From Sipunculus nudus (lineage: Eukaryota > Annelida > Sipuncula > Golfingiida > Sipunculidae), in assembly GCA_026874595.1 (NCBI GenBank), contig CM049311.1:63821453-63885452 (forward strand): 64,000 bases of DNA, in the 5' to 3' direction. Below are positions 1 to 64,000 of this stretch, piece by piece; position 1 is the first letter of the stretch, and each line of letters starts with the position of its first letter. The notes below the pieces were generated by a model. That model made no database searches. It was not told the DNA's origin and was given only the letters and a program-made list of their open reading frames with translations. The position numbers and the translations under genes are program-made.

Positions 1-318
1 ACTTAATTTTTGGCATGTACACAGAAAATATATATATGGAATATTTATGCAAAATATAAACAAAACAACAAAGGTGGTTTTAATGTAAGGAACCCTTGAA
101 GTGTAACAACCAGCGGATTTACTGGAAAATGGGGGTCACCCAGTTTGGGTTTGTTAGAAGATCTTCAAGACATCTGACTGTATTTAGAATTACAGATTCG
201 TAAGAAAAACAGTTTCGAAACTTGCCCTGTTAACGGACGGCCGGATGGCACGCCACACTGACGACGGACAAAGAACCATCGTTATACAACTCAAATGACT
301 TATAGTCAGCTAAACTAA
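1..318 (+). mobile_element. Family-1 Helitron-like element, 3' part
   Basis: Truncated by the window edge. It carries the family's spacer (GGCATGTACA, gacatctgactg), a GGACGG-rich stretch and the terminal stem-loop at 288-316, here degenerate but with the central TGACT-tat-AGTCA stem intact. A second element begins at once at 319. Confidence 0.6.
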
Positions 319-1866
319 CAAGTGGCCCATTTGCCATGACGCTCAGCTGAATTTAAGGAACCTTAAACTATGGAAAACATGACTCCAAATGTGCTCAAAA
401 CCATGCATTTGGCCAATAGACCTTAGATCATTTTGCCCGTCTGACTTATAGTGTAAAAATCATGTTGCAGAATATAGGTCACAGTGAAATTTTTTCAGGT
501 ATCCAAGAAATTTATACAGGAACTTCCCTGGATCTTAAACAAATTAGAAGTTTCTAGGTCCAACTGTAACCAATCATGCAAATATGTTCTATAGGGGTGC
601 TCAAATCTTGTTCTTTCATATATCTTGCAGAACATAGGTCACAATAACCTAATTTAAAGTTTCCAAGGAGATTTTCTTAGAACATTTAGAGGATTCTAGG
701 TCAGTTACATTTTGTGCCTTGTTAGCGGATGAACGCTTCTTTTGGAGGTTTCAAAAACAGAGAAAAATTTACATAATAAAAATATAAAAAATACAGGTGG
801 CGCCACTTATCTACAGAATCTGATGAAACATTCCATGAACAATATGCATGCAAAGAATCATGGCGATCAATGTATTAGTTATCCAGATACTTGAGCTTTT
901 GTATCATTTTTTTGAATATTCGGGGGGGGGGGGGGGGGTTGGTTACTTACGAGCGTCATAGCTCGTAGGTTATGGGTAACAGAGACATAATTTCAGGTTT
1001 CCAAGGAGATTTTCTATGGACCTCACTGGATGTTAACTTAGAAGATTCTAGCCCTGTTGACGGACAACCGCTTCATTTGAAGGTCTCAAAAATAGTGAAA
1101 ACACTAAATAAAACCCCGCATGAGAAACTAATACAATTGCTGTCAGTGACGGTCTCAGAAATAGAGGGAAAATGTATGAAATATAGAATAAATAAATGTG
1201 GTGCCTGCAGTCAGAATACATAAATATTTTATACATGATTTTATCTAAAACATAAGCTGGATATTTTATTTTTATTTTTAATGTTATTTTTCGTTATTAT
1301 GTTTCTTTTCCACTCTGCTTATATACCCTAAGAGCTCAGTCTGTTAATACAGTAAATCTACTAGCTTCTCACAGTCCATTCATTGCTAAAGGGCCAATAT
1401 TTCAGGCAAAAATCATTTAAGTAAACTTGAAAGAGGCTACATAAAAATAATGTTTGTGCAAAGTTACAGAATTTATGACAAGAGTTCCGCCAAAGATGAC
1501 TATTGCAGCGTTCATTTTGATACTGGCTTATTTGGCCACAAGACAAACTTCAGCTTCCCATAACTCTACGAAAAATCAACGAACGCGATCAGCTCTTATA
1601 CAATTGAGAGAACCTTGCTCTAAAATAATTCTTGTGAAAAATTAAACCATTTGGTAAGACAGTAACAATTTCAATGTGGAAGCTGAAAGAGGCTAAATTA
1701 CCAGGTATCTGCCCATAAAAACAGGTCGATGTAGGATGCGCCACAAAAACCTCAATTTCAAACATGAGTTATGTGACCAATGGTGTCAAAACGTGCCAGT
1801 CTTACAGACGGACAGATGCTGACTGAATCCTATAGCTCAGTTGACTTGCAGTCAGCTCAGCTTAAA
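319..1866 (+). mobile_element. Family-1 Helitron-like element
   Basis: Starts with a diverged copy of the left end CAAGGGACCCATGGGTCA then GCTCAGCTGA, and ends with the TATAGCTCAG stem-loop (1834-1862). Inside is one unit of the 340-bp repeat (about 795-1100, beginning GGTGGCGCCAC) and the family's 3' spacer. A poly-G run (923-938) and short open frames are not coding. Confidence 0.55.
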
Positions 1867-1884
1867 TATTGAAACATTTCCATC

Positions 1885-4850
1885 CAGTGGCGTAGAAAAG
1901 TTTTTTTCATTGGGGGTATGCGCTAGGGGGGGGGGGGGTCGGGGGGGGGGGGAGTTCCCCCCTCAGAAGCTGGAAGTTTTTGGGTTTTTTCAAAGTGATT
2001 AGGTGCAATTTGATGAATACTTTAAGTGAAATTTTGATTAAAATGAACGTACGGTTACCATTGAATATGACATCTTTGTAGGATAATGAAATAATATTTT
2101 ACAGCATTTATTTACTCACCTTATTTTCATACTTTTAAATACATCTGCTCAGATACGAACGATAAGCCTCTTAGTGCCTTTTTTGCTTTGTTCTTATTCC
2201 CATTGGCATAAACATGGCTTCATAGAGTTAGAAACATTAAAAAGCAGCAATTAATAAAGTAAAGACAGTTATAGCAGTTCCGTTTATTTATTTTGACATG
2301 TTGGAGCCGAACAGACACAAACAAAATGATACAGTACACTGTAAAATATGTCCCAGACAAAAGTGAAGATAGACACTATATATGATGATGTTCGTTGTTT
2401 TTTTTTAAAAGTATTTTAACATACTCGGTTGGTTATCAGCTGTAGATGTTGATCCGGCCCTTTTCCGTGGGGAATGGACATCTGAAATGGACAAACAACA
2501 ATTGTTACGGAACCTAATATAAACAGATCACGTATGCGTAATGAACACAAATTTTGTAAGGAGATAGGAAATGTCTAGGGGAGTGAATAAAGAAGTCAGA
2601 GGTTTTTTGTTAACAAATAACTGTAATTTATTCCTAAAACAGCCCTAACAATACAATACACTAAATCAATACAATTATACAGTAAAACAGTGTTATAGCA
2701 ACAAGTCAATACAATCACAAAGAAAGATAATGGTACAGTACCTGGATACCAACACCTTCACAACGATAAGTCTTTAAATGTAAACTCTCGGAGAATGACA
2801 GTCCTGTGGAAAGTTCTTGCACCATCCAGAAAGCAAACTGAAGTCCAAATGCATAAAATCCAGGAGAAAGTCTTTGAAAATTTATAATTGCCGCATTCGT
2901 CGGATAAGGTCTTAGAATCTGACATACGCTTCTGCGTCCGCTGGAATCTGCTCTGCTGTCTCTGCCTCTGTCTCTGTCTCTAAACAACAGCCCCTTTATA
3001 AAACTTTACACCCCTAACCTAGAATCTTCCACTTCTCGAACAGTCTATATGTTCTTGCCCAATCACAGTAAACACGCGCTTCAGGAATTCTCTAGAAAGA
3101 CATCGCTGTGTATCTCCACACACCAGGCTCATTACGTGACCCACGACCAGGCGTGAAAACCGAAGGCTCACATGACGAGAGTTCAACCGGTACGGATTAA
3201 ACTACACGAGTTACGCCCGTGTCACACAATAAAAGGAGCACCTATAACACAATGAACAAGAGATAATAACATTCGCACATAGGCCTACATCTTATGAAAC
3301 CTTTCCTATGGTGTAATAAAAGTGAAATGAATACCCCATGCATTAAATTTTTTTATCTCGGGTTAAGGGCTACACGACTAAGTGTGACCCAAGAATCTGT
3401 CCATATTTACCATGCATATAATAGGCCTGTAGGCCTGCCTCCAACTCCCTGAAATAATTCCTTTCCTGAGCTATTCTGTATGGTGATTGATAGCAGTCGC
3501 CATAGCTACTCGTTCAGAATAATTTCGGCCAAACCAAATTATCTAGCTAGGACTAGGAGGTAAGCTTAATTTTTCCCCTAGTAGAAATTTGAGCCTACCG
3601 TTTGCGTGCCTGCACAAACCTGCACGCTGCAAAACTTGATGGAATGCGATATAATGCGCATGTGAAGCCGATGTTGTACTACCAAGTCGCTTGACGCTAA
3701 GCGACTTTTTCTGACCTTCTCACTAACATCACTAAAAGTGAGTACAAATTTTCCATCTTTTTCTGGATTCGATATTATTAACTTCAACCCAAATTTTAAC
3801 TTTACTTAGATAAAGAAAACTTTCCTTTACTTACCTTAGCACTGGTTTCGTGATGTTCCTTTTCACAAAACTCAACCTGTTGTCCTCCCCGGATGTGTCA
3901 CTCTGGATGTTTTTTTCAAATTTACAGAACATACAAAGTTGAAAAAGTTCCTTGCTATATCGTGAGTTTTTCGCGACCAATTAGTTCCTCATTAAAAGTA
4001 AGTCAACATATATATACCTAGGTACAAGATCTGAGGACAGAAGTGCATACCTTAGCCTATTGGTACCAGATAATTCCTATGCTATCCAAATAATTCTGTC
4101 ACCAAAATTATGCTTTCTCATTTTTGGTAAACCCATAAGACATTGCAAAATATATCTAGTATCAAGATTTTTCGCATCACTTCCATATTATCTAAGAAAA
4201 TTCATTAGGAAACCTATTTGAATTATGGGCAATTGATGTTAACTTTTCAGTTTGTTAAATTCATTCTTCCAGTTCAAGCAGATGAATATAAACAAAAGGA
4301 GGATGTTTTGTGAAGTTGTATACATCGAGTCATTTTTTAAATTTGTTGAATACATATCTTAGGAAGAAATATGCTACAATAATTAAGTAAGCAGATTTTC
4401 TCTACTTATGATCTTGTAAAGCATGTGATCTTTTATGTTTGCTTATTAGATGATGGGTTTACAATTTGTCTATGATAATGATCACCGGCATCCAAAGGGT
4501 TAAAAGATTTACAAAATAATTGGTTTCGTTCTTTGATTTAGTTCAGGCAAAGGCGCTGTTAAGCCAAAGGTGACTAATGTGGTAACTTATTGATTGATGT
4601 TTCTTCAGCATATTTGTGGGTTTTCCTCTTCCACTGTTTAAAATTCCAAGCATTTTGATAGCAAAAACTGAAGACATCCCATTTTATTCATGAATTCTGT
4701 GGCAGGGTTTTAAAGTGTGAAAAAAACTGAAAATCCCCATTTTATTCTACACACAGTCAAAACATTGGGGGGTATAATACAATGGGCCATACCCCCCTTG
4801 TCAAATATTGGGGGGTATATATACCCCCCCCCCTGGGATCTACGCCGATG
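1885..4850. mobile_element. hAT-like non-autonomous DNA transposon
   Basis: Flanked by an exact 8-bp direct repeat TTTCCATC (1877-1884 and 4851-4858). Termini are CAGTGGCGTAG and CTACGCCGATG, imperfect inverted repeats of the CAGTGGCGTAG type common in hAT elements. Long G- and C-tracts lie just inside each end. No transposase-like open frame is seen in the 2966-bp interior, so it is probably non-autonomous. Confidence 0.75.
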
Positions 4851-4858
4851 TTTCCATC

Positions 4859-5962
4859 ACTAGCAGTGTCAGGAATTAAATGACAATGGATACATTGATG
4901 ATGTAGATGTGCATTTTATTATCAACGTTTATCTGGGAGCCAATACAAAAAGAGATCTTGCTGAACAATACATATACAAATATATTCAAACCAGTATTTG
5001 GCAGTTACAAGAAAGGATTGCACCTCTTACTTCATTTCGCAACATTTACTAACATTAGATCAGATTCAAAATGCTGGGCATCAACTGAACTGGTTTCTCT
5101 GGCATACAACATACCTATTAAATCATGTTCACCTGTCATAACCAAAACAGTATAACATGCTTTATCAGTCAAATCAAATTTAACATTTCAACAATATACA
5201 CAAAAACTAGCTTTTGCATTCAAATGCACTTAATTTGTTTTAATACCAATGTGTTACACAAATTAAAAAAATAAAACAAGATAAAATCAACCAACATATC
5301 CACTGTAGAGGTCTGACAACTGACAAAAACATTATCTGCTGCATTATTTTCCTTTTTTTCCCCTGATTACTATATTATCTCATTGAGATTATTACCTACA
5401 TAGGTCGTACATTATTTACATACACTTTAAATATAGCATTAGCCATCTGGCTAAAGATTTTGTGAAACTACCTAGACTATTCTCATATCACAAGCTTTGT
5501 GATACCTTTCTCTGTATAACTGCTAAATCGAAAGACTGCTGGCTTTTTGCACATAATCATAAAAAGGGTAATTCATGAATATTCATAACATATAAACAAA
5601 GGAATCCACGCAGACAACATTGGTTATCTTACAGGGGCCTATTCCAATTTTTGACATCTAATAACTAAAGAAAATCCCTTGAACATTTTATAAAAATAGT
5701 CCTGAAAACGTTCTTTTGTTTATATCCATGAGTTTATAACATGTCGGGGGTTTGGAAATATAACCCCAACAATTCAACAAGGACAGCAAGTCAGACTATC
5801 CGAGTTTTGCAACTAAGGATATTTTTGCAACCACTGATCATTCAACTTCTGCATGTTTGCTATCAACCACCTTAGTTTACGTGGTTCTCTTTTGTAAACA
5901 TTGCTTTATTTACAAACAGCTTATAGATAAACAAGCTCATATATCCATTATGAGAACTTTTC

Positions 5963-6021
<59 letters not shown>

Positions 6022-7020
6022 CTATACTATACTATACAGAAGGTAGGTGAATAGCTGGCTTAAATTCAAGCAAAATGGTATCTGAAGAATGCGTGGTCTG
6101 GCAGAATCAATGGGCGTGAGATATTACATCACACCTAGTACAAGCCACACACTGTGGGATTTTTTTGTAAATATATAATATACATAACAAGAGTCAATAC
6201 AAATGTGAAGATATGACCCCTTTTAATCCACTTACAATTAACAGTATGAGGAATTAATGATGACAAAATATGTAACAGGGCTGCAGGGGTTGTATGTTTT
6301 GGCTTAGTGATTATTACATAACTGAGAGATATGGTGTTGGAGGGGTGTTTACATTAAGACATTATACACAAATCCCTGGCAATTAAAGAAACAAACGTGC
6401 AGTATAAGGTGACAGGTGTTCATAATTAATTTGCTTTCTGACAGACAAGTTCAAGTACACCATCTCACTTGTTGATGGGCGGCCAAGCATGAATTTGCAA
6501 CATATATATGTATGCTATAAATTTCATGGGTTGGGGCAGGTATGTGTCTTGTAATTAGGCATATAGTAAAGGCTACCAGAGCAAAAAATATAGAAGTGTT
6601 CATACACTAGACGTCAATACTTTTTTTCATGAATAAAACCTAAGTGATTCATTAAATATTTATACATATATATTTGAGATTGATGAAAATGTGAAATCTC
6701 AAACTACTATCTTGTCCTTTGAGTCAATCCGAACTAGTTTTCCTAAGAGCACAAAACAAGTTTTCAAAGTTTTCAGTCACAGACAAAAAGTAGAGATTTT
6801 CAAATGCTGAAGCCCTGTGACAAATCAATCCCTATGTACTTGGGAATTAGTGTAACTATAAGTTACTGTATACAGTATCTCAACACACTGAAACTTCCTC
6901 TTACATCCTGTAGTTGTACTTCAAACTGTGTTATAGCAGCCACAAACACATAATCACGAATGTCCCTAAAGAAAATTTTTTTTTCTTCTACCATGCTTGT
7001 GATACTAGGCTAGAAGTTAA
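4859..7020. other. Intergenic AT-rich DNA, no gene seen
   Basis: No coding signal or known element was recognised. It contains one (AT)n microsatellite at 5969-6020. Confidence 0.5.
5969..6020. repeat. (AT)n microsatellite
   Basis: About 26 AT units with one interruption. Confidence 0.95.
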
Positions 7021-7051
7021 CAAGGGACCCATGGTTCATGGCGCTCAGCTG
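7021..7051 (+). mobile_element. Solo left end of Family-1 element
   Basis: A copy of CAAGGGACCCATGGTTCATG followed by GCGCTCAGCTG. No matching right end follows before the next left end at 7328, so it is a relic or truncated copy. Confidence 0.5.
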
Positions 7052-7327
7052 TTATATATGATAAAAAAAAATGATTTAGAAATGAGGCACATACTGGTTT
7101 TGTGTGATATTCAAATACTTTCATCTTTACCTGAATTCCCATTCTTATGCAAGAAATTTTATAATGATTCATGTTCGTATTCATATACATTTGCAAAGTA
7201 TTCGCACCAGGTCTGGTGTTTATTCAGTTTTAGCCAAACAATGATGTTGAGAATCCAGAATATACGAAATTCACAAATTTAAATAATGATCATAAGTACC
7301 TTGTTTTATGGCTTTTATTTATATAAA

Positions 7328-8870
7328 CAAGTGACCCATGGGTCATGACGCTCAGCTGACTGGGAAGAGATTCGCAAAAGGAAATTTTATCAACTGAATG
7401 GTAGTATTTACCCATTCAACTGAAGCATCAAACAGATTAACCAGCAGGCCAAGATTGTGTCTGTATTTATATATCTCAAAAATAGAGAAATACTTAGAGA
7501 ACTTAAAAAAATACTGGTGGCTCCACCAGTCTGCAGAAACTGATAAAAACACTTAATGGTCAATATCCATGCAATAATCATGGTGATATCTGCATTAGTT
7601 GTTCAGTTACTTCAGCTTTTGTAACAAATTGTCCATTATTCTGAGGGATACTTCGGAGTCCTATAGCTTGAAGGATATGGGAAACAGAGACCTTATTTCA
7701 GGTTTCCACAGACACTTTTCATGGGCCTCCTTGCATGACAAGAATGAAGATTCTAGGTCCAGTTGTTACGATTTGTACCTTGTTTACAGATAACCACATC
7801 TTTAAACGTCTAAAAATAGAGAAAAAAAAATCGTAAAAATTTGAAAAAAATAGAGGTGGCGCACCCGGTCTGCAGAAACTGATGGAACACCTCATGATCA
7901 ATATGTATGCCAAAAATCATGACCAACAGTGTTGTAGTTATTGAGATACTGCAGTTTTTGTATCAAATTTTTCATTATTCTGGGGAGTATTTTTGGAGCC
8001 ATACAGCTTAAAGGATATGGGTAACAGAGACCTAATTTAAGGCTTCCATGGAGACTTTTCATGGGTCTCCCTGTGTGTCAAGAATGAAGATTCTAGGTCC
8101 AGTCGCTACGATTTGTACCCTGTTGACAGATAACTACATCCTTAAAGGTCTAAAAAATAGAGAAAAAAAATTGAAAAATGTGAAAAAAAAATACATGTTG
8201 CGCCTGCAGTCTGCAGGAACTGATGGAGCACCTCTTGATCAAAAAGAATGCCAAAAATCATGACCATCAGTGTTGTAGTTATTGAGATGTTGCAATTTGT
8301 TTTTATCAAATTTTCCATTATTCTAAGCTGTACTTTGGAGTGCCATAGCTCAAAGGATATGGGTAACAGAGACCTAATTTCTGGTTTCCATGGGGAGACT
8401 TTTCATAGGTCTCACAGTGTGTCAAGGATAAAGATTCTAGGTTCAGTCTTTACGATTTGTGCCCTGTTAACAGATGTTCACATTTTTTAAGGTCTCAAAA
8501 CAGAGAAACAAATTCGTAAAAAATTGAAAAATACAGGTGACGCCAACAGTCTGCAGGAACTGATGGAACTATTCATGATCAATATGTATGCCAAAAATCA
8601 TGACCATCAGTCATGTAGTTAATGAGACATTGAAGTTTTTGTATGAAATTTTTTAGTATTCTGGGGGGTACTTTCGGGCCCCATAGCTTGAAGGATATGG
8701 GTAACACAGACCTAATATCTGGTTTCCAAGGAAGTTTTTTTTTGACCTCTCAGAATGTCAAGTTACAAGATTCTAGGTCCAGCTGTTACGACTTGTGCCT
8801 GGTTAATGAACAGACGGACAAAGAGTGATCGCTATAGCTCAGATGACTTACAGTCAGCTGAGCTAAAAAA
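7328..8870 (+). mobile_element. Family-1 Helitron-like element with four 340-bp tandem units
   Basis: The left end (CAAGTGACCCATGGGTCATG then CGCTCAGCTGA) and the right stem-loop (8836-8864, followed by AAAAAA then T) are both intact. The interior is four tandem units of about 338-343 bp, starting near 7513, 7854, 8197 and 8535. Each opens with a GGTGGCGCC-like box followed by a CAGTCTGCAG motif. No protein-coding capacity. Confidence 0.75.
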
Positions 8871-10311
8871 TAGGTCACTATACAGGTGAGTGAAGAGGGG
8901 CTGGGGAGAGCCTGGGTCTGACATGGTCTCATAAAAACATTAATAAAAGCTACAATTTTTGGCCAATTTCTTTCAGCTGTCTAAACTAAAAAGCTGAAAT
9001 TCTTATGTGTGCATGATATGAAAATTATATCAACAGTGCTCACAGGAAACAAAAGTGCAATGGTCAAAATTTAAGGTACTAATTTTATATTTATATAATA
9101 ACTTAAAAAATTTTAAAAATCCAGAACTAATTTTGATTATTCAATTGAATCTTGATTAAATAATGTTACTTGCCTTACAAAAAATCTCTAGCTTCAGCAA
9201 TCCTCTTGTTAAGGGAGTAAATATATTTCTTTATTTTTTTTACAAAGTGCATTATGTTTGGGCCCATAACTTAAAACAATTACGCAATACTGACATCATT
9301 TCTGGCATGTGCATAGCGAATGTATAGAAAAATATGTATATAATATATGATCAAAGTAAGATCAGTGGTTTTGATATTAGGCCATCTTGTGTAACAATGG
9401 GTTTTTAATGGAAAAATGAAGTTTATCATTAATATCTCAAAGGAATTAATTCCTAGTAGCCAAATTCTTGGCATGGAAGGGGATTTTGGAGACATCTAAC
9501 TGTATGCCAAATTTTAGGAACTGAGAGCTGAAGCTGGGGAGCTGAGCTCTAGCAAACTGCATAAAACTAACTTGATGTAAAAAATATGCAACATGGTGCT
9601 TGAAAACATTAACAAAATCTACAGTTGTTGATCAACTGGTTTTAAAGTTTTGGTGTTAACAGATGAAATGCTACCAAAAACATGCTGTGAAAATTAAATA
9701 GACAGCAGTTACAATGTGCCATGGTCAAAGTTGGGCCAAATTTCAGGTACCAATTTATTATTTTTACTAATAATTTAAAAAATTTAAAAGATTCTGATCT
9801 AATTTAGGGTATACAATTAAATTTTGATTAAGGTTATATTACTGGAAAAAAGTCCTTAGCTTTAACATGTTTTGTGTTAAGTGATCAAATATCTTTCCTG
9901 GTTTTTTACAAAATGCATAATGTTTGGGCCCATAACTTTTTTTTAAATTATATAATACAGACCTAATTTCTGGCATGTACATAAGAACTATATAGAGGAA
10001 TATTTATGGTAAATATTAGGAAAAACCGATGAGAGGTTTTGATATTAGGCAGTCCTGAAGTGTGAAAATAGGTTTTAATATAAAATTGAGGTTTTTCCTT
10101 AATTTCTCAAAGGAACAAAGTCGCAAAGACCCAGTTTTCGGCTTGGTAGGAGATCTTGGGGACATCTAACATTATGCTGAATTTAGTATTCCCAGGACTT
10201 ACAGTTTCAAAGCGTGCCTGTTTAACGGGCAGACAGAGGGACGGACAGCCAGCCAACGGACAAAGGACCAAAACTATAGCTCAGATGACTAATAGTCAGC
10301 CGAGCTAAAAA
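8871..10311 (+). mobile_element. Family-1-related element, two ~700-bp units
   Basis: Two diverged tandem units (about 8930-9580 and 9580-10311) share the blocks ACATGGT..ATAAAA.CT, GTGCCATGGTCAAAGTTGG, TTTGGGCCCATAACTT, GGCATGTACATA and GGGGACATCTAACTGTATGC. The second ends in the Family-1 stem-loop (10278-10306) and AAAAA before T. The left terminus is not recognisable. Confidence 0.6.
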
Positions 10312-11069
10312 TGCATCCTCCTTAATTTGAATATTAATTTTTTTTTTATTTGTTAAAAAAGTTGATATATTTACACTATACATACATGCAAATATTAGTA
10401 TTTAATAATAATATAGCAACGTGGCAGTGTATGGAAGTAACTCAAGCACTTGTAGTGTGAAACATGTACCAGCATTCTCTAGACTTTTCAAAGATGCAGT
10501 TGACACACTTCCATAGGCAAAGAGATTCCTTACATAAATATGTCAATGAATATTAACTGCAAAAGATTTCAACAATGACAGATATATCTAAATACAAATA
10601 TTTGATTATGCATATATTAATCACAACTCATGGATTCAGTACTTTTAAATATTTTCTAGTCATATAATACATAGCTCCCTGTATAAGTCTTGACATAAAC
10701 AGTGCTTTGAACACTGTAAACCTTATTCTTAGGCAACATCTCCTAAAAAATAACTGACCCTGTAACATGCATGATAGTGACACTAATTACTTATAATAAC
10801 TATATGGTACCATTTTATCCTCATTGTTCTGTATTAAGGGGTCTCAGTATCTGCAAATACTGTTTCAGGTTTCAGAGGGTTTTCCCTTAATATTCAGATG
10901 CATTACAGATATTTTTTTTATATTCAACAGATATGCAGAATTCAACTAACTTACTGTGCAAAATCCAAAGGCTGAGTCTAACTCAATGTGGATAACATGT
11001 TTAGATTCAGAACATGTACATGTCTCCTGGCCAAGCTTACCTGTAGATAATATTATGGAAAAACGTATA
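10312..11069. other. AT-rich intergenic DNA, nothing recognised
   Basis: No gene or repeat identified. Confidence 0.4.
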
Positions 11070-11236
11070 CCAAGGTGAAACTGGTCTGATAAGACCACCC
11101 GTTGGACTGGTCAAAAGTTGTCATAATTCACAGGTGGTCTTATTAAACAGATCAGTTATAACCAATGTGAATTAGTACACTCAAGGGTGACAGGAGGTCT
11201 TATTAGACTGGTAGTCTTTAAGACAGGTTCCACTGT
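11070..11236. mobile_element. Small Tc1/pogo-type MITE
   Basis: About 167 bp between TA dinucleotides. The right end reads GACAGGTTCCACTG-TA and the left end TA-CCAAGGTGAAACTGGTCTG; these are approximate inverted repeats, and GGTCTTATTA-like boxes occur inside. The CAGTGGAACCTGTC end resembles pogo/Tigger-type termini. Confidence 0.45.
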
Positions 11237-12391
11237 ATTAACGTGCCTTAATGAGACTGTATATTCTATATAAAAACTTTAATTTTCATGGATTGTACAA
11301 CTAGTTATAATAACTGATACGAGGCACTCTCCATGGCTTTGATGTTGGCTCTCTGTAGTCAGGAAGGGTGGAGGAAACCCTATGGTACAGAGACCTTTAA
11401 CTATAGCATCCTTTATTTACTGACATAAAACCACAGACAGTTAATGTGTTCCACAGGCTGCCTTCATATACTGAACTGGTGTCTAATCAGAAGAAATAAG
11501 GTTTTTCCAAGGGCATTTTGCAACCAGTGACCTTTCAGCTTCTGCATATACGCAGCCAACCACCTTTGGTCACATGATCTTTCCTTTGGTTAACACTGTT
11601 GTATACAAGCTCATACATATAACATAGGCATTATAAGAAATTTTCTGAACAGTTATTACTAAGAGTTCATTAAAATGTACTCAAAAGTAAGTCATAACTC
11701 ACATGATTTCCATAGAAAAGGTATAGGAGATTAGCAGACTTTGAAAGGACAAACTCCAAAACTACTTAATGTGAAATGATACACTGTGAAACAGTGTACA
11801 ATTGAAAACTATGCAACAACAGTCAGTTATGTGACAACTGTCAGTTATTAAGCCAGAACTGTCTTTACATGAAACAATACCATGGCATGTGGGCTTACTT
11901 TTCTGGCCAGAGAATCATATATCATAATATGTAACAAACCTGTACAGATAACATGACAACATCCCAAGCTACATCAGATCAACAATACCCAATTAACATC
12001 ATGCATCAACCATATATGACATAAATTCCAATGGCCTGTTCTGCCCAATTACATGAATTTTTTTTTTTGTGATGGGGTGTGGGCATGAGACGTTGCTTAT
12101 TGAATTACCAATGGCAGCAGATTTCCATACTAATGGCCTTGGGTTCTAACCAAGTTACCACAAAGATGTAAGAGAATATTTACCAGGCCACAGTGAAGCC
12201 TCATTTCTATCCCTGCCTCTACTGACAGAAATATTATTGCACATTATCTTCATTATGTCTCTTCTACAACAGATGGTCAATGGATGGCCATACTATTGAC
12301 AACACATGACAAGTGATTAATAAAGCTTAGCAAGACATAAGTCAGCTAAACTAAAATTAAGATGACCAAAAGCCTGTGTTAGACAATAATG
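11237..12391 (-). other. STK40 downstream region / probable 3' UTR
   Basis: No coding signal is seen. On the minus strand an AATAAA lies at 11417-11412, about 975 bases past the stop codon, and could be the polyadenylation signal; nearer candidates are not obvious. The UTR length is therefore uncertain. Confidence 0.3.
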
Positions 12392-12698
12392 CTAGTGAGG
12401 CTGAAGCAAAGTGCGGATCTGGAATACATGTCTGTGAGCCAGAAGCTCTGCTCGTGACAGTGGCCGAGCATCCTGGTTCATCCTCCTTATCGGAGGCTGG
12501 TTAAACCTTCTCCTTGGTACAGCAGCTTTCCTGTCTGAGCTGACCCCTGTCTTGTCCCCTTCAGCATGGGCCTGGTGGAGTTTACGTTCAAAATCGCTGA
12601 TGTCTTGACCTTCTTTACTATTGGATGATGATTCTTCAGATTCATCGTCAATATCTGGCACAACCTGTACAGGGCCTATATATGAAGTGAGAGATCGC
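12392..12698 (-). CDS. STK40: STK40 coding exon 8 (C-terminal tail and stop)
   Basis: Encodes residues 333-434. It starts RSLTSYIGPVQVVPDIDDE, which matches the vertebrate SLSSLSGPLQVVPDIDD. An acidic/Ser stretch, a charged helix-like segment, the VP motif (393-394) and PPIRRMNQDARPLSRAELLAHR follow, parallel to the vertebrate PPVRRLGHDAQPM tail. The last dozen residues are unlike the vertebrate end. The acceptor is GGTTTCAG. Confidence 0.95.
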
Positions 12699-15600
12699 CT
12701 GAAACCAAAGTATCAGATTTTTAATTATATAAATGCCTCAGCCATAACAGTATCAGTGTTTGTGTTATTTATGTAGCTATAAGTTCTAAATTAATGTACA
12801 TCATAGTACATAAAAATAAACATTAAAGGTTTTTGAAAATGAAAGATGTGTATGTAAAAAATATACAGTAAAACCTCCCCTAACGCCACCTCAGTATAGT
12901 GACCACCTCAAAATCATCACCACTTTTTCATGGTCCCAATTTTTTTTGCTCTTTATATCATATGTTTAAACCTCAGATGAGTGGGCATCTGGTTTTCCGT
13001 TTTACAACCACTATTTTGGTCCCAGCAGGTACAGAGTAAATATTGCCTAGCCAGTCGTAGCTTAGGGTTGGGCGCAAATCAATGCATTACATCCCTAATT
13101 AGTAAAGGGCAGAAGATGAAACAAACAGAGAACATTAAGTTCATGAATGATCACACAAGGCCAGATATGTTTGCGTCATGGATTCATTACTTTTTATGAA
13201 GCCTATCGTTCATTATATGCGTGATACATAGATCTCTAGCTTTGAATATTTCACAGGTCAACTAAATTTATGATTGGTTCATATTAAACTCACCATTTGA
13301 CCAAAATGTTGAAATGGGAAAGAGACTGAAGTTAACTCAGGGATGTAAAATCGTACCTGGTGATGATGTGCACATTTCACAGCTAGGCAGTGACTCTTTA
13401 TCATGTATCGAATTGCTGTCAGACTGATAGGCGACTCTTTATGGGTCAGTTTCTCAGAAAACAGACTTTGTCATAGCCCCAAATAAATAAGTCTGTATGG
13501 GCTGAAGATTTGTTTATTATATATCAAGTATAGATATTGTACACGCATTCACTGTATATACTGATATAGTGTTAATATTAGAAGTTGTGTTTTCTCTGGG
13601 ATGCGTTTGTATATGAATCTTTATTTGTTTAAGTTTTCTCAATTTTTTAGTATTTATAATAAAATTATACAACACCTTAATGTTCAATTTCCTGTCAATA
13701 ATGCAGATTTAGGCTGAAAATTAAACCAGTAATTGCAAATTATCAATAATTACTACTTCAGTTAGCAACGTCCTGCCCGATGAGCTGTTGTGAGACCCTT
13801 GATAGTCAAACCACACTTAGGGGATCACCTCGGAAATGTGACCACTTAATCTTTGTCCCGCTGGTCATCATAATTCTGAGGTTTTACTGTATATATATAT
13901 ATATATATATGATATATAATATATAATATATAATATATAATGAGAGACCCCTGGTGGAGGAGATCATCATCATCAAAGTGATCATCATAATGTAATACTG
14001 TTAAGACAGCCAGGAAAAGTGGAACTGGCCTAAATCTCTTCCAATTTGTATGAATAGCTCAACATGAGACATTTTAAGCTACTGCCAGACTTGTATCTAA
14101 GCTATAAAACAGTTGTATGCAACCATGAAAATGACTGTATTATCCTGGATCATGAGCAAGACAATTTAGAAAACTGCCACTCATAGTAAAGTGACTTCTG
14201 CTTGAGATGATATGAAGTTATCATCACAGCTTTACCACAGCAGGTCATCAGATTTACCATATCTGTTATACTATGTTATATGCACAAAGATATACACCAA
14301 CATGAGCAGCAACTTGTGGTGTACCAACCAACCAATTATATTGATGATTGGTTGTTTTCTTTCATTACTGATTAAACTGGTTGCATTTTTACATAAATGA
14401 TCACAAACAATTATGTATGCACATGCAAAGAAGTCAGTTATTCAGAAAAATATATCCTAATCTTGTCAGGGATATATGATAGACGTGACACAAAAGGGTG
14501 ACCTTTACATTTACTTTTCAGCATGATGTACAAGTTGACTGCATTTATTCGGTATATAATTGAGGAAAAAGTGTATACAGCTATTTCCATGGCGATAGAG
14601 AAGATACATAGAATAATCAATTAATAATCAATCATCAGTCAGGTTTGCTTTCTATCATCGAACATGAATTTGCAACAAATTCTACCACTAGTAGCAACTG
14701 GCCACCATGCTTTACACATTATATTGTGGTGTCCAGTGAATTTAGAATGTCTGAAGTCGTCTTGACAGTTGGTATTCTTTATATTACATACCATGCGGCG
14801 ATGATGGTTCTCAGTGAGACCATGACTTGTGACGCGGTCAGACGAGCCTTAGGATTAAGGACAAGCAGCTGATGTATTAACATTGTTGTTGCCTCTGACA
14901 CTCGACCATCACTGTAAAATTATGAAGAAATATAATAAAATAAAAATTATTTTGAATTTCACCAATATCACATTTCAAGGCGGTACTGTTGCACTATTAT
15001 GATAAATGGCACAGTTTTTGGTTATCCGCACCACCTATTGCTCGCATTGTGAACCAGAACTTCCCAGAAGGAATTGTTCACAGTGAGAATGTTAATGGAA
15101 ATTCACAGAGGAATTATAAATGCAAAGGGAAGGAATAACATATGCATAAAACATAAAATGTTCAGTAAATTTACTGAAAATATATCGTAAAGAATATTTT
15201 CAAGCATAAAACCTACATGACACTTATAATAAACCATGGCAATTTCTACTGTACAAACACAAATTAAGCTTTAATCATGTAGGAAATCTCATACAACAAA
15301 CAGGTTCAATGACCGAGATGGGAAGTGATGTTAACTGAAGAAATATTATGTTTAAATGCACCTGATAATCCCTGAATGCATCAGATCCCCAAGCATTCAA
15401 TAAAGTGTGTTTGGTTAAAGCTTTCTGTATCACATGTTTACAATATCCAAGCTAACCATATGCAATAATCTCCTATTGATAAAATTGACCTAACAACCAA
15501 ATGCCTTATGCTCAACCCTTTCAACCTAATTATGCTAATGAGCCCCAAATACCCTCCCACACAGAAGGCCTTCCATGCCCATGGTTGTGAGAGCTCATAT

Positions 15601-18600
15601 AACACAATAAATAGTGATTTCACATAGCTTGATGATATATGATGTCATATTGACTGACGTCCTCAGCTGGAATTGCCATACCTCTGTTCTCCAGTGATGA
15701 ATATATCTCAGTCACTGTGAAATGTTTGGCCATATTTTGAATTGTTGGTCTCATACAAATTAGGTTACAGGTAAGACATTATTATTCACTCGGTAGTCGG
15801 CAGAATGACTCCTGCAACCTTTGGCCTAGAACTTTTTATACTGTCTCGTTTGTATAAAAATATTCTGGAAAACATGCCGACACGGCTACTCATACAGACT
15901 ACATGTGTTCTGTTTGGGAGAGACACCCAAATAAGCAAATTTTTTGCTTGTGGGATAATTGACCGATTACTTTGCAAATGGTAACTTGATTGATTACTCA
16001 CAACTGCTCTGCTCATAAGTATTCATTGAATGAATATGCGATAAAGGTCACATAGGGTTCATGGATAGGTGAACTGTAGCAGGAACAAAACTGATCTCAT
16101 CCAGAATTCTATTCTGAATATCCCGAGCTCACCTATATCAAAAACGATTCTCTTCAGTGGAATTAAACAGCCGGAAACAAAGGTGGACATATGACTGCAT
16201 GGTTTGAAACCTTTCAATGTAAGTATTTAACAGTTTAACAAGGGCCTAAGGACACAAATAGTCCCCCACCATATGTTTAACTAGGAAAGTGTGGCATCAG
16301 CGATGGGGCGGGATGGACGGTTGAACAAACAGAAGGATGGGCAGTCAGATGGACATCTGAGAACGACAGACAGACAATAACATTTTAGTAGTCCTTCCTT
16401 ATTACAGCAGGGGACTAATGAGCAATGTGCCATCTGCAAAGAAAATATAAGACATCTATAAATCATATCATAGTAATTACATCTCTTACTTTGGGATGGT
16501 AAATTCTGCTGCCTTTATTTTGCGGAATAGCTCTTGTGGACGACTGTCATAGAACGGGAACTGTCCATACAGCATGGTGAACAACACCACTCCCAGGGCC
16601 CACATGTCTGACGGCTTGCCCAAATATGGTTTCCCTGAAACAAAAGAAGAAATTTAAGAAATTACTGAAGGTCAATATGGCAGCCATCTGGTTATTAAGA
16701 TGATTACTAATAAGAATGTAGGGGGAAATTATTCTGAAGAAAATGGATGAGGTGTATTTTAATTCATATAGTGTTCAATAGTGACACTAATATTTTATGG
16801 GTTTCCATTAAGTACCCCAATGTATGCTTTTTACCAATCTTATATGAGGAATTTTAAAATAACAGTGCGACTTATATTTATAGAAATGTGCCACATAGTT
16901 GCTGGACAATAAAAGGACGAAAATGCTCGGCTCTTTCTGCTAGCCACCCATGTGCGATCCCTATCATGGCTTTGAGAGTGGGTTGTAGTTCCCTGTCCAA
17001 GAGTGGTGGTTTTCTCCAGTTTACTTCACCCCTACACACTACCTAATGCCGGCATCTGAGCCATGGAGAGAGCAGCGAATAGTTATAATAACTACATGTA
17101 TTTGTAAAATCTATGTAAAATAAATAAGTTTATATTTATAACATGTACATACCACTGAGTACATCTGGGCTGATGTACGCTGGACTTCCACGCTGATCCT
17201 TAAGGAGGTCCGTTTCGCTGACTAGATGCTTACCAAGACAAAAGTTAGTGATTGTTACCCTCTTGTTCCTCTTGTTTAGCACCATGTTTCCAAGCTTAAG
17301 ATCTCGATGAACAATATTACTCTGAAAGGTAATTAAATAATAAATTTAACTACAAGCACTGGTGATTCATTGATGAACTGATGTATCACTGTACAGCAAA
17401 CACACTCTGACAATACATATACTGACACAGACTCAAGTATCAATATTTCAGGAAACAACCAGATGAGCTATGAAAAAAAGAGAGGTTTGGTTCTCAGGCA
17501 CTTTTTTTTTTATCAGAAATCCATCTTTTTTTTATGTTCAAAGAAAAGCATGATAATAACAGATTTTCTTGCTAAAAAGTAAAAGCACAACAAAACAAAG
17601 GAAATTTTATCGAAATTGTATTATTCTTTCTTCTTGAAACAAATGTCTGGGTGGCTGGAGCTCAAAATTGGTAAGTTACTATTGAAAATCAAAAATATTT
17701 AAAAACCATACCTTTTATTTTTTGGCCCTATGCATAATATTTTGTCAAAATCAACCATGTACATAACAATTTCTCAAACCAGAATAAAAACCACTCACAG
17801 GCAGGAAAAACAGAGTACTTCCTAGATGTCATAAATGTATTTGTTTAAAATACAAGCTCACAATACTTAGCTCCATCAACAAGACAATGTATATGGCAAA
17901 AGTTCTAAAATATCATTGACTGGGCTATTTTGTAAATGAATGAAATATCATCACAGTGTCAGTTACCTGCTGGGACTGCCACCTGCAGATAATTTGTTAA
18001 AGATTTATCATCTTGTTGTAAGACAACAGGGTCACCAGGGTGAAAACTTTTTGCAAAAAAAAAACCAAAGCAACTAGATATTGGTGCCATAGTATCTGTA
18101 GACAATTACCCCCCCCCCCCCCTTTTAAGAAAAGCCCCCCCCCCCATCTTCAGCAGCATATACTGACACTTGGCAAGCAACTATGGTTTCTTCCAGTCTA
18201 CAACTTGAGAACAATATTTTTCACCAAATATGGGGGCCAACATGGTGAATCACTCTTGAGAAAAGGGGATTAATTTATACTATACAAATGGTAAGGTAGG
18301 TGGCGCCACCTGTCTGGTTGGTGGGAAAAATCTCCAAGCTTGATGTACATGCTAAATTGGAGACCAACACATTGAAGGACTCCTCAGATATGAGCAATTT
18401 TCACCAATAACAAATGTACAGTTGGACACCACACCAAAACAAGGGACCCATAGGTCACGGCGCTCAGCTGATCCTGATTGGACAATAAATGTATCACCAT
18501 TGTGATACTATATTGAGTAGATAAAGCTTAGAATATCATGGTCATGTTGGGTTTTATAAAGGAATATAATGTAATATGTGAGTAAATGATATATGAAATA

Positions 18601-19811
18601 ACCTGACTGATGGATTAATATGGAGTAAAATATAGTGGTTTATTTTTTATTTATTTGGGAGGAGTCGAAAAAAGCAATTTATTTGAGCAAATATGAATGC
18701 AATGACAGTATGCTAAGCAGTGGTATAATGATGATAAGGCTATTTGTTGAAGGATCTATAGTGTATGGAAAACTGCAAGAGTTCAATTTGACAGATAAAA
18801 GGTTATGATTAACTATACTGATGAGGGGATTTATGAATTTGTGACTGTATGACATAATATCTTGACAAGATCGGTCTTGACAAGGTGCATTATTTTGATG
18901 CCCCTCACGTCTACATATTACATAATATTGACATAATTTCTGGCATGTACATAGGTACCTATGGACAAATGGTCAACAGTACTGAACCACCTGGAAGGTT
19001 AAAATCTTAAAAATATGATGAAATGTAGATAATGTTTGAGAGGAAGAGGTAATCTGGGCCATGGTTGGTTTATATGATTGAAGAAAATGTTGCAAATAAT
19101 ATTTGAGACCTGACCATGCCTTTCCATTGGTTACCTTTTTGATAAGCTGTTGACAGTTCAACAGTTTACACATTTGTCTGATGAGATCCAATTTATTTGG
19201 TAAACCTTTTTTATCAATTTTATGATATGTATACAGTTGCCATAACGTCCTCATTCCACAGGTGCAATGACTTGATAGGGGGGGGGGGGGGAGGGGTGTT
19301 GTGTTATGATCAGAGTTACAATGCCTCTGTCTCTCTGTAGATATTTTCTTTAATTATTAAATTTTATGCTATAGCCATAGAGCTATTGTTCACAGTGCCA
19401 AGGAGCAAAGCCTCAGTGGGATGAAGAAGGGGATGGTGAGAGTTACAACACCCTTGCATATACATACAGGATATGAAATTTAATTCAACAGTGCTTATAA
19501 AAAAAAGTTTATTCATGAACATTAAATATTTAAAACAGAAAGAAAGATGGAGAAACAAAGCAAATAATTTTTTTCCCCATTCTACTGAGCCAAGAAAAAA
19601 ATAACAATATTTGCATTTAGTCTTTTTTTCATTACATAATTTTAATCCAAGTTTTCGGATGTTACTATAAATTTACAGTATAACATACATGTGATTGTGA
19701 ATATTTCAGTTGATTCACATTTCTATATTGCATCAACATTTATAGCTAATGTATCTAGTTTATAGTACCTGTCAACAGAATGGGATGGAGGGAGCAAGGG
19801 AGGCAATTAGG

Positions 19812-19843
<32 letters not shown>

Positions 19844-22800
19844 GAAAGATGGAGAAAGAAAGAGAAAAAGCAGAGGAGAGAAAGAGAAAGAGAGACCTAG
19901 GCTGCCAGGGAGAGAGAGAAAGAGAGGCTCTCTGGTAATTACTGCCTGACCCAGCCTGACCCAGACACTCACAGTGGCAGTAGGTCAGACCTGAAGGTGT
20001 TATGTAACTGCCAAGTACACTGCATTTATACTGATCTGATGCAAACAATGAAGACATGGTACCTGGAAACTTGAATAAAATCTACAGTTTTTGATCAATT
20101 GGTTTCAAATTTCAGATTTTAACATAAAATGTTAATGTGTACATGCTGTGAAAATTATATCCACAGGAAAAATTTGAATATTTATATTTTTTTAAATGGT
20201 ATCCGGAAAACAAGAAAAGTATTCTCAGCTATAAAACTAATACATGTGTTAAAATTAATCCAAGGATCAAAACACCCAATATATCATACCAGGAGCAAAC
20301 TGGAGTTGGGAATGTTTAATTTTATGAACTGAAATAAAGGACCAGCAATATAAATTTTGATTATTTAGCCAGTCTCATGTAACAACTGATACAACCATGA
20401 GTTATAAGTCAAACAAATTAAAATCTTTAATGAACACTTGTCTGAGTAATATTTTAAATTTTTGAAATATTTATTTATTATTTTAATTTTGTAATAAACA
20501 TAAACCAACAAGTTAAAGACCTGGAAAAGACCTGGAAATTTAGATTAATTATATATAACTAACTGCATCCTTGTCTATCATTATCTTGCTTCATATAATC
20601 CCTAATAGTAAACAACAATTTATTTTAATTATTTATTTTTCATTTTTATGGTTGAAATGAAAAAAACCCAATGGTGACTGCATGGTGTTATTTGAAATAC
20701 AATGTTGGCCATCCATGGAAGATCCATAAATGATCAGTAATTGCAAGGTAATCCCCTGTAACTTATTAACTATAAATTCCTTTTCCATTTATTTTTTTAA
20801 GTTCTTATCATAAACCAAATATTAAAAAAAAATTTATTGTTATGTTTATGGCCTAAACAAATACTAGTGGAGGGGGTTGGACAGTTAGATCCAGTTGAAG
20901 CCACCCAAGAGCTGGCTGGCTGCAGAGTGCCTGGCTTCAAGCATGCATAATTGGCCTGAAAGGTCAATGTGGGGACATAAAAGAGGAGCTCCAGTACAGC
21001 CAAGGTGTGATATGGTCTCATAAAAACTTTCATAAAAGCTAGTTTTTGACCAATTCCTTTTATAACTTCAGAATTTAGAAGCTCAAATCCTTACCAGTGC
21101 AAGATATGATAATTAAATCAACAGTGCTTACAGGGAAAAAACATGCCATGGCCAAAGTTGGGCAAAATTTAAGGTACTGATTTTATATTTATGCTAATAA
21201 ACTTATAAAATTTGAAAAATTCAGAACTAATTTTGGGAATACAATTGAATCTTTTTTAAATAATGTTATATTCCTGGCAAAAAATGTCTACCTTCAGCAA
21301 TTTTCATGTTAAGAGAGTAAATATATTTCTTGATTTTTTACAAAGTGCATTATGGTTGGGCCTAGAACTTAAAACAATTACACAATACTGGCATATGCAT
21401 AGCTAATGTATAGAAAAATATGTATATTATATATTATCAAAGTCAGATCAGTGGTTTTGATATCAGGCAATCTTAAAGTGTAACAATGGGGTTTTAATGG
21501 AAAAATGAAGTTTTTTCTTAATATCTCGAAGGAATGCAGTCCTAGTGACCAAACTTTTAGTATGGTAGAGGATTTGGGGGACATCTAACTGTATGCAAAA
21601 TTTAAGGAACTTAGAGCTGAAGCTGGGGAGCTGAGCTCTAGTAAACTGCATAACACTAGCTTGGTGTAAACAATATATGACATGGTGCTTTAAAACTTGA
21701 ATAAAATCTACAGTTTTTGATCAACTGGTTTCAAATTTTTTGTTTTAACAGTTGAAATGGTAACAAAAACATGCTTTGAAAATTAAATCCACAGCAGTTA
21801 CACGAAAAAAACGTGCCATGGTCAAACTTGGGCAAAATTTAAGGTACCAATTTTATATTTTTGCCAATATTTAAAAAAATTTAACAGATTTTGATCTAAT
21901 TTTTGGTATACAATTCAATTTTGATTATTTAAAGTAGTATTACTGAAAAAAAAATTCCTACCTTTAACACTTTTGTTCTTAAGTGACAAAATATCTTTCC
22001 TCATTTTTTTATAATATTTGGGCCCATAACTTTTTTTAAATTAAATAATACTGACTTAATTTCTGGCATGTACATAGGAACCATATAGAGGAATATTTAT
22101 GGTAAAAATGAAGAAAACCAGATGAGTGGTTTTGATATTAGGCAGTCCTGAAGTGTGAAAATAGATTTCTTATAAAAAATTGAGGTTTTTCCTTAATATC
22201 TCGAAAGAACTAAGTCATATTGACCCAATTTTTGGCATGGTAGGAGATTTTGGGGACATCTAACTGTATGCCGAATTTCAGATTTGTAGGTCGAATGGTG
22301 TCAAAACGTGCCAGTCTTACGGACGGACATCCAGACGGACAGACGGACGGACAGACGGACGGACGGACAGACGGACAGATGACGGACAATGGACCACGAC
22401 TATAGCTCAGATGACTTATAGTCAGCTGAGCTAAAAATGGCATCTATGAATATCTATGGACATGCATAAAGATCTATGGACAGGCACAGTTTCAAACCAA
22501 TATGGCACACCACTCCTATGAAAAGAGCATTAATTCATTCTACGGAAATGGAAAGGTAGGTGGCACCACCTGTCTTGTTTACGAGAAATTTTCCAAGCTG
22601 ATAGACATGCCAAATTTAAGACCAATACCTTGAACCATTCCGGAAATATGAGCAATTTTCACCTAAAGCACATGTACAGATGGCCTTGGCAAGACCATTG
22701 CAGATGGCACCACCAGTCTTGAGTATGAGATGGAGGAGTCCAAGATCTATGGATATGCACAATTTCAGGCCAATACAGAAAACCACTTATGAGAAAAGAG

Positions 22801-25800
22801 CATTAATGTATTCTGCAAAATCAGGAAGGAAGGTGATGCCACCTGTCTGGTCTAAGAGATTACTCTCCGAGATGGATGGACATGCCAAATTTCAGACCAA
22901 TACATTGAATTTCACCTAAGATATGAGCAATTTTCACCCACAAAAATGCACAAATGGATGTCAAGCGGAAAGGACTGCAGATGGTGCCAACAGTCTTGAG
23001 TACAAGATGGAGATATCCAAGATCTATGGACATGCACAATTTCAGCCCAATACATTGAACCAATCACCAAGAAGAACAGATGGGAAATGCACAGATGGAA
23101 GCCATGTGAAAATCGTTGTAGGTTGTGCCACCAGTCTCTAGTACAAGATGGAGAGATTTGTAAGGCATAACTTCATAGGTGAGGGAATAACTATGCTGGG
23201 TTTCAGAAAAATCTGTCCAAGTTCTGTTTCTCTGGAAACAATGCAAGGGCGGAACCCATTGAAAACATAATATCTGCAAAACCCTGGTTTGGTGGATACA
23301 ATTATAATCAATCATTGGGAAATCACTGATTACATACCTCATGAAGCATTTCTACAACCCTGACAATGTCACAGAAAATGACTATGGCCTGTTTCTCATT
23401 CAGTTTCTTCTCTTTGATGACATAATGCTGCAAGTTGATGAGATCTGCTGTTTTGTTACTGAAGTCATGTGGGGTCAGACAGTCCAGAACCAGACATATC
23501 CGTCGCTGGACTCGCCCTGTGTATTCAACTTTTCCACCCGGCCACAATACATCTCTTTCCTCCAGGGCCTCATCCTACAAATGATAATATTCAAGGGTTT
23601 CAATACATGGACAAACGTAGGTCTCTACTGACCGGTTCTATAACCTTCATCGCTGGTCAGTTGTGTCCTGCTCTGTCCACAAATGAACTATAATTCATGA
23701 GGAACAGTGTGATCATAAACCATTTAAAAAACTGTAAAATAATTTCTACCTCTGCCAGGAGATAATGTTTTGACATTTGTTTGTTTGTCTGCTGGCAAAA
23801 GAACTCAACTAGAATATCAGCAGATGCTGACAAAAGCCCTCAGCCAAAAGAACAGTGTTTATAGGTGGTAACAGTAACAAGTACAATATATTTGTTCTCT
23901 CATGGACGTATATCTGTACATGTCTCAGTTATAAATTCAAACTGGAGAGGTATGTACCATGTTTCATAACAATCCATCAAATACTTATAGAAGATATCCT
24001 GCTCACAATGCTATGTTGAAAAATCCGATAAAAAATCATTAAAAATCAGAAATTGTAGGTTGTTCTACCAAACTTGTGCAGCAATTACAGACCATAATTC
24101 CCAATGACCATAGTAAGTTCTGTGAAAATCCACCCAATGGTTCTTGACAAATAAGCTTTTAGGTGTTTTTCTAAAATCAGGTCTTAAATGTAGAAAAATA
24201 GGTCAAGGTCACCCATCTTGAACTTGACCCAGTTATTGTAGATATATATCTTCCCCAAAGAAATACAATTCCTATGGTTAATCCTTTAAGAGATATCCAA
24301 CTCACAAGGCCAAAGTTAAAAAATCTGATAAAAATTCATTAAAAATCAGAAATTGTAGGTGACGCTATCAAACTTGTGCAGCAAGTAGAGACCATAAGTC
24401 CCAATGACTATAGTAAGTTTTGTAAAAATCAACCCCATGGTTCTTGATAAATAAGCTTCTAAGTGTTTTTTCTAAAATCAGCTCTTAAACAAAGAAAAAT
24501 AGGTCAAGGTCACCCATCTTCGAACTTGACCGAGATTTTGTCGATATACATCTTCACCGAAGCAATAAAATTCCTATGGTGAATCCTTTTACTACTCACA
24601 AGGTAAAAGTTAACGGACACCGGACGGAAGGACAGACAGCTTGGTTGACAACAATAGCCCATCAGCCTAAGGGCTGAGGGCTAAAGAGTTACCAACACAA
24701 TTTCATGAAAGTTTGTAAGAGTGTTATTTTAGTTTTGTAATGATTCAGATCAAATTGGGCAATAATTTTCCCCTCTCTCCTTTCTTCTTCCCTCCTTTCC
24801 TCATTCTTTTCTCAGTTTTTTTCTATAGTGATCTGAATTTACATCTGGTTACAGGTATTTTATATCAGGGGCCTAAATCTTTTTTTTTGGCACAGTTATT
24901 AGCTCTAATGTATGCCTTTTAGTTTGAATATGTGTCCATATTTCTTTCTGGGATAACTAATTCATAACCTTTTCCCAGATCAGTCATCAAAATAAAGTTT
25001 GACACTGAACGAGTACAGATTGCAAGATATAATATATAACCTAAGTACTTTTTTCAGATACTTGTTGAAGGGTATTGCTGCATTTCTTGCTGAGCGCTTT
25101 GAATATAGTGAGTAAACATGTCAGCAAACGAGCATTATCTTCACAAAAACTGTTAAAAAATGTTTCCCTCTGCTGGATGTTGTTATTTTGTTAATCATTT
25201 GTATGAGTCTGAAGAGTTACCTTGAACAGCCCATGGTGATGGATGATGCCGTCCTGGTGATGGAGAAGAGATAAGAGGGAGTACTCTGTGTGCAGCAGCA
25301 TCTTCCCCTGCCTCTCATCCTGATTCTCCTGCTTCCCATTTCCAAGTGTCAGGATCTGTATAATATTAATTTATACATAATAACATTAACAATATGTAGT
25401 GCTCAGGTCTATTAGGTTCAGTTTTAATGCTGTTTGTTGCTTTGTGTCCCATCCCTCTTATCTCTCTGATTGGGTAAGGATATTTTTTTCTGGTTAATAT
25501 GACTTGTATTTATATACATACATAATCATTTGTTAATAATTTAGCAAAAATGTAACCAATTTAATAATTGATCATGAAAGGAAATGAGAAAAATTAATTA
25601 ACTGATTAAATGACACACCAATATTTAAGATGATGATATGCATAATAATGTTACCAACACTAAGTGTCAAGATCTGTATGACTGGATGACAAATATTCTC
25701 AGTATGACATGACAATCAATGACCAACTGATCTTACCAATACAATGAAATAAATAATAACATGAATCATATTTCAAGTTAAGAGTAACAAAATGATATAC

Positions 25801-28800
25801 ATAACAACACAGTGTGAAGTACTACTATAAAATAATAAGGATACAAACATAAACAATATAGTACAATCTACATAATATACCATATTTCTTAGTTTTTAAC
25901 TGCTGTATTAAACTAAAACCATGAAACCAGGTTTTTTCCCATCAAGCATGATGTGGTTATGAATGGGAGGTATCCTGTACATCTTTCAAACAGACATCAC
26001 TAGATGACCTGTGAGCAGGGGTGGGCCGGCAATACCAAGCCAGGTAAACCCGGTTGGATAATACCCGGGTTGGGCACATGGGGGTTTAATGGGCAATATG
26101 ATATATTTTTTAAAATTTTTTGTGTTATTTATAAATTCCTAAGTATTAACAAGTGTAATATACCATATCCTGTAATACATTTCAATTTTAATATCACTGT
26201 TTACAATGGGATTGAATTGTAAAGATTAAAGTCAATAACTATGGATAAAAGTAAATTTAGATGAAACAGTGTCAATGTTCCATGTCAGAGTTCCTTATCA
26301 GAGCCCTTTGGAATACATCAGCTTGGAGGCCCTCTTTGACCCAGTCAGTGTGTCCTACTTCAATGTGCAATGCTGTCCAAATCAGCACTGATAACTACCG
26401 TAAATCTTGTTTTTATGGCCGCACGTGTATTTATAGCCGCACCCTGAGTTTGCAAGGTCTCTTAAAGGAGCTCCCACGGAGGGCCAAATACCCAAAACCC
26501 CCCTTAAAGGCCGCACCTAGACTCCGTCTCTGGCCTGAGGGTAAGATTATTAGCTGCACGTAGCAAAATAAATCACGACATAGCTGCTTTAATGAAGACT
26601 AGAATAAAAAGTATTAATTACAGAGGTTAAATATGTTGCCAGATTATGTATATTAAATATATTTAACGCTCGAGATAGGGACAAAATATTTGTATGTTAC
26701 TAACGACTTTTGCACATGGATTGGCAGGCATTTATCAGAAAAAGAAAGATTCCCCGAACGATCGTTTAGTTTGAATGGTGGTTACGCAAAACGATTCTTG
26801 TATGCATCAAAACGCTTCTTTGCATGTACGTCGATTGTCAAAGACCATAATATGAACACTGAATTGAAGTTTATATGTACATTTATTGAAGCAAAAAGCC
26901 TAAATACTATCCGATATTATGTACCATCACGCAGTAGCGTTCAGGGGGTTGACATGATGGCTAAGACTGCTGAAACTGTCAGATTTTCAACCTGCAGGAA
27001 CTTAATCAGGGCTCGTGGTATACATATAAAAATTTTAAAGTAGAACCTTGACATGTATATCTTTCGTGCTATATATAACTTGTTATAAAAGATCTTGGTA
27101 ATTGTCACCAAATAATACATTTAAAACACCCCTGCTGTAACACAGCGGCCCACTTCGTTGGGCATGGTCAAGCAACATTGAAATAAATGCCTACTTTAAA
27201 CTCATTTGCAGCATTATTGAGCAACGATTATTTGTTTAGAAAGTATAATGAATAAAAAGCTGACATTGTAAAGAGTCGCACAATGGCTGACGATTGTTTT
27301 AAAATCAAGTTTGAGTGCCGCCATGTGCTGAAACGCCCTGGTGTTCTGCTAAGAATATTTCAAACGGCTGTACGCGGTGGGTATGGGTAGTAAACAGAAC
27401 AGCCACCTATTCCGTCCCAGTGTGCCTTGGGCAAACGCTACCTTGACAAGATGGCTCCCCACACGGAAACTTTCTTGAGGAAAAAACTTGCTTACCTCGA
27501 CCGGCCATTTTAATTTCACTTTAAAATCACTCGTTTTCACGCGTCATGTTTGCTATACGTGCGTATCTCGACAAGGTAACTTCAGTTATTTTGATATTTA
27601 GTTAAGTTGGCCAGCGATGTTTTCAAACGCATCGGCAAATTGTGACATGCAGCGATGTCAACGAACAATGTGACGATGATAATACCGAAGTTACCGGTAT
27701 GAAAATGATTCGAATCTTCTTAGTAATTCAAGAAATGGAATTTTCATCATAGATTAAGATTTCAAAATATTACTTTTAGAATTTAAATATACAGTGACTT
27801 TAAATGGATCAGCAGAATATTTCTATACAAATATATTGGAAAATCAGTAGCAAACAAGAATACGGCACGGCATGTAAAATCTGTATATTCACCAAATTCC
27901 ATCAGCTGTAGTGACATGTTCTACCATTTATATCTACAAGTGGGTTTCCCCTCTAACACTGTTTCCATTCATACAATATATTCGTGATTGTATAAAAAAA
28001 AAACAAAGATTAAACAGAAGTAAATGACCGGGCTATATGCATTCAAGGATGAAGGTTTTCCAAAAACATGACATGGGCGAGAAGATGGACTATTCAATAT
28101 TGAGGTACATGTATCAGACATTATTAAAAGTGTCAGTAAGTAACCTGCTAAATTTGAATTTTTATAGAGGTTTTATAGTGTTCTAAATTACATATTTTGA
28201 TTTTCTGAATTCTTTTTATAAACAACATAAATTCCAAGGCAATCCGGCTCCGTCAAAGGTATGACCGGTAATACCGATTTTTTCTGACAGACGTCACCAC
28301 TAGTCCTCACCATGAATAATCTCATTCATTTTAATCTCGTAATAAGTGTTGTTATTGTTCAATGTTTATTGTTATTGTTCAATTGATTGCAAATAATTAT
28401 TATATTTTATATGAACATTTAGACTATACAATTTTATACAATAAATCTGTGACTACAAAAAGTATTTCCTCTGTGGTGTGCTTGATCCCCTATTATCGCC
28501 CAAAGAAGTGCCATGTCCGGGAGAGAGTTCTTCTCACAGTTCATTTCTGATTAACCATCTATTTATGGTCGCATCCCGAGTTCAGAAAAAAAGTCGAGAT
28601 TTTCGATCTTGAGATTGTTTTAAAAGCCGCAGCGATAAAAACAGGATTTACGGTAGATAAGGTGTATTGACATAGAACTGACATTGGGGCTAGCTAGTCA
28701 TGACAGCCTGACAGGAGATATTTCAACTGTACAATGGTTACTGTAAAATCCCCTTCATACCCACCACTTAACTCTCTGGTATCTACTTCTGGACATTTGC

Positions 28801-31800
28801 TTACAATTTAAGTGCACAGGTCCCCCTTTAGCCTGGCTTTAAATACTGGTAACAATAGAGTGTAATAGTGTAATCCAGTTGCCAACCCTATGCACACTGA
28901 AAAAAAGTTAAAAATTAAAAATGAGAGAAAGCTATCCAAGATGTATACATATGCAAAATTTCAGGTGGATAAGTCAAACCACTGTTGAGATATGAGTGAT
29001 TTTTACCCTAGGCAGATGAACAGATGGACACAATGCAAAAATGGTTGTAAGCTGGGCCAGCAAATTTGTTAAAGCTGTAAAGCTATGCAAGATCTATATT
29101 CATGCAAACTTTCAGGCTGATACGTCAAACCAGTCCTGAGATATTAGCATGGATGTCTGCAGGGTCATTGATGTAGGTGGCGCCACCTGCCATAAAATTG
29201 AGAAAGCTATCCAAGATGTATAACCCTGCAAAATTTTAGACAGATAAGTCAAACTACTACTAGGATATGAGTGATTTTTATCCCAGAGAGACAAACAGGA
29301 TGCTATGCAAAAATGGTTGCGGGTGGCACCATCAGTGTTGTGTATGATTAAGAGCTATGTGAGATTTTTACATATACAAAATTTCAGGTAGAGTTGGCGG
29401 AACCTGGTCAAAAACATCGTATCCACAAAACTGTTTTGGCAGATACAATTAATATGAGACCCATGAACTATACATCATTTAAACCTGGTTATTCCTCTTC
29501 ACAACCTTTACTGGTATTATATATCTTCAGATCAATCTTTTTAATTTCACTGTGTGGAACAGGGATTTGGGGACAGCTGAAGCAACCCACCTTGAGTGTA
29601 TAGAAGTCATCGGTGCCTTCCTTTCTGGCCAAACATTGTACAATACTCTTGACTGGAGAAGCTCCTAGCCTGGGCCCTGGTCAAGGAAACGGAAACACAA
29701 TTATCTTAAAGCTCACTTTGATGTTAACACACCAATGGTATAGTTTACCAGATGTATAGCGTCAGACACTAAGTATCCGATACTTCTGAAAGAGACAATT
29801 TTTTTGGTGAAAATAAGCAAATCTGCTGCTGCATTAGTTAGAGAGAGAGCATGTTGTTACAGAGAGCATTTTACCATGTGATATGTCCCTACACATGATA
29901 TGACAGTCGTAACTTTTTCTTTTCTTTTTTTTTATATTTTTTGTTGTTGGAGGTTACAGCCTCATTTTTTTAATGCTAGCTAACCTAAATTCTGTGGAAG
30001 TAGTTAATTTTTTATGAATTTCCATGTTTTTTTTTTCATTTTACAGCATTAGCACAGTTTGAGCTACACTGGTGCAAAATTATAGCCTGATAGGTCAAAC
30101 AAATCCAAAGATATGTTGGTAAATGTATAAACACAGACGCACAGATGGACACACTGCATTGAGGAAAGGTCAGAGGTCAACTCAAAATGGTTAGGCACCA
30201 GGTCACATGTGACCCGATAGTTGGGTTAAGTTTCAGAACAAGGGACCCATGGGTCACGGCGCTCAGCTGAAGTTTGAAATTTTTGCAATTGCAAAATATG
30301 CAAAATATTCTACTGTAATGTTTTTCATTTATATAAGAATATGAGAAGTTAAGAGGAAAGGGGCCCTCCTACTTGGTAATAGTAAAGTTCTAAATATATG
30401 ATTGCAAACTAATACTCTGACAAGACTGTCATGAAGAAAAACAGTAAAAGTTTTGAGATACTGTGATGCATATAAAATTACAGATGGACAGGCAAGTAAA
30501 CAGAATGGACTTATACCTTTATTTCACTTTCAAGGGAATAATGCATTTAAGTTTATATATAAGCCTTTTTTAACATTACCACTTTTCCATTAAAAGTTTT
30601 TATCTAAATCATTTTTTTACAAGTTTTATAAATTTTTAATAAAAAAAATGAAAATATAAGTTAAAATATTAGAATTGTTGCAAAAGTTGCAATCATTATA
30701 TATCCAGAGTAAAATAACTGAAAATATAAGTTAAAATATTAGAATTGTTGTAAAAGTTGCAATCATTATATATCCAGAGTGTAGCTCATATTGGGTCATA
30801 TTATGCAGGGCAGAGGGAAAGCCTGCTGGTAGTGGCCAAGCTGTGCCAAGGCAAGCTGCCTGGGGTGGGTTACATTTCTGCACTTGACATGGTGTATGAA
30901 AACTTGAATAAAAGCTACTCTTTTCAATCAATTCCTTTGATATTTCAGATTTTAAAAGATTAAGTCCTTATGTATATATGCTGTGAAAATTAAATCAATA
31001 GTGCTTACAGGGAAAAACGTGCCATTGCCAAAGTTGGACAAAATTTAAGGTACTGATTTTTTATTTATGCTAATAACTTGAAAAATTTGCAAAATTCAGA
31101 TCTAATTTAGGGTAAACAATTGAATCTTGTTTAATAAAGTTATATTCCTGAAAAAAAGTCTCTAGCTTCAGCAATTCTCATGTTAAGTGAGTAAATATAT
31201 TTCTTGATTTTTTAAAAATTGCATTATATTTTGGCCCAAAATAATACACAACACTGATCTAATTTTTTTAATGTTCATAGAAAATGTATGGAAGAATATG
31301 AATACTAAATATGATCAAAAACAGATCAGTGGTTTTGATATTAAGCAGCCTTGAAGTGTAACAATGGCTTTTTTATGGAAAACGGAGGTTTTTCCTCAAT
31401 ATCTTGAAGGAACGAAGTTCTAATGACCCAATTTTCGGTATGGTAGGAGATTTTGGGGACATCTAATGGTATGCAAAATTTTTTAATAGTAGGTCCAACG
31501 GTTTCAAAAAGTGCCCTGTTAACGGCCGGACGGCCGGATGGACAACGAACAATGGACCACAACTATAGCTCAGATGACTTACAGTCAGCTGAGCTAAAAA
31601 TTGTTCCAGTAGTCTCAGAGTTTTCTTGAAACCAATACGGCAGCAGCAGAACTGGGTCAAAAACATAGTATCCGCAAAACTTTGCACTGGCAGATACAAT
31701 TTATACCCTGCTAACAAAACCAATTCCACAGTATATGTATATCTGCAGAATTCCATTCCAATTTTGGACTAGGTGACAGGGCAGTATCACAAGCTTCCTC

Positions 31801-32740
31801 TCATGTTATATCCTGGTGACTACTGCACCTGCGGGCTTTGGGTGTGTCATACCAACGAAGAACCCCTGAAATGCGCACTCTGGGTGGGGGTCTACAATGA
31901 AAAATTTCATTGCTATGGCTGAGATTCAAACTCAAATTCTCCCGTTTTTGAGTCCTACGTGACAGAAGCATGTATGACAATACTAACTTAAAATTGTTCT
32001 CTTATAATCCAGTTTTGACAAAGTTTGTTCAGAATATTATATCAAAGCTCCTTTTACTATCAGATGCTTGGAATCTATTGTTATTTAAAGTAAACTGATT
32101 TTGCCTAAAAACACAGAGGGCAACACAACCTAGAAAGTCCATCCAAAGACACACAGCTAGTTAGCAGAAATTATTTTGATGGCATTGTCAAGTAACCGAA
32201 CTTCTATGCCCCAGATATCACCAAGACAAGACAAGACAAGATCTGTCATCTGTTACTCACTATAAATGTTGAAGGTACCCATGAATGATAAATTATATTC
32301 CCTGTCTACAGCATTCCTCATAAATCAAAATCAAATTGAAAGATCCACATACTACATCCACTGATTCATCCCAAAAATAATTTTTGATTTTTTTTAAGCC
32401 CAAGGCCCATCATTTCACAAAATTTCATCAGAATTCAACAGAACTTTTGAAGGTATGGCTTGGACACACACAGCTACACACACACTAACATGGCTGCTCA
32501 CATAACCCCCTGCAACCTGCTTTTGCAGAGGTAATAAACAAGAAAATGTTGTGGTTATTGTTCACCTTGCTAGACATTTCTGTTATTGGCTGACAAGTTC
32601 CTGAATAATGGACAGAGTTATGTGTTACTGGTACCTATTAGATATGGCCCTGCTCTTCTGACACCAGGTGTCGCTACCTTCCTCTGTTTTGTGACCCGTG
32701 CTGCTGCCTGGTGTCCATCCACAGAAGCAGCACGCTTCAT
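12392..32740 (-). CDS. STK40: STK40 pseudokinase, complete gene (8 coding exons)
   Basis: Exons in transcript order: 32740-32635, 29676-29591, 25355-25221, 23574-23338, 17321-17153, 16634-16490, 14911-14792, 12698-12392. All introns are GT-AG and all phases agree. The product is 434 residues, close to vertebrate STK40 (about 435). Recognition rests on blocks such as VQCLARKEGTDDFY (48-61), HTEYSLLSLLH, RICLVLDCL (135-143), NKTADLINLQHYVIKEKK and QRGSPAYISPDVLSG. It has a kinase-like fold: beta-3 Lys is K64, the HRD loop is H193-R194-D195, but the DFG position reads N214-F215-C216 and no glycine-rich loop is visible, so it is a pseudokinase as known for the family. The tail has a Val-Pro motif (V393-P394) with Asp at -5, as in the human COP1-binding tail. 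Family role: nucleo-cytoplasmic signalling adaptor that binds the COP1 ubiquitin ligase and affects MAPK/NF-kB signalling. The exon model is inferred without RNA evidence. Confidence 0.95.
12866..13889. mobile_element. pogo-like non-autonomous transposon in the last STK40 intron
   Basis: Termini CAGTAAAACCTC (12866) and GAGGTTTTACTG (ending 13889) are perfect inverted repeats flanked by TA on both sides, as for Tc1/mariner/pogo elements. Both ends also carry AGTGACCAC-like subterminal boxes. 1024 bp with no transposase frame. Confidence 0.65.
13890..13940. repeat. AT-rich microsatellite
   Basis: (AT)n passing into an ATATA-ATATA repeat right at the pogo-like element's TA target. Confidence 0.85.
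14792..14911 (-). CDS. STK40: STK40 coding exon 7
   Basis: Encodes roughly residues 293-332 (NDGRVSEATTMLIHQLLVLNPKARLTASQVMVSLRTIIAAW), the end of the kinase-homology domain. Subdomain XI Arg is present in PKARLTA. The final Trp codon is split TG|G. The acceptor is TTTACAG and the donor ATG|GTATGT. Confidence 0.95.
14912..16489. other. STK40 intron 6, no feature recognised
   Basis: About 1.6 kb with no coding signal or recognisable element. Confidence 0.5.
16490..16634 (-). CDS. STK40: STK40 coding exon 6
   Basis: Encodes residues 245-292 (KPYLGKPSDMWALGVVLF..., C-lobe helix F, then YGQFPFYDSRPQELFRKIKAAEFTIP). The SDMWALGV block keeps the structural Asp and Trp-Ala-Leu-Gly of kinase subdomain IX. 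Starts in phase 1 and ends in phase 2 (AA|T, Asn) at GTAAGA. Confidence 0.97.
17153..17321 (-). CDS. STK40: STK40 coding exon 5 (catalytic loop exon)
   Basis: Encodes residues 189-244. It holds SNIVHRDLKLGNMVLN, the degenerate metal-binding motif ITNFCLG (canonical ITDFGLA), and QRGSPAYISPDVLS (activation segment and APE-like Ser-Pro-Asp). Asp195 of HRD and Asn200 are kept, but the DFG Asp is Asn and the DFG Gly is Cys, matching the vertebrate pseudokinase. Ends in phase 1 at a GTATGT donor. Confidence 0.97.
18100..18439 (+). mobile_element. Family-2 element, left part (interrupted)
   Basis: Begins with C-tracts and the block AGCAGCATATACTGACACTTGG, and contains a GGTGGCGCCACC box at about 18300. 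It is interrupted by the Family-1 insertion at 18440 and resumes at 22438. The same left block appears reversed at 55955-56034. Confidence 0.6.
19270..19300. repeat. Poly-G tract
   Basis: G12 followed by AGGGG. Confidence 0.8.
19811..19930. repeat. (GA)n purine-rich tract
   Basis: About 120 bp of GA/GAAA repeats on the plus strand. The open frames across it (Arg/Glu- or Ser/Leu-rich) are repeat artefacts. Confidence 0.85.
22438..23303 (+). mobile_element. Family-2 element, right part with terminal stem-loop
   Basis: Several repeat units with GGTGGCACCACCTGTC, CCAAATTTCAGACCAATAC and GATATGAGCAATTTTCACC blocks, ending in a stem-loop at 23271-23298 (TATCTGC ... GTGGATA, with G-T wobbles) followed by AATTA. 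Continues the left part 18100-18439. Confidence 0.65.
23338..23574 (-). CDS. STK40: STK40 coding exon 4
   Basis: Encodes residues 110-188 (79 codons, phase 0/0). It opens with an acidic variable loop (DEALEERDV...), then QRRICLVLDCLTPHDFSN and the highly conserved TADLINLQHYVIKEKK block, ending at VEMLHE just before the catalytic loop. The acceptor is TTTGTAG and the donor GAG|GTATGT. The stem-loop end of a Helitron-like repeat (23271-23298) lies only about 40 bp past the donor. Confidence 0.96.
23950..24690 (+). mobile_element. Family-3 hairpin-ended element with two ~300-bp units
   Basis: Two tandem units (from about 23997 and 24297) share AAATCAGAAATTGTAGGT, AACTTGTGCAGCAA.TA and AATAGGTCAAGGTCACCCAT. 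After a GGACACCGGACGG stretch it ends in a stem-loop at 24655-24683 (TAGCCC-a-TCAGCC ... GGCTGA-GGGCTA) followed by AAAG. Confidence 0.6.
25221..25355 (-). CDS. STK40: STK40 coding exon 3
   Basis: Encodes residues 65-109 (ILTLGNGKQENQDERQGKM... to HHHGLFK), 45 codons with phase 0 at both ends. It continues beta-3 into the alpha-C region. Part of residues 69-77 is the least conserved stretch compared with the vertebrate protein. The acceptor is TATACAG and the donor AAG|GTAACT. Confidence 0.94.
26395..28656. mobile_element. 2.26-kb TIR element (CTACCGTAAATC ends) in STK40 intron 2
   Basis: Inverted termini CTACCGTAAATC (26395) and GATTTACGGTAG (ending 28656) are flanked by ATAA on both sides, a possible 4-bp target duplication. 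Subterminal GCCGCA boxes recur near both ends (ATGGCCGCAC, ATAGCCGCAC, AAGGCCGCAC; AAAGCCGCAG on the right). The interior is more CpG-rich than neighbouring intron DNA. One 117-codon open frame at 26690-27043 has no recognised domain. Superfamily not assigned. Confidence 0.65.
28900..29451 (+). mobile_element. Family-2 element
   Basis: Diverged units with GCTATCCAAGATGTATA, ATTTCAGG and GATATGAGTGATTTTTACCC blocks and a GGTGGCGCCACCTGCC box at about 29178. Ends in a stem-loop region at 29419-29446 (GTATCCAC ... GCAGATAC) and AATTA. Confidence 0.6.
29591..29676 (-). CDS. STK40: STK40 coding exon 2
   Basis: Encodes residues 36-64, GPRLGASPVKSIVQ through the beta-3 lysine of FYTLK. This is the degenerate nucleotide-binding N-lobe: the family's LG.SPV replaces a GxGxxG loop. 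The acceptor is TTGACCAG and the donor CTCAAG|GTGGGT. The exon starts in phase 1, completing the split Gly codon from exon 1, and ends in phase 0. Confidence 0.93.
30060..30238 (+). mobile_element. Family-2 element, left part (interrupted)
   Basis: Has the 3' Family-2 blocks GACACACTGCATTGAGGAAA, a DR1-like AGGTCAGAGGTCA (30167-30179) and GACCCGATAGTTGGGTTAAG. Interrupted at GTTTCAGAA by the Family-1 element and resumes at 31601. Confidence 0.6.
30239..31600 (+). mobile_element. Family-1 Helitron-like element nested in a Family-2 copy
   Basis: 1362 bp, left end CAAGGGACCCATGGGTCACG then GCGCTCAGCTGA, right stem-loop at 31567-31595 followed by AAAAA|T. One 700-bp-type unit lies inside. A separate 70-bp tandem duplication is at about 30650-30780. 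It sits in STK40 intron 1. Confidence 0.75.
30648..30780 (+). repeat. 70-bp tandem duplication
   Basis: Two nearly identical copies containing AAAATATAAGTTAAAATATT and ATCATTATATATCCAGAGT, with one base difference inside the copied part. Confidence 0.9.
31601..31705 (+). mobile_element. Family-2 element, right end with stem-loop
   Basis: Continues the copy interrupted at 30238: CCAGTAGTCTC...GAAACCAATACGGCAGCAGC, then the stem-loop 31668-31698 (GTATCCGC ... GCAGATAC) and AATTTA. Confidence 0.6.
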
Positions 32741-32750
32741 TGCCAATTAC
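32635..32750 (-). CDS. STK40: STK40 coding exon 1 (start codon exon)
   Basis: The start codon is at 32740-32738 on the minus strand, followed by residues MKRAASVDG, which resemble the vertebrate N-terminus MKRRASDRG. Ten bases (32750-32741) separate the ATG from an acceptor-like TTTCAG, so these are probably 5' UTR joined to an upstream non-coding exon. The exon ends RRAGPYLIG, with the Gly codon split (phase 1) at a GTACCAG donor. The basic, Ala-rich N-terminal leader is low-complexity. Confidence 0.9.
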
Positions 32751-32751
32751 C

Positions 32752-33369
32752 TGAAATTATAGACAAGGCAAAAACTACAGCTGTTGGTGTTTTAAAAAAA
32801 ACTGTGATCCTTGTGAACAGCAGACAAAAAACTAAGAGCTTATATGGTTTTACATGTAAAGAATGAAACCTTGAAGCATGAAAATCAGCTCTCAGTCAAC
32901 ATGCTCAGACTAGGTTAATCATACTGAGCTAAAACAAAGCTGATGTATTTTCAACTCATGTCAGGCCTTCTAAAATACAGAGTCCCACAATAATAAATTT
33001 GTAAAATATATAATAAATTAATCATTTTGTGCATTTTTCACAAGAATTATAGCCAGTTTGTCCCACATTTGATTGATCACAAAACCATATACCAACAGAT
33101 TATGCCTAGATACAAGGATAATTCTGATCAGGGGCAGATCAGAGAGAGGTACAACTAAGAAGATATTGGGATATAGAAGCATTTACAAATGCACATTACA
33201 TCTAATTACAGGGGATTAATCTACATGTTGATGTACTGATGATCATTAGAGAATGAGTCCTTAGATTTCTATGCTTACATGTATAACAAAATACTGAAAC
33301 ACTGCATTTGTATGACCACAGGTGCAGGGGCCCTAGTTTAAGCAAGTCAGTAATGATATAGGCCTCAAG
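32752..33369. other. Upstream/intron region of STK40, nothing recognised
   Basis: No coding signal or repeat was recognised. Confidence 0.4.
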
Positions 33370-34570
33370 ACTGGTCTGGCAGGTCTACTCTTGAGGTCTA
33401 AACAAGATGATCTCAGTCTTGGAATGGCAGGTCCACTCTTGATCTCTTAACAAGATGGTCTCAGTCTTGGTTTTGCTGGTCCACTCTTGATATCTAAATA
33501 AGATTGTCTCAGTCTTGGTCTGGCAGGTCCACTCTTGATCTCTAAATAAGATGGTCTCAATCTTGGTCAAGCAGGTCCACTTTTGATCTCTAAATAAGCT
33601 GGTCTAAGTCTTGGTCTGGCAAGTCCACTCTTGATCTCTAAATAAGATGGTTTCAATCTTGGTCTGGCAGGTCCATTCTTTATCTCTAAATAAGATGGTC
33701 TCAGTCTTGGTCTGGCAGGTCCACTCTTGATATCTAAGTAAGATGGTCTCAGTCTTGGTCTAGCAGGTCCACTCTTGATCTCTAAATAAGCTGGTCTCAG
33801 TCTTGGTCTAGCAGGTCCACTCTTGAACTCTAAATAAGCTGATCTAAGTCTTGGTCTGGCAAGTCCACTCTTGATCTCTAAATAAGATGGTCACAGTCTT
33901 GGTCTGGCAGGTGCACTCTTGATCTCTCAATAAGATGTTCTCAGTTTTCATCTGGCAGGTGCATTCTTGATCCCTCAATAAGCTGGTTTCTATCTTGGTC
34001 TTGCAGATCCACTCTCTATCTCTAAAGAAGATGGTCTCAGTCTAGGTCTTGCTGGTCCACTCTTGATCTCTCAATAAGCTGGTTTACATCTTGGTCTGGC
34101 AGATCTGCTCTTTATCTCTAAATATGATGGTCTCAGTCTTGGTCTGGCAGGTCTACTCTTGATCATGATAAGATGGTTTCAGTTTTGGTCTTGCTGGTCC
34201 ACTCTTGATCTCTCAATAAGCTGGTTTTATTCTTGGTCTGGCAGATCCTCTCTTTATCTCTAAATATGATGGTCTCAGTCTTGGTCTGGCAGGTCAACTC
34301 TTGATCTCTAAATAAGATGGTCTCAGTCTTGGTCTGGCAGGAGCACTCTTGTTCTCTCAATAAGATGGTCAGTCTTGGTCTTGCTGGTCCACTCTTGATC
34401 TCTCAATAAGCTGGTTTCATTCTTGGTCTGGCAGATCCGCTCTTTATCTCTAAATATGATGGTCTCAGTTTTGGTCAATCAGGTCTACTGTTGATCTCTA
34501 AAAATGATGTTCTCAGTCTTAGTCTGGCAGGTCCACCCTTAGTGTCTCAATAAGATGTTCTGAGTTTTTA
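33370..34570. repeat. 48-bp minisatellite, about 25 copies
   Basis: The unit contains CTTGGTCTGGCAGGTCCACT, CTTGATCTCTAAATAAG and ATGGTCTCAGT. The unit length is 16 codons, so one minus-strand frame stays open over several units with a repeating peptide (TKTETILFRDQEWTCQ-like). Copies differ by scattered substitutions, and subgroups (CAATAAGCTGGTT variant) alternate in the right half. It lies upstream of the STK40 start codon. Confidence 0.95.
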
Positions 34571-34574
34571 ATCC

Positions 34575-35414
34575 ACTTCAAACAAAAAAAAATTCATGTT
34601 CAAAATCATTGCTAGCAACATAACACCAACTGCTTATGGAAGGCTTGCTAATACTTTGTGGTCTAAAGGAGCAGATGACAGAGAGTAAATAAATGGTCTT
34701 GAGGTCCTGGATCAGTTCCTACTAGGATGGAAAGACCAAATGATATATGACATTTTGGTGGCCAAATAACATCTTCATATAATGCAGTATTTATAATAAT
34801 TACCTAGAATACCAGACATGCCTACCGTATTATCTTGTCACTTATAGTGCTTAACCCCATACATGAGTTCTTCGTTTATGTGTACAATGCTGGTGGATCA
34901 GAGGACTCAAGTGAGTTTCCAAGTACAAACTAAAGTTATGTATTTTATGATATTTATTGTAGCAATATTTGACCTTTTTTGTGTATTACATACACCAAAT
35001 AAGACTTGTTTTTGGTCATTTCACTCCTAGTTTGTATGGGCGCCTGCAGATACATTACTGGTTCACTCGTCCACGAAGTTGTATGGATGTAACTTGTGTC
35101 AGGAATGTCAACTCATGATCACAACAAAACCTTGTATAATGATCTGTTGAATATATCAATGCCATATTTTATCACACTAATATGCCGTCTTTTCACTGGC
35201 AGACACGGCAGCCATTTATGCTGGCTATGACGCTGCCCCCTTGTGGCACAAGCCAAGCACTTGAAAAGTAATGTTGGGTGTACAAACCACCCATACTGTT
35301 ATTTCACTAAATATTGGAAAAATACTGTATTGACATTTCCTACAGATACTTATTCATCTGTAGTGTATAGTACATTACAATAATACTATTGTCAGTATTG
35401 ATATATTTGTTTAC
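34575..35414. other. Region upstream of STK40, nothing firm
   Basis: No coding signal. It precedes the possible leader exon and could be intron 5' of the start-codon exon or intergenic. Confidence 0.35.
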
Positions 35415-35500
35415 CTTTCAGGAAGGTCTCTCGGTGCAACGATGTCATAAGTCATCCAGTACAGCTGATGCTTCAAGGACGTAACCTGGGTGACGTGAAG
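35415..35500 (-). other. Possible STK40 5' leader exon (upstream limit unknown)
   Basis: On the minus strand the sequence ends CCTGAAAG|GTAAAC, a strong donor about 2.7 kb upstream of the acceptor of the start-codon exon. Joined to 32750, it gives a 14-codon upstream ORF (ATG at 35455-35453) that stops six bases before the STK40 ATG. A TGACGT-like motif lies near 35488. No transcript evidence is available and other leader exons are equally possible. Confidence 0.3.
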
Positions 35501-35784
35501 TTATTTTGTACAGAAATTACAGACAGTTATCATTTTAAACCAATCAGTTTATAATATATTTTCATGACTTCATTTTATTTTTATGTCAAGTAAAACAGAC
35601 ATATAATAATGTTACAAAAGGGGATAAAATGTAGAATCAGAAAAGATGTTAGTGGAATAAAAGCTGTTAGTTTGTACACATCTACACGTCCATTAATGCC
35701 AGTTTTTGGCTTCAAATTTAAATTTACACCAGTGTTTCTTGGTGTTTCATCACAGATACCCCTATTGTCCGTTATTCAGATAAG

Positions 35785-38207
35785 CATCCACAATCTTTAT
35801 TAAGAGGTTTCCTGTGACCTTGACCTTTGACCTCATGACCCAAAAATCAATTCAGGTCTTGCTTTTCCAATGGGACATATACAAGTCAAGTTTGAAATCC
35901 ATACATCAATAAAAGCAGGAATTATCATCCAGAAACTAATTTTTGGACAGATGGCTCCTGTGACCTTCACCTTTGACCTTGTGACCTCAAAACTGATAGG
36001 GTTCTTCCACTCTTGGCAGGTGAACTATATGGGCAAGATGAAAGATCTGAGATGAAATATTTGGCTGAAAATGCATCCACAAGCTTTTTAAAGAGGTTTC
36101 CTGTGACCTTGACCTTTGACCTCATGACCCCAAAATCAATTCAGGTCTTGCTTTTCCAATGGGACATATACAAGTCAAGTTTGAAATCCATACATCAATA
36201 AAAGCAGGAATTATCATCCAGAAACTAATTTTTGGACAGATGGCTCCTGTGACCTTCACCTTTGACCTTGTGACCTCAAAACTGATAGGGTTCTTCCACT
36301 CTTGGCAGGTGAACTATATGTGCAAGATGAAAGATCTGAGATGAATTGTTTGGCTGAAATTGCATCCACAAGCTTTTTAAAGAGGTTTCCTGTGACCTTG
36401 ACCTTTGACCTCATGACCCCAAAATCAATAAAGGTCTTGCTTTTCCAATGGGACATATACAAGTTTGAAATCCATACATCAATAAAAGCAGGAATTATCA
36501 TCCAGAAACTAATTTTTGGACAGATGGCTCCTGTGACCTTCACCTTTGACCTTGTGACCTCAAAACTGATAGGGGTCTTCCACTCTTGGCAGGTGAACTA
36601 TATGTGCAAGATGAAAGATATGAGATGAATTGTTTGGCTGAAATTGCATCCACAAGCTTTTTAAAGAGGTTTCCTGTGACCTTGACCTTTGACCTCATGA
36701 CCCCAAAATCAATTCAGGTCTTGCTTTTCCAATGGGTCAAATACAAGTCAAGTTTGAAATCCATACATCAATAAAAGAAGGAATTATCATCCAGAAACTA
36801 ATTTTTGGACAGATAGCTCCTGTGGCCTTGACCTTTGACATTGTGACCCCAAAATTTATATGGATTATCCACTACTGGCAAGTGAGCTATATATTCAAGA
36901 TGGAAGACCTGGGATGATAGTTTGGCTTAAAATGCATCCACATCTTTTTAAAGATGTCCTGTGACCTTGACCTTTGACCTCATGACCCAAAATTCAATTT
37001 TGGTCTTGCTTTTCCAATGGGACACATACAAGTCAAGTTTGAAATCCATACATCAATAAAAGCAGGAATTATCATCCAGGAACTATTTTTGGACAGATGG
37101 CTCCTGTGACCTTCACCTTTGACCTTGTGACCTCAAAACTGATAGGGGTCTTCCTATATTGGCAGATGACTTATATGTGCAAGATGAAAGGTCTGAGATG
37201 AAATGTTTGGCTGAAAATGCATCCACAATCTTTTTAAAGATGTGTCCTGTGACCTTAACCTTTGACCCCAAAATCAATTGGAGTTTTGCTTTTTCAATGA
37301 GACATATATAAGTCAAATTTGAAATCAATACATCAATAAAAGCAGGAATTATCATCCAGAAACTCATTTTTGGACAGATAGCTCCTGTGGCCTTGACCTT
37401 TGACCTTGTGACCCTAAAGTTTATATGGATCATCCACTATTGGCAAGTGAGCTATATATTCAAGATGGAAGACCTGGGATGAAAGTTTGGCTTAAAATGC
37501 ATCCACAGTATCTTTTAAATTGCCAGTCCAGTGACCTTGACCTTTGACCTCATGACCCTAGAACCTATAGGGTTCTTACTTTAGTGGTGGGCCATACATA
37601 AGTCATGTTTGAAATCCATATGGCTATCAACACTGGAGATATCATAAGAGGTGTGTGATTTTCACCATATATGGCAATATTCAAGGTCAAGGCCACTATC
37701 ATAGGAAAGGTCATGACCCCAATTTAAATAAACATCATCCCATAACCCATACCTATGTATATGCATAATATAAAAGAAATCTGTCCATTAGTTTTTGACT
37801 TATAATGCTCACAGTACTGTAAGGTGGCAATTTTGGGGGTATTAAACAGCATGAAAACAAGTAGAGAACAATAGGTGGCGCCACTAGTTTCTGGAACATG
37901 ACAACCCCATCCATGATCTTCCATCAACTTGATTTTGGGATAAATCCATGCAAGATTTCTTGAGATATTAAAGAATTTGTGTGATTTTCCCCAAAATTGG
38001 ACCTATTCAAGGTCAAGGACACTCTCCTAGTAAAGGTCATGACCTCATTTTAAATAGGCGTCGTCCTCTTACCCATATCTATACATATACCAAGTTTGGT
38101 AAAGTTCCGTGAAATATTTTTTGGGTTATCGTGCCAACAAGATTTATATGTGGCGGCGGGACCGGTATGAAAACAGTATCCCCCGACTTTGTCTGGGGAT
38201 ACAATTA
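35785..38207 (+). mobile_element. Family-2-type element with ~289-bp tandem array
   Basis: Units of about 284-289 bp (starting near 35805, 36095, 36384, 36668, then more diverged copies to about 37570) contain TGACCTTGACCTTTGACCTC, TTTCCAATGGGACATATACA, GGAATTATCATCCAGAAACT and TTGGACAGATGGCTCCTGTG. A non-repeated 3' part has a GGTGGCGCCAC box (37875) and ends in a stem-loop 38176-38202 (GTATCCCC ... GGGGATAC) and AATTA. Open frames across the units are repeat artefacts. Confidence 0.85.
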
Positions 38208-39046
38208 ATGTCACATGAGATTTGTGGGTAAAAAATTGAGTTTTCATTAAAGTAATATATAAAAATATTACACATTACTTTAATAATAAATACAAACATC
38301 AGATTTAAATCCTTAGAAAACACTAGGCCTATAAACTGAATTAAATTAAGACTTTATTTTCACCTGTTATTACAGAAATTCCATGTTGTTTGTTAAAGGT
38401 AAGGAGCCACTATAGACCACAGGCTCCATAGCGAATGTAATCATGCAACCAACGTGCAAAATGTCTCAGAACCATGAACATTCCGAGTTTATAAAATGCT
38501 GAAAATATACAAGGGCTATGCCTAGGGTTGGATACCAGTTGATTCGTCACCACAGTCATTTCGTCACCAATTTACATGCGGTACCAAATGGTCAATTCGT
38601 CACCAATATTTTGTATGATAAAATGCTATCTATTACAATTAAAATTAAAACACACAATGATACCTATACTGAAAAGTTTGTTTGGTTGTTGATTCTTTTC
38701 ATTAACGGCTCAGGATACACCATGCAAGGAGTGGATTACATATAAATACAAACATTGCGCAGCATGGCCAACTGGCCGCCAATGGTATTCAGGGCTATTT
38801 ACGTCACTGCTCACCGCAAACGATTCCCCCTTGCAGCCCGCTTGAAATGTTCTTTTATTTCACACACAAAGGTGTTTTCGTTAATAAAATCCAAGGAGCC
38901 ACTATAGAACGCGGGCTTCGCTTCTATTGAGAAGCGTATAAATAAAATTGTCTCCTCTCATTCCCTATTTTAACTCCTACTTTTCCCTGTAGATGTCCCC
39001 ACACTCAACTCTTCTAACATAAACAACTACTTAGCATCAGAAGTCG

Positions 39047-39110
39047 CCTGAATCGGGAATCGAACCTACGATCTCTAGACTAGGAGCCCTAAGCGCTACT
39101 AAGTGAGCCG
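39047..39110 (-). repeat. tRNA-derived SINE head, copy 1
   Basis: The minus strand reads CGGCTCACTTAGTAGCGCTT ... GGTTCGATTCCCGATTC: A-box-like and perfect B box. The cloverleaf is incomplete, so it is not a functional tRNA gene. Confidence 0.7.
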
Positions 39111-39405
39111 TGAAGACGAGATACCAGCAAGAGCAAGTTTTGATGATTTATACATGCGATTGAGGAGGCATCTATCGCGAAAATGGGAAACCATTTACTA
39201 TTTTAACAGGAAATTTAAGCTTTAGGTGGGGGCTCCGCCCACACACCCCCGTTCAGAACACTATAGAACGCGGGCTTCGCTTCTATTGAGAAGCGTATAA
39301 ATAAAATTGTCTCCTCTCATTCCCTATTTTAACTCCTACTTTTCCCTGTAGATGTCCCTACACTCAACTCTTCTAACATAAACAACTACTTAGCATCAGA
39401 AGTCG

Positions 39406-39469
39406 CCTGAATCGGGAATCGAACCTACGATCTCTAGACTAGGAGCCCTACGCGCTACTAAGTGAGCCG
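39406..39469 (-). repeat. tRNA-derived SINE head, copy 2
   Basis: Same as copy 1 with one visible base change in the A-box side (CGTAGG for CTTAGG). Confidence 0.7.
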
Positions 39470-40598
39470 TGAAGACGAGATACCAGCAAGAGCAAGTTTT
39501 GATGATTTATACCTGCGATTTAAGAGGCATCTATCGCAAAAATGGGAAACCATTTACTATTTTAACAGGAGATTTAAGCTTTAGGTGGGGGCTCCGCCCC
39601 CACACCCCCGTTCAGACGGGGAACCCAGGTTCCCCGGACCCCTCCTCCTCTAATATAATAAACTCCAGCTATGAACTAAATTAAATACGGGAATTCTGAG
39701 GAAAATGATATGTATCGGCCTTTTCCAGGAAACAATTTATTATGCGACACCCGTTGTACCGGTAGTAGGCTGAAGCCCGGTTTCTATAGTTCTGCCAAAT
39801 CCAAGTCCACAATTGACACAGAGAAACAAGTCACCAAAATAACTTTCTTAAATCTTAATCGGCCTTTGCAGAGTATAAAAGTTTTTTTTTTTTTTTGCAG
39901 TAACTATTTTCCCAGCCATATTTCATTCTACTATCAAGAAACAATATTCTGTTCTTCTGTCATTCCCTATGCATTTGAATTGCTGATTTTAAGTACGTGC
40001 CCGGCCAAGTCCTGTGCTGCATTTTGACGGTCACTTCGTCACCAATTTCCTTTGGTGACGAAATGACTGTGGTGACGAAACGACTGGTTCCCCTAGGGTT
40101 TTAGTTTTCACTGTGGTTCCTTGGCTTAAGCCCCAAAGGCCCTCCCAAAGGACACCTAATATCGCTCACAAACCTGACCCACTCTTCCACATGAAATAAG
40201 CTTGTCAAATGTCTGTGCTATAAGATTAGGATACAGAAGTCTGTGAAAATAATATTACCAGAGCCGTGTATATCATAAAATGTCCAGTGTTCAGGATGGT
40301 TGGTTATTTTCCTTTTTTATACATCTGGATTTCTTTCCGGACTCGCTCCCCTTGAAGGCACTCGGTAAAATCCGGAATTTCCGCGGAATTTCCGAGGATA
40401 TTCCGAGATTCCTCGGAATAAAAGTTTGAGCCTTTCCCTCAGCAAAAGATCCCTGAAAGTAGGAAAAAAATTCACATACATATAAAATAAAAAATTATCT
40501 TCCTATTTCTTTAAGGTTCCGTTCTAATCTTCGACTTTTAAAGGCGTATTCTACGGTTTTCCGAGCCAGATCTTACCAGCCCGGGACGACGGCCTTGT

Positions 40599-42697
40599 GG
40601 CAATAAATAAAACTCGGAAGTCGGAAGTCGGAAGCCTTCGGAAGTCGGAAGCCGTTTTAATTTTTAGTATAATGTTAAAAATAACGATCATACCAACACT
40701 TTTTCGTGTTAAAATGTAAGATATAGACCCCCTTTGCAAAACCAGGAAGTTGCACAAACGTATATTCCCATATATGAAAATTAAAGCATTTTTAATGCGT
40801 CGGAAGCCTCTCGGAAGTCATTCTGAGGTGTCAGATGATGCTCAAAATGCATAAAACTCGGAAGTCAAAACTATAGCACCAACCGACAATGACACAGAAA
40901 AAGTCTTGCATTATTCCAGATTTTGATTAAAGTGATATTTATGTATTTGGATAAAATCATAATGTATATTACTAATTAAACATAATGATATATAAAATTT
41001 ATAAAAAAATAAATGTTGAAATATACATTCAAATGTAATACATTATATATCATATCGTGACGTAATATTTTAATAAAGTGTAATAATTCTTTTAGAATAG
41101 AATATTATATCATATAAAAAAATAAGTACAACTTAATATTTATTTGTATTATAATAATTTTACATATATAATACTATTCAAATATTTGATAAAATACATA
41201 AATTTTTATATAAATGTAAAAAAGTATCAAACTGTCGCAGCCTTGCAGAAACTGGTAAAACCGTAAGAAAAGTCCATTCAGTTTTGTAATAATAAAACTA
41301 ATTTATTTTATCCATTAGGGTGCTATATACAATATAAATGAAACTAAATTTTATCCATGCATTAGGATGCTTTATATGGAACGCATATAACTCTCCAAGG
41401 CTTGCTGAATACTGATCACCCAACGTATCAGGAAACATTTTTAGAACATTGCACAGACAATTTGCAGAAAACATTATAAAAACACTTCCAAAATATTTCG
41501 AAAATTTAAAAATATGTAAAACTACATATAACTATGAAAGATTTAAAAAAAAGGCATGTGATGTTGCAAAAACATTGATATAAATTATAACAGTATCTTT
41601 ATATTTTAATTTTAGCTTAAAATAATTTATGTAGGAAGGATATTACATTATTATATGATTCCATAGAACATTTTTTTAATTTTACACTTTAAAGCCACAT
41701 TCTTTTTGGAAACATTTTAAGAACAGCTTCATAAAATGTTTATGCTAACTAAAGATCAGGCAATAAGAACAAGGAAACGCGTGTGCCTTTAAGGTAACGT
41801 AATGAAATATTACATAAGTTGTAATCAGTTACAAACTAATAGGAGGAATCGCAACCTAAAATTTTTTCTGCCATTTGTTATCCATTTTATTTGTTAGAAT
41901 AACTCGCTAGGTGGAGGGGATAAATTATCACATAAATGAATGGATATATTAATACTCATATTATATACAATTTAATAATTTCATATATTAATTTATATTG
42001 ACTTATATAACTTTGTCTTACTTAATTTAGGAATATTGATTATATTGTATTTTTATAATATATGATATTTTATCATATAATATAATTTAATATCAAATTA
42101 TATCGCTGTTGAATGAATATATAATTATATCGTCATCTATATATGTTATTTAACACACTGTGTATACATTTTAATATACTTGTTATTATGTAATTATATT
42201 TTGCATCATGTATGTATTTGTTCAATGAAAAAAAATAGAGAATACCGTTTTGTATTATAATGGGTTTTTTATTTGTTATTATAGTATTTTATATTCATAT
42301 TTTACATTTCAATATCAATTTATATATTATTTTGTTATTTATATACATTTTGATTTTGTTCAAATACATATATAAATATTACCTAAATTAACAATTTATA
42401 TGTCGTTGTCGGTTGGTATAATGTGGCTTGACTTCCGAGTTTTATGCATTTTGAGCACCATCTATCACTTCAGAATGACTCCCGAGAGGCTTCCGACGCA
42501 TTAATTATGCTTTAATTTTCATATATGTTAATATATATCTTTGAAACTTTCTGGTATAAAAAAGGGTGTCTATATCTTCCGTTTTAACACAAAAACTTGT
42601 CGATTTGTTCGTTATTTTTAAAATTATAATAAAAAATAAAACGGCTTCCGACTTCCGAAGGCTTCCGACTTCCGACTTCCGAGTTTTATTTATTGCC
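40599..42697. mobile_element. Mutator-like non-autonomous element with ~295-bp TIRs
   Basis: An exact 9-bp direct repeat CGGCCTTGT flanks it (40590-40598 and 42698-42706). The ends are GGCAATAAATAAAACTCGG and its reverse complement. Terminal inverted repeats extend about 292-297 bp (40599-40890 and 42401-42697) with high identity, including CGGAAGTCGGAAGCC and ATGCATAAAACTCGGAAGTC. The 1.5-kb centre is extremely AT-rich with no coding frame. A 9-bp duplication with long TIRs fits Mutator-like elements. Confidence 0.8.
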
Positions 42698-42706
42698 CGG
42701 CCTTGT

Positions 42707-45000
42707 TTATGGTAGATCATACCTAAATCCGGTGGTTTCATGAGAATTCGTGGAGAGTATAAACAGCTGACAGGCCTGGATAAAAAGGATATGGCCAGTA
42801 AAGAGAGTGAATTGTAGATTTATCAGATATACTCCTCTTATTGGTAATAAGATCATGAAATATTGTGAAAGGCCACAACTAAAGAAAGGGGCAGGGCATG
42901 GAGAGAGATTCTACAATTAAAGGAAGTGGCATGAAATTTGGACAGGGAGGCTAAAGCAGTATGTGTCTACAAGTGTCTTCATTTACCACTGGCATTATTA
43001 AAATTCTATTTTTTATTAGTCCAATGAACAAAGGAACACATTTGAAAACAAAATCATTTATTAACATCTGAACCATAACAATCAAATGAAATATGTACAA
43101 ATTGAAAGTAAATTAAGCCTCATGAAATACACCTGATACCACAATGAAATATTGAATTTAAAATACCAATGTAATGATTTTTAATACCGAGTGCCCCCCA
43201 TGAAACTGGTATGCAGCGCCGCCTACCGTTTCGTTTAGGAACAAGTTATTCAACTGGACCCAACATCCCATTTTAACAAGTGATTGGACACATTACGTAG
43301 GCCTATGACAAGTTTACTTATTAAAATGTCCGTTTCAAATAAGTAAACCAATGCAAACGGTCGTCACAATCGCTGTAATACGGTCCATTGACAATTCTTC
43401 AATTATACAAAATAACCATTAGCCTAAGTTATAGCAAACGTAATTTTTGAAATGCTCTTATATAAAAAACCATATAATTTTTTCCTTATTATAAAATGTA
43501 TGTTATATGATACAGAATGTTGAACTTCGCATGTCCTAATTTAACATTATCACACACACACACACACACACACATATATACACTTACATGCCTCTTCATA
43601 AGCTTATATACATTTACAAAGTAGCCTACACGGGGGAGTTTGGGTGTGTGGTTATATGTATATAAAGTGATAGATATAATTGGATAGATAACACTAACGC
43701 ACGCGCGTGAAACGAGGAAGGTTAGCAATATAACCGCAGAACTAACAGGAAAACGGAACGTCATAAAACTGGAAGTGTAGGGTGGGGGGGGGGGGGGATT
43801 TCAGTTGTCCAGTTTCCATTACCATGGTGGGGGACGTCTCCGAGCCCCTGAATAGAATTAGAGGGAATATTAGGCCTATCTATTCAGAAACCAACACAAA
43901 GTAAAACCCCTTGCGATTCTAATCTAAACAACCTGCATTAAAAATCATATCATTTATCAGTAATTTTCCTATTTTATTTTTTCTGAATTACTGCATTTTA
44001 TTGATATTTGAGGATTTTTCGACATTGTGACCCCTTTTTAAACAAATTATGTATTTTACTAATTGCAGTTTGATACATTTAATTTCAAAATTACATTAAT
44101 TTAATTGGTGGGGAGAGTGCTTATGTCCCCAAGTCCCAAACCAAAGTGGGCACATGTTTAATTTTTTATATAGTGATATAGGAGTTTTAAATGAGACTGG
44201 GTCCCGATGCTTATCATGGAAACAGCTGGTCGGAATTAGAGAAGCGAAAAAGATTGATATAAGGGAAAGTAATTACTATTGACCCAAATTGTAAATAAAG
44301 AACTGATTAAATAATCAAACAGAAATGATCATGGTATGATCAGGAGTCAGGAAGAAACAGAAATCAGACTATCAAGGATGTAACATTTGCCAGGAGATGA
44401 GAATTAGTGATAAATTAGTTTTCCCAGAGAGCCATAGATGACGCCACCTGTGGTCATATCTTTCAAACATTTCCCTCCTCCTCCGAAAAGCTTCCCTCCG
44501 TTCCCATTCCGCTTCCCTGGCCGCCTGCATTCCACAGGTCTCTTTCTTTTTTTTATCTCTCTCTGTCTTGTCTCTCTCACATATTATCAAAGATAATAAA
44601 AATAATAATAATAATATTAATAACGTTCCCAAATTATTCCTTAATTTGATTGTTTCTCCCTCGATATGCATGTACTTCGATACAGCAGATTATAAACGAA
44701 AACACAAACTTTTTGCGTTATCTTTATTTTTGTATTTTAGGATGAACCCATTATGGCGGTGTGATTCAAATCCTGAAATATTATGCCAATTACATAAAAA
44801 ACCTTATTGTATTATCCATTGCCATGACGTCCAGTAACTCTGCGTCTGGTCGAGATTATACTCGACTAAATTCCCTATCATTCACTTAAAATTATACATG
44901 TATACCGGTGTATATAATCAGTTTGTGAATATATTGCCATTCAGAGGAGCAGGCCCTGCTTGATGCAATGCACACACACACATATATTTATGTATGTATG

Positions 45001-45033
<33 letters not shown>

Positions 45034-45239
45034 GTATATATATAGACATCTGTGTGCTTATTATGATGAAGATTCCATGCAGTTCTTACTGACAAATTAA
45101 AAAGGAGAAAAGTAAACTGTTAACTAGAATATGGTTAGTCGACAAGCGACTACGTGTATCCACCTAAAAAAGTGTGGTACGTGTGAAGTGAGGCATGGAT
45201 TGAGAGAAAAGAGTAAATAGAATGAGATGTGATGCATAT
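42707..45239. other. Intergenic DNA without recognised gene
   Basis: Contains a (CA)n run (43551-43574), a poly-G run (43782-43798) and an AT/GTAT microsatellite (44985-45045). A short Arg/Glu-rich minus frame near 44450-44545 has no support as an exon. Confidence 0.5.
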
Positions 45240-46430
45240 TAGCATGTATGTCTGTCACTTTATTATGATTGTAGATGGTGCCACCTGTCATTTGAACATG
45301 AAAGCTATCTAAGATGTAAACACATGCTACATTTCAGGCGGATCGGTCAAACAACTGTCAATGTGAATGCTTTTTACCCCAGTCCTGAGATATAAGCATG
45401 GATGTCTGCAGAGTTAACATGATAATAGGTGGCGCCCATATAAGGAGAAACGAGAAATTCCAAGATGAATATAGATACAAAATTTCAGACAGATACGTTA
45501 AACCACTGCCGAGATCTGAGTGTTTTCACCCAAAACAGGAAAAAACAGTTGGACAACATTTGCAGGTGGCGCCACCTGTTTTGTGTATGATCAAGAGCTA
45601 TGTGAGATCTATACACATGCAAAATTTCAGGCAGACACGTCAAACCAGTCATTAGACATTAGCATGGATGTCTGCAGCGTAAACACGATTGTAGGTGGCG
45701 CCATCTGTCTTTTAAACGAGAACACCCTACGAGATGTATACACATGCAAAATTTAAGGCAGACAAGTCAAACCATTGATTTTAACCCAAGGCAGATGAAC
45801 AGATAGACAATGTCCAAACATGGTTGCAGGTGGCGCCACCAATTTTGCTAATGGTACAGAGTTATGTAAGATCTATACACATGCACAATTTCAGGCCTAC
45901 TACGCTAAACCAGTCCTGGAATATCAGATAGATCTCTGCAGCGTGAACATGATTGTAGGTGGAGCCATCTGTCATATAAACGAGAACTCTACCCGAGATG
46001 TATATAGATAGAGAAATTTCAGATATACAAGTCAAACCTCTGCAGTGATATGAGTGACTTAAACCCAAGGCAGACGAACTGATGGACGCCGTGTAAAAAT
46101 TTTTGTAGGTGGCGCCACCAGTTTTGTGAACGATATAAAACTATCCAAGAGCTACACTCGTGCAATTTTTCAGCCTGATTGGCCAAACGAGTCCCAAGTA
46201 AGGGGGTTTTTGTGTGAAAAAAGACGCACAGATAGACGCTGTGCAGAGAAGAAAGGTCAGAGGTCTACCAAAAATGAGGGCACAGCATTGACCCGATCAT
46301 AAGCCCGAGTTTCGTAAAATCCGTCCAGTGGTTACGGAGTAGTTCTCCGGAAACCTATGCGGCGGCGGTGGCGACGGAGGCTGGCTGAAAACATAGTATC
46401 CGCAAAACTCTGTTTTGGCGGATAAAATTA
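45240..46430 (+). mobile_element. Family-2 element, dimeric ~130-bp repeat array
   Basis: Alternating units start with GGTGGCGCCACCTGT or GGTGGCGCCACCAGTTTTG (about 45428, 45565, 45696, 45832, 45957, 46108) and share ACACATGCAAAATTTCAGGC and AGTCAAACCA. A unique 3' part has AAAGGTCAGAGGTC and GACCCGATCATAAG, a GCGGCGGTGGCGACGG stretch, and ends in a stem-loop at 46396-46424 (TATCCGC ... GCGGATA) and AATTA. Confidence 0.8.
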
Positions 46431-49040
46431 CCTCAAGAGACGAAACGAGCCCACAAATGGACCCAATGCATGATTATACATTGATATAATTAATAATATA
46501 ATCATTCCCCAAACAATGGATAAGCCAATTAAAAATTTTCTTTCTTTTTTTTATATCAAATACCATTTATGAGGAAACATGCATGGACTTTTATTTTCAA
46601 CAGCTACTTATAAATAATAAGTTATTAGAATAGTATATACCCTGAAACTATAGTGCACATCTTGGAAAGAGTCAATATGACCATTGAATAATCAGTTGTT
46701 AATTAAGTGTTTATACCTGGAACTTGTAAACCATTCACAAATGAAAAACCTATTCTGTATCTGCACTCTGTCGATACAGAGAATTATTGAGAAGTATATG
46801 ACGTGGGCGCCAGGGCAACCATGCATATACAATTTATGCATGACCTATATGTATCATGTTTACCCAGCCGACCCTAATTAAAAAACAAGCAATTAAGGAC
46901 CATGCAACGCTGTAATTAGATTCTTTTAGTACGCTAGCACACATATAACTTTCTAATGGGTTGGTTACAGCTTTACTGATCACATCTTTGAACCAAGCCA
47001 GGCTTTAAATGCAAATTTCAATTAAGTAATTAACCCATACACAGAGATAAGCTCTGGTGTCCTAACGACAGGTTGGGACTTGCGGGTCAGTCATTTTGTT
47101 TCCCCAGAATCTATGTATAAAACGGATATCCAATTTACAAATTATAATTAAGAAATAATGTGCATTCTTTTCGTATCTAGGTGAATCAAATCATCCCCAT
47201 ATTATTTTATTCCATTCCATCAAAAGGCCAGGGATATACTGCATGTTTTTGCTTTTTCATTTTATTCGAGAGCGTTTCAAATTAGCGATATTCGCTAAGG
47301 GGAAATGTTCGCGAAAATAAAACTATTGTGAATAAGGCTCCACATTTGCACATGTGAACAGTAATTTTTCTTATATAAAATTCCTCTATGGCATATCACG
47401 TATACATATATATTGTTCCGGTAGCGTCAATATTAGCACACACTGAGTGTTACCCGTAATTCAGATATTGATAATTTTAATGATATAATTTTTTTGTATA
47501 TCTGCCATGCAGTATACATCATGAAGAATTAACACCTGTTCGATGTTCCCTCAAGTTCTCGTGCAATTGTTAAGACTCTGCATACATATATTAGGTAAAT
47601 GTTATAATAATGCACGGTTATGTACATTGTTTAAGAGATGTACTGTATGGTAAATTGCGAAAATGAAACCCTCGCAATACACTGAGGAATTGAACATGGC
47701 GAACATTTAACCTCGCATATATAGAGATAACCACATCATCTTTAGATAATTTACAAGTACATGTACATTGTCAGCACATCCTGCAGGTTCATCAGTACTC
47801 AAACGTGGAAAAAATAACTAACAATTCAGATTCTGCAGGGCATCCGCTTTAGATTCATCATTGATATATGTCATTAGGATTTCTATATTTTAACATATTT
47901 TGATCATATTTTTATCGGAATCATCATTATATATAAACATCATATTGGTAAGACGCACACGTACATGAACACAAACAGACACGGGGACTGAGAGATTTAC
48001 TATGATAGGTCACCGGGTGGATTACTCTGCCGTTTCCCCACTGATCAAATTTCCCAGATATATGAACCCCATAACCTTCAGTTTCCCAGCTCCGGGTTAC
48101 CAGGCCACAACATAAAAGTGATCATATTTCAGAAGCGAAAGACAATTTCTAATAGGGGCACTTCGGCTAAGTTGCTGGCAGGGTGCCAGATGCTGGGGTG
48201 GGCACAGCCTGGATACTGAATTGGAAGCCCGATTAATTTCACAATTTAGAAGTATAGGTTATAATACTTTTATCTTATTTCTAAGATATTGTGTATACAT
48301 TAAGCTTATTTATTATGAAACTGTCAGAATCCAGGAAACCATTACCACATGCATGCACACGACACGTCTCGTTCAAACAAATATCAGTTGTACTTCATTT
48401 GATTAAAATATTGAAACTGATTTTATTCAGTGAAAGTGGAGAAATACTGTAATTATGTAAAGGTATAATATGGAATAACTTTCCTCAGACGATGTGTATA
48501 AAAATAGTCATTCTTTTCTAATATATTGTATACATTAAAATGAATCGGGGTAAAATAAAAAAGTAAAATATAGACTTTACCCATGCAGCTTTATATGCGT
48601 AAATGGAGCTGTATACATATAATAAAACATGCATAAATGTTCAAAGAATGCATGAAGAAACATAAAAGTATATATTGTTATCTCAGATTCCCGTGTTAAC
48701 ATATTTTTATAAAATAAATATATATTTATAAGGATAAGATTCGAATTAAAATTTGGATACATCCTGGGGTTCAAAAGAATTGGCCTGTTTGTAAGTCGAC
48801 TTGGCCACATGTCACTAATATGTTCTCCATTGTACATAATGTGATAACTTCGCCTTGGCCTATTTAGACTTTTCTAATCAATGCCTTGCATGGAATGGTT
48901 CATTTTTCATCAGCCACGGATAAAACTTTTTGACACAGGAGATAAACACTGCATGACATGCATGTGTACCTATAGCATATATTTCTGCTGCATATTATAC
49001 TCAGGATGCATGAACAGAACTTCCAGCAGACCCTATATTA
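46431..49040. other. AT-rich intergenic DNA, nothing recognised
   Basis: No coding signal or known element. Confidence 0.45.
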
Positions 49041-49620
49041 TGAATTAAGACTTAACGACAATTTTTGAAAAAAAAAAGTGACCTTGAGCTAAACCTCAGC
49101 CACCATCTTAGATTATATTTGGTTTAAATCGGTCAAATTACCAATCTGACATCAAATATAAATTCCTCGACCCAAGAAACCGTATAAATATAATTTATAT
49201 ACTAAACAAGATATATACTGCAGGCAAAACAATTGAAACAATATTTTTCAAAATGGAGAGCGACCATCTTGGATTTCCGCCCTCACTTTAGCGAGAGACA
49301 CCCTCGCTATATATTCTCATAGTATATACATTCAGGGAAACCAAATTCAAGGAGAACCGAACCCCTAGAACTAATTATGAAGATTGTAGGATAAGTTTGA
49401 AATAACTTTTAGCTAAAACGGGTAGCTATCTTAGATCCAAAGGTCAAAATAGGTCAAATACCAAATTTGTCATCAAATATGACCCAAAAATAACCCCACA
49501 ATCCTTATCCTGGACAGTATTGCAAGCCAAACCATTGAAAAAAAATAATTTCAAAATGGCGGTTGACGGCCATTTTGGATTTCGGGCTCTCATGTATTCT
49601 GCTAATGCACACTTTCACAA
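49040..49620 (+). repeat. Decayed ~300-bp tandem duplication
   Basis: Two diverged copies share AA.CATTGAAA..A, TTTCAAAATGG, GACCATCTTGGATTTC-like and GTCAAAT.ACCAA blocks about 302 bp apart. No open frame. Confidence 0.55.
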
Positions 49621-49877
49621 GGGACACCTTATTTTTTTTAATTATCTTTAAAAGCTTCATAGAAAACAAATCCACTGAGAAACCAATCTTTGCTGCACAC
49701 GCACAGTCATGGAAGTTTCCACTGCTCGTAATTTCTTACAAGATTTCTTTTCCTGAATATTAAATAATATACATGTATGCATTTTGCATTACATGCGCAT
49801 TGTTCCTTTCAAATCCCAAGGCGGAGGTTTAGATCATCGCTATAGTCTCTTACACAGACACACGGTGGCGCTCCGCA

Positions 49878-49900
49878 ACCCCCCCCCCCCCCCCCCCCCT
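49878..49900. repeat. Poly-C tract with flanking 12-bp direct repeat
   Basis: About 21 C. ATCATCGCTATA occurs on both sides at 49833-49844 and 49917-49928. Confidence 0.8.
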
Positions 49901-50285
49901 CCGGTGGCAGAGGCTAATCATCGCTATATCCTTCAACTGCATGCATTATACAACACATGCATGTGTTAGGAATAAAAGGTCCCATATATACTTTCATGTT
50001 GTGTTTCTCCATGCCTCTAAGCTTATATAAGGTTAGATTGCATATTTTGGTAATTTATTTATAGGAGGACATTCTTAGCCCCCCCCCCCCCGAGTGCAAA
50101 ACCGTAGATTGTTTTCTTCTTCTTTTACTACTTAGCCTATGTTTGCGCTGGATCTTTGTGCAACAATTTTCAAAAACTGTAGCAAATTTAAGGAGCTACA
50201 GCTGACGTTCCCCGTGAGGCAGTGTGATATATAAGTCCGCTATAAACCCGACTCTGCATGGTTTGAATTAACCTGATCCTCAACC

Positions 50286-50287
<2 letters not shown>

Positions 50288-50362
<75 letters not shown>
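50288..50362. repeat. (AT)n microsatellite
   Basis: About 37 AT units. Confidence 0.95.
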
Positions 50363-50363
<1 letters not shown>

Positions 50364-50903
50364 GTCATTATCGCCGGGGGGGGGGGACAGAAATGCCGCT
50401 AAAATACGTGTTAAAGTAATTGAATAAATATCACTGACATGGTCTGTTACGTTCCTAGATTCAAGTTGTTTAGACGACGTTTATTGACGTAGGTAATCAA
50501 GCAAATCACGCAATCACTAGCGAACATAAAGGTTTCTTGTTAAGGGATTGGGTGAATCTATAAAGGTCTCTTTATACGAACTCGTCCTGATTATACTTGC
50601 ACACAGATACATCTGTCATCTTTACTTGGTAACGAGAAGGGTATAAATTATCTCGTCATGACAGTTAACCTTAGTTTATGATAGGCTTGTTTATGATGTT
50701 TGTGTGTGTGTGTGTGTGAGTGAGTGTCATTTCAATAATAATTTTCCGGAGAGGTGTACACCAATCCAAAATCAGCATATGGAACTGGTTTACAAAATTA
50801 AATGTTGATATAGCGGCTTATACACCATTATCTCTTTCAGAGTTGCCCTTGTTTCACTAAACGTTTATTGGATGACAAATAACATACGTTTTTTCACAGA
50901 TAA

Positions 50904-50907
<4 letters not shown>

Positions 50908-50963
<56 letters not shown>
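50908..50963. repeat. (AT)n microsatellite
   Basis: About 27 AT units, followed by ACAT repeats that lead into the hairpin at 50973. Confidence 0.95.
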
Positions 50964-50967
<4 letters not shown>

Positions 50968-50972
50968 CATAC

Positions 50973-51049
50973 ATAGATGGAAAGGGTATACACAGAAAAG
51001 TGGTTCACTGCCAGTGAACCACTTTTCTGTGTATACCCTTTCCATCTAT
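50973..51049. repeat. Perfect 38-bp inverted repeat with 1-nt centre
   Basis: Left arm 50973-51010 (begins ATAGATGGAAAGGG, ends GTGGTTCACTG), centre C at 51011, right arm 51012-51049 its exact reverse complement. Beside (AT)n and ACAT repeats. Confidence 0.95.
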
Positions 51050-51639
51050 AAAACAATGAACCAGCATGGCTATCCATACATCTATACATATATATACATA
51101 CATATACATACATACACAGGTACTGCGGGAGATGGAATGCCGAATGGTGTTTTTTGTGACATAATTGAATAGAATATACATAAACAGTGTTAAAAGCATG
51201 TATTAAATATTAATTATAATTAAGTCTGGCGTTACTTGCGACAGCGCCAACTGATGTACATAATTAATACTATATAAATGTTTTTGCACAATTTATTTTT
51301 TGATATTATACAACAGGCGCAACAGCAAGCACGTTTAATCTCATGCTGGGGCTAGAATGAATCATCTACCGCAACTTAAAATATATAAATTCTAAACATT
51401 GTTGTGTACATTGTGAAAAGAGGACCTGCAAAAAGAGAAGGGTACCCTGCAACAGGGGTGCAAGTCTGAGGTGCATTTGGGGCTCATTGATCGCCAAGGT
51501 AACCGACAATCTCAACACGAATGTCATAAGAAAAAAAAGCATCATTCAATACATGCAGGCCCCGTTGCTTGTATAGCCAGAAGCTCGAGCGCATTACTGG
51601 CAATCGTTATATAAAACTCATTATTTTCCTGTGTGAAAC

Positions 51640-52054
51640 CCGGCAGATGGTGACCTCTGACCTCTTTCATCAAAACTGAGTCAGACTCGAACCCCCCGCG
51701 GCAACACGTCCCAATGTGACGTACCCCTCGCTTTAAAATCCTGGGCATTCCTGGCCGCTTTATTTAACAGCGAGTGACATCAGCGATGTATCACAGCGTC
51801 GGGCACCTGCTGCGAACATCAGACCACGCGGAAGTGCTGCGCTGAACAGCACAGGATCAGTCGAGCCTGCCAGCCTCACTCTTATTTGCTGATGACCTTC
51901 ATAGGCTACCCCTTTGCAATACGGTCACTGTGTAAATATGTCATGCGTGTGACAATCAGTACGGTTCGGGCCATTTAACCTGTTAACCGGGGTAGCTAAA
52001 GCAGCTTCGACTCAGACGGTGTACGGCTTCTACGAGACCAGTTACCAAGGGAGC
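51640..52054 (+). promoter_or_regulatory. Probable promoter/5' UTR of the SLC46-like gene
   Basis: CpG frequency and GC rise sharply compared with the AT-rich surroundings, directly upstream of the start codon. A perfect DR1 nuclear-receptor site (TGACCTCTGACCT, 51651-51663, minus orientation) lies about 390 bp upstream. No clear TATA box was chosen and the transcription start is unknown. Confidence 0.45.
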
Positions 52055-52077
52055 ATGGATACCGTTCCACTGCACGC
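52055..52077 (+). CDS. SLC46-like exon 1 (start codon)
   Basis: A 23-nt coding piece, MDTVPLHA with the Ala codon split GC|G, at a strong GC|GTAAGT donor. It lies in a locally CpG-rich stretch, as expected for a first exon, and its phase exactly fits exon 2. It was chosen because it gives an unbroken frame into exon 2. An alternative first exon cannot be excluded. Confidence 0.7.
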
Positions 52078-55000
52078 GTAAGTAGCTTCGTCTGGGCCCA
52101 TTTACAAGGCAATAGTTCATAATGGGGAATCTAATTCAATTCAGGAAGCCATGCGTGATGGTGCAGGGTTTGTTTGAAGAAGTAAAACTAAGAGCTTGAT
52201 ATACACGTGTAATAACTGTGACCGGGTATATATTGACGTTCGGTGTATGCCAGTGCATGCGCTGTGTATAGAACAACAGAGTAAACAGACCCCGGTGTTT
52301 CACCGCTCACCGGGAGACAATCGATAAGTCCGACCAAGCAACTAGGTTTTATATGGCGGACGGCTTCAGATATTCACTCTAGCTCGTGCACCAGCTAGCG
52401 TGGTCTCTCAGTAATTGCTCGTTCAGGCACCTAGGGACACAACCGGAAAATTATCCCTAAATTATATATACTTATTTCATACATTAAGGATATCCCGAAC
52501 CACAACGGAATACCAATTTCTGGTTTAGCTGGTGTTTGACCCATGCTCGCTACGACGACGACCAGCGGCCATTATTGGCATTGATAGCGGGATAAGTAGG
52601 GCAGACCGGATCCCATGGACTTCAGGCAAGTGGTACAAATTTGATAGCGCCTATCCCGAGTGTAATGGCTCATACTCATAGGGAGTAGGCCTAAGTGTCA
52701 GTATATCTTAGCCAGGGAGGGGCGGGGCAATCGGTTTTACACACGATGATGATTAACAGAAATGTGACAAGGTCTGATAAAAATCATCAGGTTTATTTAT
52801 TAACATCATTAAATAAACGCATATAACGTGTAAATACGGGGTTATTTTCAATTTTCGAAATGATGTGTATTTTTCTTATACGACGTGGGGGCTTCATAAA
52901 TGGCATTGCCAACGCCCATCACCGGGAGGGTGAAGGATGAAAAATTGCCGAACGTAGTGAAAAATATGGCCTCCTTTGTGGAAACGCACGAGGTGACGCA
53001 TACATTGCACATAACCACAGCGGCTAAAAGTCAAAGGACCCATGGTACAGGCCCCAGCCAAGCCTCTGCAGAATAAATCATGGCTTGCCGGTCAGACTGA
53101 TAAAAGGGCATGAATTTAACTGTGGCAGATATATAGCTATCCCCCTCCTTATCCAGATTTTTTGTTGATGTTTTTTTTTGGTATGCTACTGAATATGGTC
53201 TACTCATAATTACTCGGTAGGCCTAAAGACAAAGGGTAGCCACATTTTATATGCTAGTATATGATTTTTGGCTCTAATAATCAAAATATTGCGTATTTGT
53301 TATGGGAGAGATCATACCCTAACACCAACCCTCCCCAAACTACCCTTCCCGACTCCCTGTGTCTGCCCCTATCAATGTGTGTGTGTCCTTACCCCGGACA
53401 CGACAATTTGTGAAATATAACCATCCTTTTCCGGCTTGGCTAGTGCAGATGAGTGCCACCCAGCGGTGGTTAAATTAAACCTTTAATTGTATCCCCAAAT
53501 AAAGTCGGGGGATACTATGTTTTCATACCGGTCCCGCCGCCGCCGCATATAAATCTTGTTGGCGCGATAACCCCAAAAATATTTCACGGAACTTTACCAA
53601 ACTTGGTATATGTATAGATATGGGTAAGAGGACGACGCCTATTTAAAATGAGGTCATGACCTTTACTAGGAGAGTGTCCTTGACCTTGAATAAGTTCATT
53701 TTTGGGGAAAATAACACAAATTCTTGAATATCTCAAGAAATCTTGCATGGATTTATCCCAAAATCAAGTTGAAGGAAGATCATGGATAGGGTTGTCATGT
53801 TCCAGAAACTGGTGGCGCCACCTATTTTTCTTTACTTGTTTTCGTGCCGTTAAATACCCACAAGATTGCCAAAAAACTAAAATAACTAAATAAAAAACTA
53901 TTATAATAAAGTCAAAAACTAATGGACAGATTTCTTTTATATTATGCATATACATAGGTATGGGTTATGGGATGATGTTTATTTAAATTGGGGTCATGAC
54001 CTTTCCTATGAGAGTGGCCTTGACCTTGAATATTGCCATATATGGTGAAAATCGCACACCTCTTATGATATCTCCAGTGTTGATAGCCATATGGATTTCA
54101 AACATGACTTATGTATGGCCCACCACTAAAGTAAGAACCCTATAGGTTCTAGGGTCATGAGTTCAAAGGTCAAGGTCACTGGACTGGCATCTTAAAAGAT
54201 ACTGTGGATGCATTTTTAGCCAAACTTTCATCCCAGGTCTTCCATCTTGAATATATAGCTCACTTGCCAATAGTGGATGATCCATATCAATTTTGGGGTC
54301 ACAAGGCCAAAGGTCAAGGCCACAGGAGCCATCTGTACAAAAATTAGTTTCTGGATGATAATTCCTGCTTTTATTGATGTATTGATTACAAACTTGACTT
54401 ATATATGTCCCATTGAAAAAGCAAGACTCCAGTTGATTTTGGGGTCATGAGGTCAAAGGTCAAGGTTACAGGACACATCTTTAAAAAGATTGTGGATGCA
54501 TTTTTAGCCAAACATTTCATCTCAGACCCTTCATCTTGCACAGAGAGTTCATCTGCCAATAGAGGAAGACCCTATCAATTCTGAGGTCACAAGGTCAAAG
54601 GTGAAGGTCACAGGAGCCATCTGTCAAAAAATTAGTTTCTGGATGATAATTCCTTCTTTTATTGATGTATGGATTTTAAACTTGACTTGTATTTGACCCA
54701 TTGGAAAAGCAAGACCCGAATTGATTTTGGGGTCATGAGGTCAAAGGTCAAGGTCACATGAAACATCTTTAAAAAATTGTGGATGCATTTTCAGCCAAAC
54801 AATTCATCTCAGATCTTTCATCTTGCACATATAGTTCACCTGCCAAGAGTGGAAGACCCCTATCAATTTTGAGGTCACAAGGTCAAAGATGAAGGTCACA
54901 GGAGCCATCTGTCCAAAAATTAGTTTCTGGATGATAATTCCTGCTTTTATTAATGTATGGATTTCAAACTTGACTTGTATATGTCCCATTGGAAAAGCAA

Positions 55001-56165
55001 GACCCAAATTGATTTTGGGGTCATGAGGTCAAAGGTCAAGGTCACAGGACACATCTTTAAAAAGATGTGGATGCATTTTCAGCCAAACATTTCATCTCAG
55101 ATCTTTCATCTTGCACATATAGTTCACCTGCCAAGAGAGAAAGAACCCTTTCAATTTTGAGGTCACTAGGTCAAAGGTGAAGGTCACAGGAGCCATCTGT
55201 CCAAAAATTAGTTTCTGGATGATAATTCCTTCTTTTATTGATGTATGGATTTCAAACTTGACTTGTATTTGACCCATTGGAAAAGCAAGACCAGAATTGA
55301 TTTTGGGGTCATGAGGTCAAAGGTTAAGGTCACATGAAACCTCTTTAAAAAGATTGTGGATGCATTTTCAGCCAAACAATTCATCTCAGATCTTTCATCT
55401 TGCACATATAGTTCACCTGCCAAGAGTGGAAGACCCCTATCAATTTTGAGGTCACAAGGTCAAAGATGAAGGTCACAGGAGCCATCTGTCCAAAAATTAG
55501 TTTCTGGATGATAATTCCTGCTTTTATTGATGTATGGATTTCAAACTTGACTTGTATATGTTCCATTGGAAAAGCAAGACCCAAATTGATTTTGGGGTCA
55601 TGAGGTCAAAGGTCAAGGTCACAGGACACATCTTTAAAAAGATGTGGATGCATTTTCAGCCAAACATTTCATCTCAGATCTTTCATCTTTCACATATAGT
55701 TCACCTACCAAGAGAGGAAGAACCCTATCAAATTTGAGGTCACAGGAGCCATCTGTCCAAAAATTAGTTTCTGGATGATAATTCCTGCTTTATTGATGTA
55801 TAGATTTCAAACTTAACTTGTATATGTGCCATTGGAAAAGCAAGACCCGAATTGATTTTGGGGTCATGAGGTCAAAGGTCAAGGTCACAGGACACATCTT
55901 TAAAAAGATCAAGGTCAAACGACCAACATCTTCAACAAGATTGTGGATTGATAGATGGAAGAAACAATAAATATGCCAAGTGTCAGTATATGCTGCTAAA
56001 AATGGGGGCCTATTCTTAAAGGGGGGGGGGGGGGCTACTATGCCAAGAAATGTCTAGTTGTTCACTTGATTTCAACAGTAACTTTTCTTGATGTAGTATA
56101 TATAATATATAGACAATATATGTGTCACATTGGGAAAACGGATGTGCTTATTATTTGAACCATTA

Positions 56166-56211
<46 letters not shown>

Positions 56212-56247
56212 CTTTGAAAGCCTCTCTAAGTTTGATATAGACACACG

Positions 56248-56321
<74 letters not shown>

Positions 56322-59300
56322 TATACTTACCGTGCTGAGCAAACTTATGAATAAAAAAGTGCCCCATCCTCATCCATGAGACATCGAATATAAGAAACCT
56401 AAGGTATTGGATATTTTAAACTAGGCTGTGTAAACTTTTCTAAGAAAGCTTTTAACCCGTTATCAGTACGTTATACGCCATTCATAATTTTCCTTGATCA
56501 AGTATCGTATATGATAGTTGTTTGTATTGTAGGAAGGAGGAGGATGCCCCGCCAGAAAGGAGGAGTTTTATTTCACGGCTACGTGATGTCATCGGCATCG
56601 AGGTGGCGATGCTGTTGTTCTTCATGTCGTATGATCTCTCATCTCCGATCCACAACTCCGTAGTTTACCAGAAGGCCTGTATACAGAGGTTTAATGACGT
56701 GGATCTCTGCCAAAACTTGAAGAATGGATCATTCTCTGATCAGGAGGACCAGGTCCAGCAGGACGCCTCGTACTGGTCAGTTACGCACTCTTTGAATGTC
56801 AAGTTACATCGTTTATACATACACAGTACTGTGTACACCCATACATTATATCACACGAATATAGAATATATATATGCCATTTATTAGAAACGTCTACATC
56901 GCATTTTGCACGAGTATAAAGAATGAAATATTAACTCTATTAACTTCCATATTCGCTGAGGTGCACATGCTTATCGTTTAATATACACACTTTTGATCAA
57001 GTGGTATATGCACACATACAATATATTACACTGTATATTATATATATCCGCAATATTATTTTTTGTTTGTATACACCGAGATGCACATGTATATCGTTAT
57101 ATACATGCAGTTGTGGCAGATTTAAGTCATATATACACAGACATATTACACAAAAGTCATAAATGTAGGCTATAAACATATTTTTATATGAAAATGTATA
57201 CTTTATTTTGAATCTGCATGAAGAATTGAACATCCACTTGTATAAACTCCTAAATACACTTTATAAATATTTATATTTCTTAGAAAAGTTTGACCCGTAT
57301 TTTGCAAATGTATGAAGAATTAAACATCCGTTTGTATAAATTTCCATATACACTGAGGTGGATGCCCGTGCATATAATTACCCACAGTTACGGCAGACTT
57401 TAGTTAACCATATATATAATATTATATGTATTATATGTATTGGTCTTCTCTAAGACAAGTCTATTATATACATGTTAAAAAAATAAAAAACTACCGTGAG
57501 AGAGAATGTACTGATAACACGTACACACATACCACTGTAATTCTCTGCAGAGCTTTGATACTTAAATGTATTCGCAGTTACACCAATATATGCACGGATA
57601 TGTTCACTTGGACTTAAGGGATTTCGCCTTGGTTATTGAAAATATACGTTTATAGTATATACATACATACACACATCATACATGTACAAATACACATATA
57701 AATGTACACTTTCATAAAGAGCTTCAGCCATGGAGGTGACAACATATAACTAGCTCCTTATAGTTGACTTGTCTTACATAATCAGCCAGTTGATACACAT
57801 TTAGAGGAGGGTGCCTAATTTATATGTTGCGCTAGCTGACGCAACTAGGCTACATGAGAAAACACTTTATTTTTAATCCTGCTAGCGCTCAGTCTCGATT
57901 TCTCTCGGACTTTTTTGTAAGTGTAGGCTAAGCCCAAGTGTAGGTATGTTGTACCAATATGTGCATGTATTCTGAGCAATTGTATCTTGAGTTATATTAA
58001 AAATGATTAAACTAGCTAATATGATATGTCATCATTATATTTCAAATTCTATATAATTAAATCGTAGTCCTATGTTCTGTGAAAAATACAGTTAAGTTGC
58101 CCAGTGTATGTTTGGTTGTACAAAGTTTGTGTTAGTTATTGTTCCCGGCTGAGTTACGGGGGTAACGTAGATCAATAGGGCATTGTTCATATAAATAATC
58201 ATTACTGCACAGATGTTGAAGGTTTTATATGACTGTTGTAGGAATATCTACGTGTCGATATGTTACGCCCTCCCGGCGGCACCGGCGTCGTTCTTATACG
58301 GGGCCTGGGCGGACAGGCACAACCGGAAGATCCCCCTCATACTTCCGCTGATCGGCAACGCCGTGTACATTGGCAGTTTCCTGGCGGTGTCTATGGTTCC
58401 AACATGGCCGCTTTGGCCGGTCTTGGTAGGCTGTGTGATTGGTGGGTTATGTGGTTCTCACATCACTCACCTTACTGGCACTTACAGCTATTTGTGTGTA
58501 ATATCAAGCACAAAAATGAGAACTGTAAGGCTTTCTCTTCTGAAAGCATGTTTTCATTTAGGAGCGGCAGCAGGGGATATATTTGGGGCAAAATTATTCA
58601 CTTCACACGGTTACCAAGGACCTTATGGCGTAGCCCTTCTCATTCTAGCCTTTCTTATGCCATATACCATATTTTGGCTTAAGCCGGCTGGTTCCCATAC
58701 GGATGAGCCAGAAAAAAAGATGTGCTCAATGGCTGATATCACCGAGGCTGTACGCTGTGTCATTAGGAGACGGAAACAACGTCATCGTCGCTTGCATATC
58801 CTCCTGCAGATGGCGGGACTGTGCGTGTTGGTCCTTGGAGGAGAAGGTTAGGAACTTCACTTTTCACTTTGGTAACACTTACTCGGATACATGCGCACAT
58901 GCTGATATAGGAAAACAAGCAACTTAAACAAGCGTATCACTATAAAGTACCTCATCAAGTAACCTCACCTTTTCAAGCGGTGAAAAAAATATTTGTCTGG
59001 GCCCATATAATAAAGTATGTAAAAATCATAAACCCAGCGAAAAATTACAGGAGTTATACACTGACAGTTATGTAACATTGGCAGATGTCCAACGAGGTGA
59101 CAAAAGCTCACAACCCCATTCCCTTAACCACAATTTTTTTGAAGGTATACATCTAAGGTATTGCCTGTCAAGTCTGATATTTAACACCGATATACCGTCC
59201 TTTCAGCAAAGCATAGTGATATGTTGCATTCTACACATAGTGGTACGCATTCGACAAAACACAAGTGCAAGCACGTTATCATATCCAATTATTAATTGTT

Positions 59301-59868
59301 CTTTGGAGTATACAGGGGTACATGCATATATATTGTTTCCCTTGTATATTGTCATTATGAACATACGTCTTTGCAGGGGTCACATGTCGCTGCTATCTTT
59401 GGTGAATATAGAAACCTCAAGGTGTAATAGCACATGTATAAGCCGTCAGACATCGGGTGATCAAACTGAAGTGCAAATGTTATCTTAGCAGGCACAAAAT
59501 GTACCAATGCAGAGCACATACTCTTGTCGGTGACAAAGGGGACTAAATTTATAAGATAAAATGAGATAGAGCTGGGTCTTTATGTTGTCAGTAAATAAAC
59601 CGACGCTGCTGTTCATAATCACCAGATAATCAGGTGATTAACAATGCGCAACGCATCAGGAAGCGCTAATACGTGAGGGATAATTTAAGTAAACATGGTC
59701 GAGTTAACATACAGGTTCCTAATTAAATGTTTAACACATTTTAAGAATCTGACGAATCGCTGTTTATTTAACACATTATTTACGTTTTTATATCGGCAGT
59801 TATAAATATGAAGAAATCTTTGTGGCTACTTAATAATTTTACCGTTATGCCCTTTCTTTATTCAGATC

Positions 59869-59928
<60 letters not shown>

Positions 59929-62344
59929 TATATAACCAGTTTATAACCCCATCGGCAGTAACCCCAAATCCACGTGTTATGCTTGCCGTATCTTCCAAGA
60001 AAAAGCTTTTCAGAGCTCTCGTAGAAGCGTATATGCCTACTTAATTTCTTGTGTCGTCTTAATTGTTATGGTGAACAGATAAATTTATACATCAGCAGTA
60101 TGAATAAAACTATAAGTTAAGAGTTATAAATTTATAACTAAAAGTCGAAACAACAATTGGGTTGATGAGCCATACATGAAAATACTAATTTCACGATATG
60201 AAGTTTCCTACGCAGTCTTTCCTTGAATGTGTATGGCAGCAACGATCCGGAGACCTGATCCTTTTGTTTTGTATGACGTAAAACTCTTACAAATGAGGAC
60301 ATGGGCGTGTAGTTTTATTGATTCATGGCATAGTCCTACTTTATTTTAGAGCAGTAAAGCTTCAGGGGGGGGGGGGGGGGGGGGGCTCAATCTATTTTGG
60401 GTAGGTTGCTTCAACTTTTTGTAAACCTATATACAGATATTGAAAAATCTCATTGGCCCACATATGCGTGTGTGTCAACCGTAGTGTATTTGAGGTCGTA
60501 TATCAGAACCAAGTATAAGATTTAAAAAATATAGTCAAGCAGAAAAGGAGACGTATATGAAGTCTCATTATAATTATTGGTACATTTTATTTCCAGTTTA
60601 TAAGTCTAGTGTCTTAAACTGAGCTTACTCTCTGAATAGCACGGTGATTAATACATTTATCATCCCCCTATCCAAAATGTGGGGAATATATAACCCCCCC
60701 CCCCCCCCCCCCACACACACACACATACGTGTTGACGCCTCTGTGTTAAAGCTTCCGTATATGATATCACTCTCAGGCTTATGCTGGAAACTAGATGTTT
60801 TGATAACCTAGAAAGGGGAAAGCACTGAATGACCCGGAACCGGTCCTTCAAACACAGAGGCACAAAAAATGAGAGACGCGCTGTTTGCATTAAGTCGTCC
60901 GTGTTGGTATTACTGCAGTATGACCGCATGTAACAGGAACTTACCCGCATTCCGCTATTCAACACTCTTTTAAGGCTTAAAGCCTAGTAATAAATACCAG
61001 TATATTTTTTATAGACCAGTAAAATGTGCTCATTGAAATAGCATTTTTATTGATGAGGTATATACACAATTACACATGAGGGCGGAATTCGTGGGGGACT
61101 GCTGTTGAAATTCCAGTGCCGTTACCTTTCCCGTGCATGTCCATTCATATGTATTTTCTCCTACTAAAACTTGTAACTTGTATATACACTCGCATATAAT
61201 TTATTCATATCCAAAACGTAGACATTGACGGGACTTATTATGGTATACATACTCAAGTCCGTCAATTCGTTAACTTATAGTGTTACCGCGATAACTTACC
61301 AGGGATCTGATGGATTTTCACGAAACTCGCCATAACTTCTTACCAATAGAATATGGATATAGGCAAAATCCACGCAATTTTTTTAGGGCAGAGATCACTA
61401 TTCTACTTTGTGGTGTCGCTATAACTTACCAATAATATGATAGATTTTTATTAAACTCAACAGAATAATCAACCAATATTTTTTTTCGCCTGCGATCGAT
61501 TCCCGGCTAAATCCGTTTATATTTAATGAGGTCAGAGGTTACCATAGTTAAGTGGCGTCGTGGTGACTTACCAAAAAATTTCATGGGTTTTCACGTAACT
61601 TATAATAAATATTAACCAAAAGTTTTACCCTGAATTAAATTTTCTGCAAAACATAAACATATTTAATGAGGTCAGAGGTCACTTCCTTGCGCTGCCCTTT
61701 TATACATATCCTTTAAGCAGACATTCATGTACAACATTTACCCTAAGTGAGTAGGAACAAGGAGATTCGATACATCGTATTGAGTAACCTTCATTGGCAG
61801 TAACTCTTGCATAGAATTTTTTTTAATAATGGTGATGTAAACCGCTGCTGAATATGTTGAATTTCTTGCAGAAAATAAATAAAATTATCATTATTGCTCC
61901 TGCTACTAGAACTCTAATACTACAACCAATTTTTAGTAGTAATAATGGCAGTCTCAGCGTTAGGCCTATATAATTGTGACTGATTGAAGGAAAAGGAGAA
62001 AATCGACCTTTGATTATAGTTTAAATTAAATATAGGTATTGAAAGTTAAATAATGAAATTGCATTTAAAGGTTTACAAAATATTATTTTGTTTTTCAGGG
62101 AGTCAGGTGACGGTATCGTATCTGTTCGTCCATCGTCGGCCGCTCAGCTGGACCCAGCAGATGTATAACTTCTACCTGGGCGTCTGCTCCGTCAGCAATG
62201 GCCTCGTTTTGCTTCTTGTCATGCCCGCCATGAAACACTTCATGCGCCTGCGCGATACCACCCTCTTCGCCCTGGCCATTGTGTCCAATATGGCGGGAGA
62301 ATTCCTGTTTTCTGTCAGCGTTAAAACATGGATGGTATTCTTAG
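52055..62344 (+). CDS. SLC46-like major facilitator transporter, 5' part (4 exons, runs off the window)
   Basis: Exons 52055-52077, 56533-56775, 58242-58846 and 62099-62344 join with consistent phases (2, 2, 1, 1), giving 372 residues before the window ends. About nine hydrophobic membrane segments are visible: TM1 29-48, TM2 90-110, TM3 119-141, then segments in exons 3 and 4. The MFS motif A reads GAWADRHNRKIPL (109-121). A lumenal loop between TM1 and TM2 holds an N-glycosylation sequon (N72-G-S) and two Cys (57, 67). The basic loop after TM6 (IRRRKQRHRR) fits the central cytoplasmic loop. The order, the Cys-bearing first loop and LLPLIGN-like TM3 resemble the SLC46 family (proton-coupled folate transporter and relatives). 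The substrate cannot be assigned. The last three or so TM helices lie to the right. Confidence 0.85.
53484..56034 (-). mobile_element. Inverted Family-2-type element with ~289-bp array, in SLC46-like intron 1
   Basis: The minus-strand relative of 35785-38207. The stem-loop end is at 53489-53515 (GTATCCCC/GGGGATAC when read on the minus strand), the GGTGGCGCCACC box at 53812, and tandem units of about 288-289 bp at about 54150-55925. The left end has GCAGCATATACTGACACTTGG and C-tract (seen as poly-G at 56021-56034), matching 18100-18205. Confidence 0.85.
56171..56225. repeat. (AG)n microsatellite with short hairpin
   Basis: About 20 AG units running into AGAGAGGCTTT-G-AAAGCCTCTCT, a perfect 11-bp-arm hairpin with a single-base loop. 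Confidence 0.85.
56252..56325. repeat. (AT)n microsatellite
   Basis: Long AT repeat with one GT interruption. Confidence 0.95.
56533..56775 (+). CDS. SLC46-like exon 2 (TM1 and first loop)
   Basis: The acceptor is TTGTATTGTAG. The frame reads KEEDAPPERRSFISRLRDVIGIEVAMLLFFMSYDL..., then a polar loop ending QQDASYW, with the Trp codon split TG|G. The donor is TACTG|GTCAGT. An acidic/basic cytoplasmic leader precedes TM1; the loop has two Cys and one N-glycosylation site. Confidence 0.85.
56776..58241. other. SLC46-like intron 2, no feature recognised
   Basis: AT-rich intron with scattered ATGTATAC-type simple sequence and no coding signal. Confidence 0.5.
58242..58846 (+). CDS. SLC46-like exon 3 (TM2-TM7 region)
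   Basis: The largest exon, 605 nt. The acceptor was placed at GACTGTTGTAG (58240-58241), because the AG at 58211-58212 would give a stop in the spliced frame. With this choice the Trp codon is restored and the protein continues NIYVSICYALPAAPASFLYG. It contains motif A, TM3-TM6 and the basic central loop. Ends GGEG at donor GAAG|GTTAGG. Codon choice is GC-rich compared with the flanking introns. Confidence 0.92.
58847..62098. other. SLC46-like intron 3
   Basis: 3.25 kb. Contains an (AT)n run (59868-59925), poly-G (60366-60384), poly-C/(CA)n (60693-60725) and a decayed tandem repeat (61280-61690). No coding signal. Confidence 0.6.
61280..61690 (+). repeat. Decayed ~130-bp tandem repeat
   Basis: Three units start with CG.TAACTTACCA-like blocks at about 61289, 61415 and 61557 and share ATTTAATGAGGTCAGAGGT. 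A perfect DR1 site AGGTCAGAGGTCA lies at 61669-61681. Confidence 0.5.
62099..62344 (+). CDS. SLC46-like exon 4 (TM7-TM9 region)
   Basis: A TTTTTCAG acceptor restores GGEGSQVTVSYLFVHRRPLSW. Two long hydrophobic segments follow (YNFYLGVCSVSNGLVLLLVMPAM and the LFALAIVSNMAGEF region), ending VFLG at TTAG|GTATGT in phase 1. The next exon is not within the remaining 1.65 kb. Confidence 0.9.
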
Positions 62345-63332
62345 GTATGTCTTTAATTATTATAATGCTAATTGTTTCGTTATATTAAATGTAAGATGAT
62401 AAACTAAAATGTAATTATTACAACTATAAATTTTTAAAATATTCATTAAAGGTTGAATTATGGCATTGACAATAAAAATCTATAAATGATCAAAGTAAAA
62501 TCATGTTTTCAGGGTTTTACGCTTTTGAAATTTACAGCATAATGGAAAAAAAGAGTAAATATAGTGTTTTTCATGAATAATCTTTTATGTCATAGCTATA
62601 AGGCATATGAACCTGTGAATTGTGTCGAGCGTGATACATGTGTTATTTCGTCAATGCAGGCAATAAAATACATGATAAAAATAGATAAGGGCTTATTTAT
62701 TCGTGATAAATTTATTGTCCTATCCATAGACTATAAAATTACCAAGTGGATGTGTCGTGATCAATGATTATCTAACAGTAGTTTCTGTATAGGGCCTGAA
62801 ATTACGAGCAGACCTGTCGGTTAGGAATTCTGGATTCACAATATGCGTTAAATACAAATAATCACATTATACACAGATGTGTACTGACACATACTAAAGT
62901 TGCACCACGGTGATCGTCCTTTGAAACCAGTTATATGGGCACAACCTGGAGCCCGTTATGTATGCAAGGGCTTTGTAAGTATTGAAGGACCAACCTTTGG
63001 ACGAACCGACCAACCCCACTAATCATTCGTTTGGCTCCTGATACAATCAGGGCCGCGCTAAACAGCGGACTAACGTACCTTTAGCTATTCAGATTAGCAC
63101 GATCATACAGTTTATAGGGTCGGCCTGAAGGTCGAATGTAAACGCGATCTAAGGAGAACAATGAAGTATTTAGAACATGAATCCTGAATTATTTTAGCTG
63201 CCGTTTATATTTACCTGATAATAGACACCTGGAGTCACCATGTCAAGATGTTCAGGTTTCGGTCATAATGTAAACTGGATTGTTTCAAAGAAACGTGGCT
63301 ATGTCACTTGACATAATTTGGTTATGGTCGTA

Positions 63333-63379
<47 letters not shown>

Positions 63380-64000
63380 ATATTGTAGAGGTGAAAAGTT
63401 AGGCATTAAAAGTGTTTGTTAATTTGAAATAAATTATGAAGAAAAAAATGATAAAAAATTTATAGAGATACTTTATTCTCAATTGAATACGCCTTTTATA
63501 AAGGTGGCCATTTATGTTACTTAATTGTTTGATCACTAATGTAACTATATTTCAAGAAAATCTAGTCCATGTCATCATGGTATCCTTTAAGTAATCATTT
63601 AGCATCAATGATAAAAAAATATCACATTTATTAATTTTAAGAAGATTTGGCGCTAAACCTAAAGGACAAAACAGCTGTCCACAATAATTGTTTTTTGGAC
63701 ATGAAAGTTTTTAACTACCTTGATATTGCTGACTTTATCTTACGAAGATAAAAATTATATTATACTTATAACCATATAATTCACGGTGATTTAGTTCTTT
63801 TATTAATTTTCCTAAATTTTATGTCTTAATTTACAAATTTTTAGTTTTATTCTAACATTGTAACACGTTTAAACCATAAATAATCTTTTCTTTTTAACAA
63901 GTGCTCCATCAAATATTCGTGTCCCAGATAGAAATGTAATTGTACTGAAAACAATATATCTAAGGCTAAAAAAAGTATGGTTCTTAGACACTTTTTTTAC
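62345..64000. other. SLC46-like intron 4 (runs off the window)
   Basis: No further exon is recognised. Contains an (AT)n run at 63337-63376. Confidence 0.5.

Follow-up and report, generated by a model that had tools for sequence, protein, structure and literature searches.

The window, the whole analysed stretch of 64,000 nucleotides from Sipunculus nudus, holds five left and six right ends of one repeat family, whose copies are designated A to F (Table 1). The evidence supports copy A being nested inside another repeat (family 2) and having no coding capacity. Its ends, at 18440 and 22437, were already placed correctly in an earlier note made from the letters alone, which had also claimed that the element encodes nothing; in agreement with this, the longest stop-free run within copy A spans 126 aa, and none of its five ORFs of at least 90 aa reached the cut-off in a Pfam profile search (DIL, Myb and similar matches, weak and below cut-off, were discarded). 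The direction had been given in reverse: the coding strand of the Rep-bearing copies described below places the true 5′ end at 22437. The left motif quoted for copy A was one base off and belongs to the copy at 30239; the plus-strand left end at 18440 reads CAAGGGACCCATAGGTCA.

Table 1. Copies of the repeat family, their parts and the surrounding host repeat (positions in the window).
Feature	Position	Strand	Description
Copy F	1-318		cut by window edge
Copy E	319..1866	-	diverged, 340-bp units; head-to-tail with copy F
Copy D	7021..10311 (7021-7327 + 8870-10311)	-	split by copy C; two central units
Copy C	7328..8869	-	ends shared with the family; tandem units of 340 bp; inserted into copy D; subTIR 13 bp
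Host family-2 tandem repeat, left of copy A	18235..18439	+	last letters AAAA
Copy A, very probably a non-autonomous Helentron (HINE)	18440..22437	-	3998 bp; 5′ end 22437, 3′ end 18440
Copy A, 3′ terminus	18440..18471	-	3′ subTIR TCAGCTGAGC, palindrome, CTTG
Copy A, central tandem units (n = 2)	21008..22281	-	21008-21606 + 21678-22281; ~71% alike; common to copies D, B
Copy A, GTCY-type microsatellite	22319..22388	-	
Copy A, 5′ terminus	22393..22437	-	TTTTT, 5′ subTIR AGCTCAGCTGA, complementary IR TCATCTGAGCT; pair forms hairpin
Host family-2 repeat, continuing right of copy A	22438..23304	+	first letters TGG; own hairpin-like module at end
Copy B	30239..31600	-	one central unit; sits in end module of another family-2 element

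On the minus strand, copy A is ordered as T-run, subterminal inverted repeat (subTIR), its inverted copy, GTCY microsatellite and central tandem repeats, followed in the 3′ part by the 3′ subterminal repeat, a palindrome, CTTG and a T-run. The subterminal inverted repeats and the second palindrome are absent from the earlier note. The 5′ hairpin of copy A (arms of 14 nt, 93% matched, gap of 3 nt) has a folding energy of -10.6 kcal/mol, which was equalled by none of 500 shuffles; the same was found at four of the six ends in total, while the two diverged ends were equalled by 10 and 54 of 500. The folding energy of the 3′ end was unremarkable against shuffles at all four ends analysed. RGAC occurs 16 times within 150 bp (22248-22397), and one of 1277 background windows was equally rich; the GTCY microsatellite is clear in copies A and D, moderate in B and weak in C, E and F. 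In Helentrons and HINEs, such a microsatellite and central tandem repeats are common without being obligatory. The palindrome GACCCATGGGTC is exact in copies B and C, one mismatch away in A and altered by at least one mismatch in D and E.

Compared with the 11-15 bp typical of Helentrons and HINEs, the subTIR measures 10 bp in copies A and B and 13 bp in C; in copy D the exact subTIR is gone, with 5 bp remaining. The family definition of Thomas et al. sets a minimum of 11 bp, of which A and B fall short. Among 2000 window pairs at the same distance, at least 10 bp were reached by chance in 13 for copy A and in 7 for copy B, and 13 bp in 2 for copy C. Allowing up to three mismatches, the left end motif occurs four times in the window versus 0.04 expected and the right end motif 13 times versus 0.36 expected, both hairpin arms included.

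In the S. nudus genome (1.43 Gb), at least 52 matches to copy A were found (best 36 of 15734 candidates). At least 26 copies, copy A included, are full-length, starting at base 1 and ending no earlier than 3972; the 25 besides copy A match it at 94-96%. Comparing them genome-wide, as the earlier note had proposed, revealed constant termini: the plus-strand start is CAAGG in all 26, and AGTCAGCTGAGCT is exact at the opposite end in 24 (altered in L027, absent from L020), whereas the number of terminal As varies (2, 5 or 6 in the 20 copies counted). The view of the 2.5-kb interior of copy A as private captured cargo was rejected, as the 25 other copies have the same interior, and so was the reading of replication polarity from truncated copies, since partial copies lose either end. 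Exact and degenerate end patterns gave no match in viral_contigs and genome_contigs, nor did the last 838 bp in a distant search against phages, and no relative outside the own genome was seen in these searches; a literature text match to the end motifs turned out to be a primer.

According to the earlier note, joining the flanks of copy A restores an uninterrupted family-2 block. This empty site (29026-29044) exists, but the agreement is weak: by eye, 12 of 16 letters correspond on the left and TGG alone on the right; wider family-2 copy alignments have gaps at the insertion junction. Relatives of the copy B insertion without the element lie at 46309-46327 and 23200-23219. Paralogous empty sites, ~97% identical at best, reveal that the element went into an A-run and that nothing was duplicated beyond possible As. 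One of them (L009/L044), in which one copy is nested in another of the same element, is ~97% identical over 300 bp; another (L028) is 91% identical over 295 bp to window 30474-30760. In agreement with the earlier claim, no target duplication was found in the non-autonomous copies. With A-runs trimmed, the letters next to the two junctions agree over 0-1 positions in 21 of the 26 copies, over 2-3 in four and over 6 in L027, and no consistent flanking repeat was found among the 26. The L027 repeat was set aside as a target duplication because ATGAT already flanks the A-run on both sides in the empty form of this site (window 7019-7109).

All 26 copies have at least two As in the left flank, equivalent to at least two Ts on the 3′ side, the frequency of AA being 0.110. 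The rule of the earlier note that insertion occurs between A and T applies to 17 of 20 non-autonomous copies, in which T follows the terminal A-run (background after A-runs, 0.45-0.58), and to none of the three Rep-bearing copies read, in which the base before the T-run is G. The stable insertion rule is that both ends have a T-run, which on the plus strand is an A-run. An A-rich target together with a right-end A-run would also be expected of a SINE-like or otherwise retroposed unit with an A tail; for an element of 4 kb with tandem repeats, two fixed ends and an almost fixed tail length, this origin is extremely improbable. No consistent duplication was found, duplications of 5-15 bp were not seen at the empty sites, and within the window neither Rfam, at gathering score, nor the tRNA search with ARAGORN gave a match.

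The autonomous Rep/helicase copy sharing both ends, for which the earlier note had advised a search, was found. Rep-bearing Helentrons of 14.9-16.1 kb, sharing both ends with the family of copy A, are present in the same genome, which contains at least 143 Helitron_like_N match rows (best 150 of 195 candidates); both outer ends were read at three loci (C17, C5 and C10). The C17 element, the only Rep-bearing copy read through, contains a 2342-aa frame with matches to Herpes_teg_N, DUF6570, Helitron_like_N, PIF1 and Exo_endo_phos, and its Rep motif is FYR-VEFQQRGSPHIH, with S in motif 2. The Exo_endo_phos match of this frame (L048) is weak (20.5 bits versus a Pfam cut-off of 24.5), while Exo_endo_phos_2 of a relative (L047) is above the cut-off; the frame of L047 is 92.8% alike, its 5′ end is degraded and no 3′ end lies within the 19,991 bp read. 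At the Rep match, C5 (1124 aa), C10 (676 aa), C9 (571 aa) and C1 (895 aa) have open frames shorter than that of C17, so these copies may be broken.

Comparison of the ends gave 93% identity over 57 bp (5′) and 97% over 33 bp (3′) between C17 and copy C, and 91% over 34 bp (5′) and 84% over 32 bp (3′) between C17 and copy A, to which an internal second 5′ end of C17 is 95% identical over 38 bp. The likeness among 5′ ends starts at the G before the T-run, so that the first base is placed approximately. The outer 5′ end has unlike flanks at all three loci read. Among the 42 matches listed for it (best 40 of 1388), none fell at other Rep-bearing loci, which raised the doubt that it was part of a neighbour; this was rejected for C5 and C10 by reading both loci. 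The Rep-bearing Helentrons are 98-99% alike at the 3′ region, and the last 1,023 bp of C17 recur at ≥98% in six places, C17 included, in five of which they start 3.68-3.74 kb past a same-strand Rep match (by subtraction). Among the matches listed, no Rep lies near C8:69023921 or C17:37211172, the latter (L058) being without CTTG. The 3′ flanks diverge directly after CTTG in six copies, namely C17 and five of the six loci fetched.

At C5, AGTGCG stands immediately before the 5′ T-run and immediately after the 3′-side Ts; no such flanking repeat was found at C17 or C10. This repeat may have arisen by chance or be a 6-bp duplication, which the Helentron model does not predict. A duplication would suit a MITE or other cut-and-paste element, as would the inverted repeats near both ends, the lack of coding sequence and the many copies, and 'pearl'-type elements were first classed as MITEs according to PMC7492417. 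The inverted repeats are, however, subterminal, the empty sites and the 26 copies argue against a duplication, and the ends are common to a Rep-helicase element, which makes a cut-and-paste origin highly unlikely. A further alternative takes the element, in the orientation of the earlier note, as a canonical Helitron, with 5′ CAAGGG and a 3′ hairpin followed by CTAA, inserted strictly between A and T. A hairpin does precede the right end, with CTAA after the stem, and the prevalence of T behind the A-run fits. This orientation conflicts with the position of the Rep ORF between the shared ends, since the frame lies on the other strand and carries the Helentron Rep signature; besides, the family lacks the canonical 5′ TC and 3′ CTRR ends, all 26 copies starting with CAAGG, the hairpin overlaps CTAA instead of lying ~11 nt before CTRR, and the Rep-bearing copies have G before the T-run. 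We consider a canonical Helitron very unlikely.

Copy A is, with high confidence, a HINE, i.e., a non-autonomous Helentron. This reading is based on the fixed ends with subterminal inverted repeats, the 5′ hairpin, 3′ palindrome, GTCY microsatellite and tandem repeats, on T-run insertion without consistent target duplication in many dispersed copies, and on Rep-bearing elements of 15-16 kb that share both ends, one of them with a long open frame for Rep and PIF1. Rolling-circle movement of the family, which the earlier note had also favoured, is what we infer from the known Helentron family. A Rep protein made in trans would nick at the T-run beside the 5′ hairpin, a PIF1 helicase would peel off one strand as far as the palindrome at the 3′ end, near CTTG, and joining of this single strand into a T-rich target would leave no duplication. 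Against the reading stand the 10-bp subTIR of copy A and its 3′ end, for which the likeness to the Rep-bearing element is 84%.

The Rep-bearing Helentrons also carry the 340-bp repeats found in copies C and E, and these two copies are probably deletion derivatives of a C17-type Helentron. Copies A, B and D have the ends in common with it but differ in the interior, which makes them cousins, or relatives of another subfamily using the same machinery. No Rep-bearing element with the repeats of copy A was found in the genome matches listed, so the elements described are at most candidates for its direct driver; the shared ends are established, and direct descent of copy A from these elements is no more than possible.

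The 5′ part of the Rep-bearing Helentron contains 340-bp repeats and, within the element, its 5′ end for a second time, in a position that corresponds among three loci. The layout [5′ end-array, no 3′ end][5′ end-array-Rep-3′ end] would be expected if rolling-circle initiation had fired twice on one template. We tentatively suggest, as a possibility we rate below even chances, that the satellite-like arrays of these HINEs derive from the Helentron itself. If true, repeated firing could be a mechanism by which Helentrons produce and spread satellite DNA, and two questions for mollusc-type genomes, the mover of HINEs and the source of their arrays, would be joined. HINEs harbour many of the satellite-like arrays of oysters, but no autonomous element could be linked to them in that study (PMC7492417). 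The Rep-bearing partner is the useful part of the finding. Its shared ends, the long frame of one copy and an array of the kind found in some HINEs make both the partnership and the birth of arrays directly testable.

The family is not itself a new class and adds to the known Helentron/HINE kind. By the description in PMC4067079, it resembles Helentrons and HINE/DINE-1 of mite, mosquito and Drosophila in its ends, T-run target and variable T number, in the Rep-PIF1-endonuclease frame with S in the Rep motif and in HINEs as deletion derivatives; it differs in the 10-bp subTIR of copy A and in the tandem array and second internal 5′ end of the Rep-bearing element. The Herpes_teg_N-like domain, a sequence match, recalls Helentrons with a herpes-tegument-like deubiquitinase domain, reported in molluscs, among others (PMC9741609). 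Compared by description (PMC7492417 and PMC11136912), bivalve pearl elements likewise have short flanks and central tandem repeats, but of ~160 bp. Closest in layout is Cg_HINE of Crassostrea gigas (PMC7492417), with 5′ subTIR and complementary IR, GTCY microsatellite, central satellite-like array, 3′ subTIR, palindrome, T-rich target and no duplication, its group 2 also combining related ends with unrelated arrays. Its array units measure 140-180 bp, versus ~340 and ~600 bp here, and its authors could not relate 10 Repbase autonomous elements to it, whereas in S. nudus Rep-bearing elements with the same ends were found.

The repeat copy with sharp ends pointed out in the earlier note (copy A) occupies 18440-22437, and this observation stands. 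Besides copy A, four more left ends and five more right ends of the same type were found in the window, where the frequency of the family ends is far above the chance expectation. On the minus strand, the 5' terminus of the copies consists of a T-run, AGCTCAGCTGA (the 5' subterminal inverted repeat, subTIR), a short loop and TCATCTGAGCT, the complement of AGCTCAGCTGA; this hairpin is followed by a GTCY microsatellite, strong in copies A and D only, and then by the array. The 3' terminus on that strand reads TCAGCTGAGC (3' subTIR), GACCCATGGGTC, CTTG and then host Ts, with diverged copies carrying letter changes within this terminal layout.

Central units of ~600 bp are common to A and D (two each) and B (one), with fragments of them also elsewhere in copy A and in copy F, while copies C and E contain 340-bp units in their place, revealing two unrelated arrays under one set of ends. 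Despite their different arrays, F and E (1-1866) lie head-to-tail, separated by TT alone (minus strand).

Features of the window
Feature	Position	Remarks
Copy B	30239-31600	
Copy C	7328-8869	nested in copy D
Copy D	7021-10311	interrupted by copy C
Copy E	319-1866	
Copy F	1-318	cut by window edge
Family 2	18235-18439, 22438-23304, 28925-29454, 30061-31705, 45223-46430	264-273-bp tandem units; host of A and B
Arrays of ~288-bp units	35784-37558, 54090-55909	AGGTCAAAGGTCAAGGTCA-like runs; ~17 kb apart, opposite orientation
48-bp unit	33372-34565	25 copies
359-bp unit	38900-39616	two copies, 97% alike
Exon-like open reading frame (ORF)	58195-58848	matches Major Facilitator Superfamily

The family 2 blocks are closed by a hairpin-like module that is conserved: it reads AAAACATAGTATCCGCAAAACTCTGTTTTGGCGGATA at 46388 and has variants at 23260, 29398 and 31660. 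Family 2 looks like a second HINE-type family. Among the 40 window ORFs of at least 90 aa, the Pfam cut-off was passed by the Major Facilitator Superfamily ORF only. The repeats of the host resemble those of molluscs.

In the 1.43-Gb assembly, at least 26 match rows were full length, copy A included, the other 25 being 94-96% identical; these 25 were extracted with flanks and compared with copy A. The mean pairwise difference among the 26 copies was 2.4% and fairly uniform from copy to copy. Loci L016 and L017, 0.05% apart, have flanks in common, and L012, L015 and L018 likewise share theirs; these are duplicates or hitchhikers. A window repeat at 24050-24638 has relatives at L012, L015 and L018 that hold the copy-A insert at an identical place, as if amplified together with it.

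At least two As stand left of CAAGG in all 26 copies (AA frequency 0.110). The terminal A-run was counted in 20 copies, leaving out L020, which is degraded, two odd copies (L013, L023) and the duplicates L015, L017 and L018; its length was 2 in five, 5 in 12 and 6 in three copies, and the base following it was T in 17 of the 20. Given a window background of 45-58% T after A-runs, the excess of T is only modest (P 0.01 to 0.0003, for a grouping made after the data were seen).

Empty sites were compared at several loci. At L009/L044 the element has inserted into a further copy of itself; uninterrupted counterparts (e.g. L011, L034, L035, 97%) read ...AATATTTAAAAAAATTTAACAG and the filled site AAAAAA[element]TTTAACAG. 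L028 interrupts the internal part of a B-type copy, the empty form being AAAA|TGATT (91%), and for L012/15/18 the host repeat's empty form is GAAAAATAGGTC, the junction differing by one base. Relatives of the site of B at 23200 and 46309 have 5 and 4 As versus 2 in the left flank of B, so B seems to have inserted inside the A-run. Copy A's own empty site is the weakest of those compared.

For target duplication, A-runs were trimmed and the letters abutting the two sides compared in 26 copies. Matches of 0, 1, 2, 3 and 6 letters were obtained for 7, 14, 1, 3 and 1 copies, respectively, with mismatched flank pairs as the control giving 49, 38, 9 and 3% for 0 to 3 letters and 0.9% for 4. The 6-letter repeat, at L027, is largely present already in the empty form, and no duplication is required there. 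AGTGCG lies on both sides of the Rep-bearing copy at C5 (L061 and L053), possibly a 6-bp target duplication, which the family should not make; no such flanking repeat was found at the Rep-bearing C17 and C10 copies.

The Rep domain profile Helitron_like_N matched the genome in at least 143 rows, many of them within long open frames and some being pieces of a single place; four long loci (L045 to L048) were fetched. L048 (C17) contains a 2342-aa ORF with matches to Herpes_teg_N, DUF6570, Helitron_like_N and PIF1, and to Exo_endo_phos below the cut-off, with the family 3' end 1 kb after the ORF and 5' ends upstream. Its Rep motif, FYRVEFQQRGSPHIH, has both S and FYR, which are Helentron marks according to Thomas et al. 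L047 has a frame close to that of L048 with similar domains, but with Exo_endo_phos_2 above the cut-off, and it carries the 340-bp array; its 5' end is degraded, and no family 3' end was found within the stretch read. At L045 and L046, neither family end was found within the 10 kb read, reaching ~0.6 kb upstream of the frame; these loci (2235- and 2229-aa frames, the former with an OTU protease domain) represent a different Helentron-type family.

The 1,023 bp that follow the stop codon, up to the 3' end, recurred as 98-100% copies in six places, the query's own included; in five of these, the stretch starts 3.68-3.74 kb past a same-strand Rep match, by subtraction of coordinates. The open frames at the Rep matches were 2342 aa (C17), 1124 aa (C5), 676 aa (C10), 571 aa (C9) and 895 aa (C1), by which intactness is evident for C17 only. 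For C5 and C10, the stretches read were those at the two ends. The outer 5' ends of C17, C5 and C10 start TTTTTAGCTCAGCTGACTGAAAGTCA, their similarity begins at the G right before the T-run and the flanks further out are unlike; end-to-end lengths are 14,888, 16,131 and 15,732 bp. The 3' flanks diverge directly after CTTG in the six copies ending in it (C17 and five fetched), opening with at least two Ts in five and with TG in one; a seventh locus, L058, is without CTTG. The C10 copy is flanked on its 3' side by what reads as a D-type 3' end, and such sequence is also host to the A-type copy L027. Rep/helicase copies with both ends, as envisaged in the earlier note, were found as Rep-bearing Helentrons.

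Units of the 340-bp type are present in the C17, C5 and C10 copies, those of C17 being 66-82% identical to copy C, together with a second, internal 5' end, whose relative position agrees among the three. Array and internal 5' end are as would be expected from two initiations on one template or from insertion into another element's T-run.

The ends, the target, the lack of a consistent duplication, the copy number and the Rep-bearing relatives with the same ends were all seen in the analysis. By analogy with the family, Rep would nick at the 5' T-run, the helicase would displace the strand, the 3' palindrome would terminate displacement and the single strand would be joined into T-rich DNA. The putative driver of copy A is likely exactly the Rep-bearing Helentron found here.

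The earlier interpretation of copy A as a hairpin-ended, Helitron-like element is supported, with its orientation reversed. The published layouts of Cg_HINE and of HINE/DINE-1 are the same as the minus-strand order of the window copies; the end with a hairpin followed by As exists, and this match identifies it as the 5' end. Copy A belongs to the known HINE/Helentron kind, as a new member.
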